The notes below the pieces were generated by a model, which made no database searches, was not told the origin of the DNA, and saw only the letters and a list, made by a program, of their open reading frames with translations. Shown here in pieces: positions 1 to 64,000 of a stretch of DNA of 64,000 nt (position 1 is its first letter; each line of letters opens with the position of its first letter). The stretch spans positions 276,527,871 to 276,591,870 of the forward strand of contig CM061141.1 in the NCBI GenBank assembly GCA_030789695.1, in the 5' to 3' direction. The stretch comes from Scilla litardierei. Taxonomy: Eukaryota > Streptophyta > Magnoliopsida > Asparagales > Asparagaceae. The translations under genes and the position numbers were made by a program.

Positions 1-182
1 GCAGGTGAAAACAGGTTTCAGTCATCGATGATTCTCCACAACCGTTTCCAGCTTCTCCATTGTCCAAAGACCAGGGACGCTCAATAGAAGTCTGCAAGGG
101 ATATATTGATTCCTATTCAGCGAAGCCTACAAACCCGGTCGGGTGGCTCTCCTGACACAACTCTGCGGTTAACTCTTCTTCG

Positions 183-458
183 CTACATTCGAGACCATGG
201 TTGTCGATATACGCCACTTCTCCGTGGGGAAAGGGAGTTGCCATGGCAAGGTGCTCCTGCGCATCTCGATATCTCTGGCCTTCCACGGCGGCAGACAGGA
301 GGGATAGTATATTCGAAGTATTCAGTGATTCTGCTAAGCTCTGCGCCAAACAGCGGATATGGTGAGAGTGATCCCAGATGTCTCCTGAAACTGCATGCAA
401 CATCTTTGCCGTGGGGCCGGGATCTTATACGAAAGGAGAGGGAGAGAGAACTGCACAA
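183..458 (-). other. Conserved leader reading frame between PBS and pol of W
   Basis: A 91-codon frame of unknown function on the minus strand. Its central part aligns with a frame in the same place in Z (28895-29173): both share a KDV.C start, an LFG.E...RI.E core and a final acidic patch. This is the only coding conservation I see between PBS and pol, where a Gag of about 400 or more residues would be expected. An overlapping 96-codon frame (113-403, minus) also exists in W but matches Z less well. It could be a remnant of a Gag C-terminus, a small leader protein, or conserved RNA that happens to be open. Confidence 0.35.
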
Positions 459-670
459 GTGGCAAACACGTCAAAAGCACAGATTGCATAAACGGGAACC
501 GCAAGTTGCGATGGAAGCACGGTGATCCAGTCAATTAGCTCTATACAATTACTATCCACAGTATATCCAAGTGAAATCTAAAAGTGTAGAGAGTGCGAAA
601 ATTATCGCGAGGTAGGGATGTGAGCTAGACAAGAGGGTTCAAGAGATCCTAAAATAACAAGCACGTTGCC

Positions 671-688
671 TCCCCGGCAACGGCGCCA
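671..688 (-). other. PBS of W (tRNA-Asp type)
   Basis: The minus strand reads TGGCGCCGTTGCCGGGGA, the complement of the 3' end of plant tRNA-Asp, six bases inside the LTR. It matches the PBS of B (62132-62149) exactly. Athila-group gypsy elements use this primer. Confidence 0.9.
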
Positions 689-694
689 TAAACT

Positions 695-2251
695 TGACCG
701 GCGCCCCGCTTGCGTTGCGGCGGCGCGGTGTCGTTTACCGCAAGTTTCACGGTTAGTGTAGGGTGCGGGAATATCGAACTCAGGGAGGTGAGGTTGTGCT
801 TGGGTCAGATAGGACCTAAATCACCCCAAGGGGGTGAGCTAGCCCGAATCGGTGAATGGTTGTCACGAAAGGAAATAAAAGGGTATGAACAACAAGAAAG
901 AAAACCTGGGACTTTGGTTTCCAGCCCGACGAGAGACTCTCGCCGATGCGGCCTACGGGTATGGATAGCGATCGGGATTAGGGTCTAATGGTGAGATGTT
1001 GCCTCTGAAAGTGGTACCGGTGTCCCATGGGCCCGATATTCCGGTAGGTGCCCAGGATGATACACCGGACTTCCCGGATTCGATCAGTGGGCACTCCCGT
1101 GTCCATTAACACTGATCGATCCCGAGAGCACTAAGCCCGCAACGATATCTCCCAACGTCTCATCCTGCCGCTCCCGCGTGCTAGGATTCGGCGTCTACGC
1201 TAAGGGTGTGAGCTATGGCTAGGGAGTCAACCGCCAAGTTTATTCCCCTTGGCCCAACGGTTAAAGGCGGTCTTTTTCCCACCGATGACAATGAAACACC
1301 CCTCGTAACCGTTAGATTCCTACTCCCTATCATTTCCTAACCCTATGGACGCATCGGGAAGAGCCCCCGAAGGGGTTTCCACCAAAATCCCAGATTTGGG
1401 AACTACTCACAAAAATTCATGAAAAAGCGATCTAAATGAAATTTAACCGTTGGAATCATAATCGGACAATTGCAATGCAGAAGTAATGGAGTAATAAAGA
1501 CAATACTAAAATTTTAGAAAGATCTGAAAACTTACAAAAGAGTAACAATTACAGCCGTCACAAGGAAATAAAACAGTAGAAAAAACAACAGCTCCTGTTT
1601 CTGGAACCCTAGGGGTTCTATTTATAGACCTTCGCATCAACCGATCGGTTGACAAGTCAACCGATCGATTGATCCGTTACAAATTAATAACAGAAAACGG
1701 CGAGCTTTCACCCGATCACATGAACCGGTCGGGTGAGTTCTTGAGTGACCGGTTGGATCTTGGAGCAGTCGGGTGAATCGATCGGTTCGACGTCCGTGTC
1801 TTCAGCTCTTCTTTTTCAGCTACAGATGAACCGATCGGGTGAGAGTCACCCGATCGGTTGGCGTTTGCTTCGAGAAAACAGAGAACAGCCCCCGCTGAAC
1901 CGGTCTGCGAACCGGTCGGGTGACTTCTTTGTGAGCTGCGGCAGAGACCGGGTGGTGCACGCGTGCATCACCCAATCTGTTGGAGATGGCCAACCGACCG
2001 GGTGAGGGGCTGAAAGATGAATTCTTTGGCGTTTGACCCCTTGGATCATGCGTGACTTCTCCCGTTGCTCCAGGGACTTGGGATATCATCGTTAAACGTC
2101 CCCTACGTGGTCAATCCCCTGCAATCATGGATAAACAAAGAAAAGTGAAAGAAAACGGGAAAATATACGAAAACGAATAAGAGACGGCGGAAAAACACGG
2201 CGAAACACAAAAGAAAACGTGCGTGAATATATGAAATATAAACGCACGTCA
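695..2251 (-). repeat. 5' LTR of W
   Basis: The LTR starts TGACGTGCG and ends GGTCA in its own orientation, so the ends are the inverted repeat TGAC/GTCA. It is related to the LTRs of Z (45557-47221), A (57975-59502) and B (60115-62125). All four share a strongly conserved block around GAAAGACCGCC (here about 1245-1303). The region has no gene of its own. Confidence 0.85.
1619..2006 (-). promoter_or_regulatory. U3 promoter of W: CCGATCGG motif array plus TATA box
   Basis: About ten copies of AACCGATCGGGTG or CACCCGATCGGTT and variants lie at 1639-2006. The minus-strand TATA box (TATAAATA) is at 1619-1626, 12 bases downstream of the nearest motif in the direction of transcription. One pair forms a foldback with 14-base arms and a 3-base loop at 1829-1859. 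The same motif-to-TATA spacing recurs in Z and A. Enhancer function is inferred. Confidence 0.6.
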
Positions 2252-3099
2252 CAAGCGCACATGTGCTTCATGGCAAGAGAGGAGCATGATCAAGGATCCT
2301 CCTCTTCCGATGATAGCGACAACGAAGGCGATGAGGTAACTATGGATGACCTTAGGAATGCTAATTCTCAATTATGGTCTAAGTATACTAAATTAGTAAA
2401 TAGGTATACTAAAGTAAAAGATGACTTAGCTAGCATTCAAACATCGCCTAAAACTATCATCACCAACAACGACACCGTTGTTGAAGGGTTGAAGAATGAG
2501 ATTGTTAATCTCAAGACTCAACTTGAACATTTTAGCATTGAAGATCCGGAGGAACACAAGATAGCGGATTTGAATTCTCAAAACTCGACTTTGAGTATTG
2601 AGAATGAGAGTCTTAAATCTCGTGTTTATGTGCTAACATCGTAAGTATCCAATTTGGATACTTCTATGCGTTCTCTCACCGAGAAATATGAGAACCCATT
2701 AGGCCGAATTAATAAATTCAATAAGGGTAAGGACCATTTGGATAAAATCCTAAGTGACTTACTTCCGGCCAATCACCACATTGGCTTAGGGTATACGATG
2801 GGAAGTTCATCCAAATCGGCCACTACTTTTGTTAGGCCAACTTCCGGTGACTCAACGAGTTGTAGAAAACACTTTATTGGTAGTTCTTCTACCAATGGTG
2901 CTTCCACCTCATCCACACCCTCTTTCGGAAAGAAACCCACTTTGGGTGGACCTCCAAAGAAGGGGCATGCCTACATGTACAACAATACCATGCCACGTAG
3001 GAACACACGTCCTACTCCACCGGCTCACACATATGATGATTTCTATGCTACACGTTCACGGGCACGTGCACACCATGTGAGACACCCTCACGCACGTGT
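2252..3099 (+). pseudogene. gag: Gag of O, part 1 (after the zinc knuckle)
   Basis: Encodes the C-terminal half of a copia capsid protein, the structural protein of the cytoplasmic virus-like particle. Residues follow the intact Gag of T closely: an acidic patch, a Leu-rich coiled coil (about 2470-2640), then a basic His/Arg/Pro tail. The N-terminal half and zinc knuckle are cut off by W at 2251. An internal TAA stop lies at 2642-2644 where T has CAA, a C-to-T change. X interrupts the gene at 3100 and it resumes at 12165. The product cannot be made. Confidence 0.85.
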
Positions 3100-4105
3100 T
3101 GTCACGCCCCGCTTCCCAAAAACGTGGAGGCGAAGCGTGAGAAGGTCCGCTCAGACTTGAAGCTACAAAGCTGCAAGTCCGATAAGCGTCGATCAAGTTT
3201 AAAACTGCAGGTCCTTGCAATGCTAACGAAACAAAGATAATAATAATTAAATGAGACAAAAGAAACATCTCAGAATATCCATAAAATAAGTTTCCAACAT
3301 CGCAGAAAAGCCATCAGGCTAAAAGGAAGGAGACTAAAGGCCCAAACATGGCCAACAAAAGTACAAAGTACAAAACAACGGTGCTACGCACCAACAACTA
3401 ACAAAAGGCCTAAAACAACATAAAGCTCCACAAAGACTCAAAGAATGGTCACCGGGTCCACCAAAATCCTCCTGGGCAGCCATGGACTCAGACTCAGCGT
3501 CAGCAAAACCTCACGTACTCAGCAACGGTCTCTGGCTCAGGTCTAACATATGACACCCAAAAGAGCAAGGGGCACATGTCAGCAAGTCTGGAAGACTTGT
3601 GCAAGTGAAACTGAAAGTACAAGTAAGAGCAACCTAGCAGTTCTAGTATGAATGCGATGACATGGCAGTTTAAAGTATGAGTGCAACAGGTAAAGTAAAG
3701 TAAAGTACAGTACGAGCATGGCATGGCATTCACAAGACAAGTACAAGACAAGAAAAGTAAGCACCTCGTGCACAGAGATTCCGTCTTTTGGCTAGAGTGG
3801 CTGTACGGGCCAACTCCTAAGCTCAAGTAACCGTTTATCCCTACCCCTCCACGTGTGTCGAGCCAGGGCCTTACCCCCGAACTTGGAATGCTCGCTTCTG
3901 GACCACGAGCCAGGAAGTGTGTAAACAAGTATGGCGTAGGGGTGCACCTAGCCGGACAAGTAGTACAAGGACAAGTATTGTAGCGTGTGCTACGATGCAA
4001 CAATCAATGCATGGATGACATGGCATGGTAGTTAAAGTAAAGCGTACAGGTAAGGAAAGTAAACGTGACAGTTTTAGCATGCATGAATGACAAGTTTACT
4101 GTTAA

Positions 4106-4208
4106 GATCTAGCTTCGTTGTCAAGCTAGATCATTTAGGTGACGGATCTAGTTTCGTTGTCAAACTAGATCAAGTAGGCGTCTAGTCAGCTATCATTTCA
4201 CCGACTAG
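4106..4208 (-). other. Three stem-loops in the X LTR
   Basis: Hairpin 1 has 10-base arms at 4106-4115 and 4123-4132. Hairpin 2 has arms at 4145-4154 and 4162-4171. Both have the same 7-base loop CGTTGTC, but the arms differ by a compensated pair (GATCTAGCTT versus GATCTAGTTT, each with a perfect partner). Hairpin 3 pairs CTAGTC (4182-4187) with GACTAG (4203-4208). Y keeps hairpins 1 and 3, the latter with another compensated pair. X has the same set in its right LTR. Confidence 0.6.
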
Positions 4209-4846
4209 TCTCTTTTACGCTAAAAGCAAGTAAGTGGCCTAAAAACATGGCCCTACACAAAAGTTGGCAAGTTTCACTTGCCTGCAATTATCACGTCAAG
4301 AAAACACCGTCCAACGAGTCCAAGGTCACGATTCCTACGTGCACAAGTCCACCGGCCTACATCCGTTTTATTAATCTTGATTAGTGATTTCTAAAACATT
4401 TAAAATACTTTAAAATACTGATTTTTAGTCTTTATTAGCATGCAATTGGGTTGGGGGTCCTAGGGGTGCAAAACGTTACCTCAACACGACGCGAAAGCTA
4501 TACCGGCGTCGGGTAGCGACGCCGGGGGTTGGAATAAAAGATCGCGCTCCAAGTCCTGATTCCAAAATATATTCCTCGCTGGAAAATTCAGAGCTTCAAC
4601 CGGGGCGACGGTTCCAGATTCCAAAGCTCGCACGTGCGACGACGGGCTACGACGTGCGACGACGTCGTACGCGATGAATCCTTGAAGAGAAAGCACCTAG
4701 GTGGGGTCCACAGTAGTCCTAGGGACCTTTGGGGAACCCACAATAACTCTGAAGAACTTGGGGGGCCCACGGAGGCAAGCGGTGCGACGGGTGTGGGGTT
4801 GCGACAAGTGGCCGTCGGTCGTACAGCCTCGGTGCGGGGGCTTGGC

Positions 4847-5316
4847 TCGGTCAGACACGGGGGCGGCGCTGTTGCAACACTTTGGGTCGGTCGCAGCAGC
4901 GGGGGCGACGTTTTCCTTCGGTCAGACCGATGGAAATCCTCGGTCAGGCGCTTGGAAGCGGGGTTGCAGCGCTGCAGCGATGCAACGCTCGGGCGCTCGG
5001 TCACAGCGGCGGCTTCCTTCGGTCAGGGCACGGAGCTAGCGGGGCGACAGAGCGGGTCGGTGCGGAGCGAGGCGACCGGGCGGTTCTCTCGGTCAGACCG
5101 AGAGGCCCTATCGGTCAAGCGGGGAACGAAGCGGCGGTCGATGGCAGCGGGCGAGGCGGCCGGTCAGAGCGGGCGGATGCGGGGGTTTTCTTCGGTCGTG
5201 CGGGGTACTGAACGTCGCAACGTTGCGACGATTCGTCGCAACGTCCAAAAAGAGTTTGGAAGAGGCTAGGGCTAATTTCTTTGGAAAATAGGACTTGCTA
5301 GGGGTTGCTTATATAG
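4847..5316 (-). promoter_or_regulatory. GC-rich TCGGTC motif array and TATA-like box of X LTR
   Basis: The block repeats TCGGTCA/TCGGTC about ten times, twice as the full palindrome TCGGTCAGACCGA (near 4919 and 5088). A minus-strand TATA-like box, CTATATAAG, lies at 5308-5316, so the array would fall downstream of the start site, in the transcribed R/U5 part. Between them, near 5213-5245, CGTCGCAACGTTGCGACG is a perfect 18-bp palindrome overlapping a further inverted repeat. The same arrangement recurs in the right LTR and in Y. Confidence 0.5.
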
Positions 5317-5880
5317 TATAGGTGGGGTTGACTTGGTCTAGGGCCAAATCTAATAGGATTAGAATTCAAAAAGATTTGAAATTTGAATTTAAACTTCTCC
5401 AACCCAATCTAGGATTTGACCTGGTCCAAATGAGCTGGAAATTGGCTCAAAATTCTTTAAAACGTTTAAAATTCAAATAAATTTTATTTGGCCGAAATTA
5501 ATTTAAAAATAAATTATTAAAAATAATATAAAACTTGTAAAAATTATAAAAGTGGTCAAATAAACTCCAAAAATTATAAAGTAAATATTGTGGTGATCGT
5601 GGCGACGAATGTGAGCTAACTAAGAAGACGGATCTCAAATTCGACGTCGGACGACGAAACTAAAAATAGAACGTCTCCCGTCAAGAGTGAGAATCGTCAC
5701 GTCTCATCGAGTAAGTTTAAATTGTGGGAAAACGACTCGAGAAACGTCGTTCCAAAATAGTGCCACTATTTAATACTTTCAGAGACGTTCACAACGGCAT
5801 AACACACGAAAGTGTTCACAAACACGTGCACGGCCAAAAGCACGTGCACGAACAACGTACAACGAAAAGTGGTCGTTACA

Positions 5881-8800
5881 TCCTCCCCACCTTAGAATAA
5901 AGTCCGTCCTCGGACTTTCTAATATAGCTAGTCGCTCTAGTAACTAACCCAAATCAAGTCACATTATATTTCAAACCAAGTATAGTCATTACAAGTGCTC
6001 ATATATGCACTAGGTAGTCAAACATTATTACTACCAATACGTATATATATTTATATATATTCGCGTACGTTATACATTTATACCCATTATAGCCAGTCAA
6101 TTTCATACATGTATTTCCATCATATATATAAGCATACATTCCTTATATCGCTACTACTTACCTAAACACAAAACAATATTTCAGGTACTCATATAGGATA
6201 GTCTCACACTTAGCAAATACAATCATTGCTCTACCTATAGGTAGCTACCTATGCACAAACATCAAGGGTATACTACCCTCTAATATTTCCTAGTATTCAT
6301 CCAACACCAAACACATCAACACATGCAGTCACACCATACCATTATTAAATCAAATTCACTATATCTAATATACATTCACTATAGTTTCACAATATATATA
6401 TAGCCATTCAATGCATTCAAATATTTCACCATATATTCACATTACGTACGGTCCTATTACTGTATTTACAACACGCCACCTATACCATAGTCATCAATAC
6501 CTATAACTAAGCACATACTTACCCGTGCATGGTGCACACCCATACACGCTAACATTTCATTTACATACATCAATCATACCATTATATTACTAGCACATCT
6601 ATGCACCTAGTTTAGCTAGCATACATATGTTCACACAACAAGTCCTTAGTAACTAGCTATACCACAAGACCAACACCTATAACTATATACTGGCGTAGCG
6701 ACCCACAATCATGTGCGTAGCACAACCAGGCACAAACACTTCTATCACCATACATGCATCAAGCATTTCTATATTCAAACTACAATCATACATTCAATAT
6801 ACTTAGAGTATACTCACTCAGGCTTGAGTGAGACTCAATACACATATCAGGATATTCTATATACGTAACACGGCATTCATACTTATACCAATACCATTCC
6901 AATATTTATACGTCTACCATACAACCATATACATTCCATAAATCAATCACACTTAATATTTAGTCAGGCAATACTCACGTAGTTCAATCATTCTATATAC
7001 CATAATAATAATAATATAGACATCAACATACGTATAATTATAATACGCTCCCTAATACATGCATACGTATTCATCGTATAGTCTCACACATGTAACATAT
7101 ATATTCACACCATAGCCTACTACCTATAATTAGTATTCTAACACATCCACACGTACATAATTAAGATGTGCAATAGTCGTGTATACCTCACGGTATGCAC
7201 GCATGCAACATCCCGTAAAAGCAACAATACCAATCAAAATTATAACCCTAATACTATATGTATATCACATATATACTCAGGCAACAAAACATAACTACTT
7301 ACGTCTAAACACTATATATATCTACTTACGAGCACATACTCACACGTAATAATATATAGATCACTCAATAGGCCTACTTACTTATCTATAAGTTCACACA
7401 TTATCATCACACCTAGCATATACCTAGCTTTACCAATCATTTTATTTCAACCATTATAAGTATCTCTATTTACATACATTCCATTAGATATTTCAACGCT
7501 AGCTCTTATATACACCGGCATCCCTAGTATAGTATAGCTATCCACACAAAAATCTATAATTACTAACACACAACAACTTCATACTATCACGAATAACTCC
7601 GAGTATATATATATATATACCACACAATAGGCAAGCACCAATATACTATGGGAATTCTCATTCAAGCTCACGTACCCAACTTAGGTATGTGCACTACGAC
7701 ACCTCACAGGGTCCAAGGGCCTACTAAAAACTTAGGCTGGACATAGACATTGACGGCACTAATACCTAAGTAATAGAGGGAGGTCGAAAGCGTGACGAGG
7801 GAAGGATCGATAAGCACGTGTTCAGATAGGGCGAATGCAAGGAGACAGCTTGGTTGGACGAACATTGGCTCAATGGTGATGTTTAGGTTGAAGGAAAGGA
7901 TATAGTGATGCTTATATAGGATATAGAAAAGAAGATAGGGTAAGTAGCATAAGCTAGAATACGTGAAATCTGAAAACTTTTTTTTTCTTCAAAATCAGAA
8001 TCCTCGTCTGAAAAGAAATATTTCGGAATCGATAAAACAAGTTGTTCAAAGTAAATTTGAGTCGAACATTCTTAATAAGAGAAAATGGTCTATTGTTTCT
8101 AAAAATCATTTTGAAAGGAAGTAAAATCATTTACGCGAATATTAAGGACATGGTTTAGAAAATTCTATCAGTCAATAATTTAATAAAATGTTGCCAAAAG
8201 TTTTTGAAAGTCAAAGAATGGAATCAAACAACAGAAGAATTTAAAATCAGGTTAAATGCTTTCAAAACTTTTAGGCCATGGAAAGGTAATCAATTTTGAA
8301 ACTTCTTTTAGGAAACCATGGTTCGCCAAAAGTGGAAAAACCGATTTACACAAGGTTCTTAGTATACGAGCACAATGAACCTGGTACGGATAAAGTAATT
8401 AAAATTCATTTTAGTCTAGAAATTTTTTCTAAAAGCACGTAGGGTGAGTGGAAAGATAATAATTATAACTTGATGGTGGAATTATCAAAATTGGTAGCAA
8501 ACTTCAAAATCGAATCATGGAGGGTCTAAAGCAGGAAGAGGTTATGAAAATAGTAATTTTGCAAAAATCTGGAACAGTGAGAACGACGAGCAAAGACCAT
8601 CTTGCTGAAATCTGAAATTCTATGTGACCTTGAAAAGTATATTAAAAGTAAACACGATGTATTATTCAAATAAGAAAGGAAAATTTTAAATCAAATTGGA
8701 CAAATGGTTCAGAATGAAATTAATATATGGAAAGACGACATGAGTACGAAAACATAGGCTGGGAAAAAATATTATAAGCTAGAGTTCAAAATTCCGACAA

Positions 8801-9458
8801 ACGTTTTTTTTTAAAATTTAAATCAATGAAGAAGTATGAAGTATAAGTATATTAAAATTTTGAACAAAATTAAACTTAGGAAAAAGGAAATCGTAAAATA
8901 CTTTCAAGAGTTTCAAAGTTCATAATGGAGAGTTTCGAAAAAAGGACGACGATCGTCATGTAGGCGATCTCGTGATTCGAGGCAAGGAAATTGGTCAGGT
9001 GATCAAAACATTCGTACGCCTAGGATATGACTCAGGAGAGGCTACGGGAAACTCCTACGGTCGACCAACTAAAGATTAAAGCTAAACGCTAGACTTCTAA
9101 AGGTTAGACGGTAAAGAAGTGCGTTCAGCTTGGTCCGAAATCGATGAACCCAAAAGCGAACGACCGAAGGAAAATCTAGAAGTCTAATATGGTCAGGGGT
9201 AGACATGAACCACTAAGGTAACTCCTACGACGATTAAATCAATTGCCAGAAAGGGGGTCTAACTATCAATCAGAGGCCTCTAACTAGCAAGCACAGACGT
9301 CTAACTAAGTCTTCTCATCACCTAGTGTCCTAAAAACGACTAAACTCAGGGCTTCTGATTCGGATGTTGTAATTTATTTAATGGACATTCTGTTATTATC
9401 GTTGTTCCGTTAATTCGCATTTGCAAGATTGGACCTGCATGGGCCACCAACAAAACCT
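5881..9458 (-). other. Non-coding internal domain of X
   Basis: No gag, pol or other believable frame. The plus strand is A/T/C-rich and almost free of G from about 5900 to 7660, then A/G-rich and poor in C from about 7800 to 9400. The PPT is at 5881-5893 on the minus strand. The first bases after the 5' LTR (9430-9458) are identical or nearly so in Y, but I could not match them to a tRNA, so the PBS is unassigned. A hairpin, CACTCA then TGAGTG, near 6818-6833 is kept in Y. Confidence 0.75.
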
Positions 9459-12164
9459 GTCACGCCCCGCTTCCCAAAAACGTGGAGGCGAAGCGTGAGA
9501 AGGTCCGCTCAGACTTGAAGCTACAAAGCTGCAAGTCCGATAAGCGTCGATCAAGTTTAAAACTGCAGGTCCTTGCAATGCTAACGAAACAAAGATAATA
9601 ATAATTAAATGAGACAAAAGAAACATCTCAGAATATCCATAAAATAAGTTTCCAACATCGCAGAAAAGCCATCAGGCTAAAAGGAAGGAGACTAAAGGCC
9701 CAAACATGGCCAACAAAAGTACAAAGTACAAAACAACGGTGCTACGCACCAACAACTAACAAAAGGCCTAAAACAACATAAAGCTCCACAAAGACTCAAA
9801 GAATGGTCACCGGGTCCACCAAAATCCTCCTGGGCAGCCATGGACTCAGACTCAGCGTCAGCAAAACCTCACGTACTCAGCAACGGTCTCTGGCTCAGGT
9901 CTAACATATGACACCCAAAAGAGCAAGGGGCACATGTCAGCAAGTCTGGAAGACTTGTGCAAGTGAAACTGAAAGTACAAGTAAGAGCAACCTAGCAGTT
10001 CTAGTATGAATGCGATGACATGGCAGTTTAAAGTATGAGTGCAACAGGTAAAGTAAAGTAAAGTACAGTACGAGCATGGCATGGCATTCACAAGACAAGT
10101 ACAAGACAAGAAAAGTAAGCACCTCGTGCACAGAGATTCCGTCTTTTGGCTAGAGTGGCTGTACGGGCCAACTCCTAAGCTCAAGTAACCGTTTATCCCT
10201 ACCCCTCCACGTGTGTCGAGCCAGGGCCTTACCCCCCGAACTTGGAATGCTCGCTTCTGGACCACGAGCCAGGAAGTGTGTAAACAAGTATGGCGTAGGG
10301 GTGCACCTAGCCGGACAAGTAGTACAAGGACAAGTATTGTAGCGTGTGCTACGATGCAACAATCAATGCATGGATGACATGGCATGGTAGTTAAAGTAAA
10401 GCGTACAGGTAAGGAAAGTAAACGTGACAGTTTTAGCATGCATGAATGACAAGTTTACTGTTAAGATCTAGCTTCGTTGTCAAGCTAGATCATTTAGGTG
10501 ACGGATCTAGTTTCGTTGTCAAACTAGATCAAGTAGGCGTCTAGTCAGCTATCATTTCACCGACTAGTCTCTTTTACGCTAAAAGCAAGTAAGTGGCCTA
10601 AAAACATGGCCCTACACAAAAGTTGGCAAGTTTCACTTGCCTGCAATTATCACGTCAAGAAAACACCGTCCAACGAGTCCAAGGTCACGATTCCTACGTG
10701 CACAAGTCCACCGGCCTACATCCGTTTTATTAATCTTGATTAGTGATTTCTAAAACATTTAAAATACTTTAAAATACTGATTTTTAGTCTTTATTAGCAT
10801 GCAATTGGGTTGGGGGTCCTAGGGGTGCAAAACGTTACCTCAACACGACGCGAAAGCTATACCGGCGTCGGGTAGCGACGCCGGGGGTTGGAATAAAAGA
10901 TCGCGCTCCAAGTCCTGATTCCAAAATATATTCCTCGCTGGAAAATTCAGAGCTTCAACCGGGGCGACGGTTCCAGATTCCAAAGCTCGCACGTGCGACG
11001 ACGGGCTACGACGTGCGACGACGTCGTACGCGATGAATCCTTGAAGAGAAAGCACCTAGGTGGGGTCCACAGTAGTCCTAGGGACCTTTGGGGAACCCAC
11101 AATAACTCTGAAGAACTTGGGGGGCCCACGGAGGCAAGCGGTGCGACGGGTGTGGGGTTGCGACAAGTGGCCGTCGGTCGTACAGCCTCGGTGCGGGGGC
11201 TTGGCTCGGTCAGACACGGGGGCGGCGCTGTTGCAACACTTTGGGTCGGTCGCAGCAGCGGGGGCGACGTTTTCCTTCGGTCAGACCGATGGAAATCCTC
11301 GGTCAGGCGCTTGGAAGCGGGGTTGCAGCGCTGCAGCGATGCAACGCTCGGGCGCTCGGTCACAGCGGCGGCTTCCTTCGGTCGGGCACGGAGCTAGCGG
11401 GGCGACAGAGCGGGTCGGTGCGGAGCGAGGCGACCGGGCGGTTCTCTCGGTCAGACCGAGAGGCCCTATCGGTCAAGCGGGGAACGAAGCGGCGGTCGAT
11501 GGCAGCGGGCGAGGCGGCCGGTCAGAGCGGGCGGATGCGGGGGTTTTCTTCGGTCGTGCGGGGTACTGAACGTCGCAACGTTGCGACGATTCGTCGCAAC
11601 GTCCAAAAAGAGTTTGGAAGAGGCTAGGGCTAATTTCTTTGGAAAATAGGACTTGCTAGGGTTGCTTATATAGTATAGGTGGGGTTGACTTGGTCTAGGG
11701 CCAAATCTAATAGGATTAGAATTCAAAAAGATTTGAAATTTGAATTTAAACTTCTCCAACCCAATCTAGGATTTGACCTGGTCCAAATGAGCTGGAAATT
11801 GGCTCAAAAATTCTTTAAAACGTTTAAAATTCAAATAAATTTTATTTGGCCGAAATTAATTTAAAAATAATTATTAAAAATAATATAAAACTTGTAAAAA
11901 TTATAAAAGTGGTCAAATAAACTCCAAAAATTATAAAGTAAATATTGTGGTGATCGTGGCGACGAATGTGAGCTAACTAAGAAGACGGATCTCAAATTCG
12001 ACGTCGGACGACGAAACTAAAAATAGAAACGTCTCCCGTCAAGAGTGAGAATCGTCACGTCTCATCGAGTAAGTTTAAATTGTGGGAAAACGACTCGAGA
12101 AACGTCGTTCAAAATAGTACCACTATTTAATACTTTCAGAGACGTTCACAACGGCATAACACAC
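9459..12164 (-). repeat. 5' LTR of X (right copy, missing its first 73 bp)
   Basis: Nearly identical to 3100-5807. It stops after GGCATAACACAC at 12164 and lacks the part equivalent to 5808-5880, including the terminal TGTAAC and the doubled G-box. O gag sequence follows directly. In element orientation the missing part is the start of U3 of the 5' LTR. Confidence 0.85.
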
Positions 12165-12190
12165 ATGTGAGACACCCTCACGCACGTGTT
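12164..12190 (+). repeat. Right copy of a 26-27-bp target duplication around X
   Basis: The bases at 12164-12190 repeat those at 3074-3100, the O gag sequence immediately left of X. LTR elements normally leave 5 bp. The copy joins the truncated LTR end with at most one or two bases of shared sequence. Confidence 0.8.
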
Positions 12191-12478
12191 TCCCCACATG
12201 CATATGTTCACCCACGTCATCATATGAATAATTATCGTTGTGCACCATTCCATCATGTTCCTTATGCCTATCCACAACATGCATCATGTAGAAATCAACG
12301 TCGCATGCAAGCACCCAATAGGATGAGGGCTCCCAAGATTTTCACTATTTGGAGCCCAAAGGACACAAGCATGGATGAAAAACAAGTTTATATGAATGCT
12401 TATTTTTCGAATGTTGTGCATAGTAGTAATTATGTGGGGAAGTCTAAGTCCAATTGGACTTGGCTTCCAAAGGTCTAA
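12165..12478 (+). pseudogene. gag: Gag of O, part 2 (C-terminal tail)
   Basis: Continues the basic, His- and Pro-rich Gag tail cut off at 3099 and ends with a WTWLPKV-type terminus and TAA. T Gag ends the same way (WTWFPKG then stop). The first codons repeat part 1 because of the target duplication. Pol follows in another frame about 50 bases downstream, so Gag and Pol would have been separated by a frame change or by reinitiation. Confidence 0.85.
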
Positions 12479-12531
12479 TCTTTAGGACCCAATGACCTTG
12501 GGTACCATGATACGACATTTCATATCTATAG

Positions 12532-15500
12532 GTACTCAAGAAAAAGGAACGGAGCAACAAATTTAAATTTAGCTCCAAGAGAAATTGGATACTCGATAGC
12601 GGGTGTTCAAAACACATGACGGGTGACGCTCAATTGCTCTCCGGAGTGGTTCCCATTGCAAATGGAAACCGGGTAGTCTTTGGAGGCAACGAGAGCGGAA
12701 CCATCATAGGTGTTGGTAAAGTGGGCAATCCTTCTAAACCCCTTATATGTGATGTTTACCTTGTTAAAGGATTAAACCACAATCTTATTTCAATAAGTCA
12801 ACTTTGTGACAAAGGTTACAAAGTTAACTTTGCGAAAGGATTGCGCCATATTTTAAGAAAAGATAATAATGAATTATTGTTTTTCGGCACACGCCACAAG
12901 AATATATATATCCTAGATCTTCCAATTTCACATGAACAATGTCTTATTGCCAACACAAGTGAACAACACTTATGGCATCGACGTTTTGGTCATGTGAACT
13001 TTGAAACACTTTTTAAGCTTTCCAAGTTAAATTCTATTAGAGGCTTCCCTAAGCTTGTCTTTCAAAAGAAAAGCTTTTGTGACTCGTGTCAACGAGGAAA
13101 GCTTCCAAAATCTTCATTTAAACCTAAGAAAAGCATTTCTTCTAAGCGGCCTCTAGAGCCATTACATCTAGATTTATTTGGGCCAACTAGAGTTGCTTCA
13201 TTAGGTAATGCTAGATATGGACTTGTCATCGTTGATGACTTTTCTAGGTTTACTTGGGTATTTTCATTGTGTAATAAAAATGAAGCTTTTGAAAACTTCA
13301 CAATTTTTGTTAAGAAAGTACAAAATCTTATTGGAACCACCATTGTCACTATTCGTAGTGATCATGGAGGGGAATTTGAGAATGAGTCTTTTGAGACATT
13401 TTGTGATGAAGTTGGTATTACACACACCTTCTCTTTCCCTCGTGCACCTCCTCAAAATGGTGTAGTTGAGAGAAAGAATAGGACGCTAGTGGAGTGTGCT
13501 CGCACTATGCTTGATGATAGCCAACTTGGCCATCAATTTTGGGCGGAAGCGGTACACACCGCTTGCTATGTGTTTAATAGAATACTTTTGAGGCCCGGCA
13601 CTAAACAAACTTGTTATGAATTGGTGTTTGGTAGGTTACCTCAAGTTAAACATTTTCGTGTTTTTGGTTCGAAATGTTTTATTAAGAACACGTATGGTAG
13701 TTTGGACAAATTCGATCCAAGATTCGATGAGGGGATTTTTGTAGGATATTCTTCGCGTAGCAAAGCCTACCGGATATTCAACAAATGAACCTCAACGATC
13801 GAGGAGTCGCTTCATATGTCATTTAATGAAGGATTTGTTCCAACTAGAATTACTAATGATGATGACTCTATGGATGTCTTATGTGATTCAATTGGTAATT
13901 CTAACTCTAATGATTCTATTGATTCTATTGAGACTAACCCGTCTAATGAAGTTGTTGAGAATGTTCCTAGTGATCAAAGTATTCCCAAACGGCTTCATAC
14001 CGTTCGTGACCATCCTCTTGAGCAAGTCATTGGCAATATCCATGATAGTGTCAAGACGAGATCGCAAGTGAACTACTTCGCTCATTGTGCCTTTGCCTCC
14101 TCGATAGAGCCAAAGAATGTTAATGAAGCATGCGAAGATAGCGCTTGGATCTTAGCCATGGAGGAGGAACTCATTCAATTCGAGAGGAATGAAATTTGGG
14201 AGCTTGTTCCATTGCCATCGAAGAATCACACCGTCATAGGGACAAAGTGGATCTTCAAGCACAAAACCGACGAAAACCATGTCGTCGTCCGGAACAAAGC
14301 TCGGTTAGTTGCTTAAGGCTACCGTCAAGAGGAAGGTATTGATTTCGAAGAATCCTTCGCTCCGGTAGCTAGATTAGAATCAATTAGATTATTATTGTCT
14401 TTTGCATGCCATTAAAATTTCAAACTATTTCAAATGGATGTTAAAAGTGCATTTTTAAACGGAGATGTTGTTGAGGAAGTTTACGTTTCTCAACCTCCGG
14501 GCTTTATTAATGAAAAATTTCCAAATCATGTTTTTAAACTAAAGAAAGCGCTTTACGGTTTGAGACAAGCTCCTCGAGCTTGGTATGATCGCCTAAAGAA
14601 TTTTCTTTTGGATTTGAATTTTAAAATGGGAGAAGCCGATTCTACACTTTTTGTTAAGCATTCGAATAATGATATAATTTTAGTTCAAATATATGTTTAT
14701 GATATCATTTTCGGTGCTACTAACTTTGCTCTTTGCGAAGAGTTTTCTAATGTTATGAAGGAACAATTTGAGATGAGCCACATGGGTGAGCTCAAGTATT
14801 TCTTAGGTCTCCAAATTCGTCAAATGGACGATGCAATCTTCATCCACCAAACGAAGTATACGGTGGAGTTGCTAAAGCGATTTGGAATGGAGAGTGCCTC
14901 CGGGAAAAATACTCCAATGAGCACGACTACGCATCTTGATAAGGATACGGGTGGTAAGGATGTAGACATTCGTCTATATCGAGGTATGATTGGTAGTTTA
15001 CTATATCTTACCACAAGTAGGCCCGATATTATGTTTGCCGTATGCGTATGTGCTCGTTATCAGTCTCAACCTAAGGAGTCATACTTAGTAGTGGTAAAAC
15101 GTATTTTCCGTTATTTAAGTTATACACTTGATTTTGGATTACTTTATCCAAAATCTAGCACATATGAGTTAATCTCATATAGTGATGCCGATTATGCGGG
15201 ATGCAAATCCAACAGGAAAAGTACTAGTGGCACTTGCCATTTTATAGGAAATTCCCTTGTCTCTTGGTTTTCCAAGAAGCAAAATTCCATATCACTTTCA
15301 ACCACCGAGGCGGAATACATTGCCGCCGGTGCCGCGTGTGCTCAAGTTCTTTGCATGAGACACACACTTAAAGACTTTGGTATAAATTGTGATACTTGCC
15401 CTATCATGGTTGACAACCAAAGTGCAATATGTCTTTCCAAGAACCCGGTACACCATTCCCGTTCGAAACACATAGATGTCCGACACCATTTCTTAGATGA

Positions 15501-15642
15501 TCATGTTGCTAAAAAGGACATCATATTAGTGTACGTTGAAACCCAGAAGAAAATCGTCGATATTTTCATGAAACCCCTAAAGGAGGATTCCTTTGTGCGG
15601 TTGCGTCGAGAATTGGGGATTATGGGTGAATCCGAGATATAG
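12532..15642 (+). pseudogene. pol: Pol of O: protease, integrase, reverse transcriptase, RNase H
   Basis: The copia polyprotein that cleaves Gag-Pol, copies the RNA and inserts the cDNA. The protease DSG is at 12595-12603. Integrase follows, with its His/Cys finger (about 12970-13100) and D, D, E residues within LDLFGP, RSDHGGEF and VVERKNRT. Reverse transcriptase runs from about 14150, and RNase H (YSDADYAG, later STTEAEY) ends at 15642. Three stops break it: TGA at 13786, TAA at 14314 and TAA at 14413. The first two are one C-to-T step from CGA and CAA. The polymerase motif YVDD reads YVYD: the codon at 14698-14700 lost a catalytic aspartate. The element cannot move by itself. Confidence 0.95.
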
Positions 15643-15886
15643 GATTCATTTTTATTCAATCTTCTTGCATGCTATTCTATTTCGCTATATTTATTCATGC
15701 TAGACTTATTGGATTCTATCGGGATTTTTTTTGTGAATTTTTGGAATTTATGCTCAAATTTACTCTTGAACGTCGTATTTAAGTTTTTCGATTTTTATTG
15801 GGGTAGGATGATGATTTTTGAGAGTTGAACGATGTTTCGTCCACGTGCATTTAGGAGAAAACTCTTTCATCTATTTTTGGACTCAT

Positions 15887-16190
15887 CTAGTCGGTCTCAG
15901 TTCATCAACAAACCGACTAGATGCATATCTAGTCGGTCTGCTAATGAACTCAAACCGACTAGTTCAAGCTTATAATTTTCCTTTGCTACTGACTTCTTTT
16001 AGTCGGTCCACGTTCACTTACCGACCGACTAGAATGAAAACTAGTCGGTCAGTACTTGAACTTTGACCGACTAACTTTAGCCCTAAAAACTTTGTCTGGC
16101 CCATGTTTCGACTTAGTCGGTTCAAGCTCATTGACCGACCGACTAGATTGTCATCTAGTCGGTCAGTGCTTGAACTGTGACCGACTAAGT
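15887..16190 (+). promoter_or_regulatory. Internal foldback array (ACCGACTAG) upstream of the O 3' ORF
   Basis: Three units of the same ACCGACTAG/CTAGTCGGT motif found in the O and T LTRs. Each has an inner stem and an outer stem. Unit 1: inner arms 15912-15922 and 15927-15937; outer arms 15887-15895 with 15954-15962, plus AGTTCAT (15899-15905) with ATGAACT (15944-15950). Unit 3: inner arms of 12 bases at 16137-16148 and 16153-16164. The preceding 230 bases (15643-15886) hold no gene. A promoter or RNA-structure role is inferred from its shared design with the LTR. Confidence 0.55.
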
Positions 16191-16553
16191 GCTCAAGGAC
16201 AGCCGTGTCTTTTCGCATTCCGATCGACTTAAACTCGCATCTAATCGATTAATTCTCATTCTATTCGATCGACGCTCCCCTCTCAGCCTAAACCCTCGAG
16301 ACTGTTCCTCTCCCTCCGTCGAATCCGATCATTTTCCGGCCATATCTCCGGCCATCCGTCCGTCGACCTCCTCCTAGGTGATATCTCTCTCTCTCTCTCC
16401 TAGTTCTAGGGTTAGTTTTTCAGTGTTTAGGGTTAGGGTTCATTCGATTTTGGCCTAGGGTTCCTATTTCTAGGTTGTTTTCTTACTTAGGGTTTGTTGA
16501 TTTCGGCTATAGGATCTATTCTTGCGTTGTTTGATCTTGTTTTGTCATGACTT
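16191..16553 (+). promoter_or_regulatory. Leader region before the O 3' ORF
   Basis: About 360 bases without a gene. It contains a CT run (about 16383-16400) like a plant Y-patch, two TTTAGGGTTAGGG-type telo-box stretches (about 16405-16440), and a CTCCTAGGTGATATC junction that resembles an intron donor. I see no clear TATA box. It reads like a plant promoter/5' UTR, which fits a separately transcribed 3' ORF, but this is not proven. Confidence 0.35.
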
Positions 16554-18185
16554 ATGGCAAAAACGAGAATCCCGATCACTCCCTCTGGTGCTTCTCCTAT
16601 GTCTGTAGAGCCGCACCCTAGGAATCCTTCGAAACCCAAACGCCGAGCTAAATCAACCCAACCTTCATCGTCTTCGCCTCCTCTAAAAAAGCAGAGGACG
16701 TCGACCGTCAAACCCGGTAAACATTCTAAGTCTAGGAAGCATATACTCCATACCCCCTCTACACCTCCTGATACCGATACTGAGTTTAGACCCGAGGATG
16801 AGTCTGGCCATAGGGAACCCACTCCTCCACTTCGTCCTAGGACTCGACAGCCTAAGGGAAAGGCCCCAATGCCAGCAGGTGGTGTTGACATCTCTTTGTG
16901 TCGCGACGACCCTATGCGTCTTGCGGCTTACAACCGGATTGAGCACTGCCCGCTGCTATTGGAGCACTTTGTTCAGTTTTCCGACTTCCTTGGCTTAGCA
17001 GATCTCCTATCCTATAGTGGGCTCCTAGACTACCTTCGCTTCGTCCCTAAGGCGAACTCTCGACCCTATCCTCGCCTGGTCAAACTTTTCTATGCAAATC
17101 GTACCCGAGGCCAGTACGATGAAACCCACACCATCGAGACTACTGTCTTGTGGACTCCTATAGTCCTCATGGCAGAAATCTTGGGAGAGTTGCTGGGTTG
17201 TTCGTCGTGTGGTCTCCTCCCGTCAGACATTTCTGTTGATGATATCTCCTCTTTGGATCAGTCGGTTCTCGCTGATATCTTCCATGTTATCCCTCCTGCT
17301 TTCATTGGTGTTCCATCGAAGTCATTTAAGCCAAATGCATGTGTGCTCAATCTCATTCTGAAGTCGTGCTTGCTTCCCAAGTACGGCTCATCTTCTCTGC
17401 CATCCCAGCCCTTCCTAAAGTTGATTTACGCTCTATTCTTGGGTTGCGAGATTAATTGGGCTCGCGTTATACTCGATAAGATGGACTCTTTCGAGTGTAT
17501 TCGCAAGACCACTAAATCTGTGCATATCCCTTATCCTTGTCTGTTGACTTTGGTGTTTCGTCATTTCCACGTGCCTTTGCCTCCTGACGATGAGCGTCCT
17601 CTTGGTCCTCCCCTGAACGCGACGGACGTAAAGAAATCTCTTACGACACTCCGTCACGTGCAGCAGACGACTCCTGTAGCTTCTCAGGGCACTTCTTCTG
17701 CAGCTGCTGCTTCCAGACCTCCCACCACACTTGAGAGTCTCGCTCGTGACGTTTGTCGTCTCGAGTCTCGGTATGCTCGTTTCGAGGAGATTCTATGCTG
17801 TATTGCTCGTACTATTGGTGTTGAGGTTCCTCCTCCTGTTTCTGAGGATGAGGAGATGGATGATGAGGATATCGATGAGCTCGTTGATTCTCTTGCTCGT
17901 GGCGCTGAGGCCACTCCTGCTGCTGCTACCACATCTGTTACTGGGGCTGCCACTTCTTCAGGTCCTCCAGAGTCTTCTGCTCCAGTGGTTGAGTCTACTG
18001 TTGCTCCAGTGACGTCTGCTCCTGTTGACGTTCCTGTTGATACCTCTGCTGTTGAGCCTGCTGTTGATGTTTCCACTCCTGCCCCGACGATTCCTTCAGT
18101 TGACACACCACTCCTCCCAGCAGAGCCTGAGTCCACTCCTTCGACTGGACCTACGGAGACTGCTGATCCTGCCGCTCCTTCTTGA
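16554..18185 (+). CDS. 3' env-position ORF of O (plant transposon protein, SIRE type)
   Basis: An intact 543-residue frame of unknown function, in the place where SIRE-like copia elements carry an env-like gene. Residues 1-110 are basic and rich in Ser and Pro. The central part (about 115-370) resembles the domain annotated in plants as 'putative plant transposon protein', with an LVKLFYAN motif at about 174-182. A short heptad stretch (about 393-415) and an acidic patch (about 430-446) follow, then a Ser/Thr/Pro/Val-rich tail to the end. No signal peptide or membrane segment is obvious, so a true envelope role is doubtful. It is open throughout although pol of the same element has three stops. 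P has a decayed homologue at 48882-50046. Confidence 0.7.
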   Translation: MAKTRIPITPSGASPMSVEPHPRNPSKPKRRAKSTQPSSSSPPLKKQRTSTVKPGKHSKSRKHILHTPSTPPDTDTEFRPEDESGHREPTPPLRPRTRQPKGKAPMPAGGVDISLCRDDPMRLAAYNRIEHCPLLLEHFVQFSDFLGLADLLSYSGLLDYLRFVPKANSRPYPRLVKLFYANRTRGQYDETHTIETTVLWTPIVLMAEILGELLGCSSCGLLPSDISVDDISSLDQSVLADIFHVIPPAFIGVPSKSFKPNACVLNLILKSCLLPKYGSSSLPSQPFLKLIYALFLGCEINWARVILDKMDSFECIRKTTKSVHIPYPCLLTLVFRHFHVPLPPDDERPLGPPLNATDVKKSLTTLRHVQQTTPVASQGTSSAAAASRPPTTLESLARDVCRLESRYARFEEILCCIARTIGVEVPPPVSEDEEMDDEDIDELVDSLARGAEATPAAATTSVTGAATSSGPPESSAPVVESTVAPVTSAPVDVPVDTSAVEPAVDVSTPAPTIPSVDTPLLPAEPESTPSTGPTETADPAAPS

Positions 18186-18416
18186 GAGTCTGTTTGGAGG
18201 ACTCTCCGATGCTCCTTGGATGATTCATCTTTTAGAGAGAGTTTTGGTTTAGGACAGGGTTGGTGGTGTTTTCTGATGTTTTTGGATGTGTTGATGCTTG
18301 ATGTCGCTGTTGTATCTTTTTGGGATGTATGGTGGTGATGTTGTTGTCGATGATGGATTTTGACGTTTTTGATGTTGATATACTATGTGACATTTTGATG
18401 TACTCGATGTTCTTTG
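18186..18416 (+). other. 3' spacer of O, first part
   Basis: No gene. T-rich, G-rich low-complexity DNA after the 3' ORF, cut by T at 18417. It resumes at 25407. The last five bases (18412-18416, CTTTG) are the left target duplication of T. Confidence 0.7.
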
Positions 18417-20146
18417 TGTTGTGATATGGTTCCCCGGATTTGGTTTTGGATGATGAGCAAACATAAATAATGGATACTAACTTATTTGTGAGCGCAGTTA
18501 TGGAGATCGTAGCCAAAATACCACGTACAACAAAAGCGACGTCTCAAGACTTCTCAATATGCTGATCGTGTGCCTGGAGCTTCGTTGAAGCTCAAGGAGC
18601 AATATTGAAGTCAAGAGGAATGAAGATTGAAGCTTTGAAGACGGCTCGTAAGGTTTATTTTATAGTCTTCTAGCTTCATAGATTAGAATGTTAAGCCTTG
18701 AGTAGGACTTACATTATATACTTCATTTCGCTCATATCTTAGAGCTAGGATATTCATAGAAGCCATTAGAAACTTTCCCGAAGCCTATCGCTTCTTCTCT
18801 CGGCTTCTTGTGCATGTTAGTTGGTTCAAGAAGAGTTACCAACCGACTAGATGACGATCTAGTCGGTCAGCAACTCTACATGAACCGACTAGTTTGCCTT
18901 CTCTATATTCAGCTCTTTCTCTGTCTACAGTTAGTCGGTCAAAGAAGAGTCACCGACCGACTAGATGACGATCTAGTCGGTTAGGAGTTCTTCTTTGACC
19001 GACTAGTTGTGTACAGTCATTTTCAGCCTGAGCTACTGTTTCGAGTTAGTCGGTCAAAGAACGTTTACCGACCGACTAGTTGAGAAACTAGTCGGTCAGC
19101 ATTTGTTCTTAAACCGACTAAGTCATCTTGAAGTCAGCTTATTCTATTTCGACGTTAGTCGGTCAAAGATCATTCACCGACCGACTAGTTGTGAAACTAG
19201 TCGGTCGGCAAGTCTTCTTAGACCGACTAGTTGTCTTTGCCTGTACTTCGACTTCTTGGCTGTTCTACAGTTAGTCGGTCTACGTTGTATCACCAACCGA
19301 CTAGTTGATGAACTAGTCGGTCAGTGATCCTTCTTTGACCGACTAGTCTGCTTCAGAATAGAGCCGTTGGGATTCTTTCAAACTCGATTTCTCTTGCCCC
19401 TTTAAATAGAATCCTGATTCGTTTGAAGAGGAGTCAGAGGTCCTATTTCCAAGCAATTTCAGACCTAAGAGAAGAGCTCTCCCAAGCTAATTCAAAGCTC
19501 TCTCTCCCTCACAAGAATCTCTCCCTTCACTCTTTGAGCCATCTTCCTCAAGAGAGATTCTCTCCTTTGTGAGCTTCTCAAGCCAAGAGCTTGATCCTAG
19601 TCACCATACTCCACCCTAGGCTTCCTTTGCTGGTCATCTTCTTGAAGCTAGGGTTTGGTGACATCCTCTTCCTCAAAATCCATTATTGCCCTAATTTGGT
19701 AAGTTTACTCAAGGCATAGGATTTTGTACGGTAAGAGTTTATTTCATTTCATTTCATTGAATTGTTGTACACTCTCGGTTGTGAGAGTTTGTGTGATCCC
19801 GGGTTGTGGGATTCACCGCAATCGATTGTAGGACGATTGCACTTGTGGAGTTTCCGCAAGTGGGTTTAGTGGAAATCTTGAGTTAGAGTTGCTAACTCAA
19901 GTATCCGGAGGGGATCCGGGTGGTTGGGACGTAGGATCACCGGGAACAAGTCGGGGAGACTTGGGTGGATCCGAACCCAGTAATATTGTTTGTTTGCGTA
20001 TGTTTTAATTCTTGTTGATAGTTGTTTAATTCCGCATTGTCGTTTGTTTCTTGCACAATAATTAGGAATAACTATCTTGATTATTTTAAGTACTATTCAC
20101 CCCCCCCCCTCTAGTACGTGTGCAGTAGCTACCACAGGGCACTACA
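18417..20146 (+). repeat. 5' LTR of T
   Basis: 1730 bp, starting TGTTGTGATATGG and ending GGGCACTACA. It has no gene. U3 carries a foldback array (about 18850-19351), and a TATA-like TTTAAATA lies at 19401-19408. Open frames in the array are made of repeated motif and are not genes. Confidence 0.95.
18850..19351 (+). promoter_or_regulatory. U3 foldback array of T (five units)
   Basis: Five units built on TAGTCGGTC and GACCGACTA. The clearest (18931-19006) is a 76-base hairpin: outer arms of 17 bases (18932-18948 with 18989-19005), a symmetric 7/7 internal loop, inner arms of 11 bases (18956-18966 with 18971-18981) and a GACG loop. The next unit (19046-19121) keeps the same geometry with different arm bases. 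The array ends about 50 bases before the TATA-like box. Because U3 is also at the 3' end of the genomic RNA, it may act as RNA structure as well as DNA. Confidence 0.6.
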
Positions 20147-20148
20147 AT

Positions 20149-20163
20149 TGGTATCAGAGCCAA
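20149..20163 (+). other. PBS of T (initiator tRNA-Met)
   Basis: TGGTATCAGAGCC begins two bases after the LTR and is complementary to the 3' end of plant initiator tRNA-Met, the usual copia primer. Confidence 0.95.
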
Positions 20164-20185
20164 GGTTAAAGCTACAAGTTCAAAG

Positions 20186-22390
20186 ATGACGAACAACGAC
20201 TACAACGTCTTCAAGGATCGTCACGGATCTTCTTCTGTTTTGGAAGGACAATCCTCTGTCAGGGCTCCTCATTTCAACGGTATCAACTATGGGTACTGGA
20301 AATGCCGGATGGAAACCTTCCTCCGGAGCGCTTCACTTTGGAGAACCACGATGACAGAGTATGTCGTGCCTACCGAAGAAGATTTCGCGAAATGGACTCC
20401 CGCGGAGGTCGCCGAGGAGGTAAGCAACGACAAGGCAATGAACGCCTTGCAATGCGCGTTGGAGCCCGAGGACTTCAATAAGATATGCACATGTAAGAGT
20501 GCATATCAAATATGGAATTCCCTCCTCATCTTGCACGAAGGATCGAGCACGGTAAAAGATTCTAAACTCGTAGTTGCTAATAAAGAATTTGAGTTGTTTC
20601 ACATGGAACAGGGTGAAACGATGAAGGAATACTATGCTCGGTTTGTGGACGTTTCCAACGAATTGGAAGCTCTCGGGAAGCTCTATACCCAAAAGGAGAA
20701 AGTCGCAAAGATTATCGACGGACTTCCCTCTTCTTGGGAAAAGCGTACCTTCGCCATCGAGGAAGGTAACGATATGAACACGTACACGGTTGTACAACTA
20801 ATGGGTACCTTGTTGTCTTACGAGGTACGCAAGGAGAGTAAGATAAGGATGAAGGAGAAGATGAAAGCATACTTGAAGCAAGACGAGCCTAAGAGAAAGG
20901 CGATTGCATACAAGGCCGCTCCATCCACCGATGATGAAGAATCGGAAGAAGAATCGGACGATGAGATGGATATGGAAGCTTTGGCCGATATGGCAAAGAA
21001 GTTCATCCGCTTCTTCCGACAAGGTAAGTTGAATCGTAAATCTAAATTCATTTCGACTAATGTTTCTACTCCCGTGTGTTACAAATGCAACAAGCCAGGA
21101 CATATCAAGCCGGATTGTCCTCTCTACAAACATAAGGGGAAGTGGAAGGCATCCAAGCACGACAAGTCGAGAAAGCACAAGAAAGGACTTGTAGGTACCT
21201 TCACCGACTCTGACTCCTCAAGTGGAGAGTCGGACGATGAAAGAATGGAGAATGCACACACGTGCTTCATGGGAAAAGAGGATCGTGATGAAGAGACTTC
21301 CTCCGATGAAAGCGAGGATGGAAGCGAGGATGAAGGCGAAGAGGTAACCAATGATGAACTTAGAATAGCCAATGAAAAACTATGGAATAAATTTTCTAAT
21401 ATGGCTACTAAGTTTATGAAGACTAAAAATGAATTAGATAATCTTAAAAACTCGCCTAAGCCTTTCATCGTCAACAACGACACCGTTGTTGATGGGTTGA
21501 GAAATGAGATTGAAAATCTCAAGTCTCAACGTGAGCATGTTCATATCGAAGATTCGGATGAACATGTGATAGCGGATTTGACGTCTCAAATCTCAACTTT
21601 GAGTATTGAGAATAAAAATCTCAAGTCACGTGTTTGTGCTCTCGCATCGCAAGTGTCCACTTTGGATGCTTCTTTGCATTCTCTCACCGAGAAGCATGAG
21701 AGCACATTAGGCCGAATTCATGAATTCAACAAAGGTAAGGGCAAGTTGGATGATATCCTAAATGACTTACTTCTGGCCAATCATCACATTGGTTTGGGGT
21801 ATAAGATGGGAGAGTCATCCAAATCGTCCGCCACCTTTGTTAGGCCATCTTCCGATGCTTCTACTAGTGGAAGTAAACACATCATGGGTAGATCTTCTAC
21901 CAATGGTGCTTTCGCTAGGAACACGCCCCCATTTGGAAAGAAACCCACTTTGGGTGGACATCCAAAGAAGGGTCATGCTTACATGTATACCATGCCACGT
22001 AGGAACACACAACCTACCCCACATGTTAGCACAAATGATGATTTTTATGCTCCGCACCCACGAGCACGTGCACACCTTGTGAGACACACTCATGCACGTG
22101 TTCCTCCACATTCATATGTTCATCCTCATTCTCATATGAATAATTATCATCATGCACCATTGCATCGAATTCCATATGCTTACCCACGACATGCATCACA
22201 TAGAAACCAACAACATATGCATGTTCCCAATAGGATTAGGACTCCCAAGACTTACACCATTTGGGGTCCGAAGAACACAAGCATGCATAATAAGAATTTG
22301 TATGTGAAATCGTTTATTAATGATGTTATCTTGAATGATGATTATGTTGGGAAATCAAGTTCCTCTTGGACTTGGTTTCCGAAGGGTTAG
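20186..22390 (+). CDS. gag: Gag of T (intact, 734 residues)
   Basis: Capsid/nucleocapsid protein of a copia element. It should form cytoplasmic particles and package RNA. The N-terminal half is a UBN2-type capsid region with the family's FNGINYGYWKCRMETFL start (residues about 30-46). An acidic patch lies near 240-260. The zinc knuckle is complete: C298, C301, H306, C311 in CYKCNKPGHIKPDC. A second acidic stretch and a long coiled coil (about 380-520) follow, then a His/Pro/Arg-rich tail ending WTWFPKG. The start is the first ATG after the PBS, 26 bases downstream. Similar throughout to the broken Gag of O. No pol frame follows, so the protein is either used by T alone or shared with relatives. 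Confidence 0.95.
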   Translation: MTNNDYNVFKDRHGSSSVLEGQSSVRAPHFNGINYGYWKCRMETFLRSASLWRTTMTEYVVPTEEDFAKWTPAEVAEEVSNDKAMNALQCALEPEDFNKICTCKSAYQIWNSLLILHEGSSTVKDSKLVVANKEFELFHMEQGETMKEYYARFVDVSNELEALGKLYTQKEKVAKIIDGLPSSWEKRTFAIEEGNDMNTYTVVQLMGTLLSYEVRKESKIRMKEKMKAYLKQDEPKRKAIAYKAAPSTDDEESEEESDDEMDMEALADMAKKFIRFFRQGKLNRKSKFISTNVSTPVCYKCNKPGHIKPDCPLYKHKGKWKASKHDKSRKHKKGLVGTFTDSDSSSGESDDERMENAHTCFMGKEDRDEETSSDESEDGSEDEGEEVTNDELRIANEKLWNKFSNMATKFMKTKNELDNLKNSPKPFIVNNDTVVDGLRNEIENLKSQREHVHIEDSDEHVIADLTSQISTLSIENKNLKSRVCALASQVSTLDASLHSLTEKHESTLGRIHEFNKGKGKLDDILNDLLLANHHIGLGYKMGESSKSSATFVRPSSDASTSGSKHIMGRSSTNGAFARNTPPFGKKPTLGGHPKKGHAYMYTMPRRNTQPTPHVSTNDDFYAPHPRARAHLVRHTHARVPPHSYVHPHSHMNNYHHAPLHRIPYAYPRHASHRNQQHMHVPNRIRTPKTYTIWGPKNTSMHNKNLYVKSFINDVILNDDYVGKSSSSWTWFPKG

Positions 22391-23660
22391 TTCCCTTTGA
22401 CCCTTCATTGCTTGGTACCACAAGTTTAATTTCATTTTATGGGTACCAAAGTAATTGTGGTTTGTATGGGTTACATTTAATTTGAATTTAGTTAGCTAAA
22501 TTTATTGCCTAACCCATAGGATCCAAAAAGATTTTTGGATACCAAAATGATATTCTCTAGGTTAAATCCACCATGAGATACCAACCCTACCAACTCCGTG
22601 ATTTGCAAGGACTTTCATTCGATTGGAGTTGATGGTGCTTGAATGATGCACCAAAGTAGGGGGAGCTTAATGTTGTAAGTATGTTCATACTTTTGATTCA
22701 TATTGGTATCCATTGGTAGAATATAGTACGATTGGTATCATTTTGCTTCATTTGGTATGCTAGATTAGTGTATGCCATTGTTATATGATGTTCTATCTAT
22801 TTTTGGCATAATATTCTTGCATGCTACATTTGGTATGCACATCGGATTATTTTGTCTCTGATGTTGATTTCGTCGTTCGACGATTTTATGGATTTAATAG
22901 AATTCTTTCTATGGAAACATAGAATTGTTTTCCATGCATTCTATTGATTTTGGAGAGTATGTTCCAAAACTCAATAAGTAAAATCGATTTGAGTTTTGAT
23001 GATTTCGGATTTCGTTTTTCGCCTATGGCTTGGTGATTTCGTTTTCCGATTTTCGCCGATGATTTTATGATTTCGGTTTTCGATTTTCGCCTATGGCTAG
23101 ATGATTTGGTATTTCGTGTTTCGCCTATGGCTTGATGATTTCGTATTTCGATTTTCGCCTATGACTTGGTGATTTCGTTTTCCGATTTTCGCCGATGATT
23201 TGATGATTTCGGTTTCCGGTTTTCGACTTTGGTCTCCTTGACACGCTTTGCTTTTATTCGGAATTTTGTATTTGCTATTTTGCCTTGGTGTTATTTTGGA
23301 CCTTGGTCGTATTCTTCGACTCCCATGCGTTATTTTTTAGCCTTTGCTTTTGTCTCCTCCCGCTCTTTTTGCTAATGCCAAAGGGGGAGAGATATAATAA
23401 TAACAATGTGCTAATTAATAATTCAAAGGAATTTACCATGAATCTAATTTGATGTGTTAGATTCAGGGGGAGTAAAGATATAAAATGGATTTAGATCCTA
23501 TATGTCAATATGTGGTTCATATTTCATATCTTACCTAGCTGCTTGATGCATATGAATATTATTGAATATGGAACTAACGTGTCATCAATGCAGGGCGAGT
23601 AAGTAAATTTCAATTGAATCATTATTATTGCTTATTATTTATGATTGGTTTGTCATCACC
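22391..23660 (+). other. Non-coding spacer of T replacing pol
   Basis: 1.27 kb without a gene between the gag stop and the PPT. It keeps the SIRE-type 3' features (repeated CAAAGGGGGAGAG and CAGGGGGAG purine stretches near 23380-23470). It includes a short tandem array at 22999-23226. O's own 3' spacer (25407-26147) has the same features, so T appears to have lost pol and the 3' ORF but kept this spacer. Confidence 0.8.
22999..23226 (+). repeat. Minisatellite of TTTCG/ATTTTCGCC words in T
   Basis: Imperfect tandem copies mixing GATGATTTCG, TTTTCGATTTTCG and TTTCGCCTATGGCTTG, about 35-70 bases per period. O has only a trace near 25540. Confidence 0.7.
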
Positions 23661-23674
23661 AAAAAGGGGGAGAA
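23661..23674 (+). other. PPT of T
   Basis: AAAAAGGGGGAGAA directly before the TGTTGTG start of the 3' LTR. It is the plus-strand primer site. Confidence 0.93.
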
Positions 23675-25401
23675 TGTTGTGATATGGTTCCCCGGATTTG
23701 GTTTTGGATGATGAGCAAACATAAATAATGGATACTAACTTATTTGTGAGCGCAGTTATGGAGATCGTAGCCAAAATACCACGTACAACAAAAGCGACGT
23801 CTCAAGACTTCTCAATATGCTGATCGTGTGCCTGGAGCTTCGTTGAAGCTCAAGGAGCAATATTGAAGTCAAGAGGAATGAAGATTGAAGCTTTGAAGAC
23901 GGCTCGTAAGGTTTATTTTATAGTCTTCTAGCTTCATAGATTAGAATGTTAAGCCTTGAGTAGGACTTACATTATATACTTCATTTCGCTCATATCTTAG
24001 AGCTAGGATATTCATAGAAGCCATTAGAAACTTTCCCGAAGCCTATCGCTTCTTCTCTCGGCTTCTTGTGCATGTTAGTTGGTTCAAGAAGAGTTACCAA
24101 CCGACTAGATGACGATCTAGTCGGTCAGCAACTCTACATGAACCGACTAGTTTGCCTTCTCTATATTCAGCTCTTTCTCTGTCTACAGTTAGTCGGTCAA
24201 AGAAGAGTCACCGACCGACTAGATGACGATCTAGTCGGTTAGGAGTTCTTCTTTGACCGACTAGTTGTGTACAGTCATTTTCAGCCTGAGCTACTGTTTC
24301 GAGTTAGTCGGTCAAAGAACGTTTACCGACCGACTAGTTGAGAAACTAGTCGGTCAGCATTTGTTCTTAAACCGACTAAGTCATCTTGAAGTCAGCTTAT
24401 TCTATTTCGACGTTAGTCGGTCAAAGATCATTCACCGACCGACTAGTTGTGAAACTAGTCGGTCGGCAAGTCTTCTTAGACCGACTAGTTGTCTTTGCCT
24501 GTACTTCGACTTCTTGGCTGTTCTACAGTTAGTCGGTCTACGTTGTATCACCAACCGACTAGTTGATGAACTAGTCGGTCAGTGATCCTTCTTTGACCGA
24601 CTAGTCTGCTTCAGAATAGAGCCGTTGGGATTCTTTCAAACTCGATTTCTCTTGCCCCTTTAAATAGAATCCTGATTCGTTTGAAGAGGAGTCAGAGGTC
24701 CTATTTCCAAGCAATTTCAGACCTAAGAGAAGAGCTCTCCCAAGCTAATTCAAAGCTCTCTCTCCCTCACAAGAATCTCTCCCTTCACTCTTTGAGCCAT
24801 CTTCCTCAAGAGAGATTCTCTCCTTTGTGAGCTTCTCAAGCCAAGAGCTTGATCCTAGTCACCATACTCCACCCTAGGCTTCCTTTGCTGGTCATCTTCT
24901 TGAAGCTAGGGTTTGGTGACATCCTCTTCCTCAAAATCCATCATTGCCCTAATTTGGTAAGTTTACTCAAGGCATAGGATTTTGTACGGTAAGAGTTTAT
25001 TTCATTTCATTTCATTGAATTGTTGTACACTCTCGGTTGTGAGAGTTTGTGTGATCCCGGGTTGTGGGATTCACCGCAATCGATTGTAGGACGATTGCAC
25101 TTGTGGAGTTTCCGCAAGTGGGTTTAGTGGAAATCTTGAGTTAGAGTTGCTAACTCAAGTATCCGGAGGGGATCCGGGTGGTTGGGACGTAGGATCACCG
25201 GGAACAAGTCGGGGAGACTTGGGTGGATCCGAACCCAGTAATATTGTTTGTTTGCGTATGTTTTAATTCTTGTTGATAGTTGTTTAATTCCGCATTGTCG
25301 TTTGTTTCTTGCACAATAATTAGGAATAACTATCTTGATTATTTTAAGTACTATTCACCCCCCCTCTAGTACGTGTGCAGTAGCTACCACAGGGCACTAC
25401 A
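23675..25401 (+). repeat. 3' LTR of T
   Basis: 1727 bp, near-identical to 18417-20146, with the same array (about 24108-24608) and TTTAAATA at 24659-24666. It ends GGCACTACA, followed by the CTTTG duplication. Confidence 0.95.
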
Positions 25402-26161
25402 CTTTGTGCCTTTGATGTTATGGAGACGATGTATCTTTTGATTGTACTCATGATGCTTCATATATATATTTACTTCGTTGTTCTCTTTTACTTCGTTGTG
25501 CACATTTTATATTCGTTTTAATGTCTGTGATGTTCGATTTCGTCGCTCGACGATAATCACTTGGTTAAAAAGAATTTATTTCTATGAAAACATAGAATTG
25601 TTTTCCATGCACTAATTTAACCAAAATTTTGAGATTGGAGAGCATGTTCCTTTGCTCAATAAGTGAATTATATTTGGTATTTTGATGATTTCATTTTTCT
25701 CTCGCTTTTGGATAATGGTCAATTTGGCACACCTTGATTTTCTTCATGAATAATATTTCCTTGGTGTCTTTTGGACCATCGTCGTATTCTTCGACTCCCG
25801 ATGTTGGATTTTTCTTTAGCCTTGTTGTTGTCGTTGTATGCCCCCCACTCTTTTTGGATAATGCCAAAGGGGGAGAGATAGTAATAATGACAAGGGCAAA
25901 ATGAAAATTTAACTCTATTGTCCATGAATCTAATTTATTATGTTAGATTCAGGGGGAGTGAAGATATATAAAAATGGATTACGATCCTAAATTTCTATAC
26001 TTGGATCATGTTTGATATTTCTCACTTCTGCTTGATGCGTATTATATTTATTCAATTTGGAATTAACGTGTCATCATTGCAGGGGGAGTAAATATTTTAC
26101 ATTTGAATCATTATTTTTGATTATTATTTATGTTGGTTTGTCATCACCAAAAAGGGGAGAA
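25402..26161 (+). other. 3' spacer and PPT of O
   Basis: Continues O after T. No gene. It has repeated purine stretches (AAAGGGGGAGAG near 25867, CAGGGGGAG near 25951 and 26081) and a final PPT, AAAAAGGGGAGAA, at 26149-26161 next to the LTR. CTTTG at 25402-25406 is the right target duplication of T. Confidence 0.85.
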
Positions 26162-27912
26162 TGTTGAGTATTGGACTCCCCTGATTTGGTTTTGGATGAT
26201 GAACAAACATAAATAAATCGTGATCTAACACTTTGTGAGCGCAGCTATGGAGATCGTCGCCAAATTCACGTGAACATCCAAAGCGACGTCTCAAGACTTC
26301 TCAAAGCACGTATTCATATGGCTAAAGCTTCGTTGAAGCTTTTGGATCACTTTAGAAGTCATGAAGATTCGATTAAAGCTTTTGAAGACGGTTTCGTCAA
26401 GTTTTATTAATAGTCTTTAAGCTTCTTTCGTAGTATGTTAAGCCTTGAGTAGGTCTTACGTCTTAAATCTTTATAACGCTCATATCTTAGCTCTAGGATC
26501 TTAGTAGAAGTCCATTCTAACTTCCCCGAAGCATCGCGCTTCGATTCGGACTTCTTGTGCATGTTAGTTGGTTCAAGAAGAAGAACTGACCGACTAGATG
26601 GTGATCTAGTCGGTCGGTAAAGCTTCTTGGACCGACTAGTTTCAGTCAGTATTTTCTTGCTCGGTACTGTTTACAGTTAGTCGGTCTACGTTGACTCACC
26701 GACCGACTAGTTTGTGAACTAGTCGGTCAGTGATGCTTCTTTGACCGACTAGTTGAGCTTTACTGTACATGCCAATTTTCTCCTGAGCTATTGTTTATCA
26801 TTAGTCGGTCTAAGAACGTTTGGCGACTAACTAGTTGATGATCTAGTCGGTCAACATTTGTTCTTGGACCGACTAAATCAATTTGTATTCAGACTAATAG
26901 TTTTTGACTCTTAGTCGGTCTAAGTTAACTGACCGACCGACTAGTTGAGAAACTAGTCGGTCAGAAAGTCTTCTTGGACCGACTAGTTCTTTAGGTCTGA
27001 AATTTCATCTGTTCACTGTTCATCACTTAGTCGGTTCATGTTGTTTCACCGACCGACTAGTTGATGAACTAGTCGGTCAGTGGTTGTTCTTTGACCGACT
27101 AATTGCTTCAGATTTCTATCCGTTGGGATTTGACCTAGCTCGTTTTTATGGGACCCTATAAATACGAAGCTTGGTCATTTCTCTCTAGGTTAGAGCTGCT
27201 ATTAAGAGACTTATTCAGATTGAAAGAGTTAGCGATTGAAACTCATTTTCAAAGCTCTCTTCCTCACAAGAAATCATTCTCTCTCTCATTTGAGATCTAG
27301 AATCCATCTTGAGAGAACTTTGTTCTTGTTGAGCCATCCAAGCTATTGCTTGAATCAAGTCTCCTACTCATTCCTAGGCACCCATTACTGCTCATATTGG
27401 TGGTGCTAGGTCTTGGTGACTTCTCCTTCCTCAAATCCCTCCTTGCCCTAATTCGGTAAGAATACTCAAGGTATAGGGTTTGTGGTAAGTTGTTGTTTAT
27501 TTCATATAAACTCATTTATTGCTTTTGATTCTCTCGGTTGTGAGAGAAGGTTGTGATCCCTGGTTGTGGGATTCACTATTGCTATTGATTGTATGATTTG
27601 ATCTTGTGAAGGTTTTTCACAAGATATTCATAGTGGAAATCTTGGGTTAGGGTTTCTAACCTAAGTATCCAGAGGGGATCCGGGTGGTTGGGACGTAGGA
27701 TCACCGGGAACAAGTCGGGGAGACTTGGGTGGATCCAAACCCAGTAATATCAATTGTTTGCATTGAATATTTGTTGTTGTCAATTTTAGCTTCCGCATTT
27801 GTTGGTAGTAGTTTACACGATAATTAGGAATTATACTCCTTGTTATTTTAAAATACTATTCACCCCCCCCCCCCCCCTCTAGTACTTGTGCAGTAGCTTT
27901 CAGGGCATTACA
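26162..27912 (+). repeat. 3' LTR of O
   Basis: 1751 bp from TGTTGAGTATTGG to GGGCATTACA. Related along its length to the T LTRs. U3 has the ACCGACTAG foldback array (about 26588-27103). The TATA box TATAAATA is at 27157-27164. A long C run sits near 27862. No gene. Confidence 0.9.
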
Positions 27913-28751
27913 GTTTTTAGCCCTATTTTCAGAGGAGAACTTTAGAGAATCTTTTAGTTTTAGTTTTAATTAGTTTTTGGAGATCTAGAGAGTTTTGTGC
28001 CGTCGCTAATTTTGTGAAGACAAAGCTTGGATTTTTATTGTTCTATTGCGCAAGGAATCTTATTTTCTTAATTCTCTTTGGATTACTATTGATCCACGAC
28101 GTGTTGGTAATGATTCTCTGAGCTTTCTATTGATTTTGATGTCTCCTATTGCCATGATGAATTCCATTGGATCTATTGAATCTTCTATTTCTATTTCTAT
28201 GATGCGTGAGTGGTTCCATCTATGGCTAATGGATTAGCCCATGGATCTTAGGATTTAGATGACAAGTTAATATTTTTAGGTTGCGTTGGTATAAAAGGGG
28301 CGTATTTTGGTCGATCTTGTAATGTTTGTAGGTAAACTCGTAGTAAGATTGTGCCCATGGTCGGTGGAATCGATTGACTTAAGGAGTATCCTATAAACTT
28401 AATAGGGATTTAGTGGATTCAATAAAGACTCGTGACCATGCCCGGCTCGTGCCTTGATGGGATCCACCGACGAACTATATTACTAATTGACGGCTACCGC
28501 CATTGCATCAATAAGATCCACCAAAATACATCGAAGCTCTAACCACGAGAGTGGCGTGAGCTGAGATCATTCTGTCCACGAGAGTGGCATGAATATTGTC
28601 GATTCTTAATGCACGTATCGTGTGCGCCTGTCGCGAGATCGGGGGTAATGCGATACATTAGATTCATGGTGCTTAGAGCCATGAATTCCACATCTTAGAT
28701 GCGACAATCCCTAAAAAAGTCAATGCAATGTAAGAGTCTTAACCAAGCATC
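27913..28751 (+). other. Orphan segment between the O LTR and Z: possible foreign or divergent LTR end
   Basis: 840 bases without a gene. By position this should be the second half of the Z 5' LTR. It lacks the GAAAGACCGCC block found in the W, A and B LTRs and in Z's own 3' LTR, and I cannot align it to 45557-47221. It has an Athila-like flavour (two CACGAGAGTGGC repeats near 28543 and 28578). It joins the Z leader in the middle of the PBS. Confidence 0.5.
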
Positions 28752-28894
28752 GACATCCGGGGAGGTAACGTGCTTGTTTATTTTAGGGCCCAGTGAACCC
28801 TTAAGTCTAGTTCACATCCTTACCTCGCGATAATTTTCACATTCTACACGTTTTAATTTTACTAGGACATTTTGTATATACTAGTTGTATAGTA

Positions 28895-29173
28895 ATGGTA
28901 GAATGTGTCGCCATACTACCGTCACTACTCCTCACCTCCCCATTCATACAACCCGTGCTATTGACGTGCTCTCTATCTGTGCAGTTCTCCCTCTCTCCTT
29001 TTCTTACAGGTTTTCTGCTCCACGACAAGGATGTTGTGTGCCGTTTGGGGCGATATCTGAGAACATTCACACCACATCAGTTGTTTGGCACAGAGTCTGA
29101 CAGAATCTCTGAGCGCCTCAAGCATTCTATCACTTCTGTCAGATGTTGTAGAAAATCAGAGGAGGAATCATGA
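28895..29173 (+). other. Leader reading frame of Z, conserved with W
   Basis: A 92-codon frame with the same core as W 183-458 (KDV.C, then LFG.E...RI.E, then a Lys/Glu-rich end). A TTTTCTTACAG acceptor-like sequence lies just upstream of the conserved core (near 28998-29008). Between 29174 and 29345 the frame is broken, with stops. Function unknown. Confidence 0.35.
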
Positions 29174-29345
29174 TGTGCAGTAGCATCCAGTCACGACAAC
29201 TTTCTTTCCTCCCGACGAAGCGAAGTATATTGACGTACCTAGTTCCAAATTCAGTGGGGGAGAATTATGCACCCATGAGGAGTTTTTCCCGGAGGACTAT
29301 CAGACGGAGTTTATCGAGCACGTTGAACAGGAATCAATCTATCCC

Positions 29346-32300
29346 TTGCAGACATCTATAGAGCACCCTGGATCTTGGGACAATGAGGAAGCTAAAAGTA
29401 GTGGTGGAGAACTATCGACTGTTGAGACCTGTTTTCGCGTTGAGGCCGTCTACCTGGATCATTATCATGTACCTGAGGAAGACCCAGAGCCTTCCTCCGT
29501 TATCCCCTCTTTGCCTTGCGAGGCTTCGTCTTGCAAAACCACGGGTGGAAGTGAAGCACCAGATGCTAGCTTCCAGGAGACCCAGGAAGAAGTCTTTTCA
29601 CTGGAGGATGCTCAGCTTGAGAAATACGTGTCGGGAACCCAATATGTTGAGATGAAAGAGTTACCTCCAGGATTGAAGTATGAATATTTGGGGGAGAATT
29701 CGACGCTGCCAGTCATAGTGAACTCCTCGCTGCCTGAAGACCAGATGACCAAACTACTTGGTGTTTTAAAAAGGTTTAAGAATGCTTTCGGGTATGCAAT
29801 TGAAGATTTGAAGGGAGTGAGCTTGGGGCTTTGCTCATATAGGATACTGCTTGAAGACGAGCAAGCCCCCTCAATTGAGCCACAACGAAGGCTGAATCCC
29901 ATCATGATGGAGGTGGTCAAGAAGGAGATTGTTAGACTCCTACATGCCGGGATCATATACCCTATCTCTGATAGTCGTTGGGTTAGCCCGGTGCATGTTG
30001 TACCCAAGAAAGGAGGAATGACGGTAATTCGTAACGAGAAAAATGAGCTCATACCCACGAGGACCGTCACGGGGTACCATATGTGCATCGACTACCGGAA
30101 ACTGAACAAGGCCACAAGGAAGGATCATTATCCTCTTCCTTTCATTGATCAGATGCTCGATAGACTGGCGAAGCACAACTACTTCTGCTTCATGGATGGA
30201 GACTCCGGCTTTCTACAAATCCCCATCCATAACAACAACCAGGAGAAGACGACCTTTACCTGTCCTTTTGGGACGTATGCTTACAGGAGAATGCCGTTTG
30301 GGCTTTGCAATGCCCCAGCTACATTTCAAAGGTTAATGTCCGCAATCTTCTGCGACTACTCCTAGGATATAATGGAGGTATTCATGGATGATTTCTTTGT
30401 CTATGGAACAGAGTTTGACTCATGCCTCCGCAACCTGACGAAAGTCCTGGAAAGGTGTCAAGATAAAGGACTAGTTCTGAACTGGGAAAATGCCATTATA
30501 TGGTCCAAGAAGGAGTCGTGTTAGGGCACATTATTACTTCAAGAGGGATTGAGGTGGATAAGGCCAAGGTTGATGTGATTCAAAAGCTTCTGCCTCCGCT
30601 TAACCTTCGGGGAGTTCGTGGATTCTTAGGGCACGCGGGATTCTACCGTCGGTTCATAAAGATTTATCCAAAATTTATAGGCCCTTGACCCAACTCCTCG
30701 TGAAAGATACGCCTTTTGTCTTTGATGACGAGTGTATGGAAGCTTTCCGCCTATTGAAGCAAGCCCTTATCTCCGCACCAGTGATTCAGACGCCAGACTG
30801 GAGTCTACCTTTCGACCTAATGTGCGATACCAGCGACTATGCAGTTGGGGCCGTCTTGGGGCAGAGGAAGGATAAAAATCTACATGTTATATACTATACG
30901 AGAAAAACCCTCGACGTAGCCCAAAGGAACTATACGACCACGGAGAAGGAATTGCTAGCTGTCATCTATGCCATGGACAAGTTCCGGCAGTATCTTGTTG
31001 GTGCCAAAGTAATCGTGCATACGGATCATGCGGCCCTCAAGTACCTTTTGAGCAAGAAGGAGGCTAAACCGCGGCTCATAAGGTGGATTCTCCTCCTCCA
31101 TGAATTCGATTTGGAGATCAAGGACAAGAAAGGGGCGGAGAATGTCGTTGCTGACCACCTGTCCAGGTTGCCTACTCTCGATCCAGATGCTACTCCTATT
31201 GACGACTCGCTCCCTGACGAGCATCTTTTCTCCATCTCCTCTGTATGGACTCCATGGTACGCAGACATCGCCAATTATCTGACATGCGGCATCGTCCCCT
31301 ATAACGTGAGCTATCAGCAGAAGAAGAAATTCTTTCACGAGGTCTAGAAATTTTATTGGGACGACCCTTATTTGTACATGGCCTGCAATGACGGGGTAAT
31401 ACGAAGGTGCATTCCTGAAACAGAAGCAACCTCCGTAATTTCTCATTGCCATGATCAATAGTGTGGGGGCCATGCGAGTGCTTACAAGACAACGGCGAAG
31501 ATCCTACAGAGTGGATTCTATTGGCCGACCCTTTTCAAGGACACATACGCTTATGTCCAGGATTGCGAAAAATGCCAGAGAACAGGAAACATCTCCAAAA
31601 GGAATGAAATGCCTTAGAACTACATTTTGGAAGTCGAGATCTTCGATGTGTGGGGAGTCGACTTCATGGGACCGTTCCCCTCGTCCTATGGGAATCAGTA
31701 TATCTTGGTAGCCGTGGATTATGTGTCCAAGTGGGTAGACGCTATAGCTAACCCTACTAATGATTCCCAGGTGGTCGCCAAATTCTTTAAAAATAATATC
31801 TTCCTGAGATTCGGTGTGCCTCGAGTTTTAATCAGTGACGGAGGGAGCCAGTTTATAGAGAAGAAATTCGAAGCTCTCTTGAAGAAGTACGGGGTGCAAC
31901 ACTGAATCGGATGTGCCTATCACCCACAAACTAGCGGCCAAGTGGAAGTTTCTAACAGAGAGATCAAAAGCATAATGGAGAAGACGGTGGCCAACTCTAC
32001 GAAGGATTGGTCATCGAAACTTTCAGACGCACTCTGGGCTTACAGGACTGCGTTCAAGACTCCGATCGGCACAACCCCTTACCGACTTGTCTATGAGAAG
32101 GCATGTCATCTACTTGTGGAATTGGAGCACAAAGCATATTCGACCGTCAAAAATCTGAATTTCGATGCCAATGAGGTAGGAAGCCACCGATAGCTGCAAC
32201 TGAATGAGCTTGACGAGATCCGGCTCAATGCTTACGAAAATGCCCGGATCTACAAGGAAAAGTTGAAACGGTGGCACGACAAGCGCATTCTAAAGAAAGA

Positions 32301-32559
32301 ATTCAAGGAAGGAGACTTAGTTCTCCTATTCAACTTGATACTGAGGCTTTTTCCTGGGAAGCTCAAGTCCAGGTGCTCGGGACCTTACCGAGTCACCAAG
32401 GTCTTCCCGCACAGAGCAATTCAGATAATGGGAAGAGATGAACCGCTCAAAGTCAATAGGCAGTGCCTAAAACATTATGTGATTGGTGATCCAGTAATCT
32501 CTCCGGTCGGAATCTCAACGACCGATGGCTCATCTACAAATCCTCCGGATCCGAATTGA
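29346..32559 (+). pseudogene. pol: Pol of Z: reverse transcriptase, RNase H, integrase (Athila type)
   Basis: Order RT-RNase H-integrase marks Ty3/gypsy. RT has CIDYRKLN, MPFGLCNAPATFQ and an intact FMDD (aspartates at 30387-30392). RNase H begins [13 protein letters not shown] (about 30824). Integrase has its zinc finger (about 31440-31590), then [15 protein letters not shown] and VEVSNRE supplying D, D, E, and a C-terminal GPYRV segment (about 32380). It is broken by stops near 30363, 31345, 31458, 31615, 31903 and 32191 and by frameshifts near 30490 and 30680. Several stops are one C-to-T step from CAG or CGA. The first 150 codons are an acidic stretch where protease might be expected; I see no clear protease motif. 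Confidence 0.92.
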
Positions 32560-32744
32560 CGACTAAATGAGGAGTCGAGCAAACAACTATAAACAACAGT
32601 GCTTCATGGGAGGCAACCCATGTTCTAAACTTTCTCCGTTATTTTTAGGATCATTTTTTTCTTATTTTTGGTGAATAAATTCAGCAATGGGTATTTCCGT
32701 CGGAAGACTTAGATCAAACTTTGAACTTGTGCAGGAAACCGTCC

Positions 32745-33111
32745 CCAACCGATCGGGTGATGAATCAACCGATCGGTTGGACCGTGTCTGAGGATGGCTC
32801 GTATCAGTGCAACAGTAAACCGATCGGGTGGCATAAGAGGCTGACCGGGTAGAAGATCGGGTGACACAGCAGAGCTCTCGGGAATTTTTGAGATTAAATC
32901 AACCGATCAGTTGGACTGAAACGGTGATCGGGTGGCTGTCCGGGTGAAATGCACAGTGCTCTCGTGAAAATTTGGGAAGCGGTCAACCGATCGGGTGAGA
33001 TCTCACCCGATCGGTTCACCTGTAGCTGTTGACCGACAAGGAATTTTTGAAACCTACCCAACCGATCAGGTGAACCATCACCCGATCGGTTCGCCTCCGC
33101 CTCTATACATA
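32745..33111 (+). promoter_or_regulatory. Internal CCGATCGG array and TATA-like box upstream of the Z 3' ORF
   Basis: At least eight AACCGATCGGGTG-type motifs, the same as in Athila-type LTRs here, including a perfect 32-bp palindrome at 32985-33016. The last motif ends about 33092-33094. A TATA-like TATACATA follows at 33104-33111, so the gap is about 10 bases, against 12 in the W, Z and A LTRs. Pyrimidine-rich DNA follows (33112-33340), with an AACCCTAG telo-box near 33303. The LTR flank TGTAGC after the palindrome is also kept. I infer a second promoter. Confidence 0.6.
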
Positions 33112-33515
33112 CTCCCCCCTCACACGACCTCATTCACCCGACTCCCACATTTCTGTCCGCACGTTCTCTGTCTCCATCTTCCCAATTGATCTCCTCCATC
33201 AATCCCTTCACCCCTAATATCATTCCCCTACCTTTTCCCATACTCCCCCACCATCAATACCCTACCCACCGACTGCATCCACCCGTGAAACCTCCAAAAC
33301 CTAACCCTAGCCCCTAATTTTCGAAATTTCATTTCTTGACGGATCAGCGAGCGACAGTTCCCCAGATTGCTCCCTTATACGGCGTGGGATCTTTCGGAAG
33401 CTTGGACTTGCATCATTGTTGGGTAACCTCTTTCCACTCTGCATATTTCTTTCCATATATGCAATATCTTGAATTTGTGTCTATCTGCTTCATCTTCCTT
33501 ATCATCATCATTACC

Positions 33516-34744
33516 ATGTCTAAGAAGGGAAAAGAGATAGCCTCTTCATCACGCAGACACCCCCTATATGGCCCTTTTCCCCAATCATTCCTGGGCATTC
33601 ACCCAACTTCTGAAGAGCAATCTGCGCGTCTGCACGCCCTGCTTCATCGCCCCATGCGACCTACCCTTTTCACTGATTCCCACACGCTCGAATCTCTCAG
33701 ACTCTTTAGGGGGGTCAGCAGAATTTTTAACTGCATCGGTTGCGATTTCATTCTGCGTGCTCATGCCCCCACACACCGGAATCTCACACTCGATTTCCTC
33801 GGTTCTCTCGAAGAGTCCGATTGTGGTTTCACTTTCCGCGCTTTCAACGGGAATTTTCTTTGAGTTTTGTCGAGCTTAACAATATTCTGAATTTCCCTCA
33901 CCCCAATCGCCATGTTGAATGTTCAACTCACGATCGATCTGATATCTTTTCTTACTTTCAGGACGATGGTGTTTGGCAACGGTTCACCCGGTATACCACC
34001 TTTCCATCAGGAGCACTTGCCTCCTACATCATACATCCATGTTACCGCTTCACCCATTGCCTCCTTGCCAACACCATCTTCTCCCGTGTAGATGTTTCCA
34101 CGGTGTCTCGGGATGATCTTTTCTTTCTTTACGCCATGTCCCACGATAGAATCCATGGACATGTCCCTTTGCCCATAAACACCGCCCATTGGATCATCCA
34201 AGAGATTTTATCTGTTAGCCACGCAACTTCTGGATCTATCTGCTATGGTGGGAAGATCACTCTTATTGTCAGTTGTGTTTTGAGGCTGCCGCCCGACCTC
34301 CATATTTTACCAGGATGCTGTCGTATCGATCGTGACTACTTGATCGATATCGGTATGATCACCCCTTTCGGCGAGGAGCATGATGTCTACCTCTATAGTC
34401 CTGACTGTACTCCATTTTCCATCCTCCCACCATCATCTTCTGAGCGAATCCCCATTCGCATTTCCCATTTACCGTGGGAGTTCTACCCGGATCCTTGGTA
34501 TGCCACACTCGTACATTTTCCACCCTTGGAACCTCCCGATTTGCACACGTGTGTCGATTCACCCGGTGCAATCATTATCCACCAAGATCCACCAATAAAT
34601 CTCGATCCACCGGTAATCCAGCCAGTTGCCCCTCCTACTCTTGTCGGCACACCCTCTCCTTCGTCCTCAGAAGATTCCTTCCTCCACTATTCACCACCCT
34701 CCTCACCATCTCCCTACCATTCTACCGACAGCGGCTTAGATTGA
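33516..34744 (+). pseudogene. 3' ORF of Z (Athila ORF1-type protein, env position)
   Basis: About 410 residues if read across one frameshift near 33855. The first part (from MSKKGKE) contains the pattern of Athila ORF1/putative plant transposon proteins: L-rich segment, IGCDFILRAHAPTHRNL, then LDFLGSLEES...FRAFN. After the frameshift it continues SFVELNNILNFP and runs to a Ser/Pro-rich C-terminus. An upstream in-frame ATG at 33336 exists, but the residues between it and MSKKGKE look like translated leader, with a GT-like donor near 33421, so I prefer 33516. Its role in the element is unknown. It has its own upstream array (32745-33111). Confidence 0.75.
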
Positions 34745-36190
34745 CCTCCCCCTGGCATATATCTGCATCACCATGATCATATCATATTGCTAGCATTGTC
34801 ATGTTTAGCTTGGGGGAAATCGATTTTTGTGTATTGTCGTGTGTTTTTCGTCGTTGTGTACCTGTTTACATGTGTAGTTTGGGAGTGCTTTTCTATCTCT
34901 TATTTTGTGTGTTTCTTTTTCCTTCTTTTTATTTTTATTTTTATTTTTCTATTTTCGTTTGTGTGATTTCCTTGTTTTCATCTTTTTGTGTCGGTGTGTA
35001 TTCCCCCTATTTTCATTGCCATCATGTATTCACTACTATTACATTGAGGGCAATGCAAGTTTCAGCTTGGGGGAGTCGCACTTCGAGCGTTAGTTGCATC
35101 TATTTCTTCGCTTTTGAGTCTTTTTCATCGTGGTTTTCTTTTTATTCTCATCTTTTGTTCTCTCTCTACTAGAGATGGCCCCATATGATGAATTGCCACA
35201 AAACTACACATACACCTAGCATGGCTTTGATAATCACATTCACTAGTCGAGTCCTATTGCATTTGATGCATCGTGGGTTCACTTTGCTTTTATGTGAGTC
35301 GTGTGTCGTGCCTAGCTAGTTAGTGTGCTTCTACTTGGTGATTTTGATTTATATCTGTCCTGGGATGACCCTTAGATTATCATGCTCCAATTTGAATATG
35401 CGGTATTTGCTTCTACTGTCTGCTTCTATATGCATGAATATATTTATATCGTATACTTCAATTCGCATGTGTCGGGATTCCACAAATAGGACTAGGATAA
35501 CCCATTTAGCTTATGCTCTGATTTGCGAGAAAAATCTCCTTTGCCCAAGTGTTTAGAATCCGATTTCTTTTTTATTTTACTTGGTGCAAATCCCCTCATC
35601 GTGTACCGTTCTCCCACTTGGGAGAGTACACATGTATATACCCCAAAATCCAAAAAATCCAAAAAAAAAGATAGAAAAGAAAAACCCAAAAAAGCGAAAG
35701 AGAAAAGAAAAAATATATATATGTATAGCCAAAAACCTAAAAAAAAATACAAATAACCGAAACCCAAAAATTCCCCTGTGAATATTTCTCCTATCAACCG
35801 AGAATAAAGGGAAGGTGAGAGTTTGCACCGAGTGCTCTACTCCACACCTTCTCAACCTCCATCGTTTTCGAAAACACTTGGCAAAGGATCTTTCCATCGG
35901 CTATCTAGGAGATAGTGTGGTGATTTCCTAGTCCCTAGCTGTGGAGTCCCCGATAAATGATACGCTTCGATTCTTACTCTGTTCTAATGCATGCTTGAGC
36001 TATTTATTCGCCGCTTATTTCAAATCGAATCGATATTTGGGTCTTTCCTTGGGTATGTGTATATGGAGCCTTATTGCACAATGTAGATAGGAACACCGTC
36101 TGCTAGCACACGACCACACTCACTCGTGCTTCACCGCGTGGGCCCACGACACTTGTATGGACTCATATTCCGTGGTTTAGTGTTGTGTTT
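34745..36190 (+). other. 3' spacer of Z, part 1, with PPT-like tracts
   Basis: No gene. AGCTTGGGGGA tracts occur near 34808 and 35068, as at the true PPT (45543). An A-rich, CCAAAAAA-type stretch is at about 35640-35760, matched by the same kind of stretch in Q (54650-54800, opposite strand). Short T- or A-rich open frames here are low complexity. Y interrupts at 36191; TGTTT at 36186-36190 is its left target duplication. Confidence 0.7.
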
Positions 36191-39020
36191 TGTCACGCCC
36201 CGCTTCCCAAAAATATGGAGGCGAAGCGTGAGAAGGTCCGCTCAGACTTGAAGCTACAAAGCTGCAAGTCCGATAAGCGTCAATCAGCTTTAAATAGCAG
36301 GTCCTTGTAATGAGAAATGAAACAAAGATAATAAAAGGAAATGAGACAAAATGGAAATCTCAGAATATCCATAAAATAAGTTCCAACATCACAGAAAATC
36401 CACCAGGCTAAAAGAAAAGAGTCTAAAAGAAGCCCCAGCATGGCCAACAAACGTACAGCGTACGGAAAACAAAGTAATGGTGCTACGCACCGACAACTAA
36501 CAACAAACCTAAAACAAAAGAAAACTCAACAAGGTCACGAAGAATGGTCACCGGTAACCACAACTCCTCCTGGACAGACTTGGGCTCAGCGTCAGCAATT
36601 ACCACGTACTCAGCAAAGGTCTCTGGCTCAGGGTCTAACATGTGACACCCAAAAGAGCAAGGGGCACATGTCAGCAAGTCCAAAAAGACTTGTGCAAGGA
36701 AACTGAAAGTAAATCAAGTAACCTAGCAGTTCTAGCATGATGCAATGACATGGCAGTTAAAGTATGAGTGCAACAGGTAAAGTAAAGTACAAGTACAAGA
36801 GGACAACTAGCATGGCATGGCAAGAGTAACAAACTACTAACAATCACAAGTCATGTTTCTATGTCGTGCACAGAGTTCACGCCTTACAGCTGAAGAGGCT
36901 GTACGAGCACACTTCTACGCTGAGTGGTCGCTCAACCCTACCCCTCCACGTGTATCGAGCCAGGGCAGTACCCCTGAACTTGAATGCTCGCTTCTGGATC
37001 ATGAGCCAGGAAGTGTTTTTCATGATGGCATAGGGGTGCACCTAGCCAGGACAAGCAAGTACAAGTATTGTAGCGTGTGCTACGAATGCAACAATCAACT
37101 TGGATGACATGTAAGATGCAATGCATGGCAGTTAAAAGTGCGTACAGATAAGGAATATAAACGTGGCAGATAACAATGCATGAATGACACGGCAGGGTGA
37201 CAGATCTAGCTTCGTTGTCAAGCTAGATCTTAAAATTGCGTCTAGACAGCTATCATTTCACTGTCTAGTCTCTTTTACGCTAAAAACAAGGAAGTGGCCT
37301 AAAAACATGGCCCTAAGCAAAGTTGGCAAGTTTCACTTGCCTGCAAGTCAAACATCTGAGAAACACCGTCCAACGAGTCCAAAGTCACAAATATCATACG
37401 TGCACAAGTCCACCGGCCTACATTTCCGTTTTATTAATCTTAATTAGTGAATTTAAAACACTTTAAAAACTTCAATTTTAAGTCTTGATTAACAGGCAAT
37501 GGTTGGGGGTTCTAGGGGTGCAAAGCGTTACCTCAACACGACGCGAAAGCTACACTAGCGTCGGGTGGCGACGCCAGGGGTTGGAATAAAAGAACGTGCT
37601 CCTAGTCCAAATTCCAAAATAGATTCCTCGCTCGCCAAGTCTGGACAGCAACCAGATCAATGAACCAAGATTCCAAGGCTAGAACGTGCGACGACGGGCT
37701 ACGACATATCGTAACGTCGTAAACAGCAAATACACGAAGAAGAGACACCTAGGTGGGACCCACAGTAGTTCTAGGGACCAATGGGGGACCCGCAATACCT
37801 CTGGAGAACTTGGGGGGCCCACGGTGACAAGAGGTGCGGAAGTTGCGACGTTGCGACGAACGTCGCTCGGTCAGACCTAGCCGGTGTGAGGGATTCTATC
37901 GGTCGGTGCGGAAGAAACCCTCGGTCGGACACAGCGGGCGGCCTGTGCAGCGCTTCGGGGCTGCGATGCGGAGCGGGCTCTCGGTCGGTGTGGGGGAGGT
38001 CTTCGGTCAGGTACTTGGGGCGGGTCGGTCGGGCGCTTGGCGGGGCTTGCAACGTTGCAAGCGTTGCAACGAAGCGGGCGATGCGAGCGGTGCGGGGGAG
38101 CGCTTCGGTCGGACACAACGGATGCGGGGGTCGGTGCGGGCTTGCGAAGCGGATGCGGAGTGGGGGTCGGTGCGGGCGAGATCCTCGGTCAGACCGAGGG
38201 ATCCTCTCGGTCGGACACGGGGCGAAGTGGACGGCTGCTGTGTGGTGCGAAGCGGCCTTGGTGCGGGCGGGGCTCTCGATCAGACCGAGAGAATGGGGGC
38301 GAAATCCTCGGTCGGTGCCGGCGGCGGCGGCTGCAACGTTTCGACGAATCGTCGCAATCGAGATTTTGGGTTTTTGTGACGGTTAGGGTTAATTTCTTGC
38401 GAAAATAGGTCTTCCTAGGGGTTGTTTATATAGTGTAGAGGGGTTGACTTGGTCTAGGGTTAAATCTATTAGGATTAGGATTTTAAAATGATTTAAAATT
38501 CAAAACTCTCTCTCTCTAACCCATGCATGGCTAGGGTGCGGCCAAGATGGGCTAGGATTTGGCTCAAAAATCGTTTGAAGTATTATAATCTTAATAAAAT
38601 TTTATTTGGCTGAAAATACTTTAAAACATAGTTATTAAAAATATTATAAACTTTGCTAAAAATGTAAAATAGGTCAAATGAACTCCGAAAATTATGAAAT
38701 AAAGATTGGGGTGATCGGGACGACGAGAGAAAGGTAACTAAGAAGACGGATCTCAATTTTGACGTCGAGCACCGAAACTAAAAATAGAAACGTCTCACGT
38801 CAAAAGTGAAAATCACAACGTCTCTTCGAATAAGATCAAATCGTGGAAGAACGACCCGAGAAATGTCGTTCCAAATTAGTGCCACAATTTAATACTCTCA
38901 GAGACGTTCACAACGGCATATCACACCAAAGTGTTCACAAACAAACAAAGTCTAAAATAGATACGTGCACGGTCAAAAGCACGTGCACGAACAAAGTACG
39001 ATCGGAAAGCGGCCCTTACA
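36191..39020 (-). repeat. 3' LTR of Y (left copy)
   Basis: 2830 bp. It carries the CGTTGTC-loop hairpin with 11-base arms (37202-37212 with 37220-37230), the CTAGACAG/CTGTCTAG hairpin (37242-37249 with 37261-37268), a GC-rich TCGGTC block (about 37868-38330), a minus-strand TATA-like box near 38425-38433 and the doubled G-box near 38965-38990. No gene. Confidence 0.9.
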
Positions 39021-42000
39021 TCCTCCCCACATTAGAATAAAGTCCGTCCTCGGACTTTCTAACATATCTAGTCGCTCTAGTAACTACCCCAATCATGTCA
39101 CATTATAATTTAACCCATGGATAGCTATTACAAGTGCTTATATATGCACTAGGTAGTAATATAATAATTCTGCGAACATGTATGTATTCACGCACGTATT
39201 TCAATCATATGCATACATCCCTTATATAACTACTACTTACCTAGCACAAAACAATAGTTCAGATACTCATATAAGTATAGTCTCACACTAGCAAATACAA
39301 TCATTGCTCTACGTATAGATAACTACCTATGCACAAAACAAACATGGGTATACTACTCCCTAATATTCATCCGATACCAAACATCTCAACACATGTAGTC
39401 ACGTCATACCATTATTATATCAGGTTTTACTATATCTAATATACATTCACCACTACTATAACTTCACAATATATAGTCATTCAAATGTATGCAAATATTT
39501 CACCATAACTTCACATCACAAACGGCCCTATAACTATACTCACGACACGTCACACATACCATAGTCATCAATACCTATAACTAAGCACATACTTACCCGT
39601 GCATGGTGCACACCACTACACGCTAACATTTCATTAACGTATACTAATCGTACCATTATATAACTAGCACATCTACACACCTAGTTTAGCTAGCACACAC
39701 ACGTTCACACATGCAAGTCCTTAGTAAATAACTATACCACAAGACCAACACCTATAACTATATACTGGTATAGCGACCCACAATCATGTGCGTAGCCCAA
39801 CCAGGCACAAACACTCCTATCACTATACATACATCAAACATTGCTATATGCAACTACAGACATACATAATAATATACTTAGAGTATACCCACTCAGGCTT
39901 GAGTGAGACTCGAAACACATATCAGAATACTCTATATACGTAACACGGTATTTATACCTATACCAATACCACTCCAATGTATACACATCTACCAATACAA
40001 CTATATACATACCATATGTCCATCACACTTAATATTTAGTCAGGTAACACCAACATAGTTCAATCAATTTATATACCATAATAATATTACAGACATCAGC
40101 ACACGTATAATTATAATACTCTTCCTAATACGTGTATTCATCGTATAGTCACATACATGTAGAACATATATTCACACCATATCCTACTACGTATAATTAG
40201 TATACCAACACATCTACTCCATTCATAGTTAAGGTATGCAATAGTCGTGTATACCCCATGGTATACACTCATACAACATCCGTAAAAGCAAGCAATACCA
40301 ATCAAAATTATAATCCTACTACCATATGTATAACACCTATATACTCATGCAACAAATACATAACTACTTACGTCTTAGCACAATACGTATCCACGTACGA
40401 GCACATACTCACACGTGCTAACATATAGGTCATATAATAGGCCTACTCACTTAACTATACGTACGCCTATTATTATCACACCTATCATAAACATAGCTTT
40501 ACCAACATCTTATTTCAACCATTATAAGTATCTCCAACTACATACACCCCATTAGATATTCCAACACTGATTCTTATATACACAGACGTCCCTAGAGTGG
40601 TATAGCTATCCTCACACATACCTATAAATACTAACACACATAAAATTTCATAACATCATGAATAACTCAGAGTCTGTATATATCACACCATAGGCAACCA
40701 TTATTATACTACAGGGGAGAACACTCATTCAAGCCCACACACTCAACTTAGGTACATGCACTATGACAATGTCACAAAGGTCCAAGGGCCTACTAATAAA
40801 TTAGGGTTCACTCAGTCATTGACAAGCACTAAAGCCTAAGCAATAGAGGGAGGTCGAGGTCGATAGTGTAAAAAGGGAAGGATCGATAAGCACGGGTTCA
40901 GATAGGAAGACTATAAGGAGACAGCTTGGTTGGGTGGAACAACGACTCACTTGTGAATGTTTAGGTAGAGGAAAAGGGAGGTGTAGTGATACTCTTATAG
41001 GATACAGAAAGAAAATAGTGTAAATAACATAAGCTAAAATACGTGAAATTTGGAACTGTGGTACTTCAAAAGTTGGAGTCCTCGTCTGTATAAAAATATT
41101 TGGAGGTCGATAAAACAAGTTGTTCGAAATAAGTTTGAGTCGAAAAGTCATAATAGACTTATTGGCTTATCGAAAATTATTATGAAAAGGAAGCAAATCA
41201 TTCATACAAACATTAAGGACGTAGTTTAGAAAATATTATACGGCAGTAATTTAATATAGTGTTGGCAAAAGTTTTGAAATTCAAAGAATGAAATTAAATT
41301 AACTGAAGAATTTAAGCTCATGTTAAAATCTTTCAAAGTCTTTAAGCTAGAGAAAAGTTTAAAATAATCAATATTGAAACTACTTTTAGAGGGACCAGGA
41401 TTTGCTAAAAAGAAACTGATTTAGGCAAAGTTCTTAATATACGAGCACAACGAGCCTGGTACGGATATATAAAAATAATTGAAATTCTATTTAGTTTAGA
41501 AATCATTCTAAAAGTATGTATGGTGAACGGAAAGATAATAATAATTTAGTAGAAGAATTATCAAAATTGGTAATAAAGTTTTAAAACCAAATTATGGAGT
41601 GTCTAGATCGGGAAATGTTTTCGAAGTAGTAATTTTACAAAAACCTGAAATAGAGAAAACGATGGGCATAAAATCGACTTGCTGAAAGCTGAAATTCCAT
41701 GTGACTTGAAAAGTATATTAGAAGTAAACACGATGTGTCATTCGAATGGCATAAATAAGAAAAGAAAATTATAAATCGAATTGGGCAAAATAAGAGTACG
41801 GTTCAGAATGAAATTAGTATATGAAGGGACAAGGTATTTACATAGGTACGAAAAGTATAGGCTGGAAAAATATCATAAGCTAGTATTCAAAAATCTCGAC
41901 AAAAGTTTTAAAAATTTAAGTCAACGGAAGAGTATGAAGTCTAAGTATATATATTAAAAATTTTCGAACAAATTTAAACTTAGGGAAGAGGAAGTCGAAA

Positions 42001-42570
42001 AATACTTTCAGAAGATTCAAGATTTATAACGTAGGGATTCGAAATTTGACGACGATCGTCATGAGGCGATCTCGTGAATAGAGGCAAGGAAAATGGTCGG
42101 ATGATCAAAACATACATACGCCTAGGATGTGGCCCAGAAAACCTACGGGGAAACTCCTACGGTCGACCAACTAAAGATTAAGAAACTTGAAGCTACGATT
42201 CCCTAAAGAACAAGACTGTAATGGAATGCGTCCGGCTTGACCCGAAATCTATGAACCCTAACGGGCGACTAAAGAAATTCTAGAAGTCTAATATGGTCAG
42301 AGTTAGGCAAGAACCACTAAGGTAACTCCTAAGACGATTAAATCAATTCCTAGCGGGGAGTCTAACTAGCAATCAGGGACCTCTAACTAGCAGGTTCAGA
42401 AGTCTAACTAAGTCTTCTTACCACCTAGTGACATAGAAAAACGATTAGAACTAGGCTCAAGGTTTATGACTCGGATGTTGCAATTTATTTAATGGACATT
42501 CCGTAGTTATTATCGTTGTTCCGATAATTCGCAATTGCAAGACGGACCTGCATGGGCCACCAACAAAACC
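39021..42570 (-). other. Non-coding internal domain of Y
   Basis: Aligns by eye with 5881-9458 of X from end to end, with scattered substitutions and indels. It has the same strand asymmetry (G-poor plus strand to about 40750, then A/G-rich) and keeps the CACTCA/TGAGTG hairpin near 39889. The PPT is at 39021-39033 on the minus strand. No believable frame. Confidence 0.8.
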
Positions 42571-45374
42571 TGTCACGCCCTGCTTCCCAAAAATATGGAG
42601 GCGAAGCGTGAGAAGGTCCGCTCAGACTTGAAACTACAAAGCTGCAAGTCCGATAAGTGTCAATCAGCTTTAAATAGCAGGTCCTTGCAACGCGAAATGA
42701 AACAAAGATAATAAAAGAAAATGAGAGAAAAGGGAAATCTCAGAATATCCATAAAATAAGTTTCAACATCACAGAAAATCCACCAGGCTAAAAGAAAAGA
42801 GTCTACAAGAAGCCCCAGCATGGCTAACAAACGTACATCGTACGGAAAACAAAGTAATGGTGCTACGCACCGACAACTAACAGCAAACCTAAAACAAAAG
42901 AAAGCTCAGCGGTAACCACAACTCCTCCTGGACAGACTTGGGCTCAGCGTCAGCAATTACGACGTACTCAGCAACGGTCTCTGGCTCAGGGTCTAACATG
43001 TGACACCCAAAAGAGCAAGGGGCACATGTCAGCAAGTCTAAAAAGACTTGTGCAAGGAAACTGAAAGTAAAGCAAGTAACCTAGCAGTTCTAGCATGATG
43101 CATTGACATGGCAGTTAAAGTATGAGTGCAATAGGTAAAGTAAAGTATAAGTACAAGAGGACAACTAGCATGGCATGGCAAGAGTAGCAAACTACTAACA
43201 ATCACAAGTCACGTTTCCATGTCGTGCACAGAGTTCACGCCTTACAGCTGAAGAGGTTGTATGGGCACACTTCTACGCTGAGTGGTCGCTCAACCCTACC
43301 CCTCCATGTGTATCGAGCCAGGGCAGTACCCCCGAACATGAATGCTCGCTTCTGGATCACGAGCCAGGAAGTGTTTTTCATGATGGCATAGGGGTGCACC
43401 TAGCCGGGACAAGCAAGTACAAGTATTGTAGCGTGTGCTACGAATGCAACAATCAACTTGGATTACATGTAAGATGCAATGCATGGCAGTTAAAAGTGTG
43501 TACAGATAAGGAATTTAAACGTGGCAGATAACAATGCATGAATGACACGGCAGGATGACAGATCTAGCTTCGTTGTCAAGCTAGATCTTAAAATTGCATC
43601 TAGACAGCTATCATTTCACTGTCTAGTCTATTTTACGCTAAAACAAGGAAGTGGCCTAAAAACATGGCCCTAAGCAAAGTTGGCAAGTTTCACTTTCCTG
43701 CAAGTCAAACGTCTGAGAAACACCGTCCAACGAGTCCAAAGTCACAAATATCCTACGTGCACAAGTCCACCGGCCTACATTCCCGTTTTATTAATCTTAA
43801 TTAGTGAATTTGAAACACTTTAAAAACTTCAATTTTAAGTCTTGATTAACAGACAGTGGTTGGGGGTCCTAGGGGTGCAAAGCGTTACCTCAACACGACG
43901 CGAAAGCTACACTGGCGTCGGGTAGTGATGCCAGGGGTTGGAATAAAAGAACGCGCTCCTACTCCAAATTCCAAAATAGATTCCTCGCTCGCCAAGTCTG
44001 GACAATAACCAGATCAACGAACCAAGATTCCAAGGCTAGAACGTGCGACGACGGGCTACGACGTATCGTAATGTCGTAAACAGAAAATCCACGAAGAAGA
44101 GACACCTAGGTGGGATCCACAGTAGTTCTAGGGACCAATGGGGGACCCACAATACCTCGGGAGAACTTGGGGGGCCCACGGTGGCAAGCGGTGTGGAAGT
44201 TGCGATGTTGCGATGAACGTCGCTCGGTCAGACCGAGCCGGTGCGAGGGATTCTGTCGGTCGGGGCGGAAGAAACCCTCGGTCGGACACAGTGGGCGGCC
44301 TGTGCAGCACTTCGGGGCTGCAATGCGGAGCGGGCTCTCGGTCGGTGCGGGGGAGGTCTTCGGTCAGGCGCTTGGGGCGAGTCGGTCGGACGCTTGGCGG
44401 GGCTTGCAACGTTGCAAGCGTTGCAACGAAACGGGCGATGCGAGCGGTGTGGGGGAGCGCTTCGGTCGGACACAGCAGATGCGGTGGTCGGTGCGGACTT
44501 GCGAAGCGGATGCGGAGCGGGGGTCGGTGCGGGCGAGATCCTCGGTCAGACCGAGGGATCCTCTCGGTCGGACACGGGGCGAAGCGGGCGGCTGCTGTAT
44601 GGTGCGGAGCGGCCTTGGTGCGGGCGGGGCTCTCGGTCAGACTGAGAGAACGGGGGCGAAATCCTCGGTCGGTGCGGGCGGCGGCGGCTGCAACGTTGCG
44701 ACGAATCGTCGCAATCGAGATTTTGGGTTTTTGTGACGGCTAGGGTTAATTTCTTGCGAAAATAGGTCTTCCTAGGGGTTGTTTATATAGTGTAGAGGGG
44801 TTGACTTGGTCTAGGGCTAAATCTATTAGGATTAGGATTTTAAAATGATTTAAAATTCAAAACTCTCTCTCTCTAACCCACGCATGGCTAGGGTGCGGCC
44901 AAGATGGGCTAGGATTTGTCTCAAAAATCGTTTGAAGTATTATAATCTTAATAAAATTTTATTTGGCTGAAAATACTTTAAAACTTAGTTATTAAAAATA
45001 TTATAAACTTTGCTAAAAATGTAAAATAGGTCAAATGAACTCCGAAAATTGTGAAATAAATATTGGGGTGATCAGGACGACGAGAGAAAGGTAACTAAGA
45101 AGACGGATCTCAATTTCAACGTCGAGCGTCGAAACTAAAAATAGAAACGTCTCATGTCAAAAGTGAAAATCACGTCTCTTCGAATAAGATCAAATCGTGG
45201 AAGAACGACCCGTGAAATGTCGTTCCAAATTAGTGCCACAATTTAATACTCTCAGAGACGTTCACAACGGCATATCACACCAAAGTGTTCACAAACAAAC
45301 AAAGTCTAAAATAGATACGTGCACGGTCAAAAGCACGTGCACGAACAAAGTACGATCGGAAAGCGGATGTTACA
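42571..45374 (-). repeat. 5' LTR of Y (right copy)
   Basis: 2804 bp, matching 36191-39020 with numerous small differences. It has the same hairpins (near 43561-43590 and 43600-43628), GC-rich block (44220-44690) and TATA-like box (about 44782-44790). It ends TGTTACA and is followed by the TGTTT duplication. Confidence 0.9.
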
Positions 45375-45556
45375 TGTTTTGTCGCATGCTTGCTTGGTGT
45401 GGCGTGTTTGATATTGTTGGCTCTGACGGGCGATCTAGGATTTTTTTTTATTTCTCACTCACTCTCTCACTCACTCTCTCTCTCTATTTTTCCCTCCGAA
45501 CTCCTACTCTCACTCGTCTTCCTCGAGGACGAGGAAGGGTTTAGCTTGGGGGATTT
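45375..45556 (+). other. 3' spacer of Z, part 2, and PPT
   Basis: Continues Z after Y. It includes a CT/CA-rich run (about 45455-45490) and ends with AGCTTGGGGGATTTT (about 45543-45557), the PPT abutting the LTR. Confidence 0.75.
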
Positions 45557-47221
45557 TAACGTGCGTTAATATTTTATATATTCGTGCACGTCTTCTTTAT
45601 GATTTTCCGTTGTTTTTCGTCGTCCCGTACCCATTTTCTTGTATTTTTAGTTTTCTTTCACTTCTTTGTGTTTTTGTGTAAATGCAGGAGATTGCCAGCG
45701 TTGGGGACATATAAAGAAGATATCATGAGTCCCCGGAGCAACGGGAGGAGTCACGCGTGATCCAGAGGGTCAAATGATGAAGATTTCTATATCTCAGCCC
45801 TAAACCGATCGGGTGGACCAGCCACCCGATCGGTTGATGCATGTGTATCCGACCCGGACGGAGGCTAAAGTGAAGAGCAGCTCACCCGATCGGTTCAGTG
45901 CTCGGGTGAAATCGACAGAGCTCTCTGCCATTTGAAGCTGAATTCCAACCGATCGGGAGACATCTCACCCGATCGGTTCATCTGTAGCCGAATTTTCCAA
46001 ACGATGACCCGGAGAGCTCAACCGACCGGTTCGTCGATCGGCTGAATCCGACAGAGTTCTTTGTTCTTTTGAGCTGATTTCCAACCGATCGGGTGACATC
46101 TCCCCCGATCGGTTCATCTGTAGCCGCATCTCCCCAATGCTCGAACCGATGGCGCCACCCGCTCTCCTTAGCGCCCGGTTGAAGCTCCTGAAGCCGACAG
46201 ACGAAGCGACAAGCAGCTCACCCGATCGGTTGATGCTTCAACCGATCGGGTGGCTGCGATTTCTATAAATAGCTAACCTAGGTTTTCTGAAAAGGGATGC
46301 TGTTATTTTTTGTCTTTTTCTTGGGTTGTGACGGCTGGAATTTTATCTGTTTTTGTAAGTGCTCTGATTACTTTGAAATTTTAATATTGTCTTAGTACCA
46401 TTGCTAGCATCTCATTTCTATTGCTTGATCATGATTTCTATCGTTGATTTTTGTTTAGATTGTGTTTTAGCTATGAATTGTGAGTAGTTCCCGAATCTGG
46501 GATTTTGGGGGAAACCCTTTCGTGGGTTCTCCCTAGAACGACTATAGGATTAGGATTTCGATATGGTTTAGGAATTTAGATGGTTACGCGGGGTGTTTCA
46601 TTGTCATTGGTGGGAGAAAGACCGCCTCTGACCGTCGGGCCAAGGGGAAATAAACTTGGCGGTTGACTCTCTAGCCATAGCTCACGCCCCTAGCGTAGAC
46701 ATTGAATCCTAGCACGTGGGAACAGCAGGATGAGATGTTGGAAGTAATCATTGCGAGCTTAGTGCTCCTGGAGTCGGTCGGTGTTAATGGACATAGGAAT
46801 GCCCACCGACCGAACCCGGGTAGTCCTAGCGTGTCATCATGGGCACCGACCGGAATATCGGGCCCATGTGACGCTAGGTATCACTCTTAGAGGCAACGTC
46901 TCACCACTAAACCCTAAATCCAATCATACTCATATCCGTCAGTCGTAATAGAGAGGGCACACGATAGAGTGAAAACTGAAGTCCTAGATTTTCTTTTATA
47001 TATCGTTCATCCTTCATATTCATATCCTGTGACAACCTACCGATCGTTTGGGCTAGCTCACCCGTAGGGTGAACTGGTTGCTCTTTGACACAATCACAAC
47101 ACACGCCTCCCTGTGTTCGACCCCCAAGCCACACTACAACACCGTGCGCTTGCGGTATAAATATTTAAATCTAGTATCCCCGATCCTATTGCACTTGCAT
47201 GCTCAAATCTAGGGGATGTCA
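45557..47221 (+). repeat. 3' LTR of Z
   Basis: 1665 bp, starting TAACGTGCG where relatives have TGACGTGCG (terminal G-to-A) and ending GATGTCA. The CCGATCGG array is at 45803-46251 and the TATA box TATAAATA is at 46264-46271, 12 bases after the last motif. The foldback with 14-base arms occurs twice (45947-45978, 46083-46114), each with one mismatch. A conserved GAAAGACCGCC block sits near 46590-46640. No gene; the 62-codon frame at 46702 is noted among rejected items. Confidence 0.85.
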
Positions 47222-48177
47222 ACCATATTGCCTTTGTCTCAAAGAACTTTAAAGAGTTTATTACAAGTAAGTATGGTAAACGTTCATTTTGTCCCACTAA
47301 CCGTATTATTTGTTTTGGCTGCAACAAACCAGGACACGTAAAGAGAGATTGCCCCTTGGAGAAGACCAACCGAGACTCCAAAGATCGTGGGAAGAACAGA
47401 GAGAACAATGAACGAAGAAGTGACAGAAGGAACAAATTTCGATGACCTAAGAAGGAAGCTTACACAGCCTTCGATCAAACCGATGTTTCTTCGTCCGATG
47501 AATCCTCATCAGATGACAAAGATGAAAGAAGAGAAACAGCCCACATGTGTTTCTTAGCCTCCACATTATAAAAGGTAAGTACTTTGCATGATTCATCATC
47601 TAGTGATAGTGATTCATCATCAAGTGATGATGAAGACATGGACTATAGGGGAGCATATAAGGAGCTATGCAAAATGCATGAAAAGCTCATAAAAGAACAC
47701 AAGAAAACTCTTAGAATAGTTAAGAAAGATGCAAAAGAAAAGGAAGATCTTATTAAAGAGAATATTATGTTGAAAGAAAAGAATGACTTTTTAGAAAAAA
47801 TACATTCTTTCTATGAATGAGAAAATTGAAAGTTTGAGTAATCTTCTCGTATCTGTCAAAGACAAATACGACTCTACGATGAAGATTCGTCTAGCAAAAC
47901 CAAAAAGCTAGATAGTTTAATAAATAACCAAAAAGCTTCGTCTAGCAAAACCGGACTTAGATATGATTCTAATTATACCAAGAAAAAGGTTAAGCATACT
48001 AGGATGCAGCATACTAATTAAAATTTTCTGAGCATCTGGATACCTAAGAACTTGACCGATCAAAAGCAAAAGAGGTGCGCAACTAATTTTATTCGTAAAA
48101 TTCATTTAAATAAGAATTATAGATATGTTTCTAATGAAGGAATTAAACCATATTGGGTTTGGTTTCCTAAAGACTAA
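47222..48177 (+). pseudogene. gag: Gag of P (C-terminal part)
   Basis: Copia nucleocapsid region. The zinc knuckle CFGCNKPGHVKRDC lies near 47316-47357. A basic stretch, two Ser/Asp-rich acidic patches (about 47490-47510 and 47590-47640) and a Lys/Glu coiled coil (about 47640-47810) follow. The end reads KPYWVWFPKD then TAA at 48175. Stops near 47443 and 47569 and a frameshift near 47820 break it. The N-terminal capsid half is cut off by Z at 47221. A 16-base direct repeat, TTCGTCTAGCAAAACC, occurs near 47887 and 47937. Confidence 0.85.
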
Positions 48178-48881
48178 CCTCCTGGACTCAATAAATAAAG
48201 AGTACCATAAAGCGTTCATATTTTCAGGTACTCTAACAACAAGGAGAAGGAACAAGAACTGCATCAAATGCTTTGCGATGAAAATTGAACTGCCTCACAA
48301 AATTTTGTTTGATTTGAATAGTTAAATGATAGCTTCTTTTTAATGCTTATAAACGAATATTATGTTTTCGTGAGAAAGATTTCCTGCCACACACACTCAC
48401 CATGATGTCACAAACCCTCGGGATAAGAAAACAACACAACCCAGCAGAGAGTCAACTACCACCCTGAGGGAGTCGACTGCCAGAGTGTGGACACGAAAAT
48501 CTGGGTTTGATTTCTGTTTTTTTTCTTACTCTTAGTGGGTTTCATTGAGTTTGTTGGGTTCATATCCAATGGGTAACTTAAACCCAATAAGAAAAAAGAT
48601 CTCAACCATCCAATCTTATGATCCAAAGGCTCCTAAATTTCATCTTCTTTCATCTCAAAACATAAAAACCCAAAGCACAAACCCTAGGCAGCCGTCTACC
48701 ACCATTGTTGTCATCCTCTTGAAATTTTTTTACTTCTCTTGGTAAAATTTCTTGAACCTCTTTCAACTTCTCAAGAAGACCCCTAAGTTACAATTCCTTC
48801 TCATCAACTTCTCTTTACTTCAATTTACTTCTTGTTAATCTTGCATACCTAGTCTTGTAATCTAAATTTTTACTATCTAGG
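48178..48881 (+). promoter_or_regulatory. Region between gag and 3' ORF of P, with LTR-type motifs
   Basis: No gene. At 48447-48497 two copies of the GGAGTCGACTACCA-type motif occur (one as GAGTCAACTACCACCCTGA, one as GGAGTCGACTGCCA). The P LTR has four such motifs at 50998-51106. Downstream come an AAACCCTAGG telo-box (near 48681) and pyrimidine-rich DNA leading to the ATG at 48882, much as before the 3' ORFs of O and Z. Only two motifs remain, so support is weaker than for O and Z. Confidence 0.4.
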
Positions 48882-50046
48882 ATGCCTATCAAGAAGGTTG
48901 GTGTTAAGAAGAGGAAGGTTGATACTGAATTCTCTCTAACTGAAAAAGAAATCATCGAACCATATCTTTTCAGGACTGCTTCCTTTGAAAAATTGCTCAA
49001 AATATGCAAAGACAAATCCTTCATGAAAGGTTTGTCAAAATTGATCATCTTGAAAATTATGGCATTGATAGCATCTTAGAGTTTTAGAATCTTTCTAATC
49101 TATTTTCATCTAAAAATTATCATCTATGTTATCCTAGGCTTGTGCATCTTTTCTATGCCAACATGGATTAAGATCTTGATAAATGTCGATTCATTACTAA
49201 AGTTCTTGATTCCAAACTTGCTATAAATGTCAAATCTCTAGGACAAGCATTAGGAATCCCCTACATTGGAATGCTATTGGATGACATAGAGATGGTCGAT
49301 GAGAATATCCTAGAAAAAATGTATTTGCCTGGAAGATACTTCCAAACAAAACTACCCTGTAGCGATCTTCGCTATCTTGGAAGAATTCTAGCAAATATAT
49401 TGTCTTATAATATTACTCAGAAATCTGGAAGTCACACTGTGTTATCTGTGAATCAAGCTAAGTGTATCTACGCCATGTTAGGAAACATCCGTATAATTTG
49501 GGCCAAAGTCATTATGTATTTCATCCTTGTATCTGCTTCTTCTGATAGACCCTCATCTTCATTAGCCCATGGTCACTATCTCACCATCTTGTTTATTGGA
49601 TATAACATACCTTTGGATAATGAAACCGAAATCCTGAACTGGCCTGTATCTTTGATGTACATGCTCTTGGCTAAATGAGTCTTCACAAAGACCTCAACCC
49701 GAATATTCCAGAGGAGAAGCTCGCAGCTGAATGAGGATCATCATCCTCAGAGAAGAAAGGTAAAGAACCCCTCATTTCTGACACAGATGAAGAAGAAGAA
49801 GGCAATGATGGCGAAGAAGAAGATGAAGAACCGCCAGCTTACATTGTTGGGCTTCAAGACATGCTCTTGAAGAAAATTAGAAAACTGAGGCTTTCGAAAG
49901 ATAAAGGCTTCGAAGACCTCAACAAGAAGGTAGATGATCTCAAAGAATTGGTGGTGAAGAGCAACAAGATGACTGAGGAAACTCTAAGCATGATCCTTGA
50001 TGAGATCAAGGAGTTGAAGAAGGAGAAAAATGGAGGACATCCTTGA
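48882..50046 (+). pseudogene. 3' env-position ORF of P (decayed homologue of the O 3' ORF)
   Basis: About 385 residues if read across breaks. It starts MPIKKVGVKKRK; a central LVHLFYANMD motif (about 49137-49168) matches LVKLFYAN of the O protein; then come an Asp/Glu-rich stretch (about 49780-49830) and a C-terminal Lys/Glu coiled coil ending at 50046. Frameshifts lie near 49035 and 49675, with stops near 49090, 49168 and 49732. Function unknown; the same protein family as 16554-18185. Confidence 0.7.
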
Positions 50047-50485
50047 ACAAGCTTCAAAACAATGGTTCTTTAAAACAATTTAGTCTGTAATAACTATACT
50101 CTGCTATGGTGTTGTGGTTTGGTACACTTATGGTTTGGTTGTGCGTATGGTTTGATACATTATGCTCAAACATGCTTGACTATTATCTACTAACCTTGTT
50201 TTGCAGAAAGCTATCTTTTGAATTATATCTCTCCATGGTTTATAGACTTAAATCTCTATGTATCATTTCATTCATATATGTGTCATCTTTTTTATTGATG
50301 ACAAGGGGGAGAAAAATGGTAAATGCAAAAAATAAGAATGAATATTGTTATGCTAACCAAATTAGGTGCAGGGGGAGTACTGCATCTAAGCAGGGGGAGT
50401 AAGCTATCTTACTAAGTATTTCATTATGTTAATATTCATTCTATTTTATTTTTCATTTGGGTGTCATCATCAAAAAGGGGAAGAG
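50047..50485 (+). other. 3' spacer and PPT of P
   Basis: No gene. Purine stretches AAGGGGGAGAAAAATGG (about 50304), CAGGGGGAG (about 50370 and 50392) and the final AAAAAGGGGAAGAG (50472-50485) match the SIRE-type spacer layout seen in T and O. Confidence 0.8.
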
Positions 50486-52200
50486 TGATGGAAAATTGAA
50501 TCCCACCTCTAAGTAGTTTTGATGATGAGCACACCAAATGATGTTAGTGTACTAACTACACTACAACTCAAGTGTGCAGGTTGTACAAACAGTGACTTTA
50601 CGCATACTCCAAAGAAGCTCAACCACACTCGAAAGACGAAGACGAATTTGCTAGTTCTACGTCAAGCACAAGATGTAGCTCGTGTTCAAGCTTAATGAAG
50701 AAGGAACTCAAAATTCAGGATAAGCATGCATCTACTTCAATCATCTAAATAGCTTCCTGAAGATCTTGTCTTAGTCTAAGTGTGTGAGTTTTTTGTTTCT
50801 TAGGATTATGTCAAAGCCAAAGTAGATATCGCACACACACAAATGATTTCGAAGAAAAATGTTTTAAATGTTTTAAAAATCCTTTTTAACCCTTGAGAGC
50901 TAAAGCTAGTCGATTTATTATCAGTAGTCAACCTCCAATACACCTAGGAGTTAATTACACTTCTCAACTAGCTGAGTTTCAGAAAAAACTGCTTTAGGAT
51001 TCGACTACCAGAGGAGGGAGTCGACTACCAGCTGGAAGCAGAATTTCTACTGAAATTCTCTGGGAGTCGACTACCACCCTGATGGATTCGACTACCAGCT
51101 GTCGTTTTCCAACGACTCTGCTTCCTGATTTCACTCCATTTCCATATCTGTTTGGGCTAAAAGTCAAATCGTTTGAAATTCAAATTCACCTCTTGAAACT
51201 TTATAATTAGACTCATATGAGATCATTTCTATACACATCTAATCTCTCTATTCTATTAAGCTAAAATTCAAAAGGATCTCTCGTCGCTCTATTGCACTCA
51301 TCGATATAGCCAACTTTGTTTTTAAATTCTGATCTCTAATCGCATTCTGAAATTATTATTTTTGAGATCTTTTTTTAATTGTATATTTTAAAAGTTATTT
51401 AAAAAAAATCCTTGTTCTTCAATTTCTATTCTTAAAGGATTTTTTGAAAACTAATGATCTCGATCAAAAAGAATAATCTTAAATTTTTGTGTGATCTAAA
51501 GATCGTTTCGAATTCTTTTAGTCACGTAACACACATTTATTATATTTACTTTGGCAATAGAATTTTGGGTGTAATCCAATCTCCACCAATATTGTGGTGA
51601 ATTGGAAACTCTGTTTTCTTTATGGATTCCCCTTTGTTGAAAGGGATGTTGGAAATCCTAGACAAGTATAGGTGGTTGGAAATCGTGGTCAAGGCTAGGT
51701 GTTTAGAAATCCTAACGAGTGGAGTTAGGTAATTGTATTGCTAAGGAAATAGAGGATAAATTTCATACCGGATTGGTCGGGGACTGGACGTACCCAAGTT
51801 GTGGGGAACCAGGATAAAAATTCCGTGTCTTTGCGTTTGCATTTTTCTGTGATTGTTTACCTTTGCTCTAGCATTTTATTCTATCTGCTAACAATTGTAT
51901 CTCTGTGATTTGTTGTTCATATTATTGCAAAGTTAATTGATTTATTTCTGCTGTGCAAAAAGGTCTTTTATTGTGTAAAAGATTTATTGCTTGTAATCTT
52001 ATCTTGCTTGTAACTCATATTTATATTCATTGTAAGATTACCTTGTTGATTAAGAACCAAGCGTAGATCACTCTACTTGGCTTCTTAGGCAACAGTAGAA
52101 GGTTTTTAAATTTTTCTAATCAACGAACGAAAAGGTTTACTATTTGCACAACACGATTCAACCCCCTTCTAGTGTAGTTTTCCATCCACAGGATCCAACA
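50486..52200 (+). repeat. 3' LTR of P
   Basis: 1715 bp, starting TGATGGAAAATTG (probably from TGTTGG) and ending GGATCCAACA. Four direct GTCGACTACCA or TTCGACTACCA motifs lie at 50998-51106, with an AGAATTTC/GAAATTCT foldback between them. No gene. Q sequence follows at 52201. Confidence 0.85.
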
Positions 52201-52878
52201 GTAATGAAAACGGTGATGGATGTCGGTGTCGATGATAAAGAAGTCGGTTGTGTATTCAATTAATAAAATTTTCTAGGGCTCAGGAATCCCCGCTATGGAT
52301 TTTCAAGTCATCATCGTGAGTTATGAAATACCATGTAATCAAGCTTAAGTTAAGGTGAACTTGCCGCAACTAATTGGAGAACCAACTCACACTGGCGCGC
52401 TACTGTAGGTCTATAGCAATCTAAACTAAAGCCTCGCTGTCGCGCAAGCCAAGTCTAAAACACTAGCATTAAGATCGGCAATTTCGTCCAATCCCAACTC
52501 AAGCTCGCTGTCGTGCAACTTGAGTTCGGATCTAGACCGTGATAGTTCGTACTCGTTCACCGTCGTACAATGAATATGAGTATAGGAGAACAATAAAAAT
52601 GATATCTTTGGTCGCTGTCATGCACCAAATCTAAGGAATTTTGATTGTAAACCTAAATCAAATATCTAGGGTTTTCCTTGGAGCAAGATCCTATGTCGAG
52701 CTCACGAGATCCAAGAGAAATCATTATCTATCTGTAGTAAATCAATCAAGATCTAACCTTTATAACAAGCCTAATATCATAGCAATTCAATAGATCTCAC
52801 AAATTAAACATTAGGTCCATATGGTTTATCCCTTTCCGTAGAACAAAGATCAACCAAGCATAGCAATAATGATATGGA

Positions 52879-52960
52879 AATCAATAAAAGACATTGCTTG
52901 CATGTAAAAAATATATCAAAATCAATAAAAGACATTGCTTGCATGTAAAAATATATCAAT
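52879..52960. repeat. 42-bp tandem duplication in the Q LTR
   Basis: ATCAATAAAAGACATTGC and the following TTGCATGTAAAAA-type bases occur twice in a row, with one extra A in the first copy. Confidence 0.85.
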
Positions 52961-53227
52961 TCAAAGATTCAAATAACAATAACAAAGATACTTAGCTTTC
53001 ATGAAGAATTCCAATCGAAATACAAGCTTTTAGATCCAAGAGGGGGCCTAGGACATGGCCTAACCTCTAAAAAAGTCTCCAAAAAAGTAATAGGATCTCC
53101 TCTCTAATGTTGGCTACAAATCCTATATAAAGTCCTCTTAAAACCCTAGAAAATAACCCAAGAAACCTTCTGAAATTCTTGCCCAAAGTCAGCTCTGGCC
53201 GCAACTTAAGTTCTGGGCCTACGCTTG

Positions 53228-53724
53228 CTCGGTCGAGTAGAACATAGCTTAGGCCGAGTAGTGATTTCAGCACTACAACGTCAACTTGCAGAAATTCCCC
53301 AGATTTCATCCGACCTCCGGATGGAGTTGGAACCGTCATGAAGTCTACTATCCATAAAAAATATGAGAAAAATACTTTGCCAACTGAAATGATAGCAGAT
53401 CTCAAAAAAGTGAGAGGCTATCTAAAAATCTGGATGCTCATGCCACTCGGGCGAGTAAGATTTCTCACTCGGGCGAGTGGACTTCCTACTCGGCCGAGTA
53501 AGATCCACTACAGACCTCTAGAAAGTCAGAGAGTCGGCTTCGATTTCTTCAGAATTTCTGACTACACGCGGGCGAGTAGAGTTCTTACTCAGCCGAGTGG
53601 AAATTACCACTCGGCCGAGTACATTTTGGCACTCAGGTTTGGCAGATGTCGGCGTATCCGTGTTACTCGGGCGAGTGTGATTCTTCAATCGGGCGAGTGG
53701 GTCGCGTCACTCGGCCGAGTGGCC
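53228..53724 (-). promoter_or_regulatory. CTCGGCCGAG motif array of Q U3
   Basis: About ten copies of ACTCGGGCGAGT, ACTCGGCCGAGT or close variants, often 20-25 bases apart in the dense part (53445-53510, 53570-53625, 53660-53724). CTCGGCCGAG is a perfect palindrome. The minus-strand TATA-like box is about 95 bases downstream in element orientation. Confidence 0.55.
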
Positions 53725-54026
53725 TTTTTCTAAACTCTGTTCTTCTCTTCCTTGCCTTTTCATCGATTCTTTCGATTTCATTCTTCTTTCACTCATCCTC
53801 CAGTGTCGTTAGCTCCTTGATAAGGCCATGGGCAACGCTCTGGCATGCGTGCAGGTCCTCTAGGCTCATTTTTGTTTCCGATTGCTCCATATTTCCTGAA
53901 ATCAGAGGAAAACAAGAAATAGTTAAAAGTATCGAAATATCGTCGAATAATCGTGAAAATCACGATATGAGAAATCGAAATGGCATGCAAATATGCAGAA
54001 ATAAAGTGTAAAATATGAGCCTATCA

Positions 54027-56054
54027 AAATCCCTCAAGCTTGTCTCTTACTCGTCCTCGAAGAAGATGAGTAGAAAGGTGAACTCGGTGAATAAAAATAA
54101 AGAAAAAGGGATGAACGAAAAAGAATACGAAGTGGAAGGGATCACTAGATTATTCTCTCATATCTCAAGCCATAAGCGACACATCGTGATAACTCGGAAA
54201 ACACGAATCACATGCTATAAAGATTTCATATCTTGCTTAAACATGGTACTTGCAAGCTTTTAAGAACAACAAAAGGGACTCTCTAAATTCATACAATCAA
54301 TTCATATCCACATCACGTATTTCATAGAATTTAATATACAAATCATTGGCGACGCACTTTTCAATCAAGAGTTATAACAGAAGCATATCAGAATCACACC
54401 AAGCATGCAATGGAGAATGGAATAAATCATGGCATTCACATATTTATATCGAATCATAAGAAATCTCCATAACTAAAGTATTTTGATAAGTTTCATCATT
54501 ATCAAACTTTCCCATTCGTGCACCTCTCCACTCTAATGTCTCACTCACTCATATGGTCAAGTGAATTCACCCCCCACGCTTAGCTTGAGGCATCGCATCT
54601 AAAGAAATATGATAGTTGAAAATGGGATTTTTGCCTTGGTTTTTCCAAGTGTTTTTGACTCCAATAATGAGATATAGAAATATTTTTCTTTTTGAACTTT
54701 TTGGTTCTCATTTTTCTTTTTGGATTTTTGTAGGAGCTATATGATTTGTATTTTTGGTTTTTGGCTCTTTTTTGGCTTTTTGTACTTTTTGGATCTAACT
54801 TTTTCTTTTGAAGGGATTTTTGGGAAATAGATGCGATATATGTAGCTTTAGGAGGTGAACTCAAGTGACATGTAGAGAATAAAACGTTATATGTGGAGAA
54901 GGAAATGGTGTAACACTCGGCTCACTCTAAGATGTGCACAAATGGTTAAATAAGATAATACATCAACTAAACGCATATGTAAGCATGGATATTCACAATC
55001 ATTTCAATAAATAGTGACGTCAAGCACTAAAGAGTATAATCATATCAAGCATGCAACAGAAAGTGAATAAGACAATAAGGTAGATGCTTCTGTTATACAA
55101 TTGATGCGTGAATCTTGGTGCACTTCCAACAAAAGCATACTAAACACTAATCCATACATTCAGCTTCAATTAATATCATGCATTCATATAGAGGAATCAT
55201 CAAAAGAATATATAAGCAAGCACATGGATAACAGGATAATGAAATACTCCAAATAGCATGGCAAGAGTAGTAAGCATCGTGAAGGCTACTAAAACAATAA
55301 GAGTTATCATCATAAGGAACATATCTAGCAAAAGGAGGAAAAGAAAATAAAAATAAAAGAGAGGAAAGAAAAGAAAAACAAGCACACAATATGATGCATG
55401 CACACACATAAAAGGAAAATAAGATGGAAAAATCAAAAAGATAACGCAAAAATTTTGAAAAATTCTAAAAACCCTAAAAATAGAGTAAAAAGTGTAACTA
55501 AATGGAATGGAAATGCACTCCCCCAAGCTTAAACTTCACATTGTCCTCTGTGTGATCATAATGAAAGTATATGAGGAACAACGATAAATATGGGGGGAAT
55601 GAAAAATGATGAAATGAATGACATGAAATCCTAATGCAACTACATGCACATACAATGATGCATGTGAGCACCTTCTCTCTAGCTTATACCAAACAATCCT
55701 ATTCAAATGACTCGATCAAAAATGTCACGGCTTTGCTAAGCGAGATCAAGTCAAACAAATAAGAATGTGTGTATTAACTTGAAAGAGATGCTCGATGTGT
55801 GGTGAGCAAAAAGGATGTGACACATCAAAATGTGAAGTGAGAAATTAATATAGCATATAAAGGGTAGGGTGTAAATGATTATTGTTACCGTCATATGAGG
55901 TAATATTTATTCTGAACAAACTAATCAAGCAAATCTATACGGTCCTCTTGTTGTTGAGAGGATTTGTGTTTATTGAAAGCATGAAATACTACACTACTGG
56001 ATTGATGTCACCTATAGCAAAAGGTGGGTCCAGTATCTTTACCGGTGCATGAAA
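54027..56054 (-). other. 3' spacer of Q with PPT and PPT-like tracts
   Basis: No gene. On the minus strand AAGCTTGAGGGATTT (54027-54041) is the PPT next to the LTR. Further tracts are at about 54566-54580 and AAGCTTGGGGGAG at about 55518-55530. T-rich DNA at 54650-54800 is the complement of the CCAAAAAG-type stretch seen in Z. Open frames here are low complexity. Confidence 0.7.
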
Positions 56055-57152
56055 CTACTCTAAATGCTCCTTCCGTGGCTCTGCCAGGCGCGTGTGTCCA
56101 CGAACACCAATAAACTCCAGGAATACATCCTCCAGCATTCCCACAAGGACTCCATATGTACCCTGCGGTGAATAAGATGCATCAGTTCCCTGCAAAAATT
56201 TCACCCTCATAATAAAATTATTCCAAAGAGGATCGTCTATAGAAATATATGAAATAAATAGTGGTGGACGATACTTCCATGGAAATAATTCAATATCCTC
56301 TTTTGCTGTGATAATTATCTCCGTGGTGTCCTCTCTCAGTTGCTCAGGTAACTCTGGATTATAGGTGTGGACCTCCTCGACAGGTTCATTTAGATATGAC
56401 ACGTCCAAGCATACCTCTGGTCCAAAATAGTACGTGTGCTGCAAAAGGTACGACGTGTCAAAAACATCTCAATCAAAATAAATATCAAATGGAATACATG
56501 ATTCAGAAATGGAATGGGTAAAAATATCTCCCTGAGTGGGAGCAGTAAGCTCTGATGAATGCTCCTCAGGTGAATGCTCAACCTCAGTGGAAGGTAGAAA
56601 TGGCTGCAAAAGCTCAATTGCAGGTGGGCAAGACTCTGGATCTATCTGAATGAAGATATCCTCGTCCCAAAGTGTTGTCTCCTCAATGGTGTGCTCTGGC
56701 TCTGCATGTGAGGCCTCCTCATCAATATCGTCTAGCTCGACAGGGTGCTCTTTTGCCTTCTTATCAACTATCAGTGTAAGCTCTCTCTGGAATGGTGATG
56801 CTGGCTGCTTATGTGTGTCAACTTGTGGGGATGTATCATATGGAGGAGAAGGATCGTAAGCATTCCAAAAATATAGCATATCCCCTTCAAGGCTGGCATG
56901 GAAGTCTTCCTCAATTATTCTTGCAGCCGAAACATGGTTCGTAACTAAATCTACAAATCGTAGCTCAAATGCATCACCTGTTGTAATGCTATTTGAACCA
57001 GTGAACCTCACTGACTCCAAGAGGTCCTCCGATAAGTTCTGAAATGTGTCCTCCTCTGGCAGCTCATATGACTCAATTTCTCCATCAACCTGTCGTGCAA
57101 GAATCCCATCTAGGAACGTATAAAAATCTGTGGTCCAGATTGTATAACCCAT
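56055..57152 (-). pseudogene. ORF of Q: unknown acidic protein shared with B
   Basis: About 365 residues, broken by one in-frame TGA (near 56469). It starts MGYTIWTTDFY and is acidic. The C-terminal 170 residues align with the B protein: APTQGD...THS, VFDTSYL, DPLWNNF, QGTYGVLVGML and IGVRGHTRLAEP here correspond to APIQGD, IFDTPYL, DYLWDTF and IGTRGTALLAEP in B. No zinc knuckle is seen in Q, unlike B. No catalytic motif recognised. It may be a Gag-derived or accessory protein of non-autonomous Athila relatives. Confidence 0.55.
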
Positions 57153-57324
57153 AACACCTTATCAACAAAGATAAATACCTGGAGAAAAATATCAGTGGAA
57201 CAAAAGAATATAGAAATGATAATAATGGTGACGAGGGTGAAAATTTCTTTTTGTTAATTTTATTTTATTATTTTGTAGTCTAATCAACCTAATTGTGACA
57301 AATTGACACCCAACGAAAAACACT

Positions 57325-57342
57325 TCCCTGGCAACAGCGCCA
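57325..57342 (-). other. PBS of Q (tRNA-Asp type, three mismatches or fewer)
   Basis: The minus strand reads TGGCGCTGTTGCCAGGGA, six bases inside the LTR. It differs from the W/B site by two bases. Confidence 0.88.
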
Positions 57343-57348
57343 AAAACT

Positions 57349-57974
57349 TGATCGCGTCGGGATGTACAGCCAAAACAATGTAAATCTACTACAAGCGCAC
57401 AGTTTAGTGGTGAGCAGATATCGTATCTATAAAGAGTTGGTGTTGGCTCCAATCTATCTTAGGTTGGCTTGACTACTAAGGTTTATTAGTGGAGATGGTT
57501 ATGGTATGATGTGATGGAAAAGGTGATGGATGTCGGTGTTGATGATAAAAAAGTCGGTTGTGTATTCAATCAATAAAATGACTAGGGCTCAGGAATCCCC
57601 ACTATGGATTTTCACGTCATCATCGTGAGTTATGAAATACCATGTAATCAATCTTGAGTTAAGGTGAACTTGCCGCAACTAATTGGAGAACCAACTCACG
57701 TTGTCGCGCTATTGTAGGTCTATAGCAATCTAAACTAGAGCCTCGCTATTGCGTAAGCCTAGTCTAAACCACTAGCATTAATATCGACAATTTCTTCCAA
57801 TCCCAACTCAAGCTCACTATCGCACAACTTGAGTTTGGATCTAGATAATGATAGTTCGTACTCGTTCACCGTCGTGCAACGAATATGAGTATAGGAGAAC
57901 AATAAAAATGCTAGCTTTGGTCGCTGTCGCACATCAAATCTAGGGAATTTCGATTGTAAACCTAAATCGAATAT
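57349..57974 (-). repeat. 5' LTR of Q (partial)
   Basis: In element orientation it ends CGCGATCA next to the PBS. The matching 3' LTR continues past the point where A is inserted (57974), so the rest should lie right of the window. No gene. Confidence 0.8.
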
Positions 57975-59502
57975 TGACGTGCGTCTATATTTCATATATT
58001 CACTCACGTCTTCTTCGTGATTTTCCGCCGTCTTCCGTTGTTTCATATCCATTCTTTTGTGTTTTTTGTATCTTTTCACTTTCTCCGTGTTTTTGTGCAA
58101 ATGCAGGAGTTTTCAGTGTTGGGGACATATAAAGAAGATATCATGAGTCTCCGGAGCAACAGGAGGAGTCATGCGCAATCCAGAGGGCCAACATCGAAGA
58201 AAACCAAGTTTCATCCCTCAACCATCAAGTGGACAGAGCCACCCGATCGGTTGATGCACGCGTATCCGACCCGGACAAGAGCTGAAGAGAAGAGCAGCTC
58301 ACCCGATCGGTTCGCTGATCAGGTGATATCGACAGAGCTCTCTGTCTTTTTGGGCTTAATTCCAACCGATTCGGTGACATCTCACCTGATCGGTTCATCT
58401 GTAGCCGCATTTCTTAAATTGATGAACCTACGGCGCCACCCGCTGAGCTCACAGACCAGTTGAAGCTTCTGAAGCCCGATGGCCAAAGCAACCGTCATCT
58501 CACCCGATCGGTTGAAGTTTCAACCGATCGGGTCGCTGTATTTCCTATATATAGTTAACCTAGGTGTTCAGAAACGGGATCCTATTTGTATTTTCTGTTT
58601 TTGGGACTTGTGACGGCTGGAATTTTCTCTTGTTTTGTAAGTGTTCCGATTGTCTTGAAACTTTAATATAGTATTAATATCATTGCTAGCAACTCTTTTC
58701 TATTGCCTGATTATGATTTTAACCATTGAATTTCGTTAAGATTGTATTTTTACCAAGAATTGTGAGTAGTTCCCTAATCTGGGATTTTGGTAGAAACCCC
58801 TTCGTGGGTTCTCCCTAGAACGACCATAGGAATAGGATTTCGATAGGGTTTAGGAATTTAGATGGTTACGCGGGGTGTTTCATTGTCATTGGCAAGAGAA
58901 AGACCGCCTCTGACCGTCGGGCCAAGGGGGAATAAAGTTGGCATTTGACTCCCTAGCCACATGTCACGCCCCTAGCATAGACATTGAATCCTAGCGCGTG
59001 GGAACAACAGGATGAGATGTTGGGAGTAATCGTTGCGAGGTTAGTACTCCCGAAGTCGGTCAGTGTTAATGGACATGGGAATGCCCACCGACCGAACCCG
59101 GGTAGTCTTAGCGTATCATCCTGGGCATTGACCAGAATATCGGGCCCATGGGACACTAGGTATCGCTCCTAGAGGCAACGTCTCACCACTAAACCCTAAA
59201 ATCCGCTCGTTATCCTATCCGTCGGTCGTAATAGAGAGGGCACATGATAGGGTGGAAACCAAAGTCTTAGGTTCCCTTTTATATATTACATCCTTCGTAT
59301 TACCATTCGTGACAACCTACCGATTGTTTGGGCTAGCTCACCCATCAGGTGAACCGGTTCCTACTTGACAGCAAGCACAAAACACGCCTCCCAAAGTTCG
59401 ACCCCCCAAGCCACACTACAACACCGTGTGCTTGCGGTTATAAATATTTAAATCTGGTATCCCCCATTCTATTGCCTATAGTGCCAAATGTAGGGGACGT
59501 CA
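57975..59502 (+). repeat. 5' LTR of A
   Basis: 1528 bp from TGACGTGCG to GGACGTCA. The CCGATCGG array is at 58240-58533, with the 14-base-arm foldback at 58364-58395 (some mismatches) and TATATATA at 58546-58553, 12 bases after the last motif. A GAAAGACCGCC block is near 58876-58929. No gene. Confidence 0.9.
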
Positions 59503-59509
59503 AGCTTTA

Positions 59510-59527
59510 TGGTGCCAATGCCAGGGA
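59510..59527 (+). other. PBS of A (degenerate tRNA-Asp site)
   Basis: TGGTGCCAATGCCAGGGA, with four differences from the W/B site, seven bases after the LTR. Confidence 0.8.
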
Positions 59528-59696
59528 GGCAACATGTTTGTTTTCTTTTAGGACCCTGTAAATCCTAGAGTCTAGTTCACATCCTCACCTCGCGATAATT
59601 TTCGTATTCTACATTTTCATTTTTTTTCTATTCTTTATTTTCTATTTTTATCTGTTTCTATACCATACTTGCTTCATGGGTGTTTCATGATTTTTC

Positions 59697-60114
59697 ATGC
59701 GCAAGAATACAAGGAGTCTCGACGACTTGATTCCTCTTGACCAAGAGATTAACGCCACCGTGAGGCGTCTGAACGTTGAGAGGATAAGAAGGGAAGAAGC
59801 TTAAACCATGGGAGAAAATACTCCTCCTCAGAAGTCCCTGCTGGAGTACTCGATGCCATCCATCGGGTCCACGTCTAGCATCCAACCTCTGGCTATCACG
59901 ACCGGGAGTTTCAAGCTAAAGCCGTCATTAGTGACATGGTTCCAACATGATCAATTTTCAGGGGCACATATGGAGAGCCCAATCGAGCATCTGGACTCGT
60001 TCTTGGAGAAGTGTGACACCTTCAGAATCAACAGTGTCACGACTGAAGCTATCCGGCTCAAATTGTGCCCCTTCTCTCTGTGGGACAAAGCCAAGCAATG
60101 GCTCAGGGGAAAGG
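59697..60114 (+). pseudogene. gag: Gag N-terminus of A (Athila type)
   Basis: Capsid-protein start. After a charged leader (MRKNTRSLDDLIPLD...) and a TAA at 59802 (one C-to-T step from CAA), it reads into the retrotransposon Gag core: FKLKPSLVTWFQ, HMESPIEHLDSFLEKCDTF, AIRLKLCPFSLWDKAKQWL. This is the pattern of Athila Gag (F.L+P.L...., D......F...C.T..., R..LFPFSL.D.A..WL). B interrupts after the WLRGK codons at 60114. The rest should lie right of the window. Confidence 0.88.
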
Positions 60115-62125
60115 TGACGTGCGTTTATATTTCATATATCTACGCACGTTTTCTTTCGTGTTTTTCCGTATTTTACCTCCGTCTTATATTCGTTTTCTCG
60201 TGTTTTCTTGTGTTTTCTTGTTGTCTTTCACTTTTCCGTGTTTTTTTGTATTTTGCAGGAATTTTCCAGCATTTTGGACATAAAACGACGATATCATGAG
60301 TCCCCGGAGCAACGGGAGGAGTCACGCGTGATCCAGGGGGTCAAACGACGAAGATCGCATCTTTCAGCCCCTCACCCGACCGGTTGGTCACTTCCAACCG
60401 ATCGGGTGATGCACGCGTGCACCACCCGGACACAAGTTGGAGCGGCCAAGAAGTCACCCGGTCGGTTCAGTGACAGGTTCAAACGCCCCAATTCTCGGGA
60501 ATTTGGAGCTGAATTCCAACCGATCGGGTGACATCTCACCCGATCGGTTCATCTGTAGCCGATTCCTCCGATCGACGACCCGGTCACGCCACCCGCTCTC
60601 CACTGCGCCCGGTTGAAGCTCCCGAAGGCGACGGCCGAAGCAACAAGCTGCTCACCCGATCGGTTGACATTTCAACCGATCGGGTGGCCTTTTCGTCCCC
60701 TTTCGCGCACCGCTGCTCATTCATTGAAGATCTGCTATCATTCCAGAAGGTTTTTGGGTGATCTCTTATTTTTCTAGCGTCGGCATCGTCGTTAGCTTTC
60801 CAACGATAGGTCGCATGCCCAAATCCGATTTTTCTAGATTTTTCTGGAATTTTCTGAGCGCAGCTATGTGCTGAAATTGGCTGCTGTCTGAAATTTCACT
60901 TCAACCGATCGGTTGGGAGTCCAACCGATCGGTTGAAGTCAATTTCAGCAGTTTCGTGCTCTCTGTTTATTTCACCCGATCGGGTGAATTTCCACCCGAT
61001 CGGGTGGGCCTTTTTTGACAGTTCTGAACCCGACCCAAGAGGGTTTTTGAGGGGTTTATAAATAGAGTTTTGGGGCACGATGGAAGAGAGCTCTCTTTCA
61101 GTTTTTAGGGCTTTTTGCCCTTTCTCTTGTGAAGCTTAGGGTAGATTAGATTAGGTCTTTGCTCAATAAATCTTGTACCGGATTGTTGGATTCGAATCAA
61201 GATAAGTATTTTTCTTCTCTCATTTTCTATTGTATTGTGTTGTTTTCATTTTGCTCAATGGTGAATGTTTGTATGTTATTTGCTTTGCTTGTTTTTATGT
61301 TTCTCACCATGGAGTAGTGTTGATGAACCCTAATATGGGTTAGGGTAGGATTGATGCTTGGGTTGTTTCATTTGACTTGGTTGCATGGCATGTGTTCGAT
61401 GAAATGTGTCAATGGGGATTTCTAGCAATCTGGGTCCAATTCGTACGGCAACACACTAGTTGTGTTCGGGGTTGGGGTCCGGTGCTTGTCCAGTCAAGAT
61501 CCGCTTCGATGCATTGCTAGAAATCACATTCGGCCTATTTGTCCATTAGGGTCACGCGGGGGTGTTTCATTGTCATTGGCGGGAGAAAGACCGCCTCTGA
61601 CCGTCGGGCCAAGTGGGAATAAACTTGGCGGTTGACTCCCTAGCCATAGCTCATGCCCCTAGTGTAGACATGGAGTCCTCGCGCGTGGGAACGGCTTGGA
61701 CGAAGTGTTGGGAGTTATCATTGTGGCCTTAATGCTCCCGGTTGCGGAAGGTGTTAATGAACATGGGAATGCGCACCGTCCGGAACCGGGTAGGCCTAGC
61801 GTGCTTGGCACCGACCGGAATATCGGGCCATGGACTCTAGGTACCACCTTTTAGGGCAATGTCTCACCCTGGATCAAGTCAAATGCCAAGTGTCATGAGT
61901 GCTCTAGCCCGTGTTAGCGGGGATTCATTTCGTGTCTTTTTCATTTCTTTCTTTTATTTCTACACTTCCACCCACATCATCCGCGTAGCTAGCACACGAC
62001 CTAGGCGATGCTAGTAGCCACTCAAGCCATCCACCTCCCTGAGTTTGATAAACCCGCACCCTACACTAACCGTGCACTTGCGGTAAAACGACACCGCGCC
62101 CATGCCATAAACGGGACGCCGGTCA
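60115..62125 (+). repeat. 5' LTR of B
   Basis: 2011 bp from TGACGTGCG to CCGGTCA. The CCGATCGG array (60371-61008) includes the 32-base foldback at 60518-60549 (14-base arms, CATC loop) and a 40-base foldback with 18-base arms at 60899-60938. TATAAATA is at 61057-61064. A GAAAGACCGCC block is near 61567-61621. An ACGTGCGT/ACGCACGT inverted repeat marks the first 40 bases, as in W. No gene. Confidence 0.92.
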
Positions 62126-62131
62126 AGTTTT

Positions 62132-62149
62132 TGGCGCCGTTGCCGGGGA
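62132..62149 (+). other. PBS of B (tRNA-Asp)
   Basis: TGGCGCCGTTGCCGGGGA, six bases after the LTR, identical to that of W. Confidence 0.95.
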
Positions 62150-62360
62150 GGCGTTCGGTTTGATATTAGCTTAGCTTGGGTTCGTTAGACTACGCATAAA
62201 AACACAAAAAAAATTTCTTTTTCTTTTTTTAAAAAAAATATATTCAATAACCAAGAAATTTTTCCCCCACCATTATATTATCTTTTTGTTATTCTCTTGT
62301 ACTATTGCCGCTCCTCTCTAGTTTTCTTATTTTTGTTGTCCATGTATCTTTGATATTACT

Positions 62361-63653
62361 ATGTGGAGATCAAATTTCGATGCTCAGATGGGAGGATACG
62401 ATCCTTATCCAGTTGTGGTTTGTGAGACTTGTGGGATGGCGGGGCACGTGTATTATGATTGCCCATTTACGCTTGAAAGCCTCCCCCCGCTCCAAGGCCA
62501 AACATTTTCCCACAACCTTAGCCCAAACACCTTCCATCCATTTCCTCAACCTTATACCCCTCCACAAACACAAGAAGAATCAAGCCTCGTGTCTATCCTT
62601 GAAAGTGCCATGTTTAACCAAGGCCAAATATTACAAAACTTGATGGTACCAATCACCGAGCCGACACCGAGGAGAGGGGATGAAGGAGAGGATATACCCA
62701 CCTTCATGGTTGAGACCACCATGCCATCGGCCACCATAGACACATCTCATGCCGATGCCCCGATTTTCCCACACTACCACTTGGATGACGAAGCATTTTT
62801 TGATGATGATAGTGAGGATGGGGAGATTTCTCTAGGATTTGTGGGAGAGACTTTTCATCTTTATCTGGATACCCCATATGAGTCCTATGAGAGCACCGAG
62901 GAGACCATAGAGCTTATGCATACCGGCGAGGAGGATGTGCGTGAGGACGACGACACCACGACCACATACGAGTGGTCCGCTCCACATCCACATCCACAGC
63001 CATCTCTGTCACAGCTTCCTCCTTGGTCGGTGGTCAACCATGAGGATGTCATTCAGGACATCGGGCAGATGGAGGAGCATGAGCATATCGTCGAGGAGGA
63101 TGTGCATGAGGGCTTGGATACGATCGTCCACTTCATGGAGCCCGAGCCACATCTACCTCTACCGTCACGCTCCACTTCTTCTGCGGCTGAGCATCTACTT
63201 GAGCATATTGCCCCTATTCAGGGAGATTTTCATACTCACTCTCACTCCACATTTGAGTCTCGCTTTTCACGTCCTATTTCTTTAGACTCATATATATTTG
63301 ACACACCATATCTCTCACAGGACACAGGATTGACTTCCCTTGAGGTATGCTGCGGTGTGTCACCACCTGGAGAGCAACTTCACATGGAGAGCGGGGATTT
63401 GATCGTCGCTAGCACAGAGGATAGCATACCATTTCCAGGGAGTGTTCGCCACATTTCATATATTTTACCATCATTTACCGGCGACTATCTCTGGGATACA
63501 TTTATTTTTGGAAATAATTTCTTGCCATGGACTAATGCACCTCGTCCTTTGCAGGTCACAGGTGGACACCTACGAGGGATGCTTGGAGGTGCATTGCTTG
63601 GGTCCATTGGCACACGTGGCACAGCGCTTCTGGCGGAGCCACAGAAGGAGTAG
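62361..63653 (+). CDS. ORF of B: zinc-knuckle acidic protein of unknown function
   Basis: An intact 430-residue frame. A zinc knuckle, CETCGMAGHVYYDC (residues about 21-34; C-X2-C-X4-H-X4-C), and a Pro/Gln-rich stretch followed by SSLVSILESAMF resemble the end of an Athila Gag, so the N-terminus may be a truncated Gag. The rest is acidic and not a known Pol domain. The last 170 residues match the Q ORF. The start is the first ATG in frame after the PBS, 211 bases downstream; a short hydrophobic upstream frame overlaps. It could bind RNA through the knuckle and help packaging in trans; this is only inference. Confidence 0.65.
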   Translation: MWRSNFDAQMGGYDPYPVVVCETCGMAGHVYYDCPFTLESLPPLQGQTFSHNLSPNTFHPFPQPYTPPQTQEESSLVSILESAMFNQGQILQNLMVPITEPTPRRGDEGEDIPTFMVETTMPSATIDTSHADAPIFPHYHLDDEAFFDDDSEDGEISLGFVGETFHLYLDTPYESYESTEETIELMHTGEEDVREDDDTTTTYEWSAPHPHPQPSLSQLPPWSVVNHEDVIQDIGQMEEHEHIVEEDVHEGLDTIVHFMEPEPHLPLPSRSTSSAAEHLLEHIAPIQGDFHTHSHSTFESRFSRPISLDSYIFDTPYLSQDTGLTSLEVCCGVSPPGEQLHMESGDLIVASTEDSIPFPGSVRHISYILPSFTGDYLWDTFIFGNNFLPWTNAPRPLQVTGGHLRGMLGGALLGSIGTRGTALLAEPQKE

Positions 63654-64000
63654 CTAGAGCAGCTACCTGCCCCGCTCCAGATCTTGGATCCACCTATGCT
63701 CAGGTGTATCCTAATCCAGTAGTGTAAAAATTTACCGCTTTCTAGTTTAGGTTTGAATAATCTCGTCTCCTCTCATTAGCGAGGGGAGCGTATCTAGGGT
63801 TTGCTTTTGCATCTTAATAACCCTTCATGTCATGCCCTTCTATCATTTCACCCTCATCCTCTTCCGAGGAGAATGAGCACACCGTCTCTCCTGCATTTTG
63901 ATTTCTTTCTTTTATTTTCCGATCTTCCCCTTGCATATTTCTGCATCACATTGATCATATCGTTTCGCTGGCATTGTCATGTTCAGCTTGGGGGAAATCG
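63654..64000 (+). other. Start of the B 3' spacer
   Basis: No gene. It ends with AGCTTGGGGGAAATCG at 63985-64000, the same tract as near 34808 in Z after its 3' ORF. Confidence 0.7.

Follow-up and report, generated by a model that had tools for sequence, protein, structure and literature searches.

For Athila6A, an Athila-type element of Arabidopsis, a promoter of the ENV ORF has been published together with defined starts, ORFs and an intron, and almost every copy retaining it is placed in one silencing class (PMC4977677, cited in part). In Sireviruses, palindromic CGG-CCG RM boxes precede the TATA of the LTR and recur 5' of ENV; they were put forward as an argument for an internal ENV promoter, which itself was not conclusively identified (PMC2829016, cited in part). 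In foamy viruses, an internal promoter lies within env and upstream of the regulatory and accessory genes, has a basal activity that is raised by the viral Tas, and shows little sequence relatedness to the U3 promoter (PMC7390438, cited in part). An EST table for Athila furthermore holds many env matches beside the gag ones (PMC2410132, cited in part). An earlier note on the DNA studied here started from the usual assumption that ORFs in the env position of plant elements are expressed from spliced or full-length RNA, which is incomplete in view of the published internal ENV ORF promoter of Athila6A (PMC4977677).

The locus described here is a module between pol and a third ORF (ORF3) in two families of Ty3/gypsy elements, Z and W. 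It resembles the Athila6A case in being a candidate promoter region inside an Athila-type element that would serve the env-position ORF; the cited part of that text, however, gives no sequence architecture, relation to U3 motifs or spacing, whereas the promoter of Z and W is predicted from sequence and has motif doublets in common with the LTR (PMC4977677). With Sireviruses it shares palindromic boxes that stand before the TATA in the LTR and again 5' of the env-position gene, but these are Ty1/copia elements, while Z and W are Ty3/gypsy, have a TATA at identical LTR and internal spacing, and had their variation measured across copies (PMC2829016). The analogy to foamy viruses drawn in the earlier note holds for the presence of a second, internal promoter beside the U3 one in a retroelement, yet it is a loose one, as the foamy virus promoter lies inside env and is little related to its U3 counterpart, whereas the module of Z precedes ORF3 and has U3 motifs (PMC7390438). 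No Athila internal promoter with LTR-shared motifs and TATA spacing was described in the open-licence papers searched, and for the octamer nothing was related by title among the matches listed. New is the fixed-spacing architecture common to LTR and internal module; internal ENV promoters as such are already known.

The window, i.e. the whole 64,000-nt stretch of DNA that was analysed, comes from a 3.68-Gb genome and is made up of nested LTR retroelements. Among them, the Athila-type Ty3/gypsy element Z reads in the order cut-off leader (~28757), pol, spacer, array, TATA, leader, ORF3 and 3' LTR, with the following features:

29184..32556, plus strand: pol of Z (RT, RNase H, integrase) in broken frames, with Pfam PF00078, PF17917/PF17919 and PF00665 on separate pieces; ends just before the module
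32745..33089, plus strand: U3-type array of eight CCGATCGG octamers (six exact, two with one mismatch), the predicted upstream activating part of the internal promoter
32985..33016, no strand assigned: perfect 32-bp palindrome, two octamers 20 bp apart forming a doublet
33062..33089, no strand assigned: TATA-proximal doublet CCGATCAG / CCGATCGG, 20 bp apart, followed by N14 and the TATA box
33104..33111, plus strand: TATA box TATACATA, 14 nt past the last octamer
33112..33515, plus strand: pyrimidine-rich leader of the predicted ORF3 mRNA, with a telomere-like repeat near 33298-33310
33129..33136, plus strand: predicted initiator CTCATTCA, which in Z lies 25 nt beyond the TATA start; predicted start at A 33132
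33422..33427, plus strand: predicted leader-intron donor GGTAAC; the acceptor AG of relatives falls in a stretch that Z lacks
33516..34744, plus strand: ORF3 of Z (the 3' ORF, in env position), two overlapping frames and thus broken by a frameshift

Within pol, RT (29184-30362), RNase H (30604-31344) and the integrase core (31618-31902) follow each other in the order of the Athila lineage. Ty1/copia elements such as the Sireviruses have integrase before RT, whereas in Z it comes after RNase H. Z apparently has neither 5' LTR nor gag, its leader starting abruptly inside the primer-binding-site region with unrelated sequence adjoining (28754-29184). While its own primer-binding site is cut off near 28757, TGGCGCCGTTGCCGGGGA, which may be complementary to tRNA-Asp like the primer-binding site of the Athila lineage, is present after the LTRs of W and of a further element, A. 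The pol stop at 32557 is followed by a spacer of 188 nt up to the array start at 32745. Directly after this stop we noticed a small inverted repeat, CATGGGAGGCAACCCATG (32605-32622), that is unchanged between W and Z within about 30 identical bases in surroundings about 75% alike; a loose pattern finds it, in part altered, in 10 of 20 Z-family copies, and it may be a conserved RNA hairpin.

Searched with its two broken frames only, ORF3 of Z matches PF20167 at E 7e-6 with 26.4 bits, which is under the cut-off of 45, and PF03078 (ATHILA) with 21.2 bits at a cut-off of 20.2, where no single stretch passes alone. As ORF3 is frameshifted, the predicted promoter-ORF3 unit in Z is a remnant. The 3' region of Z is interrupted at 36191-45375 by another element, and the 3' LTR follows at ~45559-47221. 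This inserted element and the one at 3100-12164 are related to each other, with LTRs of 2.7-2.8 kb that are 99.7% (3100-12164) and 95% (36191-45375) alike. By reading, a polypurine-tract-like AGCTTGGGGGA was found three times after ORF3 (34806-34818, 35064-35074 and 45543-45553), of which only the last adjoins the 3' LTR, so that Z has extra tracts upstream of it; one extra polypurine tract in this position is reported for Athila4 and Calypso (PMC2829016, cited in part).

The octamers of the array span 32749-33089. The region 32557-33111 holds six exact copies against 0.016 expected, with a maximum of one in 1000 dinucleotide shuffles, and the whole window holds 32 against 0.54 expected, which rules out a chance motif cluster. 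The octamer array that the earlier note placed between pol and the 3' ORF was thereby borne out; the palindrome at 32985-33016 with its CTGTAGC flank and the TATA-like box are likewise present as it described them. Among the perfect palindromes of at least 14 bp in the whole window, the next-longest reach at most 18 bp. The distances given in the earlier note did not hold in the same way, since the gap between the last octamer and the TATA, given as about 10, measures 14 nt, and the LTR gap, given as 12 for W, Z and A, measures 14 in W and Z and 53 in A. The match between internal module and LTR is thus exact for W and Z, and also for a third LTR, that of the 58-kb element. The layout in the LTRs of the window is as follows:

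46222..46271, plus strand: doublet, 14-nt gap and TATAAATA in the Z 3' LTR (~45559-47221), matching the internal module
58504..58553, plus strand: doublet, 14-nt gap and TATATATA in the LTR at ~57975-59503 (58-kb element), matching the internal module
1619..1668, minus strand: doublet, 14-nt gap and TATAAATA in the W 5' LTR (695-2254, reverse), matching the internal module
60115..62126, plus strand: LTR of element A, the exception, with the last octamer 53 nt before the TATA

The 14-nt gap is hence common to three of the four LTRs of the octamer kind in the window (Z, the 58-kb element and W), and A, with its gap of 53, stands outside the pattern. When octamer-N12-octamer-N14-TATA was sought throughout the window, it occurred on the plus strand only at 33062, 46222 and 58504 and on the minus strand only in the LTR of W; apart from these, an octamer has a TATA-like word within 80 nt only at a gap of 37 on the minus strand and in A, at 53. 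As the signature is confined to these sites, the layout marks, within the window, three LTR promoters and the internal module. A feature absent from the earlier note is the pairing of the octamers: of the 47 intervals between neighbouring octamers (at most one mismatch) in six arrays, 16 measure exactly 20 bp. The number of octamers differs among the LTR arrays and that of A has extra doublets, its U3 carrying an insert with two further ones.

In the 18 doublets with a distance of 19-21 bp, which form inverted repeats, the inner arms agree at 74 of 90 positions, compared with 57.6 after re-pairing (reached in 0 of 5000 trials). Together with the perfect 32-bp palindrome, this is what would be expected if the array acted as nucleic-acid structure, either through hairpins of the genomic RNA in packaging, dimerisation or plus-strand synthesis, or through cruciforms. 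The outer arms, however, are less clear (55 of 90 compared with 49.5; 287 of 5000) and give no clear covariation, the octamers are themselves palindromic like sites for paired DNA-binding proteins, the fixed TATA spacing and the recurrence of the layout in U3 indicate promoter DNA, and no Rfam match up to E 1 was obtained in 32400-33700. We therefore hold a structural role of this kind to be quite improbable, and treat the array as part of a predicted promoter.

Relatives of Z were located with 32745-33300 as DNA query, and 40 of 3539 first-look candidates were scored; as these copies were chosen by the module, its presence in them is by choice and comparisons of the module with outside sequence are biased, so that only contrasts inside 32741-33250 were used. 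In the neighbouring stretch L031, the only match was another element of the window. Among 20 Z-family places taken with 8 kb, the integrase end lies upstream in 18 and ORF3 sequence follows the leader in 16 (some cut short), the four places with no ORF3 match being L011, L022, L026 and L028; the 3' LTR is reached within the stretch in 11. A promoter-like region between pol and the third ORF is thus kept across copies, as expected of an Athila6A-type arrangement. Over 40 Z-family sequences, Z included, an average of 5.2 of the eight octamer positions match exactly and 7.4 nearly; the TATA start is intact in 36, or in 35 if TATA[ACT]A is required, and between octamer and TATA the gap is 14 in 37 and 13 in three. 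Both octamers of the last doublet (at most one mismatch) occur jointly with N12 and N14 in 13 of the first 20 copies. The 14-nt gap has the highest variability of the classes compared (0.208) at a nearly fixed length, and the TATA, at 0.061, is the third lowest of 153 eight-base windows, though at p 0.076. In 3' LTRs of Z-family copies that span the place, the TATA stands at 14 in nine of 10, L025 having AATATATA.

The W family provides a second sample that is blind to the module. The 5' LTR of W (695-2254) lies in the window and its 3' LTR, 97.3% alike, in the continuation beyond it; ORF3 of W is an open frame of 442 codons with the first ATG at codon 25 (L029:3640-4965, minus strand). Its internal module has TATAAATA 14 nt past the last octamer, and the 3' part of W thus shows doublet-N14-TATA in the internal module and in the 3' LTR. 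The genome was searched with the ORF3 frame of W, and 95 of 49,574 first-look candidates were scored. By our own count, 70 of these 95 ORF3 matches are without internal stop, an env-position gene thus being kept open in an apparently very large family. From 20 places spread over the list of 95, chosen by ORF3 alone, 19 carry the array with TATAAATA at exactly 14, so that an absence of the array from most copies, named in the earlier note as the finding that would count against it, was not what we observed in this family. The array intervals are near-identical (most often 20, 51, 83, 20, 65, 20, 53-54, 20), and module and stop-free ORF3 match occur together in 15 of the 20. The twentieth place, L065, has an unrelated repeat where the module would stand and was left out of the variation table, there being no module to align.

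Among the 19 copies and W the TATA is invariant. CpG sites inside the octamers vary at 0.040 compared with 0.143 for the other CpGs of the array (p 0.010), which is the opposite of what CpG decay would lead one to expect, and at non-CpG sites the values are 0.048 for octamers and 0.078 elsewhere in the array (p 0.013). Comparing the two families, we found W and Z identical at 94% of octamer bases, 70% of the other array bases, 76% of spacer and pol end, and 70% of the leader; 94% was attained by no random octamer set out of 5000, although the alignment itself favours octamer on octamer. For ORF3, dN/dS between W and the five longest Z-family frames is 0.19-0.26 at dS 1.0-1.4; Z-family frames compared among themselves give 0.51-0.91, consistent with copies in decay and with frames whose starts are not in register. 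ORF3 gave no confirmed match in prokaryote contigs and none at E 0.001 in the protein collection, and a motif pattern scan of viral contigs returned 0 matches.

These comparisons bear on the possibility that the module is a functionless leftover of U3 repeats, brought in by template switching, with the TATA there by chance. The earlier note had called the module an LTR-type promoter duplicated inside Z, and for Z a copy shared with the LTR finds partial support: with octamers masked, its module flanks resemble the U3 of Z itself (0 of 200 shuffles as good), of the 58-kb element (0 of 200) and of A (1 of 200), as from a copying accident, while no match beyond chance was seen against the second array of A (34 of 200) or the LTR of W (32 of 200). 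There is no such support from W, whose module flanks match beyond chance solely the LTR of A (0 of 200) and are no better than shuffles against Z (46 of 200), the 58-kb element (168), the second array of A (40) and the LTR of W itself (34). The unequal octamer numbers among the LTRs, with the extra doublets of A, would also suit a leftover. A functionless remnant, however, would hardly keep octamers 94% identical between families at a synonymous divergence of about 1, nor make CpG-rich octamers less variable than other CpG sites, nor keep TATA and gap alike in 19 of 20 W-family copies whose selection did not involve the module, and we give this explanation almost no credence. A solo or nested LTR fragment was rejected on other grounds, the LTR matches being confined to the octamer array and both families having the module at one common position, between pol and ORF3.

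The leader was described in the earlier note as pyrimidine-rich with a telo-box, and the telomere-like CCTAACCCTA is indeed present. Of 40 Z-family copies, 35 have CTCATTCA, which we liken to a plant initiator, at 22-26 nt past the TATA start; W is without it. In an alignment of Z, W and 12 of 20 Z-family copies, 13 of the 14 rows have the donor GGTAAC, and ORF3 is preceded by an acceptor-like AG in 11 of these 12 copies, L025 and Z lacking it; all 21 W-family leaders have the donor and an AG about 90 nt later. The leader is thus predicted to hold an intron of about 90 nt (33422-33515 in Z; W-family leaders L052-L071). In W, an ATG stands just before the intron donor, and splicing could there determine if the start of ORF3 is overlapped by a reading frame further upstream.

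The regular presence of this AG in both families is also what one would expect if ORF3 were expressed by splicing LTR-started RNA into it, with the internal array at most an enhancer helping the LTR. Predictions of splice acceptors exist for env of BAGY2 and of Athila, which share the gene position and, with the loci here, an acceptor-like AG, and differ in that splicing is the predicted route of expression, versus a predicted separate start here (PMC2829016, cited in part). Such splicing leaves the exact LTR-like TATA spacing and the conservation of the TATA unexplained, and as the leader has its own donor about 90 nt upstream of the AG, a local intron suffices to account for it. As the sole route we consider it unlikely; LTR splicing may nevertheless coexist with an internal promoter.

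Element A (60115-64000 and L051:1-3611) is a young relative with both LTRs present and 98.1% alike. Neither pol nor ORF3 gave a blastn match in it, no exact octamers lie between its two LTRs, and its one long ORF matched no Pfam family. By eye, this ORF has a CCHC-like word, and 3' sequence is also present in A. The absence of the module from this element without ORF3 is a natural contrast to Z and W. Counter to a strict link of module and ORF3, L011 and L026 retain the module without ORF3, which they apparently lost through later deletion.

Taken by its anatomy, 32745-33140 is probably a U3-type promoter for RNA polymerase II inside the element, from which a separate ORF3 mRNA would start about 25-30 nt past TATACATA. 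The central claim of the earlier note, that the 3' ORF has its own U3-like promoter, accordingly stands as to anatomy and as to TATA and spacing in most of the 40 Z-family and in 19 of 20 W-family copies, the promoter itself being a prediction from sequence. A host factor reading the octamer doublets would turn on LTR and internal promoter together, and the ORF3 mRNA would have a short leader with the predicted intron removed. More tentatively, and with slightly more doubt than confidence, we propose that 20-bp inverted doublets, 14-nt spacer and TATA form a portable cassette used twice, through which a single host factor co-switches the genomic RNA and the intron-bearing ORF3 mRNA.

How the plant env-position protein is produced and what role it has is a long-standing question. 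The module offers a sequence-defined promoter candidate with a predicted start, in which control of the third gene is tied to the LTR by motifs at fixed spacing, and constraint is visible on both the module and ORF3. As retention of the ENV ORF promoter of Athila6A is reported to go with one silencing pathway (PMC4977677, cited in part), such promoters may also matter for silencing in plants. Under the cassette proposal, a conservation of cassette and ORF3 kept up for long in very large families would make ORF3 a gene expressed independently and needed for the spread of the element.
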